NCBI RefSeq assembly: GCF_002214465.1
Contig: NZ_CP015101.1
Location: 1,185,013-1,249,012 of the forward strand
From: Thermococcus barossii
GTDB lineage: Archaea; Methanobacteriota_B; Thermococci; Thermococcales; Thermococcaceae
Direction of reading: 5' to 3'
DNA length: 64,000 bases
Translations under genes and position numbers: made by a program
Notes under the pieces: model-generated
The model's input: the letters and a program-made list of their open reading frames with translations, nothing else
Databases searched by the model: none
Told to the model about the DNA's origin: nothing
Part shown: positions 1-64,000 of the stretch, in pieces
How the letters are laid out: each line of letters opens with the position of its first letter
Numbering within the stretch: the first letter of the stretch is position 1

Positions 1-463
1 GATTTATTTTTCTCAGCTTTTTGTCCATCCTGAGCATCTCCTTCCACTGCCTCCCGGGCCAGTACACCTGCCCACAGTTCTCGCAGACGTAAAACTCGTC
101 GTACCTCTCGTATACCTCCTCCGGAACTCTCTCCCTGATTTCTTCCTTTGGGACCGGTCTTATGGGCCCGTTACACTTCGGACAGCGCGCGTTGGCTGGG
201 AAGAGCTCCTTAAACTCCACCCCAAAACTCCTGAGCTCTTCCATCTGACCCTCAAGGGAGTTCGAGGTGAGTAGGATAACGCTCACTCCAAGCTTCTTAG
301 CCCTCCCTGCAAGGCCCGAATCCCGGGTCAGAAGAACCCGGTTCTCGGCCAAGGCAATCCGGAGTATGTCCTCATCCGCCTCCACCCCGTAGAGGGTGTC
401 GTGGCCGTAAAGTCGGAGCCACCTCGCGAGACGGCCAAGCATCATGTCAGCGATGAACCTCAT
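1..463 (-). CDS. Mut7-C RNase-domain protein (PIN-like fold plus zinc ribbon), C-terminus cut by window edge
   Basis: The gene runs leftwards off the window; 154 residues are visible without a stop. It opens MRFIADMMLGRLARWLRLYG, the signature of the Mut7-C (DUF82) family, a PIN-like nuclease fold. Candidate acidic residues are D6, the DED at 30-32 and D48 in LTRD. A zinc-binding module follows, with CPKC at 94-97 and CENC at 127-130, then the conserved YWPGRQW block. The family is thought to act on RNA, but its substrate is not known. I chose the ATG at 463 because it gives the conserved start; it lies about 25 nt from a symmetric TATA box at 484-493 shared with the divergent gene, so the mRNA may be leaderless. 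Confidence 0.85.
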   Translation of the reverse strand, partial: MRFIADMMLGRLARWLRLYGHDTLYGVEADEDILRIALAENRVLLTRDSGLAGRAKKLGVSVILLTSNSLEGQMEELRSFGVEFKELFPANARCPKCNGPIRPVPKEEIRERVPEEVYERYDEFYVCENCGQVYWPGRQWKEMLRMDKKLRKIN

Positions 464-483
464 ATGCTGAAGTTGGAGGCAAT

Positions 484-493
484 CCTTATAAGG
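484..493. promoter_or_regulatory. Symmetric TATA box shared by two divergent genes
   Basis: CCTTATAAGG is a perfect 10-bp palindrome between the Mut7-C gene (start 463) and the PhnP-like gene (start about 528). It is the only good TATA element in the gap. Its centre is about 25 nt from the left start and 30-40 nt from the right start, so one element could direct transcription both ways. Confidence 0.55.
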
Positions 494-527
494 GCCTTAT
501 TTCACAGCCGTGAAATAGGTGGTGGAT

Positions 528-1277
528 TTGATAGTCTACTTCATAGGCACCGGCGGCAGCGAGGGGATTCCCGCTCACTTATGCACTTGCTCAACCTGCA
601 CCGAGGCGAGGAGGTTCGGCTTCGCCCAGAGGAAGCCCTCGACCCTCGCTGTGATCACCGAAAAGGGGAAAGCGGTTCTCTTCGACGTGGGCACGGACAT
701 AAGGGATTACCTCAACGTCCCCCTGGAGGCAATATTTCTGACTCACTGGCACCACGACCACATCTACGGCCTCTACAAGCTCCGCTGGATGGCACTTGAA
801 ACCCCGCTCTACGCTCCGGAAGGGCACGCCGACGCCCTGATCCTCCGCGAGCCCAAGAACCTCCAGCCAAGGGTGGTGAAAGCGGGTGACGTTATTAAGC
901 TGGACACGCTGAGGATAACGGCCCTGAAGCTCAATCACCAAGTCGAAACCCTCGGCTACCTGATCGAGGAGGACGGGAAGGCCATCGCAATCCTCTACGA
1001 CACCAAGGGCCTGCCAGGGGAGACGCTTGAGTTCCTGAAGGGGAAGGCTCCGCTCAGACTCGCCATCGTCGATGCCACCTACCCGCCGGGAATTGAGGAT
1101 CCTTACCACAACAACGTTGATGAAGCCGCAGAGATTGGACTTAGGCTCGCCGAGAGGACGGTCCTGAGCCACATTTCCCACAAGAACCTGCCATTCCTTG
1201 AGCTGACGGAGTACGTTAGAAAAAGATGGGGAAACAGGGTTCTCGTCGCCTACGACGGCATGGTGTTCTACGTGTGA
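528..1277 (+). CDS. MBL-fold metallohydrolase, PhnP-like phosphodiesterase family
   Basis: A metallo-beta-lactamase-fold hydrolase of about 249 residues. It begins IVYFIGTGGSEGIPAHLC with a CTCSTC cluster, a layout seen in PhnP-type phosphodiesterases, and carries the metal motif THWHHDH near residue 80. Later ligand candidates are D in ILYDTKG and H in SHISHKN. PhnP opens ribosyl 1,2-cyclic phosphate, but archaeal members may act on other cyclic or RNA-derived phosphodiesters; no phosphonate genes are nearby. The TTG at 528 is preferred because GGTGG lies just upstream and it gives the family-typical start; in-frame GTG codons at 519 and 522 are alternatives. Confidence 0.8.
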   Translation: MIVYFIGTGGSEGIPAHLCTCSTCTEARRFGFAQRKPSTLAVITEKGKAVLFDVGTDIRDYLNVPLEAIFLTHWHHDHIYGLYKLRWMALETPLYAPEGHADALILREPKNLQPRVVKAGDVIKLDTLRITALKLNHQVETLGYLIEEDGKAIAILYDTKGLPGETLEFLKGKAPLRLAIVDATYPPGIEDPYHNNVDEAAEIGLRLAERTVLSHISHKNLPFLELTEYVRKRWGNRVLVAYDGMVFYV

Positions 1278-1315
1278 GCGCAATGCTTAAAAAGTTATAA
1301 GTTGAGTATCATACT

Positions 1316-2704
1316 ATGCCAATAACTTTTGTTGACCGGGAGTCCGAGATAGAGTTCATGGAAAGACTCTGGGAGGGGGAGAACGCATTCCTTCCCATCT
1401 ACGGGAGGAGGCGCGTGGGAAAGACCCGCCTGGTCAGGGAGTTCATGGGGGACAAACCGTCGGTTTATTACCTAGCCAGAAACAGCACCTACCATGACAA
1501 CCTGAGGGGGTTCACCCGGGAGGTTCTCAAGGTGCACCCCTCCACCTTCCTGAACGAGTCGTCGTTCTTGAGCTTCGAGGAGGCTTTCAGGTACATCGCG
1601 GAGAAGGGGAAGGTCGTGGTTGTCATAGACGAGTTTCCATATCTCATCCAGTCGGACAGAAGGGTTTTGAGCGAGTTTCAGTACATAGTCGATGAAATCG
1701 TCAGGAACTCCGGGATTTATCTCATACTCGTCGGTTCGAGCGTTGGTATGATGGAGGAGCACGTGCTGGGCCAGAAGAGCCCGCTCTACGGCAGGAGAGA
1801 CGGCCAGATAAAGCTCGGCCCCCTCGACTTCTTCAGCTCCTGGAAGCTGCTCGGTGTTGGCGTTGAAGAAGCCGTGAAGATTTACGGAGTGACCGGCGGG
1901 GTTCCGGCGTATCTCCTCCTCTTCAGCCACTTTGAGGACGTCAAGCGGGTCGCCTTCAGCAAGCACGGATTCCTATACGCCGAGGCGGATTTCCTGCTTT
2001 CAAGCGAGCTGAGGGAACCGCGGACGTACAAGCTCATCCTGAAGGCAATCGCCGAGGGCAAAACCCGTTTCAACGAGATAAGCACCTACACCGGAATCCC
2101 TCGCTCGAACCTCTTCAAGTACCTGGAAGTCCTCGAAAGACTCGGCTTTGTAAGGAGGGAAACTCCAGTCACCGCCCCACCGAAGACCAAGCACACAAGG
2201 TACAGAATATCTGACAGATACCTCGCCTTCTACTTCAGGTTCGTTGAGCGGTACAGGGACGAGATAGAGCTTGAGAGCCTCGACTTCTGGGAGGAGTTTC
2301 TGAAGGGATACAGCACATACCTAGGTTCAGTCTTCGAGGAGGTTTCCAGGGAGTTCCTCGTCAGGCTGGGAAGGGAGGGAAAGCTCCCTCTGAGGCCCAG
2401 CAGGCTTGGAAGGTGGTGGCATAAAAACGAGGAAATAGACATCGTTGCCCTCGACGAGCGGGAAAAAAGGGCCCTCCTCGTGGAGGTGAAGTGGAAGGAA
2501 CTTGGCGAGAGGGAGGCCCGGGGAATTTTGAAGGGCCTGGAGCGTAAGGCAGAATTGATTGGCCTTGAAGGGTGGGGAAAGGGTTACGGACTCGTCGCGA
2601 AAGAGGTTAGGGGAAAAGAACGGCTGAGGAGAGAGGGATGGTTCGCATGGGATTTGGAGGACTTCATGGAGTTTGATGGAGCTGGTGGCCATGAGGACCC
2701 TTGA
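1316..2704 (+). CDS. Archaeal ATPase with C-terminal DUF234 nuclease-like domain
   Basis: A 462-residue protein of the Arch_ATPase/DUF234 family common in Thermococcales. The Walker A motif is GRRRVGKT (30-37) and Walker B is VVVIDEFPYL (about 100). A winged-helix region (about 235-285) follows. The C-terminal domain has GRWWHKNEEIDIVALDE and, about 20 residues on, LLVEVKWKE, matching the spacing of a PD-(D/E)XK nuclease core. Cellular role is unknown; relatives are often called mobile or defence-linked ATPases, without proof. A close paralog lies at 31321-32703. The 3' end overlaps or abuts the nitroreductase gene, so the two are probably cotranscribed. Confidence 0.85.
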   Translation: MPITFVDRESEIEFMERLWEGENAFLPIYGRRRVGKTRLVREFMGDKPSVYYLARNSTYHDNLRGFTREVLKVHPSTFLNESSFLSFEEAFRYIAEKGKVVVVIDEFPYLIQSDRRVLSEFQYIVDEIVRNSGIYLILVGSSVGMMEEHVLGQKSPLYGRRDGQIKLGPLDFFSSWKLLGVGVEEAVKIYGVTGGVPAYLLLFSHFEDVKRVAFSKHGFLYAEADFLLSSELREPRTYKLILKAIAEGKTRFNEISTYTGIPRSNLFKYLEVLERLGFVRRETPVTAPPKTKHTRYRISDRYLAFYFRFVERYRDEIELESLDFWEEFLKGYSTYLGSVFEEVSREFLVRLGREGKLPLRPSRLGRWWHKNEEIDIVALDEREKRALLVEVKWKELGEREARGILKGLERKAELIGLEGWGKGYGLVAKEVRGKERLRREGWFAWDLEDFMEFDGAGGHEDP

Positions 2705-3254
2705 GCTCGCCAGGCGGAGGAAGACGGTGAGGAGGTTCCTCCCGGATGCGCCCCCCAGGGAGGACATAATGACGGCCATCAAGGTGGCCAAGGAAGCGCC
2801 GAGCGGAATGAACGCCCAGCCCTGGAAGTTCGTGGTGATAGACGACCCCTGGCTGAAGGGAAAGGTAAGGGAACTCTGCGAGGAGGAAGAGAGGAAGTTT
2901 TACTCCAGAACTAAGGGAGATTTGATGGCATGGCTCAGCGCGAAGGGCTTCAAGCCGGAGAAGCCCTTCCTCAGCGAGGCGCCCTACCTGATACTTGTCT
3001 TCGGGCACACAAAAGCCCCCTACTGGCTCCAGTCAACGTGGATAGCCGTCGGCTACCTTCTCCTGGCCCTGGAAGAGTTAGGCCTCGGGACCGTGACCTA
3101 CACGCCACCGAACCCGAAACCAGTCGAGGAACTCCTGAACGCCCCTCCGGAATACAAGCTCCAGACGATACTGCCCGTTGGCTACCCCGCCGACCCGAAG
3201 CCGAAGTACGAGAGGAGAAAGCTCGAGGAGGTAGTGAGCTTCAACGGCTTCTGA
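2691..3254 (+). CDS. Nitroreductase family protein
   Basis: A flavin-dependent oxidoreductase fold of about 187 residues. The RRRKTVRRF stretch near the N-terminus is the FMN-phosphate-binding motif of the family, APSGMNAQPWKFVVI is the usual second block, and GLGTVTYTPP lies near the C-terminus. Family members use FMN and NAD(P)H to reduce nitro compounds, quinones or other acceptors; the physiological substrate here cannot be told. The start is uncertain: ATG 2691 follows GGTGG closely, while an ATG at 2676 would overlap the end of the ATPase gene more deeply. It converges with the phosphatase gene, overlapping it by 14 nt. Confidence 0.8.
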   Translation: MRTLELARRRKTVRRFLPDAPPREDIMTAIKVAKEAPSGMNAQPWKFVVIDDPWLKGKVRELCEEEERKFYSRTKGDLMAWLSAKGFKPEKPFLSEAPYLILVFGHTKAPYWLQSTWIAVGYLLLALEELGLGTVTYTPPNPKPVEELLNAPPEYKLQTILPVGYPADPKPKYERRKLEEVVSFNGF

Positions 3255-3693
3255 GGTAGCCCTCAAGTTCCCCCAGAACTTCCATCTGTTCAGGGGTTTC
3301 CATGGCCCCGGGCCTTATACTCCTGACCCTCCCAAGGGCCTCCCCCAGCGGGAGTCCCTTGGAGTACATCAGCCACGCCACAGCCACCGTTCCGCTCCTC
3401 CCGAGGCCACCGAGGCAGTGAATCAGAACCTTCTTGCCTTGCATCCGTTTTCCTTCAATCCACCCCAAAATTTCGAGGAGCTGATTCAGTGAAGGGGCCG
3501 AGAAGTCGGGGATTGGGCTGTGAAGAACATCAACGCCCCTTTCTTCCCATTCCTCGATGGAATAAGGAAGCTCGAACTCCTCGACGAGGACAACTACCGC
3601 GTCGAAGGTTTCTGCAACCCGATCGAGCTCACTCACCGCTGGCATCCTTGAGAAGGCAACGCCCTCGTCGATGAACCTCGCAGAGCTCCACAT
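3241..3693 (-). CDS. Dual-specificity/tyrosine protein phosphatase
   Basis: A 150-residue cysteine phosphatase. The P-loop is HCLGGLGRSGT, with nucleophile C93 and phosphate-binding R99; the general acid is probably D63 in PIPDF. It resembles the small archaeal PTP characterised from Thermococcus kodakarensis, which dephosphorylates phosphotyrosine proteins. It starts exactly where the upstream tRNA-binding protein gene stops (3693/3694), so the two form an operon. The adjacency may be historical; no functional link to tRNA charging is visible. Confidence 0.85.
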   Translation of the reverse strand: MWSSARFIDEGVAFSRMPAVSELDRVAETFDAVVVLVEEFELPYSIEEWEERGVDVLHSPIPDFSAPSLNQLLEILGWIEGKRMQGKKVLIHCLGGLGRSGTVAVAWLMYSKGLPLGEALGRVRSIRPGAMETPEQMEVLGELEGYLRSR

Positions 3694-4023
3694 TTACCAC
3701 ACCTTCGTGCCCTCTGGGACGTTCTCCGGAACGGGCAGGAGATAGACCCTGCCATCCTCGCTCTCAGCCACGACCAGCATCCCCTCGCTCCTGACACCTG
3801 AGAACTCCTTCGGTTTCAGGTTCAGGACGAAGATGAACTTCTTCCCCTCAAGCTCCTCGGGACTGTACTGGTCGGCTATACCCGTTATTATCGTCCTTTC
3901 CTCGGTTCCAAAGTCAACGTCGAGCTTTATCAGCTTCCTTGTCCTCCTTAGCCTCTCGGCTTTCCTCACAAGGCCGACCCTGAGGTCGAACTTCCAGAAC
4001 TCGTTCACATCGTAGAGCTCCAT
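3694..4023 (-). CDS. tRNA-binding domain protein, MetRS beta-subunit-like
   Basis: A 109-residue stand-alone OB-fold tRNA-binding domain of the MetRS-beta/Trbp111/CsaA kind. The core KFDLRVGLVRKAERL and later FVLNLKPKEFSGVRSEGM match the C-terminal domain of many methionyl-tRNA synthetases. In Thermococcales this domain is typically a separate polypeptide that assists methionyl-tRNA synthetase; that link is inferred from the family, since no synthetase gene lies in this window. First gene of a two-gene operon with the phosphatase. Confidence 0.85.
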   Translation of the reverse strand: MELYDVNEFWKFDLRVGLVRKAERLRRTRKLIKLDVDFGTEERTIITGIADQYSPEELEGKKFIFVLNLKPKEFSGVRSEGMLVVAESEDGRVYLLPVPENVPEGTKVW

Positions 4024-4056
4024 ATTATCACCGCCTGAGTCTCAGCATGGCAGGGT

Positions 4057-4737
4057 TTAAGGATTTTGGAACATCTGAGTTGCAACCAGAATCTTCTCTC
4101 CCTCCGATGACGCCAGAAGCTTCCCGTTCTCATCGAAGACCCATGCCCCGCCGGGCGGAAAGCTGTTCACAACAAAGGTCCTGACGCCAAGGAGCTTAAC
4201 GCGCTCAGACATCGCCTCGACGTCTTCGGATGTTATTTTTCCAGATTCCGGCGAGTACTCCATCGGCACGAAGAGGTAGTCGGGCCTTTTCCGTCTAACC
4301 CACTTCGCTATCCTCTTGTTGTAGAGGTCGCCGCAGATTATTATCGCCACCTTTCCGAACTCGGTTTTGGTTGTTCTCACAGTGTTGCCGGTGCAGAACT
4401 TCATCGGCTCTTGGAACTTGCGGTGCTTGAGGAGCACCTCGCCGTTTCGACCGATCAGCAGGGCGGAGTTGTAGACGCAGTTCTTGTAGGGTTCAAGAAG
4501 GCCAAAGACAATGTAAACGCCGTTCTCCCTGGCCAGTTCGCTCACCCGCTCGATTATCTCACCGTACAGCTTTGCCCCGCTGAAGTCCCACTCCTCAAAG
4601 CCGGTGAGGCAGTACTCCGGGAAGACCACGAAGTCGGGCTCGTGCTTCAGGGCCTCATTGAAGCGCTTTTTGAACTCGTTCCAGCTGCCCTCGAAGTTCC
4701 CAACCTCAACGCGCATCGGGATTAGGGCAACCTTCAT
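4057..4737 (-). CDS. Carbon-nitrogen hydrolase (nitrilase superfamily)
   Basis: A 226-residue amidase-type hydrolase with a complete Glu-Lys-Cys triad: E41 in VVFPEYCLTG, K104 in LLKHRKF and C135 in IIICGDLYN. Superfamily members cleave amides or nitriles; substrate is not predictable from this sequence. The ATG at 4737 gives the usual MKVALIP start and has AGGTGA about 10 nt upstream; a start at 4767 would add ten non-conserved residues. Divergent from the gene at 4826, with an A/T-rich TATA-like stretch near 4775-4790 between them. Confidence 0.8.
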   Translation of the reverse strand: MKVALIPMRVEVGNFEGSWNEFKKRFNEALKHEPDFVVFPEYCLTGFEEWDFSGAKLYGEIIERVSELARENGVYIVFGLLEPYKNCVYNSALLIGRNGEVLLKHRKFQEPMKFCTGNTVRTTKTEFGKVAIIICGDLYNKRIAKWVRRKRPDYLFVPMEYSPESGKITSEDVEAMSERVKLLGVRTFVVNSFPPGGAWVFDENGKLLASSEGEKILVATQMFQNP

Positions 4738-4825
4738 TTTTTCAGTTTCACCTGAATTCATCGTCATGGATAACCCTTAAAAACTTTTTTGAGTGGTAAC
4801 AACGATGGCCGTTGGAGGGTGAGCC

Positions 4826-5763
4826 ATGAGAACCTACTCATTCGGTGTTGAGACGGTTCCGGCTGCCATGGCTAAAGACCTCGTCGTCGGAAGCGTTCAC
4901 GACGGGAGGAACTACAGGATAATGCTGGCGAGGGTTGTAGGGGAGGAAATCATTGAAACCCGCTTTCTGGCTGGAGAAAACGACTGGGAGGGCCACAGCG
5001 CAGCGGAACTGGACAGCGGCTACATCATCGGCGGGGCTGTCGAAGGCGTCGCAACACCGGACGGCGGCGAGGGCTGGAAGGCCTACGTCGCGAGGCTCGA
5101 CAAAAGCCTGAACGTCCTCTGGGAGCGGAAGATTGATGTGAGAGAGAACGGGGCCGTCTATTCGGTTCTTCCGACAGAGGAAGGTCTCTTCATCGCCGGC
5201 GAGACGGGAAGGTCCGGCGGCAAGGGCTTCTTCCTCGGAAGGCTCTCACTCGAAGGTGAACTCCTCCTGCTGAGGGACTTTGGGCACTGGGAAGACGTAG
5301 TATTCACGGCACTTCTTCCATCTGAGAACGGCTTCAAGCTCATCGGGAGCGTGAAAACCGGGCGCTGGGAGGTCAGGGCCTTCGATTTTGGCTCCAGCGG
5401 AGAGTTTCTCGGAGAGAAAACCCTCGCGGAGGGGATAGCGCTGACTGCGGATTTGTGGTGTGAAAAGCTCGTCCTCGCGGGCTACCGAGGCGAGAACTTC
5501 TGGGTTCGGGTAGGGAAGAGGAACATCACACTCGGAGAGGGAACTGTCACTTCGATGTTCGCCACCAAAGACTGCCTTCTCGTCGGTGGGGAGCTCGAAG
5601 GAAACGCCGTCATCGTTGAACTCTCGTTGAACTCTCCGGGGAGGGAGAAGTGGTGGACAAGAGAAAGCCCTGGGAGAACGGCTCGATAGAGGTTTTGGGG
5701 GAAGGCGTTGCCCTTGGGGTGGGGGTGGGGGAGAGGATTGAGATGGTCATTGCCTTCCTCTAG
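4826..5763 (+). CDS. Beta-propeller-like hypothetical protein, C-terminus frameshifted by an 11-bp tandem duplication
   Basis: No enzyme motif is seen. The protein shows repeated patterns such as GGxxEG...AYVARLDKSLNVLWE and LFIAGETG...FFLGRLSLEGELL, as in archaeal beta-propeller-like proteins; there is no signal peptide. The uninterrupted frame ends at 5689 with tail WWTRESPGRTAR. Just before, GTTGAACTCTC is present twice in tandem (5615-5636). Removing one copy gives IVELSGEGEVVDKRKPWENG and an open frame to TAG at 5761-5763, ending with alternating hydrophobic residues like the rest of the protein. Either the gene product has lost its last blade strand or the duplication is a recent or assembly change. 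Confidence 0.65.
5615..5636 (+). repeat. 11-bp perfect tandem duplication
   Basis: GTTGAACTCTC occurs at 5615-5625 and again at 5626-5636 with nothing between. Eleven is not a multiple of three, so the second copy shifts the frame of the surrounding gene. Confidence 0.95.
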
Positions 5764-5893
5764 CCCTTATCCCCTTAATCCCCCAGTAACTCACCTAAAC
5801 CCCCGCAATGGGAACCGGACGAATGCCAATCCTTGGACAACTTGCAAGGGAAAAATACTTATAATTCGAAATCCAAAAGTACCGGGGATCCCT

Positions 5894-7780
5894 GTGAGGC
5901 ACGCCAAACTTATTGTTTCATTCCTGCTCGCAATCCTGATCACAACGTCCAGCGGGTGCATCAACGGTCCGCCTGGAGAAGGAACCGGAAGCCCTGAAAC
6001 GGAAACGGCCTTCAAAAGTGGAGAACATGGACCCCCCATGAACATTTCCCCTCCGGAGGCTGTAAAAGCCACGTTTCCGGGGGGAACATTCGAACCGAAA
6101 CCAACGGACTGGTTCGCATATCCGCCGGAGTACGCGATCCTTGACCTCGTCTCCAGGTTATCGAAACGGTACAACGTCACCGAGGGGAGGGTGAGCATAC
6201 CCCAACCTCAGAGGAGCCTCTCAAGCTTTACCGGAACGGCGAACGGCACCGAGTTCGGCCTCTTTGTTTATCCCAATTCAACGGCGGCCAGAGAAGCCAT
6301 GAATCACGTAGTGGAACTCCTGCAGGGGGACGGCTTTCAGCGGGGAGACGATATCTTCTGGGAGAAGGGAAACGAGACCTACACGGTGTTCTACACCTAC
6401 GAGCGCTACTTCTATGTCCTGTTCGTGGCAAGGACCGCTGGAGGGAGCGCGGAAGAAAGGAGGGAAAAACTCTCGGAGTCCCTGGAGAGTACCACCGCTT
6501 ACGGACCCGGGCCCGGCAAGGTTCTCGGCCCCTTCCTGCCGGCCAAAGTGATCGCGGAGAAATGGAGTGAGGAGAGGGGTCTGAAGTTTTCGGGCTACCT
6601 GGACGCCCTTGAGGGGAAGGTTAAGGGAACCAACGTCAGCGCGGTTTTTCTCGTCTACCGGCCCCGTGAGGGGAGGGAGGTTTACCTCCAGCTCAAGGAG
6701 GCGTTTCTCAGGAACGGCTGGGTTGAGGGTGAGTACATCAACACAAACACCCGGGATCCGGCGGGACATCTCGTGGCGAGCGACTACTTCGAGGCCAACG
6801 GCACGGGGGCCTACATAGAGCTGGCGAGGATCACCGGCGTGGAGCGCGTTGCCCTCCTGCTCGGGAAGTCCAGAGAGGTCAAAGCCATCGTAAACGACCT
6901 GTGGTCCGAAGGAGACCCGACGGAGGGGCTATCCTTCGAGCGGGGGGCAGAGGTGCCAGGGGGCGTTTTTAGGCCGGTCAGCGAAAGGGGCGTGAGACCT
7001 GAAACGGTGATATCGAGGGTCCTCGATGGCCTCAGGAAGGAGTTCAACATCACGGCGGACTTTGTGGAGATTCCCGATGTCCCGGCGGCAGCTTGGTACA
7101 GCGGAAGAACTGACGACGTCGAGTTCATGTTCCTCGTCTATCCAAACGCCACTGCCTACCTCAAAGCCCTCGACGAGCTGACCGAAAAGCTCCTGGCTGA
7201 AGGCTGGGAGAGAACCGACGACGGAAGGGAACCCTACGCGAGAACCTTCGCCCGGGATTCAGACACCCTAACGGCCTTCGTCCAGTACCGCTACAACCAC
7301 TACCTCGCCATCGTCATCAAGAAGCCCAGGTACTCGACCAGCGACTTCTTCTGGCACGTGGTCGGTACGGGCGGAGCAAGTCCAGGTGAGCTGCTCTCCT
7401 TCGGCAAACTGAGGAACGACGTGAGGCCCTGGAACTGGACGGAAAAGGTGGGACTGAGGTTCGAGGGGTACATATACAAGCTGGAGGGGAACGCCTCAGG
7501 TGACACGAAAGCGATGGTGCTGTTCTATCCTGCCCGGCTCGGCATGGAAGTCTACTTCCAGCTCAAGAAAGCGTTCCTCGAAACGGGGTGGGCCGAGAGA
7601 GACTACGTCGGGCTTCCCTCCCACGATGAGAGGAGACACCTGGTGACCAACGACCTCTTTGAGAAAAACGGAAAAGCGGTTTACATCGAGATCTCCACCT
7701 ACGGGGACATGGACGTCCTGATACTGCTCTACGGGGACAAGCCGGGTGTCAAAACCTCCGCCAGGGCAATGTGGAGGTGA
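5894..7780 (+). CDS. Secreted lipoprotein with internally duplicated domain, function unknown
   Basis: About 628 residues. The start codon is probably GTG 5894, giving MRHAKLIVSFLLAILITTSSGC, a lipoprotein signal with lipid-anchored Cys22; the TATA-like AATACTTATAAT about 35 nt upstream supports this. The mature protein is two tandem copies of a module of roughly 280 residues. Matching blocks include FGLFVYPNSTAAREA with FMFLVYPNATAYLKA, REVYLQLKEAFLRNGW with MEVYFQLKKAFLETGW, and HLVASDYFEANGTGAYIE with HLVTNDLFEKNGKAVYIE. Expected on the outer face of the membrane. No catalytic motif recognised. Confidence 0.8.
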   Translation: MRHAKLIVSFLLAILITTSSGCINGPPGEGTGSPETETAFKSGEHGPPMNISPPEAVKATFPGGTFEPKPTDWFAYPPEYAILDLVSRLSKRYNVTEGRVSIPQPQRSLSSFTGTANGTEFGLFVYPNSTAAREAMNHVVELLQGDGFQRGDDIFWEKGNETYTVFYTYERYFYVLFVARTAGGSAEERREKLSESLESTTAYGPGPGKVLGPFLPAKVIAEKWSEERGLKFSGYLDALEGKVKGTNVSAVFLVYRPREGREVYLQLKEAFLRNGWVEGEYINTNTRDPAGHLVASDYFEANGTGAYIELARITGVERVALLLGKSREVKAIVNDLWSEGDPTEGLSFERGAEVPGGVFRPVSERGVRPETVISRVLDGLRKEFNITADFVEIPDVPAAAWYSGRTDDVEFMFLVYPNATAYLKALDELTEKLLAEGWERTDDGREPYARTFARDSDTLTAFVQYRYNHYLAIVIKKPRYSTSDFFWHVVGTGGASPGELLSFGKLRNDVRPWNWTEKVGLRFEGYIYKLEGNASGDTKAMVLFYPARLGMEVYFQLKKAFLETGWAERDYVGLPSHDERRHLVTNDLFEKNGKAVYIEISTYGDMDVLILLYGDKPGVKTSARAMWR

Positions 7781-7892
7781 TGGGGAGGGTGGCTATCTCC
7801 CGGAAAACATCCTTCGAAACCATCACTTTCCCGATTTTTGCCTGACAGGGGGCTGTACTAAACAAGATACCGGAACGCGAAGAAATGGTTCT

Positions 7893-8396
7893 TCAGCCCG
7901 ATAGATTCTCCGTTAGGTTGAAGAGCCTCCCGACCCGCTCATCACTCAGGTTCTTCGTCCCACCGCCTTGGAGTATCGCGCCCAGCTCTTTGGAGATTTC
8001 GTCGATGGTTTCCATGTTCTCCGAAAGTAGCTTTCGCGGGTTCCGGCTGTTCATGGTTGCGTGAAAATAGACCTCAAGATCGGCGGCGGCCAAACTGAGG
8101 TTCCGGTATCGCTCCTCGTTATTCGCGAGGTAGATGGATAACGATGCCTTCCTCAGCATCAGAGAGCAGTAGGTGTACCGGCTCAGCCTCTCTCGGAGGA
8201 CGTCGTCGCTCACGTTGCTCTTGAGCAGGATTCCGAGTGAGTCAGAATCTTCAAGGCAGAAGATGGCCATGTCTGAAACCTCCAGCAGGCCATTCATGGT
8301 TGCACCAAGCTCCGCTTCCCGCTGATGGTACCAGTAGCCTGTGTAGGCTGTAACGACCAGGAGCACGGCAATGATGAGCGGAGCAACACGTCTCAT
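7893..8396 (-). CDS. Membrane-anchored hypothetical protein
   Basis: A 167-residue protein with one N-terminal hydrophobic segment (about residues 4-20, APLIIAVLLVVTAYTGYWY) and a helical extracellular-type domain containing several possible N-glycosylation sites such as NVS and NLS. ATG 8396 follows GGTGGTG. Not recognised as a known family. It is divergent from the acetyltransferase at 8463 and shares a TATA-like CCTTAAAAGG with it. Confidence 0.6.
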   Translation of the reverse strand: MRRVAPLIIAVLLVVTAYTGYWYHQREAELGATMNGLLEVSDMAIFCLEDSDSLGILLKSNVSDDVLRERLSRYTYCSLMLRKASLSIYLANNEERYRNLSLAAADLEVYFHATMNSRNPRKLLSENMETIDEISKELGAILQGGGTKNLSDERVGRLFNLTENLSG

Positions 8397-8425
8397 TAAC
8401 ACCACCACTCGTAATAACGAAAGAA

Positions 8426-8435
8426 CCTTAAAAGG
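8426..8435. promoter_or_regulatory. Near-symmetric TATA element between divergent genes
   Basis: CCTTAAAAGG sits about 34 nt from the start at 8396 and about 32 nt from the start at 8463. It is the only TATA-like element in the 66-bp gap, so it probably serves both genes. Confidence 0.5.
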
Positions 8436-8462
8436 TTTCCCTCAAGCCGTACCGGTGATGGC

Positions 8463-9275
8463 ATGAAACCCTTCATCCGGGAGGCAAGGGCTGAAGATAG
8501 ACCCTTCATCGAGGAGATTTCAAGGCTCACGTGGGGCGGGGAAGACTACCTGGCAAGGGTTTTTGACGAGTGGCTTAGAGACGGCCACTTCTACGTGTTG
8601 GAGGTTGATGGAAAGGTAATCGGCACGGCGAAGCTGACGCTTCTCCCGGGAAAGGTCGGCTGGCTTGAGGGGCTGAGGGTTCACCCGGATTATAGAGGTA
8701 GGGGCTACGGGAGGCTTCTACACGAATTCATGCTCGAACTCGGAAGCAAACTCGCCCGCGAGGGTAAGGTCGAGGCCCTGGAGTTTGCCACCTACTTCCT
8801 CAACCGCGAGAGCATATCAATGGCCGAAAGGACTGGTTTCCACGTCAAGGCCAAGTTCTTCGTCTTCGGGGCAAAAACTGAAAGCTTTGAACCCGAGGAG
8901 CCTGAGCAGGTAGAACCGACCCTTGAAGACCTGACGCTCGGCATCGTTCCCGTCGGCTGGCGCTTCGTGAGAAGGAGCGAGGAAGCCCTAGGGTGGATTA
9001 GGGTAAACGCCGAGCTCTACGACATCAACGGCTTCCGCTTTTTGGCCCCGAAGGAGGGAACGACCTTCACGCCGCTGGAAGTCGGTCTCGCGACGCTCAA
9101 GGCTATCCTTCCAGCGATGGCGTGGGTCGCGAGGGAGAGGAGCGGGGAAGAGTTCGACGTGATGCTTCCGAGCGGGGTTAAGCCGCTCCTGCCGGGATTA
9201 AAACGGCTCGGCCTCTTCCTCTGGGACGAGGCGGAGGAGCCTAACGTGCTGGTGTTCAGGAAGCGGCTGGAATAA
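8463..9275 (+). CDS. GNAT family N-acetyltransferase
   Basis: A 270-residue protein whose N-terminal half is a GNAT acyltransferase: WLEGLRVHPDYRGRGYGRLL near residues 70-90 contains the acetyl-CoA-binding R-x-x-G-x-G motif. The C-terminal half (from about 160) is a second, less conserved alpha/beta region typical of longer archaeal GNAT proteins. Substrate unknown: it could modify a protein N-terminus, an amino sugar or a small amine. GGTGAT lies just upstream of the ATG. Confidence 0.8.
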   Translation: MKPFIREARAEDRPFIEEISRLTWGGEDYLARVFDEWLRDGHFYVLEVDGKVIGTAKLTLLPGKVGWLEGLRVHPDYRGRGYGRLLHEFMLELGSKLAREGKVEALEFATYFLNRESISMAERTGFHVKAKFFVFGAKTESFEPEEPEQVEPTLEDLTLGIVPVGWRFVRRSEEALGWIRVNAELYDINGFRFLAPKEGTTFTPLEVGLATLKAILPAMAWVARERSGEEFDVMLPSGVKPLLPGLKRLGLFLWDEAEEPNVLVFRKRLE

Positions 9276-9310
9276 ATACCGTACATGTCCCCCACGGAAG
9301 AAGTTGAAAC

Positions 9311-10426
9311 TCAGCGAGAGCCGTTAACTGCCAGCTCCTCGCTCAGATTCCTGAAGACCTCCGCGGCGCCTTTGGGTTTCAGGTCGTAGGTGTAGAGGCC
9401 GGAGTACTTGTACGGGTCGCTCTCCGGCCTGTCACCTCCGTAATCGTGGAGGGCCGCCCAGAAGGCCACTTCAGCCCCCTCGTTCAGCTCCACCACGAGC
9501 GCGTTATGGACGTAGCGTTCAAAGCCCTCCTCTCCCCGATAGCACGGCAGAATCTGAAACCTTTTAACGGGTGTGTAGCTCGTCTCCGTTACCCAGATTG
9601 GCTTTTCAAGGCCGAACTCCTGCAGGACAGTCCTGATTTCCCGCATTTCCTCAACTATTTCCCAGGGGTTACGGAAGTTCGTGTGGACGTTCATGACGTC
9701 GAAGTTCCGCCCGGCTGGAAACTCCGGGTCGCTCAGGAGCTTTCTGAGGTAGCTCCCCTCGCAGGAGGGCTCGGCCTTTGAATTGGCCAGCCCGCCGAGG
9801 ACGACCTTGGCGCTGGAATTTCCCTCCTTTATCCCACGGTAGAAGTGGGCCAGCATCTCCGCGTAATCGTCGGCGGTCGAGCCGTCTCCATCGGGGTCCT
9901 TCAAAAAGCCGGCCATGTCTGGCTCGTTCCAGAGCTCCCAGTGGGTTACTCTCCCCCGGTAGTGCGCTGCAAGGGCCCTCGCAAACTCGCGGAGGTATTC
10001 GGGGTTTGATGGAGGGTAGAGGTAGTAGTTCCTTGCGTCCGGTCTTTCTGAGGCCCACCTCGGCGTGAACATCACGACGGGAAGCACCAAGAGGTTCCTC
10101 TGGAGGGCGGCGTTGATGATCCAATCGAACTCAGTGAAGTTGTACTCGCCAGGAGAGGGCTCTGCTATGGCCCAGATGAAGCCTATCCTGACCCACTTCG
10201 CACCGACGTCCCTCGCGGCGTCGAAAACGGCCTCTGCCCTCTCGTGGCTTATGCCGGGATCCATATAGACCACAAGAACGCCAAGGGATCCGTTGACGTC
10301 GGGGGAAAGGGAGTAGGTGACGTTGTTTTCGCAGGGCGGGAGCTCGGGGTTCCGGTTCACAAGGAACAGGCCAGATGCGAGCAGAAGGGCAACGAGAAAC
10401 GCCGCGGGAAATAATTTTTTCAGCAC
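9311..10426 (-). CDS. Secreted or membrane-anchored glycoside hydrolase-like protein (clan GH-A)
   Basis: About 371 residues with an N-terminal hydrophobic segment (FPAAFLVALLLASGLFLV) that is a signal or anchor. The rest reads as a TIM barrel of clan GH-A, closest in style to GH39/GH5-like enzymes. The acid/base is probably E168 in HWELWNEPD and the nucleophile E281 in IWVTETSY. Its substrate is not clear; family members cleave beta-glycosides. GTG 10426 is preferred because GGCGGT precedes it; TTG 10438 is an alternative. Divergent from the gene at 10500 across a TTTAAA-containing promoter (10459-10464). Confidence 0.7.
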   Translation of the reverse strand: MLKKLFPAAFLVALLLASGLFLVNRNPELPPCENNVTYSLSPDVNGSLGVLVVYMDPGISHERAEAVFDAARDVGAKWVRIGFIWAIAEPSPGEYNFTEFDWIINAALQRNLLVLPVVMFTPRWASERPDARNYYLYPPSNPEYLREFARALAAHYRGRVTHWELWNEPDMAGFLKDPDGDGSTADDYAEMLAHFYRGIKEGNSSAKVVLGGLANSKAEPSCEGSYLRKLLSDPEFPAGRNFDVMNVHTNFRNPWEIVEEMREIRTVLQEFGLEKPIWVTETSYTPVKRFQILPCYRGEEGFERYVHNALVVELNEGAEVAFWAALHDYGGDRPESDPYKYSGLYTYDLKPKGAAEVFRNLSEELAVNGSR

Positions 10427-10499
10427 GATGACCGCCAACTAAACTTGGGGGAACCCCATTTAAACGTTCCCACGAAAGATGAGCCGGAGGATGAATCCA

Positions 10500-10961
10500 A
10501 TGGACATCCACACCCTCACCAAGAGAGACGAAATTCGCAGATGCCTCCAGATTGCCAGAGACTTGCCCGGGTGGTTCAACGAGGCCGGGCTCAGGGCGAT
10601 GGAGCGGGATTTAGGGGAAGAGAGGACCTTCGTTGCCATCGAGGGGGGAGACGTTCTCGGCTTCGTAACGGTTAAGCCCCTCAATGAGAGGGCCCTCGAA
10701 ATCCTCTGGATGGCCGTTAGGAGAGAGCTAAGAGGAAAAGGGATAGGGACGGAAATGCTCCTCTTTGCCGAAGAGTGGGCCAAGGAGAGGGGCTTTGAGG
10801 TTCTCGTCGTCAAAACCTCTGGCGACCTCTCATACGAGCCCTACGACGCGACGAGGCGCTTCTACGAGCTGAGGGGCTTCGTGAGAATAGCGCTGATAGA
10901 CCCGTATCCGGGGTGGGGCGAGCCGGCGCTGGTTTACGTGAAATGCCTGAAGAGGAAGTAG
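10500..10961 (+). CDS. GNAT family N-acetyltransferase
   Basis: A 153-residue single-domain GNAT enzyme. ILWMAVRRELRGKGIGTEML contains the R-x-x-G-x-G/A acetyl-CoA motif, and TRRFYELRGFVRI is the usual C-terminal strand-helix block. Acceptor unknown. GGAGG at 10486-10490 precedes ATG 10500; in-frame ATGs at 10479 and 10491 are less well placed. Its 3' end overlaps the convergent membrane-protein pseudogene by 28 nt. Confidence 0.8.
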   Translation: MDIHTLTKRDEIRRCLQIARDLPGWFNEAGLRAMERDLGEERTFVAIEGGDVLGFVTVKPLNERALEILWMAVRRELRGKGIGTEMLLFAEEWAKERGFEVLVVKTSGDLSYEPYDATRRFYELRGFVRIALIDPYPGWGEPALVYVKCLKRK

Positions 10962-11636
10962 GCGGAGATTAGAAACCGCGCTGTTATGTAGCCTGCAAAA
11001 GCCGCAGCGCCGAGAGGATATAGGAGACACCACCAGAGGGGGAGCTCGGAGAGCAGGTAAGCAAAGACGAGGGCAAGAGGCTTCCCATTGACCGAGTAGG
11101 AGTATGCAAAGGCAGCCCCAAAGAAAACTATGTCCTCCGGTCTCCAGAATCCCCCAGTCAGGGGCTGGTTGTAGTTGAGGGCAAAGACCGCCGTGGCACC
11201 AATTATTCCGGCGATTCTCCCGCGTTCACTAAAGAGTTCGTAGGGAACCGCATCATAGAAGAAAGCCGTCAAAATACCGCTCAGAGTCCAGAAGAGGAGG
11301 GCGTAAGGGACGAGGGAGGGTCTCCATTCCCCGGCAAAGCCCGGCTTCGCCATGTCCATGAACCTGTCCGCGCCAAAGTAAAGCATGGCAGTGAACGAGA
11401 AGGCGTAGAGGGGGAGCATGAGGGCAATGGCATGGGAGACGCTGTCTTCCTTGGCACCCCACCCCATGGGGGCACCATAGAAAAGCCTGGACACAAGATA
11501 CGCCAGGGCAAGGGCCAGAAGAGCTTCGAAAAGCCTCCCAACCGGCGTTGAAAAAAAACTCCACTCTCGCCGAGAACGCAGAGAGGGCGTAGAGTGAGAG
11601 CGTTATCGAAAGGAGGTAGCCGATTCCTCTGAGCAT
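10934..11636 (-). pseudogene. Frameshifted polytopic membrane protein, faintly CPBP-protease-like
   Basis: A membrane protein gene split between two frames. The N-terminal part (MLRGIGYLLSITLSLYALSAFS, start ATG 11636) runs into a run of eight T (11551-11558 as A on the plus strand) and then loses protein-like character. With one T fewer the frame continues VEFFSTPVGRLFEALLALAL... into the intact downstream frame ending at 10934, giving about 233 residues with several hydrophobic helices. ELFSERGRIAGIIGATAVF loosely recalls the EExxxR motif of CPBP proteases, but the expected histidines are absent. Could be a true frameshift, a sequencing error, or slippage-dependent expression. Confidence 0.7.
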
Positions 11637-11664
11637 GGAACCACTCCTCAATGTTCGGCGTTAA

Positions 11665-11674
11665 ACCTTAAAAG
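11665..11674. promoter_or_regulatory. TATA-like element between divergent genes
   Basis: CCTTAAAAGC lies about 33 nt from the start at 11636 and about 35 nt from the start at 11704, again midway between two divergent genes. No second TATA-like element is obvious in the gap. Confidence 0.4.
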
Positions 11675-11703
11675 CCCTCCGGAAAATATGAACGGGGTTT
11701 CAC

Positions 11704-12888
11704 ATGCGCTGGAGTGAGATTCCGAAGGATGCCAAAGCGTACATGCTCTACCACACACTCATCGCTCCCGGCCTGATAGTCTGGATACTCTTCCCGCTCT
11801 ACCTCATGGAGACGGGCTACTCCGTTCTTGAAGTCGGGGCGTTCTTTACCGCTGTGAACATCATCTCGATTCCCCTTACCTATCTCTTCGGGAGGCTCTT
11901 CAACCGCTGGGACATCAAAAAGGGCCTCATCGCGATAGACATTCTTGATGGCATCGCCTACGTCCTCTACGGTCTCGCCAGAGGTGCCGTAGCCCCGCTT
12001 GTGCTCTTCGCAGGGAGGACGATAGAGAAGCTCTCGACCGTGCTCTACCCCCTCTACCGTGCCTACGAGCAGATAATCTATCCCGCGGATAAGTACGAGG
12101 AGATATTCGCCTGGCACCTGCGCCTTCCGGAGGTGGCGAGGCTGATAACATTTCCCATCCTCGGCTACGTCTTCGGCTACCTCTACCCCAGCGCGGAGAG
12201 CTACCGCTGGGCCTTCATCTTCTTCGGTCTGTTCTCAGCCGTTACGGTGGCATACATCTGGCTCTTCCTGCCTTCGGTCGGCAAAAAGGAGAGGATAACC
12301 CCTGAGGACTTCACCTTTAAGGTTGGGGAGTTTAAGGTCCTTCTCGCCTTCGAGGCCTTACTAACTCTCGCCTGGGCGCTCGCGCCCGAGATAGTGCTCA
12401 TCAACTACGTCGTTTTCGTGCTCCATAAGACGGTCTTCGAGGTGACGCTCATAGCCTGCGCGAGCAGTCTCGCTTCGATAATCGGCACCTACGCCAGCGA
12501 GAGGGTTCCAAAGGGGAGGGGCTTTCAGGTGATTGGGGCAGGGATGTTCATCAACGCCGTCTATGCCCTCGTCATGGCGCTCTCACCGCCGTTCTGGCTG
12601 GCGCTGATTGTCTACGCGGTGGGAGACTTCGGAAACACCCTTTGGTTCCCCTTCTACCGCTCCTGGCAGTTCTCGCTGATTCCGAAGGAGCGGGCCAGCG
12701 AGTTCCACGCGGCAATATCGAGCTACAACAGGCTGATCGGCCTCGTCACACCGTTCATCGCGGGTGCTTTAGCGAGCATCCACGCAACTCTCCCGTACGC
12801 GGCGAGCTTAGCGATGTTCCTGATTGCTGGTTCCCTGTTCACAAAACTTAGCAGAAAAGAAAACAGCCATCCTCAAACCCCGACGTAA
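11704..12888 (+). CDS. MFS-type membrane transporter
   Basis: A 394-residue polytopic membrane protein with about 11-12 hydrophobic helices and a central charged loop (KKERITPEDFTFK, about residues 195-210), the usual shape of a major facilitator carrier. FGRLFNRWDIKKGL after the second helix corresponds to the MFS loop 2-3 motif. Substrate cannot be predicted. Convergent with nadM, with only a 3-nt gap between the stops. Confidence 0.75.
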   Translation: MRWSEIPKDAKAYMLYHTLIAPGLIVWILFPLYLMETGYSVLEVGAFFTAVNIISIPLTYLFGRLFNRWDIKKGLIAIDILDGIAYVLYGLARGAVAPLVLFAGRTIEKLSTVLYPLYRAYEQIIYPADKYEEIFAWHLRLPEVARLITFPILGYVFGYLYPSAESYRWAFIFFGLFSAVTVAYIWLFLPSVGKKERITPEDFTFKVGEFKVLLAFEALLTLAWALAPEIVLINYVVFVLHKTVFEVTLIACASSLASIIGTYASERVPKGRGFQVIGAGMFINAVYALVMALSPPFWLALIVYAVGDFGNTLWFPFYRSWQFSLIPKERASEFHAAISSYNRLIGLVTPFIAGALASIHATLPYAASLAMFLIAGSLFTKLSRKENSHPQTPT

Positions 12889-12891
12889 ACT

Positions 12892-13455
12892 TCAGAACTC
12901 AGGAATCCTAATCGGCGCCTGCAGCTCCTTCTCGTTCTTTTCGAGGTTCGTGGCGAGCATCTTTATCCTGTCGCAGCCCTTTATCTCCCTGATGAATTCG
13001 GCGACGCTTTTAGGAACCAGCTCCTCCCACGGCTCGCCCTCGACCATGCGCCTTCTTATCTCCGTCGCCGAGAGGATGTCCTTCCTGAACATAGGCTGGA
13101 CTATCACTTCATAGCCCTTCTCCCTGAACAGCTGTGCAACGAGCGAGTTGCCCGTGAAAACCACATCGAAGCGCGGAACCATGCTCACCACGTAGGTCGC
13201 CCAGATGGCGTTGAAGTTGATGTCCGGGAGCGGAATCAGGTAGTAGCGCTTTTCAACCCCTGCCTCGTTCAGCGCCCTTATCAGCATCTCCATCCTTTCG
13301 CTCGTCGTGAAGGGGTTTTTGAGCGTGTGGCTCGCCTGCGCGCTTCCAATTCCGATTATCACCTCATCAACCTGCGAGAAAACGAACTCAAGGGCCTTTA
13401 TGTGCCCGTTGTGGACCGGCTGAAACCGGCCGACGAAGAGTCCGCGCCTTACCAT
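12892..13455 (-). CDS. nadM: Nicotinamide-nucleotide adenylyltransferase
   Basis: A 187-residue archaeal NMN adenylyltransferase, which joins NMN and ATP to make NAD+. The nucleotidyltransferase signature GRFQPVHNGH lies near residue 10, and the second conserved block is the LSATEIRRRM stretch near 145. The C-terminal extension KNEKELQAPIRIPEF is not part of the catalytic core. Its start codon directly follows the stop of the SAM hydroxide adenosyltransferase gene (13456), so both are translated from one mRNA. Confidence 0.92.
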   Translation of the reverse strand: MVRRGLFVGRFQPVHNGHIKALEFVFSQVDEVIIGIGSAQASHTLKNPFTTSERMEMLIRALNEAGVEKRYYLIPLPDINFNAIWATYVVSMVPRFDVVFTGNSLVAQLFREKGYEVIVQPMFRKDILSATEIRRRMVEGEPWEELVPKSVAEFIREIKGCDRIKMLATNLEKNEKELQAPIRIPEF

Positions 13456-14244
<789 letters not shown>

Positions 14245-14285
14245 CTAAAGCTTATTAACGGTTGTGGCTTTAAAGGGTTTGGAAG

Positions 14286-15887
14286 ATGGTCATGAGAAAG
14301 ATAATCCCTCTCCTGCTGATTCTCATTGTGGTGGTTTCAGGCTGCCTCTTCAAGCCTCCTGCGGAGGTTAAATTCTCGGTTGATAAGACACTCGTCCGGC
14401 CCGGAGGAACGATTCACGTGGTTATATTCGTGAACAACACCGGAAAAGTCGGGCTCACCGGTGCGACGCTCGTCCTCGGAGATGACAGCTTTCAGATACT
14501 CCAAGAGCCGAAGTTTCCGGAAATACTCCCCGTAGGCGAGAGCGTTCAGCTCGTCTGGATTCTTAGGGCGCCCCTTAAGCCCGGTGTCTACAGCCTGAAG
14601 CTGTCCCTTGAGCTTACCGACGAGCTCAAACGCTCGTGGACGGGTTTCTACGGACAGTTCAGAATAACGGTGTCGAGCGAGGCCGGTCCTTCCGACGAGG
14701 TAGAGGTAAACGTTGAGGCACCCAAGGTCATCGAGGGTGGGCAAACTGCCGATATAACAGTCATTATCAAGAACAAGCTCGACGTTCCGATAGAGCTCCG
14801 CGACCTCAGCTTCAACCTCTTCAACGGTATGAAGGTCGTGAGCGCAGGGACGCTTCCGGCATCTGTTGACGGAAAGGACGAGGTGAGGATCAGATACACC
14901 GTAAGGGCACCGTACGCATACCGTGAGGGGTACATATCCACCATCCTCAAGTACGCGATAAGCGGCGCCGAGGGTAGCACTGTCAAGAGCTTCCCGCTGA
15001 AGGTGGTGTGGAAACCCTGGAACCAGAGCACCGAGGTTCTAAAGGATGCCTACGGCCTGAAGTATCACTGGGTAACGGACGAATACATAGTCGACGGCTA
15101 CTGGATGAAGCGCTACAATTCGACGTCGGAGTTCAACAGAACCGAGTTCAGGAACATCACGCTGGGAATAATCGGCAACTCAGAATCGGAGCCCCAGGCA
15201 GCGGAGGCAATATACAGCTGGATGATGAGGACGTACTCCCTCGGAGACACCACCTCCACCCTTGAACCGGATAAGATACTCCCGCAGGACAGGATAAGCT
15301 ACGCGGAGGCCCAGATACTCATCACGGCGATGCTGCGCTCGGTTGACATCCCCGCCAGGGTTATAACGCTCTCCAACGGAACGGACTGCACGATGAGACC
15401 CATGACCGAGTTCTACACCGCCGACGGGTGGTACATCGTGGACGTGAGACACAACTTCGTTGGTTCCGTTGACGAGTACCTCGCCAGCCCGTACTTCCCC
15501 AAGGTGTACCAGCTTGTGACCCGCGACGGCTTCAGAATAGTCGCCCAGGCACCGGCAACCCTTCAGGGACACGAGCACGTTGACGTCACCGGCGATTTCC
15601 TCGCGAACCTTGAGGACAGGCTCCTGAAGACCGTAACCGAGAGGCTGAAACCGGAGCTGAGGTCAAAGCTCATGCTCGTCATGAACAACCTCGATGAGAA
15701 CGAGAGGCTCTATGCCCTCTTTATCTTTGCCTCCGCACCCAGCGAGGAAGACCTGAATAGAGTGCTGAGCGATTACAGCACGAGCAAGATAGAGCAAGAC
15801 GTAAAAACCATGTACGAATTCTACAAGAACATGACCTGGAGGGACGACTTCACCAGGTACTGGAGAATATTCGCGGGGGAGGTATGA
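14286..15887 (+). CDS. Lipoprotein with Ig-like domains and inactive transglutaminase-like domain
   Basis: 533 residues. A lipoprotein signal ends at VVVSGC (Cys20), so it should be anchored outside the cell membrane. Two beta-sandwich-type regions follow (about 25-130 and 135-245), and then a transglutaminase-like core (about 300-400) with [12 protein letters not shown] and WYIVDVRHN. The aspartate of the triad is present, but the catalytic cysteine position aligns with Ser in RISYAEA and the histidine position with Arg in RPMTEFY, so it is probably a non-catalytic binding module. It overlaps the start of the aTrm56 gene by 4 nt (ATGA). Confidence 0.75.
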
Positions 15888-16423
15888 TGATAGCGGTTCT
15901 AAGGCTCGGACACAGGCCGGAAAGGGACAAGAGGATAACGACGCACGTGGCTTTAACGGCGAGGGCCTTCGGAGCGGATAAGATTATAATAGCCGCCGAG
16001 ATGGATGAGCACGTAAAAGACAGCGTGGAGGACGTGGTTGAACGCTGGGGCGGGCCTTTTGAGATAACCTTTGACCCCAGCTGGAAGCGCATCATGCGCG
16101 AGTGGAAGAACCGGGGAGGAGTGATAGTCCACCTCACGATGTACGGGATTCACGTTGATGAAGCGATGCCAAGGATCAGGGACGAGCTGAGGAAGGGAAA
16201 GGACGTGCTCGTCGTCGTCGGTGCCGAGAAGGTGCCCAAAGAGGCCTATGAGATGGCCGACTACAACGTGGCGGTGGGAAACCAGCCCCACAGCGAGGTG
16301 GCCGCTCTGGCGGTTTTCCTGGACAGACTGCTCGACGGAGAAGGCCTCAGAAAGGAGTTCGAAGGGGCAAAGCTCAGGATAATCCCGCAGGAGAGGGGGA
16401 AGAGGGTAATCGAGCTGAAGTGA
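15884..16423 (+). CDS. tRNA (cytidine-56-2'-O)-methyltransferase
   Basis: A 179-residue SPOUT-class RNA methylase of the archaeal aTrm56 family, which methylates C56 in the T-loop of tRNA using SAM. Family features are [18 protein letters not shown] at the N-terminus and the knotted SAM-binding region [33 protein letters not shown] (two segments, about 108-140). The start overlaps the stop of the preceding lipoprotein gene; ATG 15884 or 15887 is possible. Confidence 0.92.
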
Positions 16424-16426
16424 GGG

Positions 16427-16999
16427 ATGCTCATGGTTCTCAACCGCTACCGCGAGAACGTTAAGGGCTACCTTGAGGCCCTCGTGAGACCCCTCGCGAG
16501 GGCGGGGGTGACTCCGAACACGATAACCTTCCTCGGTCTGCTGATAAGCCTCGCCGGGGCGTACCTCTTCTACCGCGGCGAGCAGGTCATAGCGGCTCTC
16601 GTTCTGCTCTTCGGCTCTCTCGTCGATGCCCTCGACGGAACGCTCGCAAGACTCACAGGGAAGACGAGCCGCTTTGGAGCGTTCCTGGATTCAACCTTCG
16701 ACAGGATAAGCGACGGTGCGGTTCTCTTCGGGATAGCCCTGGGCAACCTAGCCGACTGGCGTGTTGCTTTCATTGCCTTCATGGGGAGCTACCTCGTCAG
16801 CTACGAGCGCTGCAGGGCCGAGCTGGCTGGTTCCGGAAAACTGGCCGTGGGAATAGCCGAAAGGGCGGAGAGGCTGCTGATAATAATCATCACCGCGCTC
16901 TTCGGCCACGTTGAGTACGGCCTCTACGCGGTTGCAGTCCTGGCGTGGATAACCGTCATCCAGAGGCTTTACGCCGCCTACCAAAGGCTCAAGGAGTGA
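16427..16999 (+). CDS. CDP-alcohol phosphatidyltransferase (archaetidylinositol-phosphate-synthase-like)
   Basis: A 190-residue integral membrane enzyme. The full CDP-alcohol transferase motif D-x2-D-G-x2-A-R-x8-G-x3-D-x3-D is present as DALDGTLAR...GAFLDSTFD (about residues 67-90). It transfers a phosphoalcohol onto CDP-archaeol at the membrane. Closest by style to archaetidylinositol phosphate synthases, though alcohol specificity is not visible. Only a 3-nt gap follows the aTrm56 gene, so it is in the same operon. Start may be ATG 16427 or 16433. Confidence 0.88.
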   Translation: MLMVLNRYRENVKGYLEALVRPLARAGVTPNTITFLGLLISLAGAYLFYRGEQVIAALVLLFGSLVDALDGTLARLTGKTSRFGAFLDSTFDRISDGAVLFGIALGNLADWRVAFIAFMGSYLVSYERCRAELAGSGKLAVGIAERAERLLIIIITALFGHVEYGLYAVAVLAWITVIQRLYAAYQRLKE

Positions 17000-17077
17000 A
17001 GAAGAGGGGGAATGACGAAAATTTCGCTAAACGAGCCGCCCAGTGCGGCCATGAAGACCCCTGCCGTTGCCGACCCC

Positions 17078-17785
17078 TCATTTTTCCATCAGGCCCTTAA
17101 CGATTTCAACGACCTCGCTCAGCCTTGAGACAACAAAGTCACAGTCCCCCCAGAGCTCGCGCTTGGCAGCGTTGGGGTCGAGGAGCACGCTGAACATTCC
17201 CACCTTCTTCGCCCCGACGCAGTCCTTCACAGGGTTGTCGCCGACGTAGAGGGCTTCGCCCGCTTCAACGCCGGCCCTCTCAAGGGCGAGCCTAAATGGT
17301 CTCTCGTGGGGCTTGTAGAAGCCCGCATCCTCGCTGGTGGTTATCGAGTCAAAGAGGTCGTAGATGCCGAGGGCCTTTAGGTGGGCCTCTATGTAGTCGT
17401 TGTCCGAGTCGGTGATTATGCCAACGTGCAGGCCAAGGTCTTTAAGTGCTTTAATCGTCTCAACGGCATCGGGGAAGAGCTCTCCATACCTCGCGTGCAT
17501 CTCAAGGCTTATCCCCCAGAAGTCGTCAGGAACTGTAAAACCGTATCTTCCAGCAACCTTCTTCATCGCCTCGGTATCAACGTCCCGGATTTTGACGTAG
17601 GGCCTGCCGGCAAGCTCTTTAAACATCGCCGAGCTCTCGGCCTCGTACTCCTCCCAGAGCATGAGATAGTCGAGGTCGTCCCTCCCGGCTCTCTTCAGAA
17701 CCTCGCGAACTATGTTCTGGTGGGTTACGTTTTCGCCCTCCTTCGTTATGAGAGTGCCCACGAAGTCAAAGAAGACCGCTTTCAT
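17078..17785 (-). CDS. HAD-superfamily hydrolase
   Basis: A 235-residue HAD phosphatase. Motif I is FFDFVGTLI (nucleophile Asp near residue 7), motif II is IITDSDN, motif III Lys lies in GFYKPHERPF, and motif IV acids are in YVGDNPVKDCVGA. The helical cap between motifs I and II resembles that of archaeal phosphoglycolate-phosphatase-like enzymes. Substrate unknown. ATG 17785 follows AGGTGG. The 78-bp gap between this and the convergent gene ending at 16999 shows no clear RNA gene. Confidence 0.85.
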   Translation of the reverse strand: MKAVFFDFVGTLITKEGENVTHQNIVREVLKRAGRDDLDYLMLWEEYEAESSAMFKELAGRPYVKIRDVDTEAMKKVAGRYGFTVPDDFWGISLEMHARYGELFPDAVETIKALKDLGLHVGIITDSDNDYIEAHLKALGIYDLFDSITTSEDAGFYKPHERPFRLALERAGVEAGEALYVGDNPVKDCVGAKKVGMFSVLLDPNAAKRELWGDCDFVVSRLSEVVEIVKGLMEK

Positions 17786-17940
17786 AGCAACCACCTGAGG
17801 AGGTTAGGGGCTGACGTTAAAACCCTTGCCCGGCGGAACGACAAGTTGAACCCCAAAATTTTTCAGAAAGTTGCATCTATGACGGAAAATACTTAGAAAG
17901 ACTTTTATTCACTCTCGGGGACGAATCGCCGACGGGGGTG

Positions 17941-18207
17941 ATGAAAATCGAGGCGATACTCCTCGTCTGGGGCGTCCGGGACGAGGTTCTGGAAAGGCTC
18001 CCCGTTGATGGATACTGGCTCTACGGGGAGTATGACTTCTTGGCCAAGCTGGAATTTCGGGACGAGTTCGAAATGGAAACCTTCATGAGAGACCTCAAGC
18101 GCGTAATCCACGGGGGCACTTTCAAGCTGATTCCTGTCGTAATTTCAGCCGTCAAGAACGGTGGAGAAACGAGCGTCCTAGAGGGGCTCAAACCTTCGGC
18201 CCCATGA
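17941..18207 (+). CDS. Small Lrp/AsnC ligand-binding-domain-like protein
   Basis: An 88-residue protein with a beta-alpha-beta-beta-alpha-beta pattern (AILLVWGVRDEVLERL, YDFLAKLEFRDEFEMETFM) resembling the RAM ligand-binding domain of Lrp/AsnC regulators without a DNA-binding helix-turn-helix. Such stand-alone domains may bind amino acids or modulate Lrp partners; that is inferred. The ATG follows GGGGGTG. A TATA-like CTTTTATTC lies about 35 nt upstream. The end overlaps the convergent ASCH gene by 20 nt. Confidence 0.65.
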   Translation: MKIEAILLVWGVRDEVLERLPVDGYWLYGEYDFLAKLEFRDEFEMETFMRDLKRVIHGGTFKLIPVVISAVKNGGETSVLEGLKPSAP

Positions 18208-18757
18208 TGCCCCTCCTTTTCAGCTCCCCGTAGGCCCTCCTGAGGGCGTCCCTTATCAGGTACCTCTTGTTGAGACCGCCGAGCCTGTAGGCCGCTTTCC
18301 TCAGGCTGCCCGTCTTGAGGAAAAGCTCCAGCAGCTTTCTGTCCTCCCCGGAAAGGTCGAGGTGCTCAAGAGCCTTCTCAGCTATCTCTATGGGCAGGTT
18401 GCCTTCGTAGGCGTAGTCGGAGCTCATAACGGGTTTATCAAAGCGCTCCACGAGGCGGAAGACTATGACGTGGGCGGTGGAATCGTCGTTAACGTATCTG
18501 TAGTGCTCCTTCAGGGCTCTGATAAGTTCCTCCCTGCCCGAAAAGCCGTCCAGAAAAGCGTCCTCGTCGGTGAGCTCTCCAACCGTCTTGCTCTCGACCC
18601 TCTCGATTATGGCCTTCCCTATCGCGTAGCCGCCGGAGTGTATCAGAACCGTATCGCCCTCCTTCAGGTTCGGTTTTCTCCCAAGTCTAACCGTCGCCCT
18701 CTTCCTGCCCTTCAGTATGGCTTCAGCGTATCTGCCGTCAAATTCGAGGTGCTTCAT
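18188..18757 (-). CDS. ASCH-domain protein with C-terminal helical extension
   Basis: A 189-residue protein whose first 110 residues form an ASCH (PUA-like) domain: [19 protein letters not shown] with the G-x-K-x-x-T/E-type turn, and later [14 protein letters not shown] domains are predicted RNA-binding or RNA-processing modules. The C-terminal part (about 125-189) is helical and HTH-like ([19 protein letters not shown]). It overlaps the upstream ASCH gene by 4 nt, so the two are an operon of tandem ASCH proteins. Confidence 0.78.
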
Positions 18758-19092
18758 CTCCCCTCACCGAGGAGCTTGAACCTAATGGCTATGACGCCGT
18801 AGCGGTTCTCCTTCCACTTGGGATACATGCCGTGAAACCTCTTAACGGCCCTCTCGAAGCTCGGCTCGTCGGGAAAGATTTTTCCTACCGGTTCCTCCCT
18901 CAAGACCTGTCGGAATGTTTCGTAGCGCTTGACCCCGGTTACCACGGCGGGAACCGAGTCGTTGAAGATTATCTTATCCCCCGGTTTTATACCTCTAAGC
19001 TGCGGATACGCCACCCGGACCTCTATCCTCTTCTCCCCGGACTTTATGTAGTCCAGGTACTCCTCGCGGACCCTCAGGTGATAGACCCTCAT
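18754..19092 (-). CDS. ASCH-domain protein
   Basis: A 112-residue, essentially single-domain ASCH protein: [24 protein letters not shown] contains the GxKxxExR signature (in two segments), and [12 protein letters not shown] the conserved strand-loop. Predicted to bind RNA or a nucleoside. ATG 19092 is chosen over a GTG at 19101. It is the first gene of the ASCH pair; a TATA element near 19119-19129 (minus-strand TTTTAAG) serves it, separate from that of the divergent pilin gene. Confidence 0.8.
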
Positions 19093-19185
19093 TTTTACCA
19101 CATTCCGGCTTGACCTTCTCCTTAAAAGCTTAGCCGATGGAAACTTTTAAATCCTTTAGCACCGAAGAAAGGTTAGGTGTGAGAG

Positions 19186-19350
19186 ATGAGACGAGCCCAG
19201 GGAGCCCTTGAGTACCTGTTCATGCTGGCGGCGGTTCTGATTCTGGTAACCATAGCCGCCAGGGTGGTTCTCAACGGCACGAGGAATCTCAACGAGGCGA
19301 TATCAAACTACACAACCCAAGTAAGGAAGCAGATTCTCGAAGATCTATGA
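19186..19350 (+). CDS. Class III signal peptide (type IV pilin-like) mini-protein
   Basis: A 54-residue protein: MRRAQGALEYLFMLAAVLIL then VTIAARVVLNGTRNLNEAISNYTTQVRKQILEDL in further segments. The positively charged start followed by QGALEYLFMLAA is the archaeal class III signal (cleavage before the Q-x-x-x-E-Y block), as in type IV pilins processed by EppA-type peptidases. The mature protein is a single hydrophobic helix plus a short polar tail, too short for a major pilin head, so it may be a minor pilin or assembly factor. TATA-like ACTTTTAAATC lies about 40 nt upstream. The likely peptidase gene follows after 9 nt. Confidence 0.82.
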   Translation: MRRAQGALEYLFMLAAVLILVTIAARVVLNGTRNLNEAISNYTTQVRKQILEDL

Positions 19351-19359
19351 GGTGGAATC

Positions 19360-20577
19360 ATGGATTACGTTCCCCTGCTTTTGGGGCTGGTTATGGGAGC
19401 CGTTACTTCGTACACTGACGTAAAGACCGGATTCGTTTTTGACAATCACATCTTTCCGACGCTCACTCTGATAGGAAAGCTCCTTGGATGGGAAGAGGAG
19501 GATGAGGAGGAAAGCCTTCCCGGGTGGATTCCCAAACTGATAATCCCCGCCGTTGAGGTCGGGGTGCTCTACTACCTTTACCTTGGGCTCAGCCAGGGAA
19601 ACACACTCCTGGCCGCCTCCGGCTTCATTGGTCTCATACTGGGCTTCGTTCTCGGGTTGCTTCTCTACTACCTCGGCGCATGGGCCAGCGGCGATGCCGT
19701 TATACTGGCGGGCTTCTCGGCTCTCCTGCCATACGCGCCGGCAACCGCATCTATCGTTGCGCCCTACACCGTTGAGTATCCCCTCTACCCCCTAACCATA
19801 CTGCTCAACAGCATCATCGCGATATTCCCCTTCATCTTCGTTTACGCCTTTGGGGTGCTCATCGCCAGAAGGAAGTTTGCCGAGCTGAGGGAGATATTCA
19901 CCGACAGGGCACGGCTTACCCTCGAAGTATCCCTCTGGATAATGGCCGCCCTCGGGCTGAGGCTGATAATCCGCGAGACCGTAGGGGTTTCCATCGTCGG
20001 GCTGTGGTCATGGATATTCACAATCGCCGCGATATACGTCTTCGGAAGGTTCAGGAAGGTAGGAGACGCGGTAGGAATCGGGGTTTTGGCGTACCTGGCA
20101 TATCAGGAACCAGTTACCACCGCGGAAGCGTTCCTGAAGCTCCTCGCCGTGCTGTACCTGTTCAAGGTCTTCTTTTCCCTCGTGAAGTTCATGCGCACCG
20201 AGGTTCTCATGGAAGAAGTAACTGTGGAGGAGCTCAGGGAGTGGGACATACTTGGCGAGACCGTCTTTGAGAAGGATGGAAAAATCCTCAGGGACAGAAA
20301 CGACGCCTTCACAAGGATAAAGAACGCCCTTCTAAGTGCGGACCTGGGAGCACTTCATCCGGATTACGGAAGGGTGATAGCTTCCTCAAGTGCCGAAGGG
20401 CTGAGCGGGGAGCAGATAGAAGAGCTGAAGCGGCTCGTCGAGGAGGGGATGCTTGAGAACAGCTTTCTGAGAAAGAAGTCCATGCCCTTCGCACCGGCGC
20501 TCTTCCTCGGCTTTCTGATAAGCTACTTCTGGGGCGACATCTTCTGGTGGATTCAGCTGAAGATAGCCGGGATGTGA
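19360..20577 (+). CDS. Prepilin peptidase (A24 family, EppA/FlaK-like)
   Basis: A 405-residue polytopic membrane aspartic peptidase. The two catalytic aspartates sit in SYTDVKTG (Asp20 region) and GAWASGDAVILAG (about residue 110), matching the GxGD-type A24 layout of archaeal preflagellin and prepilin peptidases. It should cleave the class III signal of pilins at the membrane; the immediately preceding mini-pilin gene supports this. It is longer than FlaK-like enzymes because of a cytoplasmic segment (about 285-375) of unknown role. AGGTGGAATC precedes the ATG. Confidence 0.85.
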   Translation: MDYVPLLLGLVMGAVTSYTDVKTGFVFDNHIFPTLTLIGKLLGWEEEDEEESLPGWIPKLIIPAVEVGVLYYLYLGLSQGNTLLAASGFIGLILGFVLGLLLYYLGAWASGDAVILAGFSALLPYAPATASIVAPYTVEYPLYPLTILLNSIIAIFPFIFVYAFGVLIARRKFAELREIFTDRARLTLEVSLWIMAALGLRLIIRETVGVSIVGLWSWIFTIAAIYVFGRFRKVGDAVGIGVLAYLAYQEPVTTAEAFLKLLAVLYLFKVFFSLVKFMRTEVLMEEVTVEELREWDILGETVFEKDGKILRDRNDAFTRIKNALLSADLGALHPDYGRVIASSSAEGLSGEQIEELKRLVEEGMLENSFLRKKSMPFAPALFLGFLISYFWGDIFWWIQLKIAGM

Positions 20578-20583
20578 GAAAAG

Positions 20584-20593
20584 CCTTTAAATC
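20584..20593 (+). promoter_or_regulatory. TATA box for the guide-RNA locus
   Basis: CCTTTAAATC just after the peptidase stop is a good Thermococcales TATA box. It lies about 25 nt before the 5' side of the H/ACA hairpin, which begins near 20611. Confidence 0.55.
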
Positions 20594-20610
20594 CGCTGCC
20601 GAACATCAAC

Positions 20611-20670
20611 CCGGCCCAACGTCCGCCCACCCCGCAGAGGAGTGAGGCGGGGGTTCCGGTCGGGCCAACA
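20611..20670 (+). ncRNA. Candidate H/ACA guide RNA (single hairpin)
   Basis: GGCCC (20613-20617) pairs with GGGCC (20662-20666) as lower stem. CCCCGC (20630-20635) pairs with GCGGGG (20647-20652) as upper stem. Between them is an internal pocket (20618-20629 and 20653-20661). The apical loop AGAGGAGTGAG has the GA/UGA pattern of an L7Ae-binding K-loop. An ACA box lies at 20668-20670, one nucleotide after the lower stem and about 14 nt from the upper stem, as in archaeal pseudouridine guides. Target not determined. Confidence 0.7.
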
Positions 20671-20728
20671 GGGGGATGACGAGCTTTTGCTTTGCTGAGC
20701 GGTGAGGAACACGCCCTTCACTGACCCC
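20671..20728 (+). ncRNA. C/D box guide sRNA
   Basis: Box C ATGACGA (20676-20682), a 12-nt guide, box D' CTGA (20695-20698), a 3-nt spacer, box C' GTGAGGA (20702-20708), a 12-nt guide, and box D CTGA (20721-20724). The ends GGGG (20672-20675) and CCCC (20725-20728) form the closing stem. Both guides are of exactly the length typical of archaeal 2'-O-methylation guides. It starts directly after the ACA box of the H/ACA RNA, and its 3' end overlaps the last codons of the convergent HAD gene. Confidence 0.8.
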
Positions 20729-21353
20729 GCTCTTCTATGAGGCCCCGGATTATCTCCATGACCTCGTGGAGGCTTTCAACGTTGTGGTCGCCCTCAACAC
20801 CCTCGTGCGGGTTTATGGCTATGCTCACATCGGCTTCCCTGAACATGCTCAGGTCGTTGAAGCCGTCCCCAACCGCTACGGTGAGTTCCGGTTTAAGCTC
20901 CTCCTTCAGCTCCCGGAGTATCGTCCCCTTGCTCTTGAAGTCAACGAGGGGATTGACCTTTCCGGTCACGAGGCCGTTCTCATCGAATATCAGCTCGTTG
21001 GCGAAGACGTAGTCAACTTCGAGCTCCCGCGCTATCCTCCCCGCGAGGCACATGAGCCCGCTGCTGAGTATCGCTATCCTGAAGTCGTTCTCCCTCAGAA
21101 ACCCGATGAGCTCCTTGGCGCCTTCCATGTACTCGACGGAGTTCGCCCATTCCACAATCTCGTCCCTGGTGTGTCCCTTCCAGAGGGAGGCGTCCAGCTC
21201 TGCCCATTCCACGTAGTCTATCCTCCCGGAGAAGAAAAGTTCGGCGTATTCCTTGCCCTTATCCCACGTTCCAAAGCGCTTGTGTAACTCCACCCAGCTG
21301 GAGACTGACTTGACCAGCGTTCCCTCAAGATCGAAGGCGATGAGCCTGACCAT
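20718..21353 (-). CDS. HAD-family phosphatase, phosphoserine-phosphatase-like
   Basis: A 211-residue HAD subfamily IB enzyme. Motif I is AFDLEGTLV, where the second acid is Glu rather than the usual Asp; motif II is ILSSGL; motif III Lys is in DFKSKGT; motif IV is VGDGFNDLSM. This resembles archaeal phosphoserine phosphatases, which release serine from O-phosphoserine, but the fold is also used on other small phosphates. Its last codons overlap the 3' end of a C/D box RNA on the other strand. Confidence 0.8.
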   Translation of the reverse strand: MVRLIAFDLEGTLVKSVSSWVELHKRFGTWDKGKEYAELFFSGRIDYVEWAELDASLWKGHTRDEIVEWANSVEYMEGAKELIGFLRENDFRIAILSSGLMCLAGRIARELEVDYVFANELIFDENGLVTGKVNPLVDFKSKGTILRELKEELKPELTVAVGDGFNDLSMFREADVSIAINPHEGVEGDHNVESLHEVMEIIRGLIEERGQ

Positions 21354-21392
21354 CGTACCACCTGAAAAGAGAGCGAGGGGAAACTTAAAAGC

Positions 21393-22241
<849 letters not shown>

Positions 22242-22259
22242 CTATAGCTCCCGCGGTGC

Positions 22260-22269
22260 ATTTATAAAT
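22260..22269. promoter_or_regulatory. Palindromic TATA box between 5S rRNA and a divergent protein gene
   Basis: ATTTATAAAT is a perfect palindrome. Its centre is about 28 nt from the 5S 5' end and 25-28 nt from the ATG of the gene at 22290, so the same element fits both directions and the protein mRNA would be leaderless. Confidence 0.6.
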
Positions 22270-22289
22270 CTTGCGGTCGATGAGGATGG

Positions 22290-23804
22290 ATGATGGAGGG
22301 CGAGATACTGGAACTGCTGAGGATGGAGAGGATGAGGGAGCCGCTGAGTCCGGGAAAACGGCTCAGGGAGTTTCAGATGAAAATCCAGCGGCTCAAAAAT
22401 GGGGATGAGATAACGGTAGCGGGTTTTCTGCTGGGCAGAAAGCCGCCCCATGCGCCGAAGGACGCCCTGTATTACCTTCTTTCCCCGCTCTCCCCCTCGG
22501 AGCTGTCGTCCCTGCGGCGGGGGGACTTCCGGACGTACCTAGTTATCCGGGTGACTGAAAGAACCGAGTTCTCGGGGAGGGCAAACCCCGGAAGCTACGT
22601 ACTCGTAAGGGGAATCATGGACGCCTACCCATGGGGAAACCTCCGCATGCTCAACGCCACAAGGATTGAGGGGAGGGACTACTCGGAGTACTGGAGGAAT
22701 TATCGCGAGTTTGCGCTGAGCAGGCGGGAGGTTCTTGACCTTTTTGAGCGGACGGTCTACCTCCGCGACGACATGAGGAAGGCCCTCATCTACTCGATAT
22801 ACGGCGTTCCGTACATACCGGGGATGGAGTGGGGCGAGGGATTCGAGTTCACGGTTTTCAAGTACGGGGAGGATTCCGGGCTTCTAGCTCTCTGGAAGGC
22901 CCTCAAGTACTTTTACTCAAGCCTTCCCTGGGAGGTCCGTCTCACTAGGAAAAGTGTTCTCGAAGTTGACGACCCATTCACCGGGCTGGATTTCAGGCTC
23001 GGAAACCCGAACGGGAGCGACATGAGGTACTACACGCCGCCGACCAAGAGGGGCACCGTTAGCTTGCCCAAGTGGGTCACAGAGAGGATACTGAGCAAGC
23101 GGGCAATTGGCCTGCTGCCCAAAAACATCGAGGCAAACCCCCTCGACAGGATGGCCAGGATGTCCGAAACCCCCTTCGTGCTGGTACCCTCGGAAGAGAA
23201 GCCCTACTTCGAGGAGAACAGGGAGTTTCTCCAGCTCATACCGAATCTCCTCGTCACGATATTCAGCCAGAGGGAAAGGCTGGGCTCGCTCGACCTGAAA
23301 AAGACCCGGGCGGTTGAAGAGGAGTTTTTAAGGTGGCTCAGGGAATCGAGGGAGGACTACGGGGACCCGTTCAGGGCTCTGACAGCTCCCAGCGGACCGA
23401 TGAACGTCAGGCTTAGGGCGGAGCTGGGCAAACGGGTCTTCGGCTCTATAGTCAGGTTCAACGGGAGGGTCACCAAAAGGGCCGTCAGAGAGGTCAAGCT
23501 TATAAACGAAGCCATAGTGAACGACTGGATGGTGGTTCTAAAGGACCATCCCTCGGAGATGATAAAGCTCCTGAGGGAGTACCGGATGTATGTCCCCGGA
23601 ACGCTCAAGGCCAGGCGGGCCCTAGAGATACTGCACGACCTAGCCTCGGTGAGCCCCTCAGGCGAGATAGCGAGGGGAGACTTCATCCGGGAACTGGTAA
23701 GGGACGGGTTCTCAGAGGAGGATGCCGCTGAGCTTCTTGAAAGGTTTATAGCGGCGGGATACGTATACGAACCGTTCCCCGGCAAACTGAGACCGATAGG
23801 GTGA
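22290..23804 (+). CDS. Hypothetical protein with OB-like N-terminal region and MCM-like winged-helix C-terminus
   Basis: 504 residues, no Walker motifs, no signal peptide. The N-terminal 120 residues contain a beta-rich stretch (GDEITVAGFLLGRK, TYLVIRVTERTEF, GSYVLVRGIMDAY) resembling an OB fold. The last 60 residues (ALEILHDLASVSPSGEIARG ... LLERFIAAGYVYEPFPGKL) look like the winged helix at the C-terminus of MCM helicases. The middle has no recognised domain. A DNA- or RNA-associated role is inferred only from these ends. It is followed after 4 nt by the RNase P subunit gene. Confidence 0.6.
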   Translation: MMEGEILELLRMERMREPLSPGKRLREFQMKIQRLKNGDEITVAGFLLGRKPPHAPKDALYYLLSPLSPSELSSLRRGDFRTYLVIRVTERTEFSGRANPGSYVLVRGIMDAYPWGNLRMLNATRIEGRDYSEYWRNYREFALSRREVLDLFERTVYLRDDMRKALIYSIYGVPYIPGMEWGEGFEFTVFKYGEDSGLLALWKALKYFYSSLPWEVRLTRKSVLEVDDPFTGLDFRLGNPNGSDMRYYTPPTKRGTVSLPKWVTERILSKRAIGLLPKNIEANPLDRMARMSETPFVLVPSEEKPYFEENREFLQLIPNLLVTIFSQRERLGSLDLKKTRAVEEEFLRWLRESREDYGDPFRALTAPSGPMNVRLRAELGKRVFGSIVRFNGRVTKRAVREVKLINEAIVNDWMVVLKDHPSEMIKLLREYRMYVPGTLKARRALEILHDLASVSPSGEIARGDFIRELVRDGFSEEDAAELLERFIAAGYVYEPFPGKLRPIG

Positions 23805-23808
23805 TGGC

Positions 23809-24177
23809 ATGTCCAAAAAGTTCATCCGACAGAGGGAGCAGAGGGAAAAGCGCAGAATTGCCCGCGAAAGGGTGAACATCCTCTTTACCCTCGCCGAGAG
23901 GGTCTTCCCCTACGAGCCAGAACTGGCCAATCGCTACGTTGAGATAGCCCTTGCCGTTCAGCAGAAGGCAAGAATAAGGATGTCCAGAAAGTGGAAGCGC
24001 CGCTACTGCAAACGCTGTCACTCCTTCCTGGTTCCGGGCGTCAACGCCAGGGTGAGGCTCAGGAACGGCCACGTCGTCGTCAAGTGCCTCAATTGCGGTC
24101 ACATGATGAGGTACCCGTACATCAGGGAGCAGAAGGAAAGACGAAGAAAAGGGCAAAAAGCTGATTCAAGCCCCTGA
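23809..24177 (+). CDS. rnp4: Ribonuclease P protein component 4 (Rpp21 homolog)
   Basis: A 122-residue basic protein of the archaeal RNase P holoenzyme, which trims tRNA 5' leaders. The zinc ribbon CKRCHSFL ... CLNCGHMMRYPY (about 67-105) and the N-terminal helices (ERVNILFTLAERVFPYEPEL) match Rpp21/Rnp4, partner of Rnp3-type subunits on the RNA specificity domain. It shares an operon with the preceding 504-residue protein. Confidence 0.92.
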   Translation: MSKKFIRQREQREKRRIARERVNILFTLAERVFPYEPELANRYVEIALAVQQKARIRMSRKWKRRYCKRCHSFLVPGVNARVRLRNGHVVVKCLNCGHMMRYPYIREQKERRRKGQKADSSP

Positions 24178-24227
24178 TTTTAGCGCCCATACCGGGGGTT
24201 GGTGGTGCCCAACGTGTGTTAACGCAT

Positions 24228-25388
24228 TCACGGCCTTGAGGAACCCATTCCGTGGCCTTTTTGAGTGCTGTCCCTGATTCCCTGCCTTCCGTTCTGGTAA
24301 GCCTCCTTTATCATCGCTTTTATCTGGTTCATGAGCTCCTTGGCCTCTTCGTACTGACCGTTCTGAATTGCAGTTTTGAGTTGCTCCATCAGCGCGTTGA
24401 TAGCGCTAACATCTATCCCCGCATTCTCCATGACACTTATCTGTGCCTCAAGCTTCCCCATCTCGTGCATGAGGGCAACTTTTTCGTCGTTCTTTATAAC
24501 CATCCTCATCTCTCCGTTCGCCGCCTTAAGGCTGAATTCCGTCTTAACCTGAAGTTCAAGCACCATCCTGTATGCTTCAGTGTAGTTTCCGGCCTGAAGT
24601 GCTTCGTTGACCTTCTCCATCGTCATTTCCATCGTCCTAACTTGCTCCATAAGTGCTGTTGAGTTGGTTTCGTTTGCCACCATTTCCAGGGCTTTGAGCC
24701 TCTCCATGACCTGAATCATCAGCTGGAGCACGGTCTCCTTGGTAACGTTGACCTGGACTTCCTTCGCGGTGCAGTTGCACTCACGGAGCTGCTCCCTAAC
24801 GTGTTCCATGACTTTCTCTGATGCCTGGGTCTTGACCATTGTCATTTCCTTTATGCCCAGCCGTTCCATGAGTCCAGTGACGTTGCTGCTCTCATTAACG
24901 TAGATTATCATTGCCCCCTTCTGAACGGCCAACTGGAGAGCGTTCTGGATGGCCAGCGTGTCGTTTCCAGCAACGATAACGCTGTTGTTGAACCTAAGGC
25001 CAAGCTTTACCTGGGCCTGTTCCATGACCATGAGGTTGGTCTCGTACCTGTTCTGGCCTCCCCAGCGTTCAACCGTAATGTTGAGCTCTTCCAAGTCAGT
25101 GACGTACTCGTCAACCACCGCATCAGGGCCGCCGATTATTATCACTTCGTCAGGGGCGTAACTCATAATCTCCGCCGTAACGTTCGGATCATACACACCC
25201 CACGTTGTCGTGACAATCACTGCTCCTGTTTCGTTTGCCAGATACTCGGCGATTGCTTTGTCGGCCGCGTTGTCACTGACTAAAATCACGGTAACACTCC
25301 CTTCCGCGGCACTGACGTTTCCGACCGTCAGCGGCATTCCCAACATCAGCAACCCAAACAGGATTGCCATCAATTTCTTTCCAATCAT
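24228..25388 (-). CDS. Secreted cell-wall-binding-repeat-2-like protein with coiled-coil tail
   Basis: 386 residues with a signal peptide (MIGKKLMAILFGLLMLGMPL, cleavage probably after VSAA). Residues 30-190 match the CW_binding_2 repeat style: VTVILVSDNAADKAIAEYL, EVIIIGGPDAVVDEYV, VERWGGQNRYETNLMVMEQA and VIVAGNDTLAIQNALQLA. From about 200 on it is Met- and Glu-rich, helical, likely coiled coil, with many potential N-glycosylation sites. It should act on the cell surface, perhaps bound to S-layer polymer; function unproven. The gene has its own TATA (AGCTTAAATAG, minus strand, about 25425-25435). Confidence 0.75.
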   Translation of the reverse strand: MIGKKLMAILFGLLMLGMPLTVGNVSAAEGSVTVILVSDNAADKAIAEYLANETGAVIVTTTWGVYDPNVTAEIMSYAPDEVIIIGGPDAVVDEYVTDLEELNITVERWGGQNRYETNLMVMEQAQVKLGLRFNNSVIVAGNDTLAIQNALQLAVQKGAMIIYVNESSNVTGLMERLGIKEMTMVKTQASEKVMEHVREQLRECNCTAKEVQVNVTKETVLQLMIQVMERLKALEMVANETNSTALMEQVRTMEMTMEKVNEALQAGNYTEAYRMVLELQVKTEFSLKAANGEMRMVIKNDEKVALMHEMGKLEAQISVMENAGIDVSAINALMEQLKTAIQNGQYEEAKELMNQIKAMIKEAYQNGRQGIRDSTQKGHGMGSSRP

Positions 25389-25618
25389 GGCTCTTCACCT
25401 CGGTTATCTTTATGAAAGAAGGTCTATTTAAGCTTTTTTCACGAAATCGTCCACGTACGTTGGCTTTTGTTTAGAAAAAAGTTACGAGAACCCAGTTTTA
25501 TCTTTTAACCGTTAACGAAGGTTTCACAACGTTTAATTATGTTTAATTGGGATTGAACTGGAGCAAATGCATGAATAAACGGTTAACTAACTCGTACCAA
25601 ACAAAACAAGCACAGAAT
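25389..25618. other. AT-rich intergenic region with promoter of the gene at 24228-25388
   Basis: This 230-bp gap is clearly richer in A and T than its surroundings. It holds the TATA for the leftward gene near 25425-25435. The rest shows TTTAATT-rich stretches and two GTTAAC sites near 25510 and 25580, but no RNA gene or reading frame that I can support. Confidence 0.5.
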
Positions 25619-26188
25619 TTACTCCACAAATGCCACAGCCCTCACGGGGCTTCCGGAACCTCCCTCAATCCTGAGGGGAAAAGCCACGAACGTGAAGTCC
25701 TTTCCCACGAGTACCTCCAGGCTGGCCAGGTTCTCGAACACGGGCACCTCCTCACTGAGGAGTATTCTGTGGACGGCGTCGTCCCCGATGCTCATGGAAT
25801 CGGTGCCAACGGCCCTTACCCCTTCGGCCACGAGGAACAGCGCCACCTCCGGGGAGAGTTCCCGTCCACCTGTCAGGAACAGCACTACCCTGTCAAAGTA
25901 ACCCTCGTCAGGAATCTCGTCCAGCCGTATCGGGCCGTCTCCACCTCTGACATCAACCACGAGGCCCCTTCCCATGAACTTCTCAAGCGGCATCTCGTCG
26001 ATGGTTTTCCCGCCCGGGATGAAGTGCGCCGGGGCATCAACGTGCGTCCCGGAATGCTCTCCCATCTTCAGGACGTTCATGTAGTAACCGTCCCTCTCGA
26101 TAACTGCCCAGAGCCTTACGCTCACTGGAGGATCGTCCGGATAAACCGGTGTATCCTCGGAGAGGGGCACCGACAGGTCGACTATCAT
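25619..26188 (-). CDS. Cyclase-family metal hydrolase (arylformamidase-like)
   Basis: A 189-residue protein of the cyclase/KynB family. The metal-binding signature [12 protein letters not shown] lies near residues 45-56, preceded by [20 protein letters not shown], which is typical of the family. Characterised relatives hydrolyse N-formylkynurenine or similar amides, or cyclise polyketides; no tryptophan-degradation genes lie here, so substrate is open. It is divergent from ahcY with a 54-bp gap. Confidence 0.82.
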
Positions 26189-26242
26189 GGGAACACCAAT
26201 CCTTTTTTAACGTCTTTGATTAAAAACCCTGCGGTGATAACG

Positions 26243-27508
26243 ATGAACTGCACGAAGGATTACTGCATCAAGGACATTGGTCTTGCCCCAAGCGGCGAGA
26301 AGAAGATAGACTGGGTCTCAAGATTCATGCCGGTTCTCCAGGAGATAAGAAAGGACTTCGAGAAGAGGAAGCCCTTCAGGGGCGTCAGGATAGCGACCAC
26401 GCTACACCTTGAGATGAAGACGGCCTTCCTGCTCCTCACCCTGAAGGCGGGCGGAGCCGAGGTTTCCGCCGCCGCGAGCAATCCGCTGTCAACGCAGGAC
26501 GACGTCGTCGCGGCTCTGGCGAAGGCGGGGGTAAAAGTCTACGCCATAAGGGGAGAGAGCAGGGAAGAGTACTACGAGAACATGCACCGCGCTCTGGACA
26601 TAAGACCGAACATCATCATCGACGACGGGGCGGACATGATAAGCGTTGTCCACAGGGAAAGGACGGAGCTGATAGACGGCATCTTGGGCGCGAGCGAGGA
26701 GACAACAACGGGCGTTATAAGGCTCCGCGCGATGGGGAGGGACGGCGTGCTGAAGTTCCCGATAATAGCGGTGAACGACAGCTACACGAAATACCTCTTC
26801 GACAACCGCTACGGGACGGGACAATCGACCTGGGACGGAATAATAAGGACGACCAACCTTCTGGTGGCGGGAAAAAACGTTGTCGTCGTCGGCTACGGCT
26901 GGTGCGGAAGGGGCATAGCGATGCGGGCGAGGGGCCTCGGCGCGACGGTTATAGTGGTTGAGGTCGACCCCATCAGGGCGCTGGAGGCGAGAATGGACGG
27001 CTTCCTCGTCATGGACATGAATGAGGCCGCTAAGATAGGCGACATCTTCGTCACATCAACGGGCAACATCAAGTGCATCCGCAGGGAGCACTTCGAGGTC
27101 ATGAAGGACGGCGTTATAATGGCTAACGCGGGCCACTTCGACGTGGAGATATGGAAGCCCGATTTGGAGGAGCTGGCGGTCGAGGTAAGCGAGCCGAGGC
27201 CAAACATCACCGAGTACAGGCTGGCCGATGGAAGGCGGCTCTACCTCCTCGCAGAGGGCAGGCTGGTGAATCTGGCTGCTGCCGATGGCCACCCCGCGGA
27301 GATAATGGACATGAGCTTCGCCCTTCAGGCGAAAGCGGCCGAGTACATCCTCAGCAACCACGAGAGGCTGGAGCCAAGGGTCTACGTCCTGCCGAGGGAG
27401 ATAGACGAAATGGTGGCGAGGATTAAACTTGCTTCAATGGGAATAAAGATCGAGGAGCTGACAGAGGAGCAGAGGAAATACCTTGAGAGCTGGGAGCACG
27501 GTACCTGA
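26243..27508 (+). CDS. ahcY: S-adenosylhomocysteine hydrolase
   Basis: A 421-residue NAD-dependent enzyme that splits S-adenosylhomocysteine to adenosine and homocysteine, relieving inhibition of methyltransferases. Clear blocks are [43 protein letters not shown], the NAD-binding [14 protein letters not shown] (about residue 212) and [12 protein letters not shown] 26243 follows GCGGTGAT; the open frame continues far upstream but that part is antisense to the cyclase gene. Several methyltransferases lie in this window, a general rather than specific link. Confidence 0.95.
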
Positions 27509-27535
27509 GTCCCTTTTCTTTATCTGGTGATGGAG

Positions 27536-28192
27536 ATGAACTTCGAACCCTTCAAGCTCGTCCCCGTCGGATACGTGAGGAAGAACGGCGAGACTTTCAT
27601 AGAAATCCTCCCAAAGTTCACCGATGCAATCGATGGCCTTCAGGAAGGAGAGTGGATAAAACTCATCCTCTGGTTCCATGGCAGCGATAACCCAGAGCGG
27701 AGAAGCGTCCTCAAGGTTCACCCGTATAACAACCCCGAGAACCCCCTCAGGGGAGTCTTTGCAACGCGCTCACCGGTCAGGCCCAACCCTCTGGCAATAT
27801 ACGCCGTAAAAATCCACCGCATCGAAGGGAACAGGCTCTACATCGACTGGATAGACGCCCACGACGGAACGCCTGTGGTGGACATCAAAATCCTCGTAGA
27901 AAGGCTCGACTGTCCAAGGGAGACACCGGTTCCGGAGGAAGAGCTGGATATACCGTCTTCCAGGCAGATCGGGGAGGTCAACCTGATACCAAGGAAGAGC
28001 GAGCATTTGGATAAGCTTAAGGAGGTCTCGCCGGAGGAATACGACGCTCTGATACTCGAAGTAGGGCCGAAGACGACGGTGCTGACCGCTAAGGAGCTGG
28101 TCGAGCTGATAGAAGCTCTTAATGAAATCTATGAGAACCTGCCGGTTGAGATAAGGGACAGGCTGGCCACATTAAAGCAAAGAACGGACTGA
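27536..28192 (+). CDS. TrmO-like tRNA methyltransferase (UPF0066/TsaA family)
   Basis: About 218 residues. The UPF0066 core is present: VGYVRKNG at the start, ILWFHGSDNPERR and GVFATRSPVRPNPLAIY with the conserved R-S-P-x-R-P-N-P. Bacterial TrmO uses SAM to methylate t6A37 in tRNA-Thr to m6t6A. The C-terminal part (about 140-218) is an archaeal extension. ATG 27536 follows GGTGAT; GTG 27527 and ATG 27530 are alternatives. Confidence 0.85.
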   Translation: MNFEPFKLVPVGYVRKNGETFIEILPKFTDAIDGLQEGEWIKLILWFHGSDNPERRSVLKVHPYNNPENPLRGVFATRSPVRPNPLAIYAVKIHRIEGNRLYIDWIDAHDGTPVVDIKILVERLDCPRETPVPEEELDIPSSRQIGEVNLIPRKSEHLDKLKEVSPEEYDALILEVGPKTTVLTAKELVELIEALNEIYENLPVEIRDRLATLKQRTD

Positions 28193-28306
28193 TCAGAGGT
28201 CATCGTCCCAGAACTCGATGCACCAGATCAGGCACTCCCTGCTCTCACAGCGGTCGAGCACTATGCAGCCGTAGCAGTCGCAGTCCCCGGGTGGGTTCGG
28301 GTCCAT
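28193..28306 (-). CDS. 37-residue cysteine-rich protein at the end of the tungstate-transport operon
   Basis: MDPNPPGDCDCYGCIVLDRC then ESRECLIWCIEFWDDDL. Six cysteines in 37 residues (spacing C-x-C-x2-C-x5-C-x4-C-x3-C) and an acidic tail suggest a metal-binding mini-protein. GGGGTGA precedes the ATG with good spacing, and the gene starts only 10 nt after wtpC stops, so it is the last gene of the wtpABC operon. No known family is recognised; a role in handling tungsten or another metal is only inference. It abuts the stop of the convergent trmO-like gene. Confidence 0.65.
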   Translation of the reverse strand: MDPNPPGDCDCYGCIVLDRCESRECLIWCIEFWDDDL

Positions 28307-28316
28307 GGTTTCACCC

Positions 28317-29351
28317 CTAAAACACGTGGAGCGCACTGGCCTTAAAGCTAACGTAGACCTCCTTCCCCCTCGCAATCCCCATCTCGAGCATCGATGAGCG
28401 GGTTATGAACGCCCGCAGGTAGAGCTCCCCGACCCTGAGATGCACCCGGACGAGCGGGCCGAGCTCCTCGACGGAATCAACCACCGCGCGGAATTCGTTT
28501 CTCGCGGAGGTTTTTATAGGTCCAAGGGACAGGATTATGTCCTCAGGCCTCAAGCCAACGCGTATCGTACCCTCAGCCTCAACCGGGAGCTCTATCTCAA
28601 CGCCGCCGGCCCTCAGCGTTCTCCCCTCAGCGGTTCCCTCGATTATGTTCTCGAAGCCGAGGAAGCGCGCAACCTCCTCGCTGGCCGGCCTTGAGAAGAC
28701 CTCACGAACGGAGCCCGTCTGGACGAGCCTCCCGTCTAGCATTACCCCCACCCTGTCCCCGAGACTCACGGCCTCCTCGAAGGAGTGGGTGACATGCAAG
28801 GCAGTAAAGCCAAGCTCCTTCCTCCAGCGCTTCATCTCACCTATAAGCTTCGCCCTCGTCTGGACGTCGAGGTTTGCAAAGGGCTCGTCCATGAGGAGAA
28901 GCTCAGGTTCTATCACCAGCGCCCTGGCTATCGCCACGCGCTGGCTCTCTCCACCACTCAGCGTCTTGGGTTTTCTGTGGAGGAGATGCTCAATGCCAAG
29001 AACCTCAGTAATTTCCCTTACCCTTTTCTCAATCTCGGCCCTTGGCGTCTTCCTCAGCCTCAGGCCAAAGGCTATGTTGTCAAAGACGCTCATGTGGGGG
29101 AAGAGGGCGTAGCTCTGGGGGATGTAGGCTAATCCCCTCCTCTCCGGCGGCCAGTCGGTTATGTCCTCCCCGTTGAGGAGGATCCTCCCTCCGTCCCGCT
29201 CGATGACACCGGCTATTATCTCCAGCAGGACGGTCTTTCCCGCACCGCTCGGGCCGAGGATTATGAAGTGCTCTTTAGTCCTGACGTCAAACGTCACATC
29301 GCGCAGCTTGAACTCCTTCCAGTCCTTGGAGACGGATTTCACCTCAAGCAT
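28317..29351 (-). CDS. wtpC: Tungstate/molybdate ABC transporter ATPase
   Basis: A 344-residue ABC ATPase. Walker A GPSGAGKT (33-40), Q-loop [14 protein letters not shown] signature LSGGESQR (about 130), Walker [13 protein letters not shown] and the H-loop His in VTHSFEEA are all intact. Residues from about 240 on form a TOBE/Mop-like regulatory domain ([26 protein letters not shown]) that in this family binds the oxyanion. It overlaps the end of wtpB by 8 nt and powers tungstate import for tungsten enzymes. Confidence 0.92.
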
Positions 29352-30108
29352 TCTTCCTCCCCACCAGCCAGCGCAGGATTATGAAGATTGTAAGGCTCAT
29401 CACTATGAGTATCACCGAAATCGGCCTCGATGCCCTTAAACCATAGTTGTTGAAGTACTCCATCACGAGCACCTGGGCCGTTTTGGGGTAGTAAGCGACG
29501 ATGAGTATGGCACCGACCTCGCTTATCGCCCTCGCCCACGTCATTATCGCACCGCTCGCTATGGCCGGGAAAGCCATTGGAAGGGCTATGGAGAAGAAGG
29601 CCCGCAGGCGCGATGCCCCAAGGGTTCTGGCCACGTGCTCCAGCTCCTCATCAACAGCCAAAAAGCCATCCCTTGCGGCGTTTATGGCAAAGGGTGCCGA
29701 GACGAAGAGCATGGCCGCTATTATGCCCGTGTAGCTGTCGAGGATGGCGCTTGAGAAGGTAACGAGGAGCATTATTCCCACAACGGAATGGGGAATGACT
29801 ATGGGCACGTCCACGATGGCCTGCACGAGGCTTTTTCCAGGGAACTCCTTTCTGGCCAGCACATAACCCAAGGGAACGCCAAAAAGGAGGGCTATCAGCG
29901 CGGTGGCGGTCGCCGTTATGAGGGAGTTTCTGAGGGCCTTGATGACGAGTTCATCCTGGAGCGTCTTCACCAGCATTCCCCAGTCCGAGGCCTGCTTGAC
30001 CAGTATGACGACCAGCGGGAGGGCTATGTAGACGACGAGGAAGCTCCCCATCGCGGCGAAGAAGTAGAGGGTGTAGTCGCGACGCGCGTTCCCGCGTTTC
30101 ATGGCCAT
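29344..30108 (-). CDS. wtpB: Tungstate/molybdate ABC transporter permease
   Basis: A 254-residue polytopic permease with six likely helices. The EAA loop that couples to the ATPase reads [21 protein letters not shown] (in two parts, about residues 160-180), as in ModB/WtpB permeases. The start may be ATG 30108 or 30102. It lies 32 nt after wtpA and overlaps wtpC, so wtpA-wtpB-wtpC is a tight operon. Confidence 0.92.
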
Positions 30109-30140
30109 CCCCTAAAATTTGAAGGGAGAGGATAAAAAGC

Positions 30141-31238
<1,098 letters not shown>

Positions 31239-31287
31239 TTAACGTAAATGGATGTGTTTTCCGGGGCTTCGAGGGGTGAGGCGCGAA

Positions 31288-31300
31288 ACCCTTTTATACT
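31288..31300 (+). promoter_or_regulatory. TATA box of the second DUF234 ATPase gene
   Basis: CCCTTTTATACTT lies about 27 nt before ATG 31321. With no ribosome-binding site just before this ATG, the mRNA is probably leaderless. This placement decides the start at 31321 rather than at the in-frame codon 31252. Confidence 0.6.
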
Positions 31301-31320
31301 TTTCGACTCACGGTTATATT

Positions 31321-32703
31321 ATGAGAAGTCGAAAATTTGTGGACAGGGAGGAGGAGCTCAAGACCCTCGAGAGGCTTTACCGGCGGGAAGGCTTCACCCT
31401 CGTCCTCGTCACGGGGAGGAGGAGAATCGGGAAGAGCAGGCTCGTCAGGGAGTTCTTGAAGGACAAAGAGGCCATCGCGGTGCAGTTTGAGAAGCGGGTC
31501 TGGGAATACAACCTCGCCAAACTCAATGGGGAGATCGGACGGTACTTCGGTATCCCCGTTCCAAACTTCCGGACCTTCACGGACGCCTTCCGCTTCATAG
31601 CCTCCCAGGGAAAGGGAAGGCTCGTGGTCTTCCTCGACGAGTTCTCCTACCTCCTCAGGTACTCGGAAGTGGAGGCTGAGTTCCAGAGCGTGGTCGATGA
31701 GGTTCTCGGCGAGAGCAACGTGATGCTCATACTCTCGGCCTCCTCGGTCGGCCTGCTCAAGAGAAGCTTCTTCGACTACTCAAGCCCTCTCTACGGCAGG
31801 AGCGACGCGACGCTGAACCTCCAGCCCCTGGGGTTCAGGCACCTCTTCGAGTGGTTCCCACGCCCAAGCCCCGAGGATGCCGTGAAGCTCTACGCCGTGA
31901 CCTCCGGCGTCCCCAGGTACCTTGAGCTCTTCAGCGGAAGGGACGTCGAGGATGAGATAAGGGGGAACTTCTTTGACCCGAACGCCTTCCTCTTCCGCGA
32001 GGCCAAGGCGCTGCTTGAGGAGGAGCTGAGGGAGCCTGAAACATACTACACGGTGCTTGAGGCTGTGGCCCGGGGAAAGACGAGGGTCAATGAGATCGCC
32101 CAGTACTCCTTCATCGAGCCTAAGAACACCGCCAGGTACCTCCGGATCCTTGAGGACATCGGGATTCTAAAGCGCGAGCTGCCGGTTGGGAGGAGGGCGA
32201 AGCGCGGGGTCTATCGCTTCAGGGATCTCTACTTCGCCTTCTGGTTCCGCTTCGTGGCCCCGCACTTCGAGGAGATCGAGAGCGGATTTCCGGAGGGGGC
32301 GCTTGAGGACTTCAACACCGGCTTCAACCGTTACCTCGGCTTCGCCTTTGAAGAGGTGGGGAGGCAGTTTTTAATCGAGCTCAACAGGGCGGGAAAGTTA
32401 CCGTTCAGGTTCACGAAAATTGGCCGCTGGTGGCACAGGGGAGAGGAGATTGATTTGCTCGCCCTGAACGAGCGGGAGAAAAAAGCGCTGTTCGTCGAGG
32501 TGAAGTGGAAGGAACTAAGGGAGAAAGAGGCCCGTGGAATACTCAGAGATTTGGAGCGGAAAGCAACGCTGGTAGGACTTGAAGGGTGGGAGAAGGATTA
32601 TGGCCTGGTGGCAAAGGCGGTTGAGAACAAGGGGGAACTGAAAGAGAACGGTTACCTCGCCTGGGACCTTGAAGATTTCGAAGAAGAACTTGACGGGGCT
32701 TAA
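31321..32703 (+). CDS. Archaeal ATPase with C-terminal DUF234 nuclease-like domain (paralog)
   Basis: 460 residues, the same architecture as the gene at 1316-2704: Walker A GRRRIGKS (about 32-39), Walker B LVVFLDEFSYL, winged helix (about 235-280), and GRWWHRGEEIDLLALNE followed by LFVEVKWKEL with the PD-(D/E)XK spacing. The last 90 residues are nearly the same in both paralogs, whereas the middle parts differ more, suggesting a shared C-terminal function with different recognition. It stands alone, between the wtp operon and an HD-domain gene on the minus strand. Confidence 0.85.
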   Translation: MRSRKFVDREEELKTLERLYRREGFTLVLVTGRRRIGKSRLVREFLKDKEAIAVQFEKRVWEYNLAKLNGEIGRYFGIPVPNFRTFTDAFRFIASQGKGRLVVFLDEFSYLLRYSEVEAEFQSVVDEVLGESNVMLILSASSVGLLKRSFFDYSSPLYGRSDATLNLQPLGFRHLFEWFPRPSPEDAVKLYAVTSGVPRYLELFSGRDVEDEIRGNFFDPNAFLFREAKALLEEELREPETYYTVLEAVARGKTRVNEIAQYSFIEPKNTARYLRILEDIGILKRELPVGRRAKRGVYRFRDLYFAFWFRFVAPHFEEIESGFPEGALEDFNTGFNRYLGFAFEEVGRQFLIELNRAGKLPFRFTKIGRWWHRGEEIDLLALNEREKKALFVEVKWKELREKEARGILRDLERKATLVGLEGWEKDYGLVAKAVENKGELKENGYLAWDLEDFEEELDGA

Positions 32704-32721
32704 ACAGTCATCAAACCCCGG

Positions 32722-33276
32722 CTATTTGCCCTTTCTCCTCTTCACCAGCCCCTCGATCAGCTCCTTGAAGTGCCCGTAGAACTCGCTCTCGTGGAGGTAA
32801 TCAAGGGTCTTCCAGAACTCGTCTAGATTAGAGAAGCCGGCCCTCTCGTACTCACAGGCCTGGATCAGCATCTCCAGCTTATCGGCGAACTTGACGAGCC
32901 TTCCCTCCCTGCTCAGCCCCTCCTCGTACTCGCGCCAGAGCCTGAAGTACTCCCGCGGATTTGGCGTCTTGATGAAGAGTTCCATGGCTGCCTTTTTCTC
33001 GGCCTTACCTTTGTCGAGGTAGTACTGGGCGCTCAGCGGGATGTCCGTTACCCTCGCCTCGGCCAGGTCGTGGATGAGCGCTATCTTGAGGGCCCGCTCG
33101 ACGTCTATCTCAATGTCCTTTTCCCTAAGCTCGTCCGCAAGGAAGAGGGTGATGAGGGCAACGCGGTAGCTGTGGTCGGCTATGCTTTCGGGGTTTGGAA
33201 CTCCCCTGAGGAGCCAGCCGGTTCTCGGCAGTTTCTTCAGATTGCCCGCTTCAAGAAGGAGGTCCAAGAGCGGCAT
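32722..33276 (-). CDS. HD-domain nucleotidase (YfbR/HDDC2-like)
   Basis: A 184-residue HD hydrolase. Metal ligands are His in ADHSYRVAL (about 34), the HD pair in ALIHDLAEA (about 70) and a late Asp in KFADKLEML (about 130). The layout matches the YfbR/HDDC2 group of 5'-deoxynucleotidases, which dephosphorylate dNMPs. It is separated by 3 nt from the preceding small OB-like gene, in one operon. Confidence 0.82.
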   Translation of the reverse strand: MPLLDLLLEAGNLKKLPRTGWLLRGVPNPESIADHSYRVALITLFLADELREKDIEIDVERALKIALIHDLAEARVTDIPLSAQYYLDKGKAEKKAAMELFIKTPNPREYFRLWREYEEGLSREGRLVKFADKLEMLIQACEYERAGFSNLDEFWKTLDYLHESEFYGHFKELIEGLVKRRKGK

Positions 33277-33279
33277 TTT

Positions 33280-33594
33280 TCATTCCTCCGTTGTGAAAAC
33301 GGCCTTTTCCGTTTCGATGGCGCTCGCCATTATGCAGTCGCCCAGGAACCTGCCGTAGACCTTCACCCATTCGCCCTTCCCGAGGCACGGGCTTCCCGAG
33401 AACTCCACCCTGAGGCCGGAAACTTTAAAGGTCGTCCTGTAACCAGGTAGCTCCATGGGGAGGAACTCTACCAGGGGCTTGTCATCGACCGTGCCCTCGA
33501 TGACAACGTTCTTACCGCGAAAACCACCGGAATTCAGCTTATCAACCGTAACGATGTAATAGTAATGATGACCAAGTTTAACCCGCTTGGGCAT
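33280..33594 (-). CDS. Small OB-fold-like hypothetical protein
   Basis: 104 residues, beta-rich: HHYYYIVTVDKLNSGGFRGK, VVIEGTVDDKPLVEFLP, GEWVKVYGRFLGDCIMAS. The order of strands resembles a nucleic-acid-binding OB fold, but no specific family is recognised. The start is ATG 33594 with AGGTGATG upstream, or ATG 33600. A TATA-like ATATTTAC (minus strand, about 33620-33629) lies about 25 nt upstream. Divergent from the GTPase gene with interleaved promoters. Confidence 0.6.
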   Translation of the reverse strand: MPKRVKLGHHYYYIVTVDKLNSGGFRGKNVVIEGTVDDKPLVEFLPMELPGYRTTFKVSGLRVEFSGSPCLGKGEWVKVYGRFLGDCIMASAIETEKAVFTTEE

Positions 33595-33601
33595 GCTCAT
33601 C

Positions 33602-33630
33602 ACCTTTATAGGCCAGCCTTGTAAATATCT
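33602..33630. promoter_or_regulatory. Interleaved divergent promoters
   Basis: For the plus-strand GTPase gene, CCTTTATAGG (33603-33612) is a TATA box about 35 nt before ATG 33644. For the minus-strand gene, ATATTTAC (about 33620-33629) is about 25 nt from its start. Each TATA box lies inside the promoter of the other gene, so the two may compete. Confidence 0.45.
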
Positions 33631-33643
33631 GTGGGGTGAGGGT

Positions 33644-34201
33644 ATGATAAAGGTTGCGATTATCGGTGCCGAGAACGTCGGCAAGTCAACGCTCATGAAC
33701 GCCCTGATCGGAGGTAAAATTTCAGAGGTGGAGAACCTCCCTGGAACGACCAAGGGAACCATCAGGCGGCGCTTCGGGAAGCTCAAGATACCGAAGGGCA
33801 TGAAGAACCCGCTCGGCGGCGCCGACGAGTTCGTCCTCATAGACACGGCCGGCCTCTTTGACCCCCAGATGGAGCTGAGGGGAAAGGTTCTGAGCGAGGA
33901 GAAGTTCCGGGAGATAATCGACGAGATAGTATCCTCTGACATCGTCATCCACATGGTCGACGCCACCGTCGGCCTGCACCGGGGCATGGAGAAGCTCCAC
34001 CACCTGCTCAAGTTCCGCTACGAGAAGCCGATAATCGTCGTCATCAACAAAATAGACCTCGTACCGAAGGAGCGGGTCGAGGAGATAAGGCAGACGATAA
34101 AGAAACGCCTGGAGCAGGAGGCGATACCGCTGTCCTTGGTCACCTACGAGGGCTTCAACGACCTGATAAAGGCTTTAGCGTACTACGCCCAGTACGTGTG
34201 A
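33644..34201 (+). CDS. Era-like GTP-binding protein
   Basis: A 185-residue small GTPase of the TrmE-Era class. G1 is GAENVGKST (8-16), G3 is DTAG (about 67-70), and G4 is NKID (about 133-136). There is no C-terminal KH domain, unlike bacterial Era. The family is widespread in Thermococcales, with unknown function, perhaps ribosome-related. The ATG at 33644 follows GGTGAGG; an in-frame start at 33587 would add residues antisense to the neighbouring promoter. Confidence 0.85.
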   Translation: MIKVAIIGAENVGKSTLMNALIGGKISEVENLPGTTKGTIRRRFGKLKIPKGMKNPLGGADEFVLIDTAGLFDPQMELRGKVLSEEKFREIIDEIVSSDIVIHMVDATVGLHRGMEKLHHLLKFRYEKPIIVVINKIDLVPKERVEEIRQTIKKRLEQEAIPLSLVTYEGFNDLIKALAYYAQYV

Positions 34202-34606
34202 TCAGCACTTGCATATCTTTACCAGTACCTTCCTGTGCCTCGGACCGTCCAGCTCGATGAAGAGGATTCTCTGCCAGGTTCCCAAGAGCAGTTCACCGTT
34301 CTCTATCGGGACGATCACTTCAGGATTCAGCAGGAGGCTCGCCCTTATGTGGGCGTGGGCGTTTGAGTCTATGTGATCATGGGCGTATCCGGCACCTTTT
34401 GGAACCAGCTCTTTCATCTTGGCCTTGATGTCTGCGATGAGGCCACTCTCGTTCTCGTTTATAATCAGTCCTGTCGTGGTATGGGTCGTGAAAACCACCG
34501 CGATGCCGCTGGTCACATCGCTCTTCCACACGAGGTGCTGAATCTCATCGGTTATGTCCACAACCTGAAACTTCTCCTCGGTTGGAACCTTGACCTCGAA
34601 CAGCAT
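34202..34606 (-). CDS. YjbQ/UPF0047 family protein
   Basis: A 134-residue UPF0047 protein. The hallmark VVFTTHTTTGLIINENESGL and the HDHIDSNAHAHIRASL block give a metal-binding His/Glu cluster; GTWQRILFIELDGPRHRKV closes the fold. The bacterial homolog YjbQ has weak thiamine phosphate synthase activity, but the true role is unclear. ATG 34606 shares a base with the stop of the upstream gene (TGATG), a sign of translational coupling. Confidence 0.88.
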   Translation of the reverse strand: MLFEVKVPTEEKFQVVDITDEIQHLVWKSDVTSGIAVVFTTHTTTGLIINENESGLIADIKAKMKELVPKGAGYAHDHIDSNAHAHIRASLLLNPEVIVPIENGELLLGTWQRILFIELDGPRHRKVLVKICKC

Positions 34607-34899
34607 CACTCCCACCGGGTTAGTCCTTTCTTTATTTCGAGTAAAAGCTTATCGGGGGACTCGATGGAACCGGAGACAATCGCCCTCAGAAGGACCGCCT
34701 TCTCATAGGCCTCAACCAGGTCTTTCCTGCCGTTGTCCATGACCTCCGAGCGGAGGGTCCTGTATATCTCCTCGACGGCGTCCCTGAACAGTATCTCGTC
34801 GGAGTAAAGCTCCTTGTTAGTCAGGAGGATTGTTATGAGATAGCTGACAAAGTCAACCCTGTCCTCTTTTTTTCCTATCAGTGCCTTGAGCCGTTCCAT
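34606..34899 (-). CDS. Hypothetical helical protein
   Basis: A 97-residue, all-helical, charged protein (MERLKALIGKKEDRVDFVSY ... KLLLEIKKGLTRWE). No known domain is recognised. Its start overlaps the end of the alpha-solenoid gene by 22 nt and its stop overlaps the start of the YjbQ gene, so it is the middle member of a three-gene operon. Confidence 0.65.
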   Translation of the reverse strand: MERLKALIGKKEDRVDFVSYLITILLTNKELYSDEILFRDAVEEIYRTLRSEVMDNGRKDLVEAYEKAVLLRAIVSGSIESPDKLLLEIKKGLTRWE

Positions 34900-36161
34900 G
34901 ACTTAACCCTCCCCGGAAGTTCCTGCTCCAGGGCCTTGATGAGTATCTCGGAGACGAGTATCGAGGAGAACCTCGGGTTCCGGACCTCAAGCGCGGCGTC
35001 GATGGCCCTCTCAACCTCCCCCCTCTTGACCAGGTGATGGGCAACGTCGGCCATTATTATCGAACGCAGCCTCTCGTCCTGTATGAGGCTTCCTATCCTC
35101 ATTGCCCCCTCCAGTTCGCCCTTAAGGACGTGGTAGCGTGCTATCTTGGCCCACACCTCCTCGCTGGAGGTGCCGTTCCCGATGGCCTTAACTATTGCCC
35201 AGCTACCCTTCTTCGGGTTCTCAAGGATTTTGTTCATGATGACCTTTCCGACGAGGGCCACCTCTTCCTCCGTCATAGCGGAGATGAAACTGGGCAGAAC
35301 GTCGTGGTCCCTTTCAAGGAGCTCCAAGGCCATCTCAACGATTATGGACTCACTGTTATCGAGGCGCCTTATGAGGTCAAGTGCCGGCACGCCCTCACCG
35401 CTCAGGGCGAACACGAATGCCAGCTCCACCGTGAAGTCCCTTCCAAACTTCCCGATGAGGTCGTTGGCAACCGTCTCCAGGGCGTCTATGTAGTGACCGA
35501 GCACGTCCTTCTCCTTCAGATAGAAGGCAACCTCCTTGAAGGCCTGCCTGGCCCAGTCTTTGACCTGAATCTCTCTGAGAAGGGAAATGGCGTTCTCGTA
35601 GCTCTCCAAGAACAGATAGGCCTTTATCAGTTCCAGCATGGCCTTTGAGCGGTGGGGTTCGGAGTCTATGTAATCTACGATCAGCTTGCTCTTCCTGAGC
35701 CTGTAGGCCACCCTCAGGTGCTCCTTTCCTATCATCCTGGTGTTGGCGCGCAGTATTTCGAGGAGAATCTCGTTCCGAACCCTAGGATTCTCTATCTCCA
35801 AGGCGTAGGTTATTGCCTCATTGACCTCCCCGAGCGCCAGCATGTAACCGGCGGCACTCTGCATTATCAGGTCTCTCTGAGCCGTTGAGAGCATCCGGGA
35901 GTCTTCGAGAACCCCCTGATATATCCTCTTGGCGGATTTAAGCCCCGCGCGGCCCATTGAGTATCCAACGGAAAGCAACGCTCGAAACATCGTCACCGGA
36001 TCCTCTATCTCCTTGGCAGTCTCAATCGCGCGCAGAAAAGCGGTCTTGTAAAGGTTGTCCCTTGCTTTGGCTAATCTCTCACCAATTTTAGCGTAAGTTG
36101 CAGATTTTATATAGGGGTCTGGAATCACCTCAACGGAAGCCAGCACCTCTTTGGCAATCAT
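34878..36161 (-). CDS. Alpha-solenoid (TPR/HEAT-like) repeat protein
   Basis: A 427-residue helical protein without signal peptide or enzyme motif. Helical-pair repeats are visible, for example FLRAIETAKEIEDPVTMFRA, AAGYMLALGEVNEAITYALE, ELIKAYLFLESYENAISLLR and VAHHLVKRGEVERAIDAALE; these A-x-x-L/G-x-x-E-x-A-I patterns are TPR-like. It may be a scaffold for protein contacts; partner unknown. TATA-like ATATAA lies about 25 nt before the ATG, so it is the first gene of its operon. Confidence 0.7.
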   Translation of the reverse strand: MIAKEVLASVEVIPDPYIKSATYAKIGERLAKARDNLYKTAFLRAIETAKEIEDPVTMFRALLSVGYSMGRAGLKSAKRIYQGVLEDSRMLSTAQRDLIMQSAAGYMLALGEVNEAITYALEIENPRVRNEILLEILRANTRMIGKEHLRVAYRLRKSKLIVDYIDSEPHRSKAMLELIKAYLFLESYENAISLLREIQVKDWARQAFKEVAFYLKEKDVLGHYIDALETVANDLIGKFGRDFTVELAFVFALSGEGVPALDLIRRLDNSESIIVEMALELLERDHDVLPSFISAMTEEEVALVGKVIMNKILENPKKGSWAIVKAIGNGTSSEEVWAKIARYHVLKGELEGAMRIGSLIQDERLRSIIMADVAHHLVKRGEVERAIDAALEVRNPRFSSILVSEILIKALEQELPGRVKSWNGSRH

Positions 36162-36281
36162 ACGACATATCCCCCATTATATTGTGGATTTTACCTGAGT
36201 CCCTGTGTAATATATTACGCGCTTCTTCTTATTAACCTAACCCTCGGAATGTTTTTAAGACCGTAAGGGGAGTGAACGACT

Positions 36282-37382
36282 ATGTACGCCGTGATATTCG
36301 GAAAAAATCCCCGCCTGAGTGAAGCGGAATTTCATGCGTTTGTAAGAAGGTTCAACCTAAAGGTCGAAATCTTAGACCTCAATCGTGACTGGATGGTATT
36401 TAATTCAAGCTCCAAGGCTGAGAGGTACTTCCACTGGCTGGGGGGTTCACTCAAACTGGTCAGGATAGTGGGCGAGGGCGAGGAGGCCATTAAGGAACTC
36501 GAATACGCGAGGCTCTTCACCGTCAGCCTCTACGGGAGGGACGACTGGAAACTCTGGCGGAGGCTGGGGAGTGAGGTGAAGAGACACTTCAAATCGGAGG
36601 GGCCTTCAAAGTTCTTCAAGCCGGCAAAAACCTATGCCATGCCCGCCGAGCTCATCCTCAAGGGCTTCCCCGAAACGAAGGACTTCGTCTTCATCTTTAG
36701 AGAAAACGGGAGCCTCCTCGTGGGGGAAACGATTAGGGTCACCGACCCCTTCGAGCTGAAGAAGCTCGACGTGGAAAGACCCGTCCAGAGGCCCGTACTA
36801 GCTATCCCGCCGAGGCTCGCGAGGATAATGGTGAACCTGACCGAGGTGAGGAAGGGCAACTTCCTTGACCCCTTCTGCGGCATAGGGACGGTGGTTCAGG
36901 AGTTTGTCCTTCAGGGGCTCAGCGCTTACGGAAGCGACCGCGACCCGGAGAGGGTTAGGGAGACAAAGAGAAACCTTGCATGGCTCAGGCGGGAGTTCAG
37001 GCTCAAGAACTCTGCCCACCTCGAAGTCTGCGACGCGAGAAAGCTGAAGCGCTGTTTCCGCCAGAGGTTCGACGCGATAGTTACCGAGCCCTACCTCGGA
37101 AAGCCCCTCAGGAGGAACCCGAGCAGGGGAGAGGCGATAAGGCTCGCCAACGAGCTGGACAGGCTCTACTACCCGGTCTTTGAGAGCTTTGGCGATGTCC
37201 TCAAAAGGAACGGCAGGGTAGTCTTTGTCTTCCCCGCCTACAGGCTTTCCGGAGGGGGGATATACAGGAAAGAAAGGAAGTGGCTCGGAAAGCTCGGCTT
37301 TGAGGTTCTTGGAAAATACACCGACCACGAGGAGAGGCACCGCTTAATCAGGGACATCCACGTGCTGAGGTACAGGGGTTAA
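36282..37382 (+). CDS. Trm11/TrmG10-like RNA methyltransferase
   Basis: 366 residues. The N-terminal half (about 1-170) is a THUMP-like RNA-binding region. The C-terminal half is a Rossmann-type SAM domain with motif I DPFCGIGTVVQEF (about residue 195) and the catalytic tetrad TEPYLGKPL in place of the usual (D/N)-P-P-Y. It resembles archaeal Trm-G10/Trm11 enzymes that methylate guanosine N2 in tRNA, but the altered tetrad means target and product are uncertain. Confidence 0.78.
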   Translation: MYAVIFGKNPRLSEAEFHAFVRRFNLKVEILDLNRDWMVFNSSSKAERYFHWLGGSLKLVRIVGEGEEAIKELEYARLFTVSLYGRDDWKLWRRLGSEVKRHFKSEGPSKFFKPAKTYAMPAELILKGFPETKDFVFIFRENGSLLVGETIRVTDPFELKKLDVERPVQRPVLAIPPRLARIMVNLTEVRKGNFLDPFCGIGTVVQEFVLQGLSAYGSDRDPERVRETKRNLAWLRREFRLKNSAHLEVCDARKLKRCFRQRFDAIVTEPYLGKPLRRNPSRGEAIRLANELDRLYYPVFESFGDVLKRNGRVVFVFPAYRLSGGGIYRKERKWLGKLGFEVLGKYTDHEERHRLIRDIHVLRYRG

Positions 37383-37425
37383 AAATCGTTATAAGGAAAA
37401 AGTTGTAGTTGTGTCAGGTGGTTGA

Positions 37426-37641
37426 ATGGGGAACATCGTCCTGAAAGTGCCCCCCACAGTGGACGAAAAGATTGCAAAGCTCATAGCCGAGACCATAGCG
37501 CACCGTCTGGAGAGTCTGGAGCGGATAAACCAGCTCCTTAAAAACTCCGAGCTGACCGAGGATGAAGCGGTGGAACTCGGAAGAAAGGCAAAGGCAGGAC
37601 GGGGCGAGTACCTTGAGAGAAAATACTCTCCTCGTGGTTAA
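37426..37641 (+). CDS. Antitoxin-like protein paired with a PIN-domain gene
   Basis: A 71-residue protein: an N-terminal strand and helices (MGNIVLKVPPTVDEKIAKLI), then a charged helical tail (SELTEDEAVELGRKAKAG). Size and position before a PIN gene match archaeal VapB-type antitoxins; the N-terminal IVLKVPP strand is often seen in these. Its end overlaps the start of the PIN gene by 29 nt, giving coupled translation. Confidence 0.65.
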   Translation: MGNIVLKVPPTVDEKIAKLIAETIAHRLESLERINQLLKNSELTEDEAVELGRKAKAGRGEYLERKYSPRG

Positions 37642-38035
37642 TACCAACGTGCTGTTCTCGTTCTTCGGGAAATCCACAGCTACCAGGGAGTTGATTTTCC
37701 TGCTGTCTGGGAGGCTAATCAGTCCAGAATTCGCCATGGAGGAGCTATACAAGTACAGAGATGTGATAACCAAAAAAGCGGGGATAAACGCCGACGACTT
37801 CGAGTTTCTGATTTCCACGCTGAGGGAACACGTGATGTTCGTTGAGGAGAAATTTTACGCGGAATTCGTTCCCATCGCTCTGGAGATAACACCCGACAAG
37901 GACGACGCCGACTTCGTTGCCCTCTCCCTGAAGGCGAACGCTCCCCTGTGGAGCAACGACAAGAGGCTTAAGAAGATAAAGGAAATCGAGGTTGTGAACA
38001 CGAGGGAACTGTTAAGACTGCTTGGGGTTGATTAG
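37613..38035 (+). CDS. PIN-domain protein (VapC-like toxin)
   Basis: About 140 residues with TTG start at 37613, inside the antitoxin gene. PIN motifs are VVNTNVLFSFF (where the first catalytic Asp of other PIN proteins is Asn), Glu in PEFAMEEL, DKDDADFVAL and SNDKRLKK. Most VapC toxins cleave RNA with three or four acidic residues and a divalent metal, so the Asn may lower activity; three acids remain. Convergent with the CoA-binding protein gene, with stops overlapping. Confidence 0.78.
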   Translation: MRENTLLVVNTNVLFSFFGKSTATRELIFLLSGRLISPEFAMEELYKYRDVITKKAGINADDFEFLISTLREHVMFVEEKFYAEFVPIALEITPDKDDADFVALSLKANAPLWSNDKRLKKIKEIEVVNTRELLRLLGVD

Positions 38036-38448
38036 CCGATCAGCCTCGCGTGCTCCTGCTTTATGCAGCGATGGGCAACCGCTATTAAGCCGGCTTCCTT
38101 CGCCTTTTTGAACGCTTCCCGGTTGTACGTGTTGAACTGGAACCACACCACCTTTGCCCCCTTCTCTATCGCCTGCCCCACGTAGTCCATCGTGAACTCC
38201 GGGCGAACGAAGAGGTCAACAATCTCGACCTCGTTAGGTATATCCAGAACGCTCGGATAGCACCTCCTTCCGAGAACTTCTAAATATCGAGGGTTTACGG
38301 GGTAGACCTCGTAGCCGTGTTCAAGGAGGTAGCGCATCACATCGTTGGAATCGCGTTCGGGCTTCGGCGAGGCCCCAACGAGGGCTATCCTCCTGTACCT
38401 GGTCAGAATCTCCACTATTTCCTCGTCGCTCAACCTGTCAACGGGCAT
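38032..38448 (-). CDS. CoA-binding domain protein (YccU-like)
   Basis: A 138-residue single-domain Rossmann-fold protein. Features are RYRRIALVGASPKPERDSN (nucleotide-binding loop near residue 20), YEVYPVNPRY, VDLFVRPE and a C-terminal block with AVAHRCIKQEHARL. These match the CoA-binding domain (YccU) family, related to one domain of acyl-CoA synthetases but without catalytic parts. It may bind CoA or NAD. Start ATG 38448 gives the conserved length. Confidence 0.82.
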   Translation of the reverse strand: MPVDRLSDEEIVEILTRYRRIALVGASPKPERDSNDVMRYLLEHGYEVYPVNPRYLEVLGRRCYPSVLDIPNEVEIVDLFVRPEFTMDYVGQAIEKGAKVVWFQFNTYNREAFKKAKEAGLIAVAHRCIKQEHARLIG

Positions 38449-38526
38449 TATCCTGACCACACTATCACCAAAGAAAGTTGGAGCCAAACTTTAAAGGGAT
38501 AACGGAGAAGTCCCCTCGGTGGGAGG

Positions 38527-38964
38527 ATGTCACTCTACGAGGAGAGGGTCACAAGTCGGGCGTTCCAGATTCTGCTCCTTGTTCCAGTAGGGATCATGTT
38601 AGCCGGACTCTACGGTACGTATCAAAGCGAAAAAGGCTTTGATGTGATGCTCGCCCTCACGATTGGAGTTTCACTTGTTATCCTCGACGCCATGGCCATC
38701 AGGATAGAGATAGACGAGCGCGAGCTGAGGATAAGGGGTCTCCTGGGGCTCGTACTGAGGAAGACCGTTCCCATCGAGAACATTGCGAGCTTCCGGGTCG
38801 GTGAGGGGTGGACCTCCTGTTACGGGGTGATGCACTTCAACCTACCGGCAAAGGGCTGCGTGGCGGTGCACCAGAGAAAGGGCTGGACTGTGTCGTTCAC
38901 GACCAACCACCCTGAGAAGGTTGCGGAGGTTTTATCTACTCTCGGCATTCCACGAGAACCTTAG
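38527..38964 (+). CDS. Membrane protein with bacterial-PH-like domain
   Basis: A 145-residue protein with two hydrophobic helices (about 12-30 and 38-58) followed by a beta-rich domain: IEIDERELRIRGLLGLVLRK, VPIENIASFRVGEGW, GCVAVHQRKGWTVSFTTNHP. This order of strands and the phrase about I-ENIASF resemble bPH (DUF304) domains attached to membranes. Function unknown. Overlaps the end of the convergent NfeD-like gene by 29 nt. Confidence 0.65.
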   Translation: MSLYEERVTSRAFQILLLVPVGIMLAGLYGTYQSEKGFDVMLALTIGVSLVILDAMAIRIEIDERELRIRGLLGLVLRKTVPIENIASFRVGEGWTSCYGVMHFNLPAKGCVAVHQRKGWTVSFTTNHPEKVAEVLSTLGIPREP

Positions 38965-39322
38965 TCCCCTTCACGGACGTTATCCTGACAAGTTCACCTC
39001 TCCTGGCACTTCCGTTTAAGCATTCCGCCTTCCACAGTTCTCCGTCGAGCTTAACCACGCCCTCGGGGGAGAGGTCCTCCACAACGAGCGCCATTCTGCC
39101 CACCAGCCCTTCTGGGCCTGTTTCGGGCCTTCTGTCAACACCTCCCCCAAGAACGAATGGCGCTATTAAGAAGTCTTTGGCCAGGAGAACGGCTATCACC
39201 AACAGACCTGCCCACAGGGGGATACCTACCCCCATACGCGGGAGTACGGCGAAGAGCAGTATTCCAACGATTATCTCATCGGCCATCAGTGCGAGGAGCT
39301 TTAGGATGTTCCGGAGTTTCAT
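38936..39322 (-). CDS. Short NfeD-like membrane protein
   Basis: A 128-residue protein: two hydrophobic segments (about 8-60) and a C-terminal OB-fold domain, GLVGRMALVVEDLSPEGVVK then LDGELWKAECLNGSARRGELV, which matches the NfeD soluble domain. In archaea NfeD-type proteins are often associated with stomatin-like proteins; none is adjacent here. It lies 13 nt after the metallopeptidase gene stop on the opposite reading order, so it may belong to the same transcription unit. Confidence 0.75.
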   Translation of the reverse strand: MKLRNILKLLALMADEIIVGILLFAVLPRMGVGIPLWAGLLVIAVLLAKDFLIAPFVLGGGVDRRPETGPEGLVGRMALVVEDLSPEGVVKLDGELWKAECLNGSARRGELVRITSVKGTKVLVECRE

Positions 39323-39335
39323 ATGATGCCCCCGG

Positions 39336-39986
39336 CTAAACCTCGCCCCGTGCCAGCCACTTCCAGTAGGGGTTCAGCTCAACTATCGTCCACCACTTCT
39401 TGAGCTCCTTCCTCGCGGCCTGATAGTCCGGGTAGAACTCCCCGACGAGCTCCCAGAAGGCCTTCGAGTGGTTCATGTACCTCAGGTGTGCAAGCTCGTG
39501 GACAACGACGTATTCCCTCAGTTCCGGGGGGAGAGCTATGAGGCGGACGTTGAAGTTCAGGTTACCCCTGGGAGAGCAGCTTCCCCATCGGCTCTTCTGG
39601 TGCCTGATATAGACCTTCCCCGGCTCAACCCCCATTTTTCGAGCGTATGAGTCCACGAGAGGCAACAGCTCCCTTCGGAGGATTTTCTTCAGGCACTCCA
39701 CAACGTCGGTGGGGTTGGGGGACAGGACAATGGTTTTGAATCTCCCGTGAACCTTGGGCTTCCTTCCATGAATCACCTGGTAGAACTCGCCGTTGATGGG
39801 AAATCCGGACTCTGCGATCTCCCTAAGCTCTCCAATCTCAGCCAGCTTCCCCTCAAGCCATCCTCTGTGCTTCTCTATTAGGGTATCAACGTCGAAGCCA
39901 TCCGGGGCGGTGACAAGGACCGTTCCGTCGGGCCTCACCTCAAGCCTCGCGTACTTAACCGGCCGACGGCGAACCCTCAATCTCAT
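39336..39986 (-). CDS. YgjP-like metallopeptidase (DUF45)
   Basis: A 216-residue protein of the DUF45/YgjP group, related to SprT- and WLM-type zinc metallopeptidases. The zinc motif HELAHLRYMNH (HExxH with a third His) lies near residue 165; the RHQKSRWGSCSPRGNLNFN block is the family signature. Its target is unknown. ATG 39986 follows AGGTGAG. It is upstream of the NfeD-like gene, in the same direction. Confidence 0.88.
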   Translation of the reverse strand: MRLRVRRRPVKYARLEVRPDGTVLVTAPDGFDVDTLIEKHRGWLEGKLAEIGELREIAESGFPINGEFYQVIHGRKPKVHGRFKTIVLSPNPTDVVECLKKILRRELLPLVDSYARKMGVEPGKVYIRHQKSRWGSCSPRGNLNFNVRLIALPPELREYVVVHELAHLRYMNHSKAFWELVGEFYPDYQAARKELKKWWTIVELNPYWKWLARGEV

Positions 39987-40024
39987 GCCGCTCACCTTTT
40001 AAGGAGAATGGATAAAAAGTCCTT

Positions 40025-40825
40025 ATGAAGGTTCGGGTTATCGAGAGGCGTGCCAAGAGCCTTTACACCCGCTCAAAGATTCCGGGTGTTGAGTGGGCGG
40101 TTAACCAATACGTCGGCTGTGCCTTCGCCTGTGAGTACTGCTACGCCAAGTTCCTGACGAGGTGGAAGGACTACGGAAGATGGGGAAGCTGGGTTGAGGT
40201 CAAGACCAACGCACCAGAGCTAGCCCGAAAGCACGTCACCGGGAGCGTGGTAATGTCCACCGTGAGCGACCCCTACCAGCCGATAGAGGCCGAGCTGAAG
40301 CTTACGAGGAGAGTTCTCCGATACATGGATAAGAGAAACGAACTCTCTGTTCTGACGAAGTCGCCGCTGGTAACTCGCGACATCGACCTTTTCAAAGAGT
40401 TCCGCACGATAGAGGTCGGCCTCACGATAAACGGCCTCACAGGGAGAGAAAAGAGGCTGTTTGAACCGCTGACGCCGGTTCACGAGGCCAGGGTTAATGC
40501 GCTGAAAGAGCTCCACGAGGCGGGCCTGAAAACCTACGTTTTCGTCAGCCCCATAATCCCCGAAATAACCGACGTTTCCGCCATCGTTGAGGACACGCGG
40601 GACTTCACGGACTACTACTTCTTTGAGGTCCTTAACCTGAGGGCCTCCGGGAGCGATTTCGAGGAGCTCTTGAGGGAGGAGTACTCCGAGAGCTACGAGG
40701 CCCTGGTGGACGGGGACGCCTTCGAGGAGTTTATGTGGGGGCTGAAAAAGGAGATAAGGAGCCTCAAAGTAAAGGCCGAGGGGATAGAGACCCACAGGGA
40801 GGGATGGGAGTTCGTGGAGCTCTGA
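40025..40825 (+). CDS. Radical SAM protein (SPL-like family)
   Basis: A 266-residue radical SAM enzyme with the cluster motif CAFACEYCYA (about residues 32-41), preceded by WAVNQYVGC. The overall pattern (MSTVSDPYQPIE, LTKSPLVTRDIDLF, VGLTINGL) is that of the spore-photoproduct-lyase-like Rv2578c group found in many archaea. Reaction unknown; a DNA-related role is possible. It is convergent with the dolichol-kinase-like gene, stops adjacent, and has a TATA box about 25 nt upstream (CCTTTTAAGG, 39996-40005). Confidence 0.82.
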   Translation: MKVRVIERRAKSLYTRSKIPGVEWAVNQYVGCAFACEYCYAKFLTRWKDYGRWGSWVEVKTNAPELARKHVTGSVVMSTVSDPYQPIEAELKLTRRVLRYMDKRNELSVLTKSPLVTRDIDLFKEFRTIEVGLTINGLTGREKRLFEPLTPVHEARVNALKELHEAGLKTYVFVSPIIPEITDVSAIVEDTRDFTDYYFFEVLNLRASGSDFEELLREEYSESYEALVDGDAFEEFMWGLKKEIRSLKVKAEGIETHREGWEFVEL

Positions 40826-41458
40826 TCACCAGGTTACGGCCAGCAGCGGGCCCCCGTAGGCAAGCCATATTAAGAGGGCAGTTGAGAAGGGCACCGTGAA
40901 CTCATCGTAGGCCGAGCGGATTGGAAGACTCTCCAGGATTGCCGCAGCGAGGGCTATCCCCCCGAGGAATTGGAGGGAGTAGTCCAGTCCGAGGACTCTG
41001 TGGGAAGCCATGAGCGCAAACAGGGAAACGGCGAACATCGTCGCACTGCCGATGAGCGTTTTCTTTCTGTTCCAAGGTATCCGCGGGCCTCCAACCAGCT
41101 GACCGATCAGGGCGTTGAAGCAGTCCCCAAAGGTCGAGACCCAGAGGGCCGATAAGGCGGCGATTTTGGGGAAGATGGTGCATATAATCGCCATTGTAAT
41201 CCACAGCAGAAAGCTTCCCAGGAAGTTGTCCTCCTCGTCATCCCTGGCCATCGTGCGGTAGCTCAAATCCGCTATCGGAACTGTGAACTTCCAGCCGCGC
41301 CTGAGTTTCAGGTGCTGGAGCGTGTAGAGAATCGCGAAGAACCAGACAACGAGGAGAGTAACCCATCTGGGAGTGTAGACGATTATAGGCGCACCGAGGA
41401 TCCCGGGAAGGACGTGCCAGCCCTTCCTTACAAGCTCCCTTCTTGGAATGCGGTTCAT
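40826..41458 (-). CDS. Dolichol-kinase-like polyprenol/diacylglycerol kinase family membrane protein
   Basis: A 210-residue membrane protein with about six hydrophobic helices. RKGWHVLPGI near the N-terminus and WVSTFGDCFNALIGQLVGG with RKKTLIGSATMFAVS match the CTP-dependent dolichol/phytol kinase family, in which the GD..A and KT-x-x-G segments bind nucleotide. In archaea the substrate could be dolichol, geranylgeraniol or another prenol used for lipids or glycan carriers; which one is not visible. Confidence 0.78.
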   Translation of the reverse strand: MNRIPRRELVRKGWHVLPGILGAPIIVYTPRWVTLLVVWFFAILYTLQHLKLRRGWKFTVPIADLSYRTMARDDEEDNFLGSFLLWITMAIICTIFPKIAALSALWVSTFGDCFNALIGQLVGGPRIPWNRKKTLIGSATMFAVSLFALMASHRVLGLDYSLQFLGGIALAAAILESLPIRSAYDEFTVPFSTALLIWLAYGGPLLAVTW

Positions 41459-41488
41459 GATTCCACCGGAAGTTTTTAGGCGTTTGGT

Positions 41489-42808
41489 TTAAAGTCCCTT
41501 CGGAACCACCGCTATGATTAAAGAGTTCACGTTCGTCCCCGTCGGCCCAGTCTTTAGGAGTGCACCGGCCTTTTCGAGGGCACGGTAGGCGTCGTGCCTT
41601 CTGAGGGCTTCCTCCACGTCCACCCCCATCTTTTCAAGAAGCCCAAGCGTTCTCCCGTCCACTATTCCCCCAGCGGCATCCGTTGGCCCGTCGGTCCCGT
41701 CGGTATCAACGGCAAGGACAACTGCATCCAGGCCCGCTATCTTTCTCGCTATGCTGAGCGTGAATTCCTGGTTCGGTCCGCCGAGACCGGCTTCACCCTC
41801 TATCGTCACCGTCCACTCTCCGCCGGCTATCAGGACGGCAGGCCTTGGAACCGGTCGGTCGTATCTGGCAATCTCCTGGACTATTGAGCCTATAGCCAGG
41901 GCTATCTCCCTCGCTTCGCCCTCCAAGGTGGTTGTGAGAAGCAGGGGGTTGTAGCCGAGTTCCTTCGCCTTTGCCAGGGCGGATTCGCAGGCCAATGTAT
42001 TGCTTCCGACCACGAAGTTGTGGACGTTGGGCAAATCCTCCTTGAGGGTCTCCTCGACTTTCCCTTCAAGGCCAAGCTCGACGTGCCTCCTGACGCTCTC
42101 CGGAAGCTTATCCCAGACACCGTAGAGCCTCAGGATTCTATGGGCGTCTTTAAAGGTCGTGGGGTCTTTAACGGTCGGGCCGGAGGCGATGGCTTCAAGG
42201 GGGTCACCAACCACGTCCGAGAGGATTAGGCTCACAACCGTCTCTCTAACGCGTTTGGCCAGCTTACCGCCCTTGACGGCCGAGATGTGCTTCCTCACGG
42301 TGTTTATCTCGTATATTCTCGCCCCGCTCCTCAGGAGGAGTTCGTTGGTTCGGATTTTATCGTCGAGGCTTATCCCCCTCTCAGGGAGGAGGAAAAGGGA
42401 ACTTCCACCACCAGAGATGAGAACCAGAAGGACGTCGTTCTCCCCGACTTTCTCCGCGAGCTCAAGGCCGAACCTTCCGCCCAGGAGGGAGTTTTCGTCT
42501 GGAACGGGGTGTCCCGCCTCAATGACCCTCAGCCTTTCTGTTTTCGGGCACTCCTCCGCATAACCGTACTTGGTAACGATTACTCCCTCCTCTATCCTCT
42601 CCCCGAGGATTTCAGCGGCGGCCCTTGCCATGGCACAGGCGGCCTTGCCGAAGGCGAGGAGATAAACCCTTCCCGAGAGGGGGAGCTCCTTCCCAGAAAC
42701 CATCAGACGATCTCCGGCAACCCTGAGGCTCCTCCTCACTGCAGCGTAGGGGTCGGCACTCTCGATGGCCGCGTTCATAATCTCCAGTGCAGCGGTTCTG
42801 GCGTCCAT
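41489..42808 (-). CDS. Glycerate 2-kinase (MOFRL family)
   Basis: A 439-residue glycerate kinase of the archaeal type, making 2-phosphoglycerate from D-glycerate and ATP. Signatures include LAFGKAACAMA (about 52-62), VIEAGHPVPDENSL, LVLISGGGSSLF, INTVRKHISAVKGG, LSDVVGDPLEAIASGPTV and the MOFRL block AVDTDGTDGPTDAAGGIVDG. ATG 42808 follows GGGGGAGGGTG. It starts 20 nt after the TrmB-type gene on the same strand, so it is the last gene of the ABC importer operon, which suggests that the imported compound yields glycerate (inference). Confidence 0.92.
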   Translation of the reverse strand: MDARTAALEIMNAAIESADPYAAVRRSLRVAGDRLMVSGKELPLSGRVYLLAFGKAACAMARAAAEILGERIEEGVIVTKYGYAEECPKTERLRVIEAGHPVPDENSLLGGRFGLELAEKVGENDVLLVLISGGGSSLFLLPERGISLDDKIRTNELLLRSGARIYEINTVRKHISAVKGGKLAKRVRETVVSLILSDVVGDPLEAIASGPTVKDPTTFKDAHRILRLYGVWDKLPESVRRHVELGLEGKVEETLKEDLPNVHNFVVGSNTLACESALAKAKELGYNPLLLTTTLEGEAREIALAIGSIVQEIARYDRPVPRPAVLIAGGEWTVTIEGEAGLGGPNQEFTLSIARKIAGLDAVVLAVDTDGTDGPTDAAGGIVDGRTLGLLEKMGVDVEEALRRHDAYRALEKAGALLKTGPTGTNVNSLIIAVVPKGL

Positions 42809-42828
42809 CACCCTCCCCCGTCAAAAGC

Positions 42829-43845
42829 TCACTCAAAGAGGATAATTCTCTCGGCCTCTATGTCCTCCAGAGAGGCGTTCCAGCCACCCACGACGTGCCT
42901 CTCACCATCCTGAGTTTCGACCGTTATGTTCGATATGACCTTGCCCTCGTCCTCGTAGAACTCCACGACCCTGCCCACTATGTGAACTGGCTCTCCGGAG
43001 CGGACGAAGCGGCCGAAGACTTCAACCTTCGCATTCCGAATGTTAAAGCGTCGCAGGTCGGAAACAAGCTCTCTTATGTGTATGTACTCCCTCGGGAGCT
43101 TCAGTGCCCTTTCTTCCCTGTAAACAACCCTGCCTGTGGGCCACAGGGCATGGTAGAAGTAGCGGTCAAGCATGAAGAGAAGGTTGTTGTCCTGGATTAT
43201 AAGGCCGTAACCGTGAAGGGAACTACCGCCAGTCAGGGCCTCGTATGGGAGGTATACCCCCATATCCCTGTCCTGGATTATGATTATTGGATCGGGCACG
43301 TCTCTGATACGTATCTCGTTGGCCACGGGAGGAACGTCGTTTTCGCCGTAAACAAAAAGGTTTATGCGGACGTTGTTCTCCTTCTTCTTCCCCAAATCCA
43401 TCTCCAGCTTCTTCAGAAACTCCCTGGGGACTGCGATGCTCATGTGAAATCTGGTGTTCTTTATTGCCTTCCTGACGTAATCTTCCAGGGTTATGCGGCT
43501 TTTGACGACTATTACACTGCCTATCTCGCTATGAGGCGTGTAAATTTCCTCCAAGGCAGATTTGAGGGCCTCTATCCTCTCATTGTACCGCTGCTTGATG
43601 GCATTCATGACGCTCTCGGGATTGAGGGGAATGACTCGCTTGGGTCTGCCCTGACTGGTAGTGACGAATCCCTTGGCCATGAGCGTTCTTATCACGTCGT
43701 ATATCCTGGGCTGGGGAACCTTTGAGAGCGTCGCGAGTTCACCAGCCGTCAGAGGTCCGCTCCTGATAAGTGCAAGGTACGCCCTAACCTCATACTCGTT
43801 GAGTCCAAACTCGCGGAGGAGGGACTTTATTTCCTTCTCATCCAT
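42829..43845 (-). CDS. TrmB-family sugar-responsive transcription regulator
   Basis: A 338-residue regulator with an N-terminal winged helix (LREFGLNEYEVRAYLALIRS ... KVPQPRIYDVIRTLMAKGFV), a short coiled-coil dimer helix (about 85-110) and a C-terminal sugar-binding domain of the TrmB type (about 115-338). TrmB proteins repress sugar importer genes until a sugar binds. Its place between the transporter ATPase and the glycerate kinase makes it the best candidate to bind the AACCACT-N3-AGTGGTT palindrome found at 48028 and 50142. Confidence 0.85.
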   Translation of the reverse strand: MDEKEIKSLLREFGLNEYEVRAYLALIRSGPLTAGELATLSKVPQPRIYDVIRTLMAKGFVTTSQGRPKRVIPLNPESVMNAIKQRYNERIEALKSALEEIYTPHSEIGSVIVVKSRITLEDYVRKAIKNTRFHMSIAVPREFLKKLEMDLGKKKENNVRINLFVYGENDVPPVANEIRIRDVPDPIIIIQDRDMGVYLPYEALTGGSSLHGYGLIIQDNNLLFMLDRYFYHALWPTGRVVYREERALKLPREYIHIRELVSDLRRFNIRNAKVEVFGRFVRSGEPVHIVGRVVEFYEDEGKVISNITVETQDGERHVVGGWNASLEDIEAERIILFE

Positions 43846-43854
43846 AGGCAGGCC

Positions 43855-44958
43855 TCAGATTATCGCTTTCTCCGTGTCTCTGTCGAAGATATGGATGTTG
43901 TCAAGGTCTATCTCTATTTTAATCTTTTCTCCAACGGGGAGGGGTATGTGCCCGGGCAGCTTTACCTTAATGATGTTCTCCCCGACCTTGGCGTGAACTA
44001 TCGTATCGGTTCCAAGGGCTTCGATGAAATCGACCGTTCCCTCTATCTCCGCCGTTCTGGTTACGTGCTCAAGAGTTGAGACCCCCTTAACGGTCATGTG
44101 CTCCGGCCTTATGCCGAGCAGGACGTCCTTCCCAATGTGGTCGAGAAGAAGCTCCCTGAAGTCCTCCGGTAGGTGGATGGTAAACCCGTCGCCCTCAAGG
44201 GCCAGCCCCTCCTTCTCGGTGACCGTGGCGCTTAGGATGTTCATCTCAGGGGCACCTATGAAGGTTGCAACGAAGAGGGAGTTGGGCTTCAGATAAACCT
44301 CGGTGGGCGGACCCACCTGGAGGAGTCGGCCCCTGTTCATTACGGCTATCCTGTCGCCCATTGTCATTGCCTCGACCTGGTCGTGGGTAACGTATATGGT
44401 CGTGACCTTGAGCTTGGTCTGGAGCTTCTTTATCTCAGCCCTCATCGCAACCCTGAGCTTCGCATCGAGGTTGCTCAGCGGTTCGTCCATGAGCAGGACG
44501 TCAGGTTCAACGACTATCGCCCTGGCTACCGCCACGCGCTGTCTCTGGCCGCCGCTCAGCTGTCCTGGGTAACGGTCGAGGAGGTTCTCTATCTGGAGCA
44601 GCTCTGCCGCCCACTTGACGCGCCTCTTTATCTCGTCCTCTGGATACTTCTTTACCCTGAGGGGGAAGGCTATGTTGTCGAAGACCTTCATATGCGGCCA
44701 GACGGCATAGCTCTGGAAGACCATCGAGATGTTCCTGTCCTTGGGGGGCAGATACGTGACGTCCCTGTCACCGAAGTATATCCTTCCCTCGCTGGGGGTC
44801 TCAAGACCGGAAATCATCCTCAGCGTCGTAGTCTTTCCACAGCCACTCGGCCCGAGAAGGACGAGGAACTCTCCATCCTTTATCGTGAGATTCAGATCCT
44901 TAACCGCCTCAAAGTCTCCAAACCTCTTGGTTATCCCCTCAAGCTTGACCTCAACCAT
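43855..44958 (-). CDS. Sugar ABC transporter ATPase (MalK/UgpC family)
   Basis: A 367-residue ATPase. Walker A GPSGCGKT (36-43), Q-loop MVFQSYAVWPH, signature LSGGQRQR (about 133), Walker B VLLMDEPLSNLD and switch His in VTHDQVEA are all intact. The C-terminal TOBE/OB part (about 240-367: GIRPEHMTV, DFIEALGTDTIVHAKVG) is that of MalK-type proteins. It is 9 nt after the permease gene and 9 nt before the regulator, within the same operon. Confidence 0.9.
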   Translation of the reverse strand: MVEVKLEGITKRFGDFEAVKDLNLTIKDGEFLVLLGPSGCGKTTTLRMISGLETPSEGRIYFGDRDVTYLPPKDRNISMVFQSYAVWPHMKVFDNIAFPLRVKKYPEDEIKRRVKWAAELLQIENLLDRYPGQLSGGQRQRVAVARAIVVEPDVLLMDEPLSNLDAKLRVAMRAEIKKLQTKLKVTTIYVTHDQVEAMTMGDRIAVMNRGRLLQVGPPTEVYLKPNSLFVATFIGAPEMNILSATVTEKEGLALEGDGFTIHLPEDFRELLLDHIGKDVLLGIRPEHMTVKGVSTLEHVTRTAEIEGTVDFIEALGTDTIVHAKVGENIIKVKLPGHIPLPVGEKIKIEIDLDNIHIFDRDTEKAII

Positions 44959-44967
44959 GGTAACACC

Positions 44968-45801
44968 TCACTTGAGCGTTATACCCCACATCGTGACCAG
45001 ATACCTCCTGGCGAAAAGGATGAAGAGCATCGCCGGGAGAGTCATTATGAATGCCGCCGCGAACTTGTAGTAATCCGGCGCAGCACCGCCGCTGGAGCCG
45101 GCCATTATCGAGAGTATCTGCGCGGGCAGGGTTCTGTTGTTTAGGGTTAGAATCGAGGCAACGAATACCTCGTTCCAGCTCATAACGAAGGTAAACATAG
45201 CTGCGGCGGCCAGCCCCGGAAGGGCCAGGGGAAGGGTTATCTTACGGAAGGAGCCGAAGCGGGTCAGACCAAAAACCATCGCGGCCTCTTCATACTCCTT
45301 GGACACCCCGGCGAAGATACTCGACGTTATGAGAACGACGAAGGGGAGCGCCATCGCCGTGTGGGCCAGCGCCACTCCGATGAGGGTATCGGCGAGATGG
45401 AGGTCTATGTAGAGGACCAGGAGCGGTATTGCCATGACCGGAATCGGAAACATCCTGAGGGCAACTATGGAGAGCTTTATGTGGTCCTTGCCCGGGAACA
45501 CGTACTTGGCTATCGAGTATCCTGCCGGAACGCCGAGGATGAAGCTTATGATGATGGTTAACACGGCCACGATGACGCTGTTCTTTATTCCGTCCCAAGC
45601 GCCCAGGGTAAAGAGTATCGTGTGGACGTACTCGCTCGTAAAGCTCGTCGGGATTATCTTGGTCGGGTCGTAGTAGTCCGCCTTGCTTGTGAAGGCGTAG
45701 AGGAAGGAGATGATTATCGGAATCACTATCCAGACCGCGGCCGTGAAAACTGCCGTGTAGAACCCTACCTTTTTGAGGGCGTATTTGGTTTCGTCGTTCA
45801 T
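44968..45801 (-). CDS. Sugar ABC transporter permease (MalG-like)
   Basis: A 277-residue permease with six likely helices and the EAA loop EYEEAAMVFGLTRFGSFRKI (about residues 180-200), which docks on the ATPase. The MalG-type C-terminus is present. The start overlaps the stop of the partner permease (ATGA), so translation is coupled. Confidence 0.9.
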   Translation of the reverse strand: MNDETKYALKKVGFYTAVFTAAVWIVIPIIISFLYAFTSKADYYDPTKIIPTSFTSEYVHTILFTLGAWDGIKNSVIVAVLTIIISFILGVPAGYSIAKYVFPGKDHIKLSIVALRMFPIPVMAIPLLVLYIDLHLADTLIGVALAHTAMALPFVVLITSSIFAGVSKEYEEAAMVFGLTRFGSFRKITLPLALPGLAAAAMFTFVMSWNEVFVASILTLNNRTLPAQILSIMAGSSGGAAPDYYKFAAAFIMTLPAMLFILFARRYLVTMWGITLK

Positions 45802-46649
45802 TCTCCCACCTCCAGGTACTCAGCGCGGAGGAACTTGATGTACAGCGCACCGAGCAGGATGGAGAGACCGGCTATCACGAGGGCGTATACCGATGCCACA
45901 CCGGCATCCTTTATCTCCGTGAGCTGGTAGTAACCTTCACCGGCGAGAACCGGGATGTCTCTGCCGGCCAGTATCCAGACGATACCGAAGATCTGCATCG
46001 CGAAGAGCGTCCTTATTATGAGGGCGCTCTGTATGCTGGGCTTTAAGAGCGGAAGAACGATGCGCCTGAGCCTTGTCCAGTAGCTCGCCCCAAAGACCTC
46101 TGCAGCCTCAATGTACTCCTTGCTTATCATCTGCAGACCGGCGAGGATTATCACAAAGACTATCGCCGTGGAGCGCCACAGTTCGGCTATGACTATCGCG
46201 AAGAACTCCCTCATGCGGTATTCGTAGCCGAATACGTATATCGGCTGGCTTATCACCCCCAGGTTCATGAGGAGCTTGTTTATGAAACCATAGGGGGAAA
46301 GCATTGAGTACCAGATCAAACCCGCCGCCACATCACTTATGGTGAGGGGGATTATAAGGGCATAGAGGGCGGCGTCCTTGCCCTTGAAAACACGGTTCAT
46401 GAGGAGGGCGAGAACAACGGCAAGGGCAACCTGAGTGGGGACGATAATGCCAGCAAGAAGGATCGTGTATTTAAACGCGCTCCAGAAGTAGTAATCGCTA
46501 AAGGTCCTACGCCAGACCTCCAAAGAGAGCGCCCCGTTCTGGGTGAAGGCCAGGTAGAGAGCCTGAACGAGGGGATATCCAACGAAAAACAGCAGGTACA
46601 AGAAAGCCGGCAAAATTAAAAGATAAGGAACGAGAGAGCGCCGTTCCAT
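45798..46649 (-). CDS. Sugar ABC transporter permease (MalF-like)
   Basis: A 283-residue permease starting MERRSLVPYLLILPAFLYLL, with GGAGGAGGT before the ATG. Six helices and the EAA loop EYIEAAEVFGASYWTRLRRI (about 195-215) are evident. Second gene of the importer operon, 13 nt after the binding-protein gene. Confidence 0.9.
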   Translation of the reverse strand: MERRSLVPYLLILPAFLYLLFFVGYPLVQALYLAFTQNGALSLEVWRRTFSDYYFWSAFKYTILLAGIIVPTQVALAVVLALLMNRVFKGKDAALYALIIPLTISDVAAGLIWYSMLSPYGFINKLLMNLGVISQPIYVFGYEYRMREFFAIVIAELWRSTAIVFVIILAGLQMISKEYIEAAEVFGASYWTRLRRIVLPLLKPSIQSALIIRTLFAMQIFGIVWILAGRDIPVLAGEGYYQLTEIKDAGVASVYALVIAGLSILLGALYIKFLRAEYLEVGE

Positions 46650-46662
46650 GGGACCTCCTCCT

Positions 46663-47952
46663 TCACGGCACCGGCACTCCAACGTCCTCGAAGAGCTTTA
46701 CAAGGTCGGGCTTGATCTCCTTGGTGACCGTCGCTGGATCCTCGTCGTTGAGAACTATCCTCTCGAAGGCCTGCTTGTAGTACTCCTTGAACTGGCCTCC
46801 CTTGTCTCCGAGGTTTGGTATCATGACAACGAGGGCATCCTTGGTGCTGGCCTGGGCCTGGACACCCTCAGCGAGTATCTTCAGCGGCCCCTCAGGCAGC
46901 TTTCCGCTGGCCTCTTCAACGGTCGGGAAGAAACCGACCTTCTCCAGAACCTTGACCTGGGTATCTGGCTTGGTCAGGTAGTCTATAAGCTTCCATGCCT
47001 CATCCTTGTGCGGTGCTCCCTTCGGTATGGCAAGGCCGGCGAGAACGACAATGAATCCCCTGCCCTTCGGTCCCCTCGGAACCGGAACAACGACGAACTG
47101 GTCTGGCTTGGTTTCGATGGCGTTCTTAATCCTTGCGGTGTGGTCCCAGGCTATGAGAACTTCACCCTTCAGGAGCGGGTCAGCCATGGCATCCCAGGTT
47201 GTGCTGGACGGGTGCACGTAGGGCCAGAGTTCCTTGAGGTAGTTCCACATCTCGACTGCCTCTGGACTGTCGAACTCCTTCGCCTGATAGCCGGTGTAGC
47301 TCGGATAGATGTATCCGTGGAGGAACCTGACGAAGAGCCCCTTCGGCCCGGCCGGGAAGCCGAGCTCGGGCTGTCCCTTGGCCTCTTTGAGGTTCTTGGC
47401 CCACTGGAGAAGGGCGTCGTAGGTCCACTTTTCGGTGCCCTTCATAACGTCCTCCTCGGTAAGCCCTTTCGGAAGGTACTGGAAGGCCTCCTTGTTAACG
47501 ACCATAACGTAGGTGGCGCTCATCCAAGGAACGTATGCCTTCTGGCCGCGGATGTAGGAGTACTGCTCAAAGGTGCTGATGAAGGTTCTTCCTTCAAGCT
47601 TGGGCATCGTGCTGAGATCCTCCAGCCAGCCCTTTGAGGCCATGTAGTCCATACCACCGTGGAGGTCGCCTATAACGTCGATGGTGACCTTTCCCGTCTG
47701 CATCTCGCCCTCAAGCCTCGTAACCATGTCCGTATAGGAAATTGGGACAAAGTTAACCTCGATGTTTGTCTCCGATGTAAAGCCCTTCAGAAGGTCCTCC
47801 TGGACGAAGGCCCTCTCCTCGGGCGGGTTCAGCTGGGTTGACAGAAACGTCACTGTTACTTTCTCTTCCCCTCCTGGGGAGATACAGCCACTGGACACTA
47901 CGGCGAACAACACAACAGCCGCCAACAGAACACCAAACAATCTCCTAATCAT
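46663..47952 (-). CDS. Sugar-binding lipoprotein of ABC transporter (MalE-like, family 1)
   Basis: 429 residues. Lipobox VVSSGC with Cys23. The mature part has the family-1 solute-binding pattern: VTVTFLSTQLNPPEE, IDVIGDLHGGMDYMAS, the hinge segment GEVLIAWDHTARIKN, and GLAIPKGAPHKDEAWKLIDY. It should bind an oligosaccharide or glycoside outside the cell; which one cannot be read from the sequence. It is the first gene of the operon; a minus-strand TATA (CTTATATATG, about 48005-48014) and an upstream palindrome at 48028-48044 form its promoter. Confidence 0.88.
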   Translation of the reverse strand: MIRRLFGVLLAAVVLFAVVSSGCISPGGEEKVTVTFLSTQLNPPEERAFVQEDLLKGFTSETNIEVNFVPISYTDMVTRLEGEMQTGKVTIDVIGDLHGGMDYMASKGWLEDLSTMPKLEGRTFISTFEQYSYIRGQKAYVPWMSATYVMVVNKEAFQYLPKGLTEEDVMKGTEKWTYDALLQWAKNLKEAKGQPELGFPAGPKGLFVRFLHGYIYPSYTGYQAKEFDSPEAVEMWNYLKELWPYVHPSSTTWDAMADPLLKGEVLIAWDHTARIKNAIETKPDQFVVVPVPRGPKGRGFIVVLAGLAIPKGAPHKDEAWKLIDYLTKPDTQVKVLEKVGFFPTVEEASGKLPEGPLKILAEGVQAQASTKDALVVMIPNLGDKGGQFKEYYKQAFERIVLNDEDPATVTKEIKPDLVKLFEDVGVPVP

Positions 47953-48003
47953 GGGGCATCACCCTATCCCTCAAGTAAGGTACTTCAACGAACTTAAGTG
48001 GAC

Positions 48004-48014
48004 AACATATATAA
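48004..48014 (-). promoter_or_regulatory. TATA box of the system-1 importer operon
   Basis: On the minus strand CTTATATATGT lies about 55 nt before the binding-protein ATG at 47952, directly downstream of the palindrome at 48028-48044. Confidence 0.6.
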
Positions 48015-48027
48015 GATTTGTGTTTAG

Positions 48028-48044
48028 AACCACTAAAAGTGGTT
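48028..48044. promoter_or_regulatory. Palindromic operator, copy 1
   Basis: AACCACTAAAAGTGGTT is a perfect 7-3-7 inverted repeat. It lies just upstream of the TATA box of the importer operon, a place where activators or repressors both act. A near copy is at 50142-50158. Confidence 0.7.
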
Positions 48045-48071
48045 GTATTACAAAAAAGTAAAAGTTTGGAA

Positions 48072-49085
48072 TTAAAGTCTAAGCCTCACGGTTTTTCCCT
48101 TTCTGGACGATTCATAGGCCGCCAGGATTATCGCCAGGTTTTTCTTCGCATCCTCGCCCGTTATGGGAACCTTTTCATCCTTCAAAACCGCCCTGGTGAA
48201 GGAACTCACTATTCCCCTCACATCGGGTCTGTCCCAGTATATCTTCTCTGCCCTGTCCTGATAGACGGTAAAGTCAGGGTATGCCGTCCTCACGTCGAGG
48301 AATCCCTCCCTTCCGACGAGGTAGTATTTTATCTCGATGCCGTAGGAGTAGCCCTTTGGATTGCCCCAGCCGGCAGTCAGAACCGCCAGAACGCCTTTTC
48401 TGAACTCAAGAACGGCGGTGCCTATATCGTCCACCGGGAAGCCGTATATCTTGGCACCTATGTCCGCGTAGACCTTTCTGGGGAGGTCCCCAGTGAGCCA
48501 GAGGAGGGAGTCAACCCCATGGGGGGCGGTGTCCATGAAACCCCCGCCTCCGGACTTTCTTGCGTCTAAGAACCAACCCATGTCAAGCCCCTGGAGGAAT
48601 ATCGGCGGTTTCACGTTCTCGGAGATGGTCTGGATGTACTCAATGGGGCCTATCTCACCGCTATCAATCATCTCCTTCGCCTTCACGAGGGGCTCAGTGA
48701 ACCTGGGATTGAATGGGAGCATGAGCTTTACCCCGGCCCTTTTGGCGGCCCTTATGACCTCATCCGCGTCCCTGAGGTTCAGGGCTATGGGCTTCTCAAG
48801 TAGTATGTGCTTGCCCTCTTCAGCGGCCCTGACGGCTATCTCCCTGTGCCTGTATGTCTCTATTGCAATGTAAACCGCCTCGACGTTCTCATCCCTGAGG
48901 AGTGCCTCGTAGTTCCTGTAGAACTTCGCTCCGTACTTCTTCGCCTCGGCACGTGCAACGTCCGAGTTGGAGCCGTCGCCGGATATCGCCACGAGCTTCG
49001 TCTGCCTGCCTCCCGCAATGGTGGAGGCAAAGCGAAGGGCGTGGGGATGGGCGTAGCTTATTATCCCGAAGTTGAGCTTCTTCAT
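48072..49085 (-). CDS. Gfo/Idh/MocA-family oxidoreductase
   Basis: A 337-residue NAD(P)-dependent sugar dehydrogenase-like protein. The N-terminal Rossmann part reads KLNFGIISYAHPHALRFAST, where the usual GxGxxG is replaced by a weaker SYAHPHA turn; EKPIALNLRDADEVI (about residues 93-107) is the family motif with catalytic Lys, and the DTAPHGVDSLLWL block carries the second catalytic His. Substrate unknown: a polyol, glycoside or amino sugar. Overlaps the end of its upstream homolog by 4 nt. Confidence 0.85.
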   Translation of the reverse strand: MKKLNFGIISYAHPHALRFASTIAGGRQTKLVAISGDGSNSDVARAEAKKYGAKFYRNYEALLRDENVEAVYIAIETYRHREIAVRAAEEGKHILLEKPIALNLRDADEVIRAAKRAGVKLMLPFNPRFTEPLVKAKEMIDSGEIGPIEYIQTISENVKPPIFLQGLDMGWFLDARKSGGGGFMDTAPHGVDSLLWLTGDLPRKVYADIGAKIYGFPVDDIGTAVLEFRKGVLAVLTAGWGNPKGYSYGIEIKYYLVGREGFLDVRTAYPDFTVYQDRAEKIYWDRPDVRGIVSSFTRAVLKDEKVPITGEDAKKNLAIILAAYESSRKGKTVRLRL

Positions 49086-50089
49086 ACCTCGACCACCTCC
49101 CCCTCGCGGGCACTCTCCTTCGCCCTCTCTGCAATCTTCAGGGCGATCAGGGCATCCTCGGCGGTGACCGCCGGTTCCTCTTTACCCTTGATGCAATTGA
49201 AGAAGTGCCTCAGTTCCCTCTCGAAGGCGTCTGGGAAGGTTGAAAGGAGCGGTGAGAAGCGCGGCATCTCGAAGTTTGCCTTGGCGACACCGACCACGGG
49301 TGTATCCAGCGGGGTGTAGCGTATTCTGCCGTTCTTTCCAATGATGTCGACGTGATGGTAGAAGACGCCATACCGTGAGGGATACGGATACGCCCAGCTC
49401 ACCTCCGCTATGCCAGTCTTTCCACCCTCGAACTTTATCATCATCATAAAATGGTCAAACGTTCCATTGGCCCTTGCCTCCTCCTTGATGGATTTCCCAA
49501 CGGCGTATACAGAGACGGGTTCGCTCTCAAAGAACCATCTAAGAAAGTCCGTGACGTGGACTCCAAGGTCAACGGCGACGCCGCCGCTCCTGTTCTCGTC
49601 CCAGTACCAGTAATCCCTGGGGAAGGGCAGGTTCTGAACCTCGGCCTTTCTGATGTGCATCGGCAGGATGTTGCGCTTCTTTATGACCTCCTTCATCTGC
49701 ATCCATCTCTTGTCAAACCGCCTCACGTGGCCAACGAAGAGGTGAAGGTCTTCCCTTTCGGCGGTTTTTATCATCCTCTCTCCCTCTTCAACGGTGAGAG
49801 CTATCGGTTTCTCAACTATAACGTGCTTTCCGGCCTTGAGAGCCTCAATGGCGAGTTCTGCGTGGGTGTATGTTGGGGTCAGAATCTCAACAACGTCGGT
49901 CTCGGCATCCAGAAACTCGTCGAGGCTCGTGAACGCCTTGGCTCGAAACTCCTTTGCACCCTCGCGTGCCCGTTTCGGGTCTATGTCCATGCAGGCGACG
50001 ACCCTGATGCCCTCGATTCCCCTGAGGGCCCTCTTGTGGGCAAGGTTGAATATGTTCCCACAGCCTATCACCCCGACCTTCAGCTCCAT
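49082..50089 (-). CDS. Gfo/Idh/MocA-family oxidoreductase
   Basis: A 335-residue homolog of the next gene, with intact dinucleotide motif VGVIGCGNIFNLAH, the catalytic-Lys motif EKPIALTVEEGERMI and AVDLGVHVTDFLRWF. ATG 50089 follows GGGGGATC. The pair may act together or in sequence on the same sugar or polyol. Its promoter has TATA GATTATATAC (minus strand, about 50120-50129), and the second palindromic operator lies just upstream (50142-50158). Confidence 0.87.
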   Translation of the reverse strand: MELKVGVIGCGNIFNLAHKRALRGIEGIRVVACMDIDPKRAREGAKEFRAKAFTSLDEFLDAETDVVEILTPTYTHAELAIEALKAGKHVIVEKPIALTVEEGERMIKTAEREDLHLFVGHVRRFDKRWMQMKEVIKKRNILPMHIRKAEVQNLPFPRDYWYWDENRSGGVAVDLGVHVTDFLRWFFESEPVSVYAVGKSIKEEARANGTFDHFMMMIKFEGGKTGIAEVSWAYPYPSRYGVFYHHVDIIGKNGRIRYTPLDTPVVGVAKANFEMPRFSPLLSTFPDAFERELRHFFNCIKGKEEPAVTAEDALIALKIAERAKESAREGEVVEV

Positions 50090-50118
50090 GGGGATCCCCC
50101 AGGGAAGTAGGGGCAAAA

Positions 50119-50129
50119 AGTATATAATC
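50119..50129 (-). promoter_or_regulatory. TATA box of the oxidoreductase pair
   Basis: GGATTATATAC on the minus strand lies about 35 nt before ATG 50089 and 13 nt from the palindrome at 50142-50158, the same order (operator, TATA, gene) as at the importer operon. Confidence 0.55.
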
Positions 50130-50141
50130 CTTTTCAAAATA

Positions 50142-50158
50142 AACCACTTTAAATGGTT
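50142..50158. promoter_or_regulatory. Palindromic operator, copy 2
   Basis: AACCACTTTAAATGGTT has the same 7-3-7 form as copy 1, with one mismatch between the arms. It lies upstream of the TATA of the leftward oxidoreductase pair and only about 23 nt before the ATG of the rightward glycosyltransferase gene, so the bound protein could act on both. Confidence 0.7.
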
Positions 50159-50180
50159 GTAAATTTACGGAGGGAAAGAT

Positions 50181-51323
50181 ATGAGGGTCATCGTTGGAAT
50201 TCCCAGCTACAACAACGCGGAAACAATCTCATTCGTCGTCAAGCAGGCCGCACAGGGGCTAAAGAGGTACTTTGGTGGGGGAATTGTCGTCAACGCCGAC
50301 GGGGGGAGCACGGATGGAACTAGGGAGACCGTTCTGGCGACGAAGGTTCCGGATGGTGTGGAGGTTCACAGCTTCGTCTACCGCTGGCCCATCCCTGGGA
50401 AGGGCAGTGCTATGAAGGAGCTCATGGAGTTCGCCCTCGAAAGATATGCGGACGCCATAGTGTTCGTTGACAGCGACCTGAGGAGCATAACCCCTGAGTG
50501 GATATACCGCTTCGCCAAACCCATCGAGGAGGGCTACGACTTCGTGGCCCCGCTCTACATAAGGCACAAGTGGGATGGAACCATAACCAACAACATCGCC
50601 TACCCAATGACCGCTTCACTCTACGGAAAGAACGTCAGACAGCCGATAGGAGGGGACTTCGGGATAAGCAGGAAGCTCATGGAGGTTTACCTTGAAGACG
50701 AGGAGGTCTGGAAGACCCACGTGGCTCGCTTCGGCGTCGATATATTCCTCACGACAACGGCCATAGCCAGGGGCTTTAAGGTCATCCAGACCGCCCTTGG
50801 AATGAAGATACACGACCCCAAGGATCCGGCCGCATCGCTCGGCCCGATGTTCAACCAGGTTGTAGGAACGCTGTTCATGCTGATGGGGAGGTACGAAAAC
50901 GTCTGGAGGAAGACCCGCTCGATAGAACCCATTCCGGTCTTCGGGGAGCTTGAGAAGGGCGAGCCGGAGCCCGTAAAAGTCACCCTTGAGCTCCTTGAGA
51001 TAAGGGCGAAGGAGCTCTTTGCCCAGCACGAGCCGGTGCTGAGGAGGGCCCTCGATGAGGAGACGCTCAGGGGGGTGACTGAGGCACTCAAGACCTTCGA
51101 GTTCGACGACAGGCTCTGGAGCCACGTCCTCTACGATGGGGCTGTGGCGTACAAGAACGGAATTCTAACCGAGGCCGAGCCCCTGGTACCCCTATACTTT
51201 GCAAAAACGGCGGATTTCATCAAGAGAACGCTGGACATGAGCACTCTTGAGGCCGAAAAACTGATAGAGGAGAGGGCAAAGGTATTCCTTGAGGAGAAGG
51301 ACTACCTCCTGGAGCGCTGGTAG
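50181..51323 (+). CDS. GT-A glycosyltransferase resembling glucosyl/mannosylglycerate synthases
   Basis: 380 residues. A GT-A nucleotide-sugar domain: VGIPSYNNAETI at the start, NADGGSTDGT, then FVDSDLRSITPEWI with the metal-binding DxD (about 95-97). PLYIRHKWDGTITNNIAYPM and QPIGGDFGISRKL, then GVDIFLTTTAIA, form the acceptor side and match the group that includes single-step glucosylglycerate and mannosylglycerate synthases. A compatible-solute role with glycerate as acceptor is inferred and fits the nearby glycerate kinase. GGAGGG precedes the ATG. Its 3' end overlaps the PfkB gene by 22 nt. Confidence 0.75.
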   Translation: MRVIVGIPSYNNAETISFVVKQAAQGLKRYFGGGIVVNADGGSTDGTRETVLATKVPDGVEVHSFVYRWPIPGKGSAMKELMEFALERYADAIVFVDSDLRSITPEWIYRFAKPIEEGYDFVAPLYIRHKWDGTITNNIAYPMTASLYGKNVRQPIGGDFGISRKLMEVYLEDEEVWKTHVARFGVDIFLTTTAIARGFKVIQTALGMKIHDPKDPAASLGPMFNQVVGTLFMLMGRYENVWRKTRSIEPIPVFGELEKGEPEPVKVTLELLEIRAKELFAQHEPVLRRALDEETLRGVTEALKTFEFDDRLWSHVLYDGAVAYKNGILTEAEPLVPLYFAKTADFIKRTLDMSTLEAEKLIEERAKVFLEEKDYLLERW

Positions 51324-52252
51324 AGGTCCCTGACCTCCTTCATCAGGGTTACTTCTTCCATTTTTGGAACGCTCCACGCGCCCCTCAGTGTCGTTGAGAG
51401 CGCCGCAACCAGGTTTGCGAAGCGGCCGATTTTCCTGAGGTGCTCCTCATCGATACCTTCCGCGCCAAGCAAGTTCGAATAGTGAAGACCCGCCAAGAGA
51501 GCGGCGGTGAAGGCATCTCCAGCCCCTGTGGTGTCAACAGGTTCGACCCGGTACGGAGGAATGTGAACCCTAATACTCCCGCTCATCAGCTCGCTGCCCT
51601 TCTCACCCAAAGTCACCGCGAGCAGTTTGAAGTCGAAGTCTTCCACTTCCACTCCATTGCCTTTTAGATACGCCAGCTCCCCGTCGCCGAGCTTAACTAT
51701 ATCCGCCAGCCCGAGGGCCTTCTCAATGTCGCGGAGCATCTTCTCCTCCCGTTCGCGCCAGAGGTCGGGCCTTATATTGACGTCGTAGCTCAGCGGAACC
51801 TTCCCGCTCAGTTCCTCAAGAAGTCCAAAGATGGTAGAGCGTGATGGCTCCCGGGCGAAGAGCACGGTGCCGAAATGAACGGCCTCAACATTCTCAAGAA
51901 GGGACGTCTCCACGTCCCCCGGCTTCAGGTTGAAGTATGCAACGCCGTCGTAGAGAATGAACTCGGGCTTTGCACCGATGAGCTGAACGAAAACAACGCC
52001 GGTGTGCCTCTCTGGATCCCTTGGTATGTAAGTCCTTACCCCCTCATCGCGGAGTCTTTCGAGCAGGAAGTCCCCGAAGGGGTCGTCACCGACCTTGCTC
52101 ACAAGACCGCTTTCAACGCCGAGCCTCGCAAGGCCAACGGCAACGTTTGCCGGAGCACCACCCGGGTGCTTTTCGAAGCTCTTAACCCCCTTCAACGGCC
52201 CCTCCTGGAGGGCTATGAAGTCTATGAGGGTCTCTCCGATGGATACAATCAC
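51302..52252 (-). CDS. PfkB-family carbohydrate kinase
   Basis: A 316-residue ribokinase-type sugar kinase. IVSIGETLIDFIALQEG and the glycine-rich GGAPANVAVGLARLG mark the substrate side; DTTGAGDAFTAALLAGL (about residue 250) carries the catalytic Asp and anion hole. Closest in style to fructokinases, but sugar specificity is not certain. The GTG at 52252 follows GAGGTGG. It is the last gene of the minus-strand transporter operon, 13 nt after the glycosidase gene. Confidence 0.88.
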   Translation of the reverse strand: MIVSIGETLIDFIALQEGPLKGVKSFEKHPGGAPANVAVGLARLGVESGLVSKVGDDPFGDFLLERLRDEGVRTYIPRDPERHTGVVFVQLIGAKPEFILYDGVAYFNLKPGDVETSLLENVEAVHFGTVLFAREPSRSTIFGLLEELSGKVPLSYDVNIRPDLWREREEKMLRDIEKALGLADIVKLGDGELAYLKGNGVEVEDFDFKLLAVTLGEKGSELMSGSIRVHIPPYRVEPVDTTGAGDAFTAALLAGLHYSNLLGAEGIDEEHLRKIGRFANLVAALSTTLRGAWSVPKMEEVTLMKEVRDLYQRSRR

Positions 52253-52265
52253 GGTAACCACCTCA

Positions 52266-53453
52266 CTAAAGGCCGAGCTTTTGCCTGAACTCCGCGTACA
52301 GCCTTACAATGTTGCCTTTGGGGTCTGAGTAGTAGTCCTCAGGCACTTCTACTTCCACGTTTCTCCTTTTAAGTTCGCCCATCCTCTTCCTGAACTCCCT
52401 CATCACAAGTGCGGTCGGCTTTAGGCTTCCATCGCTTCTCAGAAGACCAAAGAACCTCTCGTGAACCGCCCTGTCGAGGGGAGGCCTGTCCCATATGCTC
52501 TCGTGATAGTCGGAGAAGTTCCAGTAGAACGCACCGAGGACACCGAACTCGTAGAGGGCCTTAAGGGTCTCTTCGAGCCACCTCGCGGCGTCCTCCTCCC
52601 CCACCAAGTAGTGTTCGGCCTCGTGCTTGCCAGTCACGGAGCGTATCTTTCTGGTTTCTCCCCGCGTTGTTGGCATTCCAAACTCCTCCATGAGAACATC
52701 CTTTTTCCCCAGTGCCCTGGTCAGCAGGCATGCGAAGGGGACGAAGTACGGATCCAGGGGGTCCGTGAAGTCCGTGTAGACGGAGTACGCGTGCATGCAG
52801 AGGAAATCGTTTCCCTCCGCCACGTCACCCACGCGGAAGTGTTTGTCTCCCTGAATGTCCTCCTGATGAATGCCGAAGGTAACCGGCTTACTGGAACTGG
52901 CTTTCAGGGTCTCATACACAAACCGGACCCATCTTCTCCCCGCCTCGGGAGTGCGGGGAATCCTGACGTTGTCTATCTCATTGGAGATGTCCCATGCGTA
53001 GAGTGCGGGATGGTCGTCGAACTCGGAGGCGACGACCTCAAGGAGCAGTCTCTCCGCCTCTAAAAGGTCAGGCTCCTCATAGATGTCCCTCGCACCGAGG
53101 TCAACAACTCTTCCGTTCGAATACGTCAGGAATCTCTCGTGGGGTTTGTCGGAGAGGGTCCACTCGGGGAGCCAGTTTATTCCGCTCATGTGGCCGATGA
53201 AGAAGGTCGGCATGACCTTCAGTCCGAGATCATGAGCTATGGCCATGACCTTCTCCAGATTTCGAAGGGAGTTCTCATCGATTCTTTCAGGTTCCGGCTG
53301 AAAGTCCTCCCAGAGCAGGAAAATTCTCACGGCGTCAAGGTTGAGGTCCTTTATTACCTGAAATTCCTCACGAACCTCCCACTCCTCGAACTCCTTCCAC
53401 CAGAACATAGCCTTCCTTCTCGGCCAGTAGTTGACACCGAGGATGAACTCCAT
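52266..53453 (-). CDS. Clan GH-A glycoside hydrolase (GH5 mannanase/mannosidase-like)
   Basis: A 395-residue cytoplasmic TIM-barrel glycosidase without signal peptide. It starts FILGVNYWPRRKAMFWWKEF; the acid/base is E159 in AWDISNEID and the nucleophile E247 in VLMEEFGMPT. The overall pattern (VREEFQVIKDLNLDAVRIFL, YWNFSDYHESIW) resembles GH5-type beta-mannanases/mannosidases more than GH1 or GH42, but family assignment is tentative. As it lacks a signal, it would split glycosides after import by the neighbouring ABC transporter. Confidence 0.75.
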   Translation of the reverse strand: MEFILGVNYWPRRKAMFWWKEFEEWEVREEFQVIKDLNLDAVRIFLLWEDFQPEPERIDENSLRNLEKVMAIAHDLGLKVMPTFFIGHMSGINWLPEWTLSDKPHERFLTYSNGRVVDLGARDIYEEPDLLEAERLLLEVVASEFDDHPALYAWDISNEIDNVRIPRTPEAGRRWVRFVYETLKASSSKPVTFGIHQEDIQGDKHFRVGDVAEGNDFLCMHAYSVYTDFTDPLDPYFVPFACLLTRALGKKDVLMEEFGMPTTRGETRKIRSVTGKHEAEHYLVGEEDAARWLEETLKALYEFGVLGAFYWNFSDYHESIWDRPPLDRAVHERFFGLLRSDGSLKPTALVMREFRKRMGELKRRNVEVEVPEDYYSDPKGNIVRLYAEFRQKLGL

Positions 53454-53484
53454 TTTCCTCCCTCCAAAAAAGTTTTGAAAGGGC

Positions 53485-54306
53485 TCAGCCCTTGATTCCG
53501 CCGGACACTCCCCTCATATAGTACTTCTGGAGCACGATGTAGACGGTGATGGGTACGAGTATTGCCAGCACTCCAGCGGCGGTCAGCTGTCCCCAGTTGG
53601 GGTTGTAGCGGCTTATGAACTGGGTGACGCCGGCTGAAACTGGCCACTTCTCCGGTCTCAGGAGGGTTATCGCAAAGAACAGATCCTGCCACACGAAGAT
53701 GAACTGGACCACGGCGACGCTGATAACCGCGGGCATCGCTATGGGGAGTATCACCTTGAAGTATATCCCAACATCGCTGAGGCCGTCTATCCTCGCAGCC
53801 TCTTCATAGTCCTTGGGAATCGACATGAAGAAGTTGCGGAGGAAGAATATCGTCCACGGGAGCGCGAAGGCCGTGTGAACGAGGATTATACCGTAGTACT
53901 GGTCGTACAGATGAAGGTCGCGGAAGAGCCTCAGGAGGGGGACTATGACTGCCTGCTGTGGGACTACCTGGATGGCAACGAGGGTCAGGAAGAGCATCGT
54001 CTTTATCGGGAAGCTGAAGGAAGTGAAGCCGTAGGCTGCCATTCCGGCGATAAGTATCGGAATTACCGTGGCCACAGTGGCTATCAGAATCGAGTTGAGG
54101 ATGTTCTTCCAGAAGCCGGCGTCCCATACACTGACGTAGTTGTCGATGATGAAGTGGGCGTTCCTGAGGTTCCACCAGCCGTTAACTATCTCGTCGAAGG
54201 GCCTAACGGAGGTCATTATCAGTCCCAGGAGGGGTATCAGGAGCATTAGCCCTATGGACCACGCCACGAGGTTTATGGTGACCTTGTATCTCGTGCTTAC
54301 CTTCAT
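53485..54306 (-). CDS. Sugar ABC transporter permease (MalG-like)
   Basis: A 273-residue permease with six predicted helices and the EAA loop DYEEAARIDGLSDVGIYFKV (about residues 185-205). The start overlaps the stop of the MalF-like gene by 4 nt. Third gene of the minus-strand operon of system 2. Confidence 0.9.
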   Translation of the reverse strand: MKVSTRYKVTINLVAWSIGLMLLIPLLGLIMTSVRPFDEIVNGWWNLRNAHFIIDNYVSVWDAGFWKNILNSILIATVATVIPILIAGMAAYGFTSFSFPIKTMLFLTLVAIQVVPQQAVIVPLLRLFRDLHLYDQYYGIILVHTAFALPWTIFFLRNFFMSIPKDYEEAARIDGLSDVGIYFKVILPIAMPAVISVAVVQFIFVWQDLFFAITLLRPEKWPVSAGVTQFISRYNPNWGQLTAAGVLAILVPITVYIVLQKYYMRGVSGGIKG

Positions 54307-55190
54307 GAGCCCACTCCCCTTTCACTTATCATCTTCTTCAGCATCCCTATGGAGAACAGGAACACTGCAACGGTCAGCAAAGTCGCTATCGCGGCGGCAT
54401 ATCCCCACTTGAACATGCGGAATATCTCGTAATACACCATGTAAGCGAGCACCGAGAGGTACATTGGCACAGACTCACCACCGGAGAGGACGTAAACGAG
54501 GTCGAAGACCTTGAGTATGTAGATGGAACTCATTGTAACGACGACTATCAGAGCGGGCTTCAGCAGGGGCAGTATCACGTACCTAAACCGCTGCCAGGGG
54601 TTTGCACCGTCAATGATGGACGCCTCAAGAACCTCGATGTCAAGACCTTCCAGCCCGGCCAGGAACACCGTGGTTGAAAAGCCCTGCCACGCCCATAGGG
54701 AGCCTATTATAACGAAGTATATCGCCGTACTGGGGTCCTGAATCCACGCCCGGGGTTCGATTCCAAAGAAGCTAAGAACATGATTAACGATACCGGCGTT
54801 GGGATCGAGAAGGAGCATCCAGACGATACCGACAACGGTTAGGGGCATCACCATTCCAAGCATAACGAAGCCCCTGAGCAGGTTGCGCCCCACAACCGCA
54901 CTGTTGTGAAGGAGGAGAGCAAAACCAAGGCCGAGCATCGTTACTAAGGGGAGGAAGACTATGAAGATGAATAGATTGTTCTTAACGGACGTCCAGAAGA
55001 GAGGATCTCCCATCATGGTGCGGTAGTTTTCAAGTCCAACGAACTGGGGCTGGGTAAAGCCGTCCCACTTGGTGAACCCCAGGTAGAACGTGTTGAAAAT
55101 CGGGTACAGTATAAAAACTAAAAGGAGGATGAAGGCGGGCATCATCAGGATCAGGAAATCCTTGCTGAGCCAGTCCCTCCTTCCGCCCAT
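54303..55190 (-). CDS. Sugar ABC transporter permease (MalF-like)
   Basis: A 295-residue permease starting MGGRRDWLSKDFLILMMPAF, with GAGGTG before ATG 55190. The EAA loop reads EVLEASIIDGANPWQRFRYV (about residues 195-215). It follows the binding-protein gene after 10 nt; the frame is open upstream to 55235, but that would overlap the binding-protein gene. Confidence 0.9.
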   Translation of the reverse strand: MGGRRDWLSKDFLILMMPAFILLLVFILYPIFNTFYLGFTKWDGFTQPQFVGLENYRTMMGDPLFWTSVKNNLFIFIVFLPLVTMLGLGFALLLHNSAVVGRNLLRGFVMLGMVMPLTVVGIVWMLLLDPNAGIVNHVLSFFGIEPRAWIQDPSTAIYFVIIGSLWAWQGFSTTVFLAGLEGLDIEVLEASIIDGANPWQRFRYVILPLLKPALIVVVTMSSIYILKVFDLVYVLSGGESVPMYLSVLAYMVYYEIFRMFKWGYAAAIATLLTVAVFLFSIGMLKKMISERGVGS

Positions 55191-55200
55191 TTCAGGCACC

Positions 55201-56523
55201 TCATGAGCCGTAGTACTGTTCTGCGTACTGTTCAAGCTCCTGGGCTATCTGCTGGTAGTTGTCCGGGTTGGCCCAGAGCTCGAAGAGCTTGTCCCAGATT
55301 ATCGGCTGGAATCCTGAGGGGGCGTTGTCATCGAGGTCTGGAACCACGGTGTACTTGGCCATCATGTCGATAATCTTCGCGTCAACGGGGTCGTAGGCAC
55401 TCTTGGGAACCTCAAGGTTGGGCGCGAGGTATCCCTTCTGCTCCACCATTATCTTCTGGTATTCCGGACCGGCGAGCCACTTGGCAAGCTCAAAGGCGGC
55501 CTCCTTGTGCGGGGCTCCTTTGGGTATGATGACCCAGTCCCCACCGGCAACTATGGCGAAGTCGGCGTTGGGGTTGATGACGGGGAACGGAATCAGGTCG
55601 TAGTCAGTGCCGGGCTTGTAACCCTGGTTCTGGAGCATGAGGTTTATCCAGTTGCCCATAAAGTACATGGCCACCTCTCCCTGGCCGAGCCTCGTGACTT
55701 GAACTTCCCACTTCTCACCGATGGCAACCTTAGGATCACCGTAGCAGCCCTCCTTAAGAAGGTCGCTGAGCACCTTGAAGGCCTCAAGAACCTGGGGGTC
55801 GGTCCACTTGACCTTGTGGGTCATCAGGTCGTTGTGGAGCTGCGGACCGCCAACCCTGATGAGAACCGCCTCAAAGATGTCGCTCAGAGGCCACTTGTCT
55901 GCGGCACCGCTGGCCATGGGCTGGATTCCGTTCTGCTCAAAGACTTTACATGCGGCCTTGAGGTCGTCAAGGGTCTCGGGCAGCTTCACGTTGTACTTCT
56001 CAAAGTCGTGGACATTGTACCAGATACCTGGCTTGGCCCAGGCCTTTATGGGAACTGCATAATAGGTGTCCCCAACCTTAACCGGCTGAAGAAGGTTCTC
56101 CATAATGTCGCCCTTATAGGAGTCGACGACGGAGTTCATTGGCTCAAGCTGGTTCTTCTGGCCGAGCTCAGTGATGAGTGCAGGCCACGGAAGAATTGCA
56201 ATGTCAAAACCGGGAGAGCCCGTTGCGAGCTCTGTGAGAACGGCATCCCTGAGCTTGGACTGAATCACATACTTTATCTTAACGTTCGGGTGCTCCTGCT
56301 CGTAAACCTTCAGAGCGTTCTGGAAGTTCTCACCCTCAACTCCACCCCACTGGCCGTAAACGACCACCTCAACCGGCTTCTGGGAGGTTGTGGTCGTCTG
56401 TGTGGGGCTGGAAGTTGTTGTCTGCGTCGGGGAGGTTCCCCCTCCTGAAATGCATCCGGAGACAAAGGCGGCTAACAACAGCACGCTCAAAAGCAATGCA
56501 AACCTTTTGGCATGAAACCTCAT
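55201..56523 (-). CDS. Sugar-binding lipoprotein of ABC transporter (MalE-like)
   Basis: 440 residues. Lipobox AAFVSGC with Cys24, then a Thr/Ser/Gln-rich linker (TSPTQTTTSSPTQTTTTSQK), common between the membrane anchor and binding domain in Thermococcales. The domain has VEVVVYGQWGGVEGENFQNA, FDIAILPWPALITELGQ, the hinge EVAMYFMGNWINLML, and WVIIPKGAPHKEAAFELAKW. It is distantly related to maltose/trehalose-binding MalE, but ligand is not certain. GGTG lies 8 nt before ATG 56523. First gene of a five-gene operon. Confidence 0.88.
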   Translation of the reverse strand: MRFHAKRFALLLSVLLLAAFVSGCISGGGTSPTQTTTSSPTQTTTTSQKPVEVVVYGQWGGVEGENFQNALKVYEQEHPNVKIKYVIQSKLRDAVLTELATGSPGFDIAILPWPALITELGQKNQLEPMNSVVDSYKGDIMENLLQPVKVGDTYYAVPIKAWAKPGIWYNVHDFEKYNVKLPETLDDLKAACKVFEQNGIQPMASGAADKWPLSDIFEAVLIRVGGPQLHNDLMTHKVKWTDPQVLEAFKVLSDLLKEGCYGDPKVAIGEKWEVQVTRLGQGEVAMYFMGNWINLMLQNQGYKPGTDYDLIPFPVINPNADFAIVAGGDWVIIPKGAPHKEAAFELAKWLAGPEYQKIMVEQKGYLAPNLEVPKSAYDPVDAKIIDMMAKYTVVPDLDDNAPSGFQPIIWDKLFELWANPDNYQQIAQELEQYAEQYYGS

Positions 56524-56558
56524 AGATAGACACCTCACCAAGGCTGTTCACTAGGGCT

Positions 56559-56575
56559 GTATACTTTTAGTATAT
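56559..56575. promoter_or_regulatory. TrmB-type operator at the malE-like promoter
   Basis: TATACTTTTAGTATA (56560-56574) is a palindrome-like site overlapping the 3' flank of the minus-strand TATA (AAAATATAAATA, about 56575-56586). It contains TACTTT and AGTA, the known TrmB site in the maltose/trehalose genes of T. litoralis and P. furiosus. Binding here would block transcription of the minus operon. Confidence 0.72.
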
Positions 56576-56752
56576 TTATATTTTTCGGAAAACCCCTGTT
56601 AATTTATGTTCATGATTCCCCCAAAAATTTTGGAGAATACCCTGACAAAAAACGTAGAATGTCAAATTTATTTACAAAACGTTCGTTAAAATTCAGGATA
56701 TATTTCAAAAAACTTTTTATATGTGGACGACTAAACATTCCCCGGATATTCA
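56576..56752. other. AT-rich divergent promoter region of system 2
   Basis: About 180 bp, clearly AT-rich relative to the surroundings. It carries the minus TATA near 56575-56586 and a plus-strand TATA (CTTTTTATATG, about 56714-56724) about 60 nt before the treT ATG. No reading frame or RNA gene seen. Confidence 0.6.
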
Positions 56753-56767
56753 TATACTAAAAGTATA
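56753..56767. promoter_or_regulatory. TrmB-type operator at the treT promoter
   Basis: TATACTAAAAGTATA is the exact reverse complement of the site at 56560-56574. It lies about 30 nt downstream of the plus-strand TATA, over or just after the expected transcription start, so a bound repressor would block treT-trmB-malK. Confidence 0.72.
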
Positions 56768-56785
56768 CAAAGGAGGAGCGTTCAC

Positions 56786-58030
56786 ATGTTCCCTGTTACA
56801 AAGCTACCCCAAAGGAGAATTGAGGACTATTCTACCGTTGCCGGAAAAGGGGCCATTCTAAGGATTGTGGAAAAAGCAGAAAAGCTCTCAGGGGCAAGAT
56901 TTGTCCACGTTAACTCGACTCCCTATGGCGGTGGGGTTGCCGAGATACTGAGCAACCTCGTACCCCTCATGAACGACATCGGAATAATGACCGAGTGGTG
57001 GGTTATAGAAGGGAATGATGAGTTCTTCAACGTCACGAAAACCTTCCACAACGCCCTCCAGGGCAACAAAGACCTCAAACTCACCCAAGAAATGACGAAC
57101 CTCTACCTCAAGACCAACGAGGAGAACGCGAAGAGTGCAGAGTTAAGCGAATTTGATTATGTCCTCATTCACGATCCGCAGCCAGCAGCGTTGATAGACT
57201 TTTACGAGAAAAAACAGCCCTGGATCTGGCGCTGTCACATAGACCTGAGCGACCCAAACAGAGAATTCTGGGAATTTCTAAGGCAATACGTGCAAAAATA
57301 CGACAGATATATTTTCCATCTTCCAGAATACGTTCAGCCTGACTTGAATCCCGAGAAAACCGTCATCATGCCGCCGTCAATCGACCCGCTGAGCGAGAAG
57401 AACATGGAGCTGAAAGAGTCCGAAGTCCTCAAGACACTCGAACGGTTCGATGTTGACCCTGAAAGACCGATAATCACTCAGGTTGCCCGTTTCGACCCGT
57501 GGAAGGGTGTGTTCGATGTCATTGACGTCTACAGGAAAGTGAAGGAAAAGATTCCGGGCGTTCAACTGCTCCTCGTTGGAGTCATGGCGGCGGACGATCC
57601 GGAGGGCTGGGTTTACTTCGAGAAGACATTGCGTAAGATTGGGGAGGACTATGACGTCAAGGTTCTAACGAATCTGACCGGCGTTCACGCGCGAGAAGTC
57701 AATGCCTTCCAGCGGGCTAGTGATGTGGTTTTGCAGATGTCCATTAGGGAGGGGTTTGGGCTTACTGTGACTGAGGCTATGTGGAAGGGAAAGCCAGTGG
57801 TTGGCAGGGCAGTTGGGGGAATCAAATTCCAGGTGGTCGACGGGGAGACAGGATTCCTCGTGAGGAATGTAAGCGAAGCAGTGGAACGGGTAATCTACCT
57901 TCTGAAGCATCCCGAGGAAGCAGGGCTCATGGGCATGAAGGCCCGTGAGAGGGTACGGGAGAACTTCCTCATCACCAAACACCTGGAAAGGTATTTAGAC
58001 CTCCTCCTCTCATTTTCTGGGGAGGGGTAG
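56786..58030 (+). CDS. treT: Trehalose glycosyltransferring synthase
   Basis: A 414-residue GT4 glycosyltransferase. TreT reversibly joins NDP-glucose and glucose to trehalose, and in vivo may work in the breakdown direction. Signatures: FVHVNSTPYGGGVAEILSNL, HDPQPAALI, WRCHIDLSDPN, QVARFDPWKGVFDVIDVYRK and EGFGLTVTEAMWKGKPVVG with catalytic Glu residues. GGAGG precedes the ATG. Codons in the first two thirds favour A/T more than the neighbours do. In P. furiosus and T. litoralis treT sits inside the malEFG locus; here it is divergent from malEFG. Confidence 0.9.
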   Translation: MFPVTKLPQRRIEDYSTVAGKGAILRIVEKAEKLSGARFVHVNSTPYGGGVAEILSNLVPLMNDIGIMTEWWVIEGNDEFFNVTKTFHNALQGNKDLKLTQEMTNLYLKTNEENAKSAELSEFDYVLIHDPQPAALIDFYEKKQPWIWRCHIDLSDPNREFWEFLRQYVQKYDRYIFHLPEYVQPDLNPEKTVIMPPSIDPLSEKNMELKESEVLKTLERFDVDPERPIITQVARFDPWKGVFDVIDVYRKVKEKIPGVQLLLVGVMAADDPEGWVYFEKTLRKIGEDYDVKVLTNLTGVHAREVNAFQRASDVVLQMSIREGFGLTVTEAMWKGKPVVGRAVGGIKFQVVDGETGFLVRNVSEAVERVIYLLKHPEEAGLMGMKARERVRENFLITKHLERYLDLLLSFSGEG

Positions 58031-58032
58031 GT

Positions 58033-59052
58033 ATGGAGATCAGCGAGAAGGCCATAACCATGCTGACCAGAATCGGCTTCACGAAGTACGAGGTCATGAT
58101 ATACTGGACGCTCCTGGTTTACGGGCCGAGCACCGCGAAGGAAATATCCGAGAGGAGTGGGGTGCCCTACAACAGGGTCTACGACACCATAGCATCTCTG
58201 AAGGCAAGGGGCTTCGTCAACGAGGTCGAAGGCTCTCCCAAGGTTTACGTCGCATACTCTCCAAAGATAGCGTTCCTGAAGTTCAAGAGGGACATCGACG
58301 GGATAAAGGATGAGCTGGAGAAGGAACTCAAGCGGGTTAAGGTGAAAACGGAGGAGAGGCCGGGGATATGGCGCACCAAAGACTTGGACATAGCCGTGGA
58401 AATGGTTAGGGAGTCTATAGACTCCAGCTCCTACGAGGCTATACTCGTCGCCCCGGAGAAGTTTCTGGAGAACATAGAGGACAACATAAAGGCCGCCCTC
58501 AAGAGGGGAACCACAATCTCCCTTTACACCGAGGAAAAAATAGACCTCTCCGATTTTGCCAAGCTCGGCAACCTCTACGTGAGGAAGTTCCACAAGCTGA
58601 ACCATTTCATCGGGATGTTCGACGGCAGGGAGGTCATAGACATCCAGAACATCGGCTTCCGGCCGAGGAACCCGCCCAGCTTCAAGGCCACCTATCCGGA
58701 GATAATATTCTCCCAGTACAGCTTCATCCGGGAGGCGTTCAAGGAGTCGAGCCTCATACTTGAGGGGATAAAAAACAGGGATGACTTGAGGTTCTTTGCG
58801 AACTTCCACGCCGTGGACATCATAAGGCGGCACCTCAACGACGGCGTCATCTATGCCAAGGTACTTGGGAGAAACCTCGTCACGGGTGAGGTGGAGGAAC
58901 TCGAGGGCCGCGTTGTGGGCTACACCGTTGCCCTTGACGAGGGAATAGACAACTTTGACCTGGAAACAGAGAGGGGAATAGTGAAGGTTGGGGGAATGTT
59001 TGCGGTTCTGGAGGAGTACGAAACGACCATGATCCGGCTGACCATAGTTTGA
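58033..59052 (+). CDS. TrmB-family regulator of the maltose/trehalose-type locus
   Basis: A 339-residue TrmB-family protein: winged helix (MLTRIGFTKYEVMIYWTLLV, SGVPYNRVYDTIASLKARGF), a coiled-coil linker, and the C-terminal sugar-binding domain with VGGMFAVLEEYETTMIRLTI at its end. In T. litoralis and P. furiosus TrmB represses malE and treT genes until maltose or trehalose binds. Its place between treT and malK is the same as there. It probably binds the two TATACTTTTAGTATA sites at 56560 and 56753. The ORF begins 2 nt after the treT stop. Confidence 0.88.
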   Translation: MEISEKAITMLTRIGFTKYEVMIYWTLLVYGPSTAKEISERSGVPYNRVYDTIASLKARGFVNEVEGSPKVYVAYSPKIAFLKFKRDIDGIKDELEKELKRVKVKTEERPGIWRTKDLDIAVEMVRESIDSSSYEAILVAPEKFLENIEDNIKAALKRGTTISLYTEEKIDLSDFAKLGNLYVRKFHKLNHFIGMFDGREVIDIQNIGFRPRNPPSFKATYPEIIFSQYSFIREAFKESSLILEGIKNRDDLRFFANFHAVDIIRRHLNDGVIYAKVLGRNLVTGEVEELEGRVVGYTVALDEGIDNFDLETERGIVKVGGMFAVLEEYETTMIRLTIV

Positions 59053-59061
59053 GGTGATTGT

Positions 59062-60180
59062 ATGGCGGATGTCAGGCTTGTGAACGTTTGGAAGATGTTT
59101 GGTGATTTTGCGGCTGTTAAGGATATGAATCTTCATGTGAAAGACGGGGAGTTCATGATCCTCCTCGGACCGAGCGGTTGCGGAAAGACCACCACGCTGA
59201 GGATGATAGCCGGCCTCGAGGAGCCGACGAAGGGGCAGATATACGTCGGGGACAGGCTCGTGGCCGACCCAGAAAAGGGAATCTTCGTCCCACCGAAGGA
59301 CAGGGACATTGCAATGGTCTTCCAAAGCTACGCGCTTTACCCCCACATGACGGTTTACGACAACATAGCCTTTCCCCTCAAGCTCAGGAAGGTGCCGAAG
59401 CAGGAGATAGACCAACGCGTCAGAGAAGTTGCGGAACTCCTCGGCCTAACAGAACTCCTCAAGAGGAAGCCGAGGGAGCTGAGCGGTGGTCAGAGGCAGA
59501 GGGTTGCCCTGGGCAGGGCGATAGTGAGGAAGCCCCAAGTCTTCCTCATGGACGAGCCCCTGAGCAACCTGGACGCAAAGCTCAGGGTGAAAATGCGCGC
59601 CGAACTCAAGAGGCTCCAAAGACAACTCGGAGTCACCACAATCTACGTCACCCACGATCAAGTGGAAGCAATGACCATGGGCGACAGGATTGCAGTCATC
59701 AACGCTGGAGTACTCCAACAGGTCGGAACGCCGGATGAAGTCTACGACAAGCCGGCGAACACCTTCGTAGCCGGCTTCATCGGATCACCCCCAATGAACT
59801 TCATGAACGCGACAATAACCGAGGACGGTTTCGCCGACTTTGGAGAATTCAAGCTGAAACTCTTGCCAGACCAGTTCGCGGTCCTAAGGGAGAAGAACCT
59901 CGTCGGGAAGGAGGTAATCTTCGGAATCCGCCCTGAGGATATTTATGATGCAATGTTCGCTCAAGTGAAAGTTCCCGGCGAGAACATGGTTCGAGCAATG
60001 GTGGAGATCATCGAGAACCTGGGAAGCGAGAAAATAGTCCACCTGCGCGTTGGAGGAGTAACCTTCCTCGGAGCATTCAGGTCGGAATCAAAAGTCAGGG
60101 AAGGTCAAGAAGTCGACGTCGTCTTCGACATGCGGAAAGCCCACACCTTCGAAAAAGAAAACGGAAAAGCAATATTCTGA
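59062..60180 (+). CDS. malK: Sugar ABC transporter ATPase (MalK)
   Basis: A 372-residue MalK-type ATPase. Walker A GPSGCGKT (36-43), Q-loop MVFQSYALYPH, signature LSGGQRQR, Walker B VFLMDEPLSNLD and VTHDQVEA are intact; the C-terminal MalK regulatory/TOBE domain spans about 240-372. The minus-strand binding protein and permeases of system 2 have no ATPase of their own, so this is their likely motor. It lies 9 nt after the TrmB gene. Confidence 0.9.
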   Translation: MADVRLVNVWKMFGDFAAVKDMNLHVKDGEFMILLGPSGCGKTTTLRMIAGLEEPTKGQIYVGDRLVADPEKGIFVPPKDRDIAMVFQSYALYPHMTVYDNIAFPLKLRKVPKQEIDQRVREVAELLGLTELLKRKPRELSGGQRQRVALGRAIVRKPQVFLMDEPLSNLDAKLRVKMRAELKRLQRQLGVTTIYVTHDQVEAMTMGDRIAVINAGVLQQVGTPDEVYDKPANTFVAGFIGSPPMNFMNATITEDGFADFGEFKLKLLPDQFAVLREKNLVGKEVIFGIRPEDIYDAMFAQVKVPGENMVRAMVEIIENLGSEKIVHLRVGGVTFLGAFRSESKVREGQEVDVVFDMRKAHTFEKENGKAIF

Positions 60181-60191
60181 GGTGCCATTCA

Positions 60192-61670
60192 ATGATAGCA
60201 ATCGTCACCTTTACAGACCCCCGGCCAACGGCCCTCTCGACCGAGCGTGAAAGGGCCCTCATGGAGAAGCACTCACTCCTCTCGGAGGAGCTGAGGAAGG
60301 CCGGCTTCGAAGTTCTCGACGTGAACCGCGAACTGAAGAAGTACGAATCGCTCAAAGCCGGAAAGAACTTCGGCATAGATTCGATGGAAGAGAGCTTTAG
60401 TGCGGGGAAGATTATAGCCGGAAGCTCCGCCTCGGGAATAATAGCCGGCCTCTGGCACTGGACGGAGAGCAACCTCGTTACGGCACTCGTGAGGGAAGCC
60501 AAAAGACCCCTCCTCCTCTACGCCGACGACGACCCTGCCTGGGCGGGAACGACGTGCGTCACCTCGGTTGGTGCCTCTCTCTGGGAGAGCGCGGTAAACG
60601 AGTACGCCCTCAACCACGTCCGCCTGAAGGGGAACGTTGAGAAGGTCAAGGCGTGGGTAAGAGCGGTGGAGGCTGCGGCGGAACTTTCCAGAAAGTCACT
60701 CCTGCTGTGGGGTGCACCCTACACCCTCGGGATGGAGCACCTTATGGACGACCTTCCGCGGCTTAAACGCTTCGTGGGCGACTTCATAATGCTCGACCAG
60801 TACATCCTTGTGAGAAAGGCAGAGAAAATGCTCGCCGATGAGAGGCTTAGAATCCGCGTGGAGGAGTTCTACGACTGGCTGCTGGAGAAGACGACCGTGA
60901 AGTTCGACGAGCTCATGCTGACCCCGGAGGCCTTGAGGAGGCAGATAGCCCTCTACCTCGCTGCAAAGGAGAGCTGGAGCGAGCAGAGCGGCGTATCGGC
61001 CGTTTCAATAAAGTGCCAGCCCGAGCTGAGCGAGGTCTACGGCGTTACAGCCTGCCTGATTCCAGCGCTGTTCCCGTTCAGCGCCGACGCCGAAGGCGGG
61101 AAGGAGGTAATCCCCGCCACCTGTGAGGGCGACGTTAAGGGCACGATAAGCTCGGCCCTCCTCTTCTACCTCAGCGGAAAGCCGCCGCTCTTTGGGGACA
61201 TAAAGTACGTGGACGATGAGATAGTCATGATAGCCAACTGCGGCGCGTCCTCACTCTACTACGCAAGGCTGAGCGAGAATCCGGAGGAGAACCTAAAAGC
61301 CACCACTCTCCAAGGGCAGTGTCAGGGAGCGAGCGGAGGGGCCCTGACGTATAGAACCCCACCCGCAGAATTCACCGTGGCGAGGCTCATACGGAGGGGC
61401 GGCGAGTACTACCTCCTCCACTTCAGAGCCGAAGGGATCGAAATAACCGAGGAGATGGAGTCGAAGCTAAAATGGGGCAAACAGTGGCCGCATACTGCCA
61501 TAAAGAACCCGCTCGACAAGGAGACCTTCATATCGGCCATGGGGGCCAACCACCTTTCCCTGGTTCCGGGCGATTACAGCGAGGAACTCCGCTTCGTGGC
61601 AAGGCTCTGGGGGGTAAAAGCAATAAACCTCGAAGACCCAAGGGAGGTAAAGTCCTTCCTTGGGGTGTAG
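60192..61670 (+). CDS. L-fucose/L-arabinose isomerase-like sugar isomerase
   Basis: 492 residues, cytoplasmic. The C-terminal half matches the FucI/AraA-like isomerase fold; likely metal ligands are E278 in SIKCQPELSE, D314 in TCEGDV and H464 in MGANHLSLVPGD. These ketol isomerases interconvert aldoses and ketoses with Mn2+. The sugar is not predictable; given the neighbouring GH130 and GH-A enzymes an aldose such as mannose or glucose is possible (inference). It follows malK by 11 nt. Confidence 0.72.
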   Translation: MIAIVTFTDPRPTALSTERERALMEKHSLLSEELRKAGFEVLDVNRELKKYESLKAGKNFGIDSMEESFSAGKIIAGSSASGIIAGLWHWTESNLVTALVREAKRPLLLYADDDPAWAGTTCVTSVGASLWESAVNEYALNHVRLKGNVEKVKAWVRAVEAAAELSRKSLLLWGAPYTLGMEHLMDDLPRLKRFVGDFIMLDQYILVRKAEKMLADERLRIRVEEFYDWLLEKTTVKFDELMLTPEALRRQIALYLAAKESWSEQSGVSAVSIKCQPELSEVYGVTACLIPALFPFSADAEGGKEVIPATCEGDVKGTISSALLFYLSGKPPLFGDIKYVDDEIVMIANCGASSLYYARLSENPEENLKATTLQGQCQGASGGALTYRTPPAEFTVARLIRRGGEYYLLHFRAEGIEITEEMESKLKWGKQWPHTAIKNPLDKETFISAMGANHLSLVPGDYSEELRFVARLWGVKAINLEDPREVKSFLGV

Positions 61671-61672
61671 CC

Positions 61673-63538
61673 ATGAGAATAATCCTCGCAGGCAACGGGG
61701 CCTTCGTCCTTAGCAATGAGAGGGGGGATATGTCCTCCCACTACGACGGCTTTTATTTTCTCGACACCAGATTCGTCAGGGGGGTAAGGCTGGAGGTGTC
61801 CCCAGAGCCGCACTTTCTCGGGGCATCTTCCACCTTCACCCGGGCCGTTTCCCACTTCTCCCTCGGCGAACGGGGAATTCTCGTGAGGGTGAGAACGCTG
61901 GATGGAGTTTACGAGGAAAGGCTCGCCATCTACAACACCTCTCACGAGCCGCTCAGGGTTGAGCTCAGGTACTCCTACGAGGCACCCATTGAGGACATCT
62001 TCCAGGTCAGGGGCTTCATGGGGCTGAAAAAGGGGGAGGCAATAGCCCCCACCAACGGAACACATCTGAGGGAGAGCCCGGCGGGAAGAAGGAGCCTTGC
62101 CGTCCACACCAGCATGCAAAGGAACGGGAACCTATTAAGGGCGGAGCTCATGATACCCCCCCTTGAAAAGGCCTCCCTCCATGTCAGATTCGTCCCAAAG
62201 GTCGAGGGCAGGGTCTCGGAGATACTGGCCGGGAAGAGAGAAGAGGTTCGGAACGTTGTCTTTACGGGCTCTCCAGCAATTGACGGAATATTCGAGAGGG
62301 CAGTGGAAAACATAAACGCCCTAACGCTCTTCACGCGCTTTGGGCCGGTTCCCCTCGCGGGGATTCCCTACTTTGCCTGCCCCTTTGGAAGGGACGCCAT
62401 AATAACCTCGCTCTTTCTCCTGCCGTACTACCCCGAATACGCCGCCGGAACGCTGAGGCTCTTCGGCATGATTCAGGGAAGGAGAATCAACCCGAAGAAC
62501 GAGGAAGAGCCGGGGAAGATAGCCCACGAGTTCCGCCTTGGAGAGCTCGCACAGTCCGGCAGGGTTCCCTTCGCTCCGTACTACGGCACGGTCGATGCCA
62601 CTCCCCTCTACGTGGCACTGGCGGGTGAGTACCTGCGCTGGACCGGAGATAGGGGACTGATTGAGGAGCTGAGGCCTAACCTTACGGCTGCTACCGAGTG
62701 GATACTTGGAAAGCTGGACGAAGACGGCTACGTAACATACGTTCCGGGAATACTCGGCAACAAGGGGTGGAAGGATTCGAAAGACGCCATCGTTGATGAA
62801 CATGGAAATCCCGCCAAGCCACCGATAGCGCTCGTCGAGGTGCAGGGCTACGCCTACTGGGCACTCAGACTGGCAGGAGAGCTTGAATTGACGGATTTCG
62901 ACCCAGAAACGCTCCTCAGCGAAGCGGAGCGGCTCAAAAAAAGGTTCAACCGCGACTTCTGGCTCGGTTCGTATTATGCCCTCGCACTGGACGGCGAAGG
63001 AAACCCCATGAGGGTTGTTTCATCGAATATGGGGCACCTGCTCCTGACAGGGATAGCGCGGCATGAAGTGGAACTCGCGGAGAGGCTTTTCCAGCCAGAC
63101 ATGCTCTCCAGATACGGGATAAGAACCCTGGGCTCAAAGGAAAAGGCCTACAACCCGTTCAGCTACCACCGCGGGAGCGTATGGCCCCACGACAACGCAC
63201 TGATAGCCCTCGGTCTGGCGAGGGCTGGAATGAGCGACATGGCAAAGGTCCTGATGGATGCCGTGTTTGAGGCCGCAAAACTGCTGCCCGGGAGGGAACT
63301 TCCGGAGCTGTACAGCGGACTCGATGAGCTCGTCCCGGTTCCAAGGGCAAACTCGCCGCAGGCATGGAGTGCGGCGAGCGTTTTTGCCTTTGTCACCGCC
63401 GCCCTGGGAATGGAGGCAGGGGATGAGCTTACCCTGAAGCCTGCGGAGGGAATGAACATCATCCTCAGAGGGGTCTCATTCGGCGGAAGGAGATACCTCG
63501 TGGTGGCCAATGGAGGGGTTAGCGTTGAAGCCCTATGA
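61673..63538 (+). CDS. Glycogen-debranching-type glycoside hydrolase (GH63/GH15-like barrel)
   Basis: A 621-residue two-domain protein. Residues 1-210 are a beta-rich domain of the GDE_N-bis type (LAGNGAFVLSNERGDMSSHY, GFYFLDTRFVRGVRLEV). Residues about 215-621 form an (alpha/alpha)6 barrel: IPYFACPFGRDAIITSLFLL, GKIAHEFRLGEL, YGTVDATPLYVALAGEYLRW, YHRGSVWPHDNALIALGLAR; the acids in FGRD, HEFR and TVDATP are catalytic candidates. Relatives include amylo-1,6-glucosidases and GH63 mannosylglycerate hydrolases, so specificity is open. ATG 61673 is 2 nt after the isomerase stop. Confidence 0.78.
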   Translation: MRIILAGNGAFVLSNERGDMSSHYDGFYFLDTRFVRGVRLEVSPEPHFLGASSTFTRAVSHFSLGERGILVRVRTLDGVYEERLAIYNTSHEPLRVELRYSYEAPIEDIFQVRGFMGLKKGEAIAPTNGTHLRESPAGRRSLAVHTSMQRNGNLLRAELMIPPLEKASLHVRFVPKVEGRVSEILAGKREEVRNVVFTGSPAIDGIFERAVENINALTLFTRFGPVPLAGIPYFACPFGRDAIITSLFLLPYYPEYAAGTLRLFGMIQGRRINPKNEEEPGKIAHEFRLGELAQSGRVPFAPYYGTVDATPLYVALAGEYLRWTGDRGLIEELRPNLTAATEWILGKLDEDGYVTYVPGILGNKGWKDSKDAIVDEHGNPAKPPIALVEVQGYAYWALRLAGELELTDFDPETLLSEAERLKKRFNRDFWLGSYYALALDGEGNPMRVVSSNMGHLLLTGIARHEVELAERLFQPDMLSRYGIRTLGSKEKAYNPFSYHRGSVWPHDNALIALGLARAGMSDMAKVLMDAVFEAAKLLPGRELPELYSGLDELVPVPRANSPQAWSAASVFAFVTAALGMEAGDELTLKPAEGMNIILRGVSFGGRRYLVVANGGVSVEAL

Positions 63539-64000
63539 GTTCAGGTTTGAGAAGCTCCCAAAGCCCGTGCTTTCCCCTTCCGATGAAGGATTCGACTCGA
63601 AGAACGTTTACAACCCGGCGGTGGTCAAGAGGAGGGGAACGATAGTCATGCTCTACCGGGCTGAGGCAAAGGGGGAAAACATAACCGGCAGAATCGGGCT
63701 GGCGCTGAGTGAAGATGGAATCAACTTCACCAGACACCCGGAGCCGGTTATGGAACCCGAATACGGCTGGGAGAGCCGCGGAGTCGAAGACCCGCGCGTT
63801 GTTCAGGTGGGGAGAACCTACTACATGACATACACCGGCTACGACGGAAAAACCGCAAGGCTCTGCATCGCCACCTCGAAGAACCTCCTGAGCTGGAAAA
63901 AGCACGGGGTGGTTTTCGAGGAGTTCCCCTTCACCAAGAACGGCATCCCCAACTGGACAAAGAGCGGGGCCATACTGCCGGAGAAGATGAAGGCGGGGCC
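63525..64000 (+). CDS. GH130 mannoside phosphorylase-like protein, cut by window end
   Basis: 158 residues are visible; the rest lies beyond the window. The start is TTG 63525, overlapping the previous gene by 14 nt, with GGAGG at 63512-63516. The five-bladed propeller pattern of GH130 is clear: FDSKNVYNPAVVKRRGTIVM, LYRAEAKG, RIGLALSEDGINF, and GVEDPRVVQVGRTYYMTYTG with the likely catalytic Asp. Family members phosphorolyse beta-mannosides to mannose 1-phosphate. The exact linkage is not predictable. Confidence 0.85.
   Translation, partial: MKPYEFRFEKLPKPVLSPSDEGFDSKNVYNPAVVKRRGTIVMLYRAEAKGENITGRIGLALSEDGINFTRHPEPVMEPEYGWESRGVEDPRVVQVGRTYYMTYTGYDGKTARLCIATSKNLLSWKKHGVVFEEFPFTKNGIPNWTKSGAILPEKMKAG

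Follow-up and report, generated by a model that had tools for sequence, protein, structure and literature searches.

The Thermococcus barossii locus analysed here is real and belongs, as an unexceptional case, to a known family of composite RNAs, in which an H/ACA guide and a C/D guide are joined in one gene. Taken as one reading together with cutting of the precursor and the rRNA targets named below, it is very probably the Thermococcus copy of snoR9, in which the C/D sRNA sR9 comes after the H/ACA guide Pab21 behind one promoter. The joined arrangement is already known and is catalogued as Rfam family RF00065. The only elements absent from the publications consulted are the target predictions for T. 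barossii, the match in T. kodakarensis between a circular RNA and the boundary at the ACA box, and the pattern of H/ACA loss among relatives. The snoR9 composite represents a clean and conserved case of one archaeal precursor for both rRNA modification systems.

The gene lies on the forward strand of a 64-kb window, the whole stretch of DNA that was analysed, between two convergent open reading frames whose family names are those given by the initial annotation: a prepilin peptidase on the 5' side (19360-20577, +) and a HAD-family phosphatase (20718-21353, -). The gap from the peptidase stop codon to the HAD gene holds a TATA box, then the H/ACA hairpin, and then the C/D RNA. The TATA box, TTTAAA at 20586-20591 (+), would be the shared promoter, with a transcription start expected at about 20609-20613. 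The initial annotation had placed the end of the C/D part within the final HAD codons, and the open reading frame coordinates bear this out, as the D spacer ends on the HAD stop codon and the D box (20721-20724) falls within those codons. A 5S rRNA gene stands alone nearby (22115-22236, -), the 16S and 23S genes being some 200 kb off.

The joined RNA gene matches the RF00065 (snoR9) covariance model at full length (model positions 1-128) over 20612-20738 (+). The score of 103.2 bits (E 6e-23 in the 64-kb window) exceeds the gathering cut-off of 90 bits, so the arrangement is not a product of chance, and a whole-genome search found one copy. In P. abyssi, Pab21 forms the 5' part of a transcript annotated as the C/D RNA snoR9, which RNA-seq annotation gives as a single 127-nt transcript (PMC4652768). 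Our genome scan placed the P. abyssi RF00065 match at 230449-230575 (-), the published transcript coordinates, and the match of an H/ACA-only model at 230517-230574, which is the published Pab21. Pab21 has been reconstituted in vitro as an active guide, and its K-loop is bound by L7Ae (PMC3726423). The Pyrococcus gene and the T. barossii copy have in common the order of units, the boxes, the guides, the lack of space between units and one upstream TATA box, whereas the T. barossii copy differs in its neighbours, an extra lower-stem mismatch and a variant C' box. The corresponding T. kodakarensis locus, sR01 or TKOcandSno19, lies, as in T. barossii, between the peptidase and HAD genes, with its start site upstream of the H/ACA unit and its C/D RNA released, but its junction from ACA to C box, CCGGGGG, is longer than the GGGGG of T. 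barossii.

The H/ACA guide, the Pab21 orthologue, occupies 20612-20671 (+) and scores 77 bits with the H/ACA-only model R1. All of its features lie on the same strand: a lower stem P1 that pairs 20613-20620 with 20659-20666, a 5' pocket guide UCCGCC (about 20622-20627), an upper stem P2 that pairs 20630-20635 with 20647-20652, a K-loop AGAGGAGUGAG at 20636-20646 that is the expected L7Ae site, a 3' pocket guide UUCC (about 20654-20657), and an ACA box at 20668-20670. The start of the pocket UUCC (20654) lies 14 nt from the ACA box (20668), within the approximately 14-16 nt usual for archaeal H/ACA guides. Related genomes retain both the pairing and the boxes, so the initial reading withstands the comparison that it had set itself. 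The K-loop core NGA...UGAN is kept in 47 of 47 distinct relatives, and the pocket UUCC and the ACA box in 46 of 47 each. The eight pairs of the lower stem and the six of the upper stem persist with few exceptions in the 47 distinct H/ACA sequences, and some change on both sides, for example from C-G to U-A or to G-C. In a 22-row alignment, 5 of the 14 pairs were altered on both sides, both stems covaried, 98.7% of cells were paired, and the covariation score was equalled by none of 500 shuffles. Single-sequence folding also favours the hairpin (z -2.4). The RF00065 match and the covariation therefore confirm the hairpin with lower stem, pocket, K-loop and ACA box that had been proposed for this stretch. 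The T. barossii lower stem carries an A.C mismatch (20618 x 20661), which occurs at that pair in none of the 47 relatives and counts against the main reading.

The C/D sRNA, sR9, follows at 20672-20728 (+), enclosed by a GGGG/CCCC closing stem (20672-20675 and 20725-20728, +) and belonging to the single RF00065 copy in the genome. On the same strand it comprises, in order, a C box AUGACGA (20676-20682), a 12-nt D' guide spacer (20683-20694), a D' box CUGA (20695-20698), a C' box (20702-20708), a 12-nt D guide spacer (20709-20720) and the D box CUGA, the order and spacing expected of archaeal C/D RNAs. The four boxes, two 12-nt guides and closing stem described initially are thus present, with the qualification that the C' box is the variant GUGAGGA. 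The two units do abut as had been claimed, but not strictly without space, a single G separating the ACA box from the GGGG. The guide cores, CUUUUGCUUU for D' and CACGCCCUUC for D, are invariant or nearly so across the family, and a reversed control pattern gave no match. For the C/D part by itself, minimum free energy folding gave no information (z -0.7), as is expected for C/D RNAs. In nine loci an insertion lengthens the D'-C' linker by about 11-18 nt (L041, L042, L045, L046, L048, L049, L050, L107, L108). The insertion forms a 5-6 bp hairpin in several genomes, with no clear hairpin in L107 and L108, and such a hairpin could convert the C'/D' K-loop to a K-turn capped by a stem.

Both C/D guides pair with 23S rRNA. 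With rRNA positions numbered from where the Rfam rRNA matches begin and the methylated base taken as that opposite the fifth nucleotide upstream of the D or D' box, the D' guide forms 11 bp and is predicted to direct methylation of G207 (1 of 300 shuffled guides did as well), and the D guide forms 10 bp with a predicted methylation at G55 (9 of 300). The H/ACA pocket can pair at several rRNA sites, and 23S U1317, within UA, is as good as or stronger than 16S U867. In the tested Pab21 substrate, a U directly follows the target U (PMC3726423). Positions 867-868 of 16S rRNA are UU, in the context GGAA-UU-GGCGGG, and U867 is preferred because it shares this feature with the tested substrate; it is the most likely candidate for the H/ACA target.

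The two halves differ in their distribution. The C/D RNA was present in 85 of 94 Thermococcaceae genomes, representing all six genera (84 by pattern, plus G047, with one guide change), and the families searched elsewhere in the phylum gave no C/D match. The H/ACA unit was present in 62 of the 94, always directly upstream of the C/D RNA, and was absent throughout genera g2 and g4 and from scattered members of g1 and g5. The H/ACA half is dispensable and has been lost repeatedly, since it is missing or reduced to a relic in many genomes that retain the C/D half, which is kept. Truncated or degenerate H/ACA relics precede an intact C/D RNA at L099, L100, L105 and L052, in varied stages of decay. 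Because their break points differ, the relics suggest several independent losses. In genus g4, the old TATA box now stands directly before the C/D RNA; in two other genomes (G042, G052) the C/D RNA begins right at the peptidase stop codon. The scattered losses offer natural comparisons, both for whether the pseudouridine is needed and for how the C/D RNA obtains its 5' end. Three genomes of 94-99% completeness (G022, G034, G043), of which G022 is a single-contig 1.5-Mb genome, had neither the C/D pattern nor a strong H/ACA match. A possible unlinked H/ACA copy in G093 (38.7 bits) has a pocket without UUCC and was set aside as another H/ACA guide, and weak second matches in G056 and G057 lack the C/D guides.

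Published RNA data from T. kodakarensis bear directly on the expression of the composite. RNA-seq identified a 62-nt circular RNA, sR01, which spans 47786-47847 and for which a start site is predicted at 47910 (PMC9014305). Genome G011 of our set is taken to be T. kodakarensis from the agreement of match coordinates. When mapped onto its sequence, 47786-47847 (-) coincides exactly with the C/D unit, and 47910-47848 (-) exactly with the H/ACA unit, which ends in UACAC; the published start site therefore lies upstream of both units, and the C/D RNA occurs as a separate molecule. The start at 47910 and the expected start in T. barossii hold equivalent relative places. On the opposing side, the circle is represented by 395 circular reads beside 2167 aligned reads; it was not confirmed by RT-PCR, and its junctions are given to within 5 nt (PMC9014305). 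The start site and the position of the circle fit one precursor split in two, and we infer that a single start site is also used in T. barossii. The initial suggestion that a single precursor yields both guides thus gains support from the published orthologues of P. abyssi (PMC4652768) and T. kodakarensis (PMC9014305).

We propose that the snoR9 composite would be transcribed from its one promoter and most likely cut just 3' of the ACA box, the exact site being our inference. The resulting H/ACA unit of about 60 nt would bind L7Ae at the K-loop and Cbf5 at the ACA box and pocket, and would guide pseudouridylation of 16S U867. The C/D unit, also of about 60 nt and partly circularised, would guide 2'-O-methylation of 23S G207 and G55.

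Eukaryotic composite scaRNAs such as U85 hold C/D and H/ACA domains together in one mature RNA. The snoR9 composite resembles them in having both guide types in one transcript, but its parts lie side by side and its C/D part is also found alone. Were the joined RNA to stay uncut in the manner of the scaRNAs, one bifunctional RNP would carry both activities, a reading that would suit the abutting units (C box 3-7 nt after the ACA box in 62 of 62 composites, all strong H/ACA matches) and the one 127-nt transcript annotated in P. abyssi (PMC4652768). We consider it improbable, given the circular C/D-only form of T. kodakarensis with its ends at the junction (PMC9014305) and the survival of the C/D RNA without H/ACA in many genomes, where it therefore works alone. 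Release of a C/D RNA from a longer RNA is also seen in archaeal dicistronic C/D sRNAs and tRNA-C/D fusions, in which, unlike snoR9, the partner is a tRNA, an mRNA or a second C/D RNA (PMC7994747).

A cut precursor leaves room for a further, rather doubtful role of the H/ACA unit as a processing signal, in which RNP assembly at the ACA box would determine the cut that forms the C/D 5' end. If so, lineages without the H/ACA unit would have needed another C/D 5' end, supplied either by the former promoter, now immediately ahead of the C/D RNA, or by an upstream mRNA.

A single promoter is also favoured by the composites themselves. In 61 of 62 composites, a TATA-like core is found 26-33 nt ahead of the lower stem, as compared to 10 of 62 when shuffled. 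No such core lies within the H/ACA unit or junction of any of the 62, or at 20612-20690 of the window, which upholds the earlier observation of one TATA box with no second between the units. That the two guides are separate genes and neighbours by chance, each with a promoter of its own and that of the C/D RNA situated within the H/ACA unit, is therefore very unlikely, even though the C/D RNA does stand alone behind a TATA-like element of its own in g4 and elsewhere; the T. kodakarensis RNA likewise has its sole listed start site upstream of the H/ACA unit (PMC9014305).

The overlap with the HAD gene in T. barossii, and the end of the C/D RNA near that gene in many relatives, would suit a C/D part whose main action is not that of a guide but antisense or terminator-like, directed at the HAD mRNA. 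This is hardly credible when both guides match 23S rRNA and do not vary even in genomes with an inverted cassette or in Pyrococcus, where it lies off the HAD gene. The Pyrococcus cassette is at another site, away from the HAD gene. The cassette has the orientation of the window in 65 genomes and is flipped between the same two convergent genes in 9-10 genomes, with HAD upstream and the peptidase downstream (L027, L028, L031, L035, L044, L053, L087, L089, L101 and probably L026).

Follow-up and report, generated by a model that had tools for sequence, protein, structure and literature searches.

The question raised by this locus is which protein reads a short palindrome, AACCACT-N3-AGTGGTT, that stands in two neighbouring promoters, and with what effect on the genes to either side. 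The window, i.e. the whole stretch of DNA that was analysed, comprises 64,000 nucleotides of Thermococcus barossii, and coordinates refer to it unless a genome or locus is named. A perfect 7-3-7 copy had been predicted upstream of the TATA box of an importer operon and a near copy between an oxidoreductase pair and a glycosyltransferase gene. Both were recovered, the former without mismatch as putative operator site 1 (AACCACTAAAAGTGGTT, 48028–48044, no strand assigned; extended oriented form TACAACCACTTTTAGTGGTT, 48028–48047, minus strand) and the latter with one mismatch as putative operator site 2 (AACCACTTTAAATGGTT, 50142–50158, no strand assigned; extended oriented form TACAACCATTTAAAGTGGTT, 50142–50161, minus strand). 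Six matches to the palindrome with at most three mismatches were counted in the window, compared with 1.74 expected. When the host genome (1,922,421 bp in one contig) was scanned, sites 1 and 2, which are 2.1 kb apart and both located in promoters, were the only matches with at most one mismatch (chance expectation approximately 0.3), and the remaining two-mismatch matches were inside open reading frames, some of them short. Additional regulon members elsewhere in the host genome were ruled out, as matches with two or more mismatches sit in open reading frames; five outlying one-mismatch palindromes in relatives were also rejected as regulon members, every one of them overlapping open reading frames. 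The sites are thus small in number and local in the genome-wide search, as expected of the small regulon that had been proposed.

The importer operon extends leftward of site 1 and encodes, all on the minus strand, a solute-binding lipoprotein with an oligosaccharide-binding fold (46663–47952), a MalF-like permease (45798–46646, start picked to avoid overlap), a MalG-like permease (44968–45801), a MalK/UgpC-like ATPase (43855–44958), a TrmB-family regulator (42829–43845) and a glycerate 2-kinase homologue (DUF4147/MOFRL, 41489–42811, 570 bits to PH0495). From site 2 the two Gfo/Idh/MocA oxidoreductase genes run leftward as an operon (oxidoreductase 1, inositol 2-dehydrogenase-like, 49082–50089, and oxidoreductase 2, 48072–49085, both minus strand) and the glycosyltransferase gene (50181–51323, plus strand) runs rightward.

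Forty homologous stretches from Thermococcaceae were compared; a search of genome contigs gave eight MAG loci only. Conservation in relatives had been set beforehand as the test that could refute the original prediction, and the palindrome recurred in six genera at both promoters: site 1 in 38 promoter regions that separate the genes for binding protein and second oxidoreductase, and site 2 in 35 promoter regions between the first oxidoreductase gene and the glycosyltransferase gene. The best intergenic match had 0–3 mismatches for site 1 and 1–2 for site 2; less than 1% of shuffled intergenic regions reached three mismatches. An unaltered TATA-proximal half AGTGGTT was seen at 72 of the 73 sites. 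The distal half was variable (AACCACT, AACTACA, AACAACT, AACCATT, AACCATC), with a symmetric change, AACTAC...GTAGTT, in one locus (L105). On the distal side conserved letters extended outward to TAC, giving TACAACCAYT-N3-AGTGGTT, which is matched by both window sites with 0 mismatches; the refined motif was ACAACYAYT-N3-AGTGGTT (scored as NACAACYAYT-N3-AGTGGTT in genome counts). In locus L102 (G076) the second oxidoreductase gene is interrupted by approximately 2 kb (~8205–10179 in the orientation used), probably a mobile element.

The order of operator and TATA box, with its spacing, had been described as alike for both leftward units, and the measured distances agree: the TATA box of the importer operon (CTTATATA, 48008–48015, minus strand) is 12 bp from site 1 and that of the oxidoreductase operon (ATTATATA, 50121–50128, minus strand) is 13 bp from site 2. 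The gap between operator and leftward TATA box was 11–13 bp in 38 of 38 loci for site 1 and 13–15 bp in 35 of 35 for site 2. In addition, site 2 shares sequence with the promoter of the glycosyltransferase gene, which is read rightward. In most loci only 35–43 bp separate the start of the operator from the start codon of this gene, and its TATA box must therefore abut or overlap the operator. Two candidates were found on the plus strand, AAAATAAA (50136–50143), which abuts site 2, and TTTAAATG (50148–50155), which lies inside it; the counterpart in T. barophilus is ATTATAAA.

The TrmB-like gene at 42829–43845 (minus strand) had been named as the natural candidate for binding the palindrome. 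Its product has a winged helix-turn-helix and a Regulator_TrmB sugar-binding domain (PF01978, 76.9 bits, and PF11495, 155.5 bits, both above the gathering cut-off) and scored clearly under the NCBIfam cut-offs of TrmB, TrmBL1 and TrmBL2. The helix residues Tyr50 and Asp51 (Pfu TrmB numbering; RIYD) and the sugar-pocket residues Gly320, Glu326 and Asp327 (same numbering; GGWNASLED aligned to GGMFAVIED of 3QPH) are retained; the roles of these residues in TrmB have been described (PMC4158304). Almost no variation was seen across 38 orthologues in the recognition helix, VPQPR[IV]YD, which corresponds to VPYNRVYD in TrmB and IPHTRVYD in TrmBL1; the difference falls just before the conserved R-x-Y-D. 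Of the 94 family genomes, 45 carry an orthologue with at least 54% identity and one more (G080) has a broken copy; outside the family, within the class, none were found at E ≤ 1e-60. NACAACYAYT-N3-AGTGGTT with at most one mismatch was present in 43 of 45 genomes with the regulator and in 6 of 48 without it (Fisher 1.7e-17), and the exact refined motif in 30 of 45 and 0 of 48, respectively (Fisher 1.6e-13); because the genomes are related these p-values overstate independence, although the losses are scattered. For the initial 17-bp pattern the counts were 40 of 45 and 6 of 48. The only genomes with a regulator and no motif match (G056 and G060) had assembly breaks in the cluster or a locus that was not resolved past it.

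Loss of the regulator was accompanied by loss of the palindrome. In a Pyrococcus-like genus (g3) and in G024 both oxidoreductase genes and the glycosyltransferase gene are present in the same divergent arrangement at 70–79% identity, and neither importer nor regulator was found; the Pyrococcus-like sample comprised eight loci carrying all three genes, the sequence of G010 ending at the promoter. At the divergent promoter of these genomes no palindrome was detected within three mismatches. In G080 the regulator is broken and the palindrome absent, and in G078 importer and site 1 were lost together while regulator, oxidoreductases and site 2 were retained. As the palindrome follows the gene and is lost with it, the comparison supports the TrmB-like protein as the probable reader.

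This regulator is very probably the orthologue of TrmBL5 of T. barophilus, judging by coordinates and gene order, which match TERMP_01835–01840, the locus-tag count leaving one gene over. A putative TrmB-type site, TACT-N6-AGATA, has been reported in T. barophilus at 1,624,822–1,624,836 upstream of TERMP_01840 (PMC10667668). G086 has these letters, without a difference, at exactly that coordinate, which is inside its homologous promoter, and this genome was therefore regarded as that of T. barophilus MP. The palindrome of G086 is at 1,624,854–1,624,870. The published TACT-N6-AGATA differs from the palindrome and was ruled out as its equivalent, since it stands 17 bp away and coincides in part with the TATA region; it corresponds to L093:7697–7711, and the published scan, which used the TrmB and TrmBL1 consensuses, does not list the palindrome. 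TERMP_01835, which adjoins the transporter cluster, was named TrmBL5, with a role called unclear in 2023, and responded only slightly to maltose (PMC10667668). In the literature search TrmBL5 was found in this paper only, and the papers covered by the search assign no operator to it; an unpublished prediction of the motif, of the kind kept in RegPrecise-type databases, is possible.

Taken from sequence evidence, the probability is put at roughly 0.8 that the palindrome is the operator of a TrmBL5-type regulator which would act as an activator leftward and as a repressor rightward and would be switched by a sugar. Binding of TrmBL5 itself is deduced from sequence, and the central GT core of the palindrome is common to TrmB and TrmBL1 sites, so a protein whose gene lies outside the cluster, whether TrmB, TrmBL1 or some unrelated regulator, might read a palindrome that hitch-hikes with the cluster. 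This is improbable: TrmB/TrmBL1-like homologues occur in 94 of 94 genomes and persist where the palindrome is absent, which argues against TrmB and TrmBL1 as its readers, whereas the exact motif was found only alongside the TrmBL5 gene and the palindrome disappears with that gene although other cluster genes remain. The palindrome at 48028 is also a short inverted repeat directly downstream of the oxidoreductase operon ending at 48072 and might act as an RNA hairpin, e.g. as the terminator of that operon, but the second copy stands between two divergent gene starts, where no gene ends, and a third copy, found in relatives, likewise lies between divergent genes. Together with the fixed distance to the leftward TATA box, and with stems of 7 bp around a 3-nt loop with no T tract, this makes a hairpin function very hard to credit.

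For comparison with known operators of the family, the consensus sequences TACT-N3-AGTA (TM) for TrmB and TATCAC-N5-GTGATA (TGM) for TrmBL1 were used (PMC4158304). The palindrome had been described as distinct from TGM and from the site TATACTTTTAGTATA of the other TrmB locus (56560–56574), and sequence comparison confirmed both distinctions. Like a TrmB-type operator it has an ACT-N3-AGT core dyad near BRE/TATA; it departs from the TM consensus TACT-N3-AGTA in having G/C instead of A/T at +5, and TGM had no match in the window within two mismatches. With the TM operator of P. furiosus and T. litoralis the palindrome shares the protein family, a dyad with a 3-bp spacer, the inner half-site ACT-N3-AGT, an importer operon as target and a regulator within the cluster. 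The outer half-site of the TM operator is TAT...ATA, whereas the palindrome has CC/GG (AACC...GGTT); the TM operator overlaps BRE/TATA, whereas the palindrome sits upstream of it; and the recognition-helix residues and the importer of the TM system are not those of the window cluster. The TGM half-site GTG (+3 to +5) of TrmBL1/Tgr coincides with AGTGGTT on the dyad, and the same dual arrangement, in which sites stand either upstream of BRE/TATA for activation or downstream of it for repression, has been described for this regulator, but the outer bases are ATA in TGM and GTT in the palindrome, in which +2 is also fixed, and a global glycolytic regulon contrasts with a local regulon of one cluster. 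When the three operators are aligned by their dyads, the half-site is A-G-T-A-T-A (from +2) for TrmB, G-T-G-A-T-A (from +3) for TrmBL1 and A-G-T-G-G-T-T (from +2) for TrmBL5; all have G at +3 followed by T at +4, and positions +5 to +8 differ. Because the GT core is kept on the dyad, the palindrome is, by its letters, a specificity variant of the family operator and not an unrelated motif, i.e. it adds a new specificity to a kind of operator already known and does not constitute a new kind. The differences between sites at +5 to +8, and between proteins in the two residues before R-x-Y-D, provide a candidate specificity code for the family.

In the proposed mechanism a TrmBL5 dimer would bind TACAACCAYT-N3-AGTGGTT, a site of 17–20 bp. 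In front of the importer operon and of the oxidoreductase operon the operator is 11–15 bp upstream of the TATA box, just past the BRE, and binding would activate transcription; at the divergent glycosyltransferase gene (and, in relatives, at the PfkB gene) it covers the region from TATA box to start, and binding would repress. The switch would be a sugar held in the retained TrmB pocket, a sugar ligand being likely because the three Pfu TrmB pocket residues are kept, and the regulator is probably autoregulated, as its gene lies inside the importer operon. The sign of regulation is taken by analogy from TrmBL1, a paralogue, for which sites downstream of BRE/TATA repressed in 9 of 9 templates in experiments, and sites upstream of BRE/TATA activated two of three in vitro templates, had no effect on one and repressed none (PMC4706686). 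By this position rule the importer operon, including the regulator gene, and the oxidoreductase operon should be activated, and binding of the operator over the glycosyltransferase promoter should repress there. The same two-faced operator geometry recurs in relatives at a second divergent promoter, that of site 3. Tentatively, with a chance somewhat short of even, bound TrmBL5 would be a two-way switch that turns on glycosylglycerate-type uptake and oxidation and turns off the synthase-like glycosyltransferase; if this is true, one palindrome would provide reciprocal control of scavenging and synthesis.

Genomes that lack the regulator keep the glycosyltransferase along with the oxidoreductases, which counts against opposite regulation, since one shared pathway fits this pattern better. 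TrmBL5 on the same operator might accordingly block all units, with the imported sugar releasing it and importer, oxidoreductases and glycosyltransferase being induced jointly; TreT beside the trehalose importer, a locus also present in the window, is a precedent for a glycosyltransferase adjoining an importer. Ligand-released repression is the mode in which TrmB acts on the trehalose/maltose operon (PMC4158304), but the TrmB operator overlaps BRE/TATA, whereas sites 1 and 2 lie 11–15 bp past the TATA box and beyond the BRE, a position from which TrmBL1 activated most in vitro templates and repressed none (PMC4706686). Uniform repression is therefore regarded as possible but rather doubtful. 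The analysis supplies TrmBL5 with a precise predicted operator, with three to four transcription units as its regulon and with a position-based prediction of sign.

The substrate of the cluster is the least secure step. The predicted structure of the glycosyltransferase (mean pLDDT 92) has the full-length mannosylglycerate synthase (MGS) fold, with a Z of 36.0 to mannosylglycerate synthase (residues 3–377, 350 residues, rmsd 2.9) and of 20.8 to GpgS (glucosyl-3-phosphoglycerate synthase), and includes both domains of the MGS fold with the helical C-terminal part (GT78-like). Sequence identity to the Rhodothermus marinus enzyme (PDB 2BO4, 2Y4M) is only 18–20%. Taken with the glycerate kinase homologue that the importer operon encodes, this modelled fold suggests a compound of glycosylglycerate-like type, a class that includes mannosylglycerate, a known osmolyte of Thermococcales. 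A substrate call from the model of the solute-binding protein was dropped, as many oligosaccharide-binding proteins match it at equal Z. The cluster would thus point to an uncharacterised Thermococcus system for uptake and metabolism of a glycosylglycerate-like solute.

Site 3, a palindrome between divergent genes for PfkB and a fucose-isomerase-like protein, was found in 11 sampled relatives (AACCATTGAGAGTGGTT and similar; the variant AACAACTTTTGGTTGTT retains symmetry); on the side of the rightward gene a TATA box again stands ~13 bp beyond the operator. Site 3 is not present in the window, where a GH/importer/TreT/TrmB/MalK island occupies that exact position. The PfkB sugar kinase gene (51302–52261, minus strand), which stands under site 3 in these relatives, has the island upstream here, and its divergent partner in relatives, the gene for the fucose-isomerase-like protein (60192–61670, plus strand), is displaced by the island. 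With the insertion of the island, TrmBL5 control of these two genes appears to have given way to control by TrmB.

The GH/importer/TreT/TrmB/MalK divergon (52266–60180) between these two genes was also found in L073, L075 and L106. Its divergent SBP2/TreT promoter region is flanked by TACT-N3-AGTA TrmB operators at 56562–56572 and 56755–56765, one per gene. Downstream of the fucose-isomerase-like gene, the gene at 61535–63538 encodes a near-identical counterpart of an archaeal glycogen debranching enzyme of solved structure (7VMA); a reading of this gene (~61.5–63.5 kb) as mannosylglycerate hydrolase was ruled out by that near-identity, and for the same reason the gene was left out of the substrate evidence. 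In Pyrococcus-like genomes from which both TrmBL5 and its operator have been lost, a conserved AAAGTGACGGT element was observed upstream of the glycosyltransferase gene (L117, L118, L120 and L121, and partly L122, L124 and L125), possibly a replacement regulator site; in L117 the intergenic region upstream of this gene contains the full AAAGTGAC-G-GTCACTTT palindrome.
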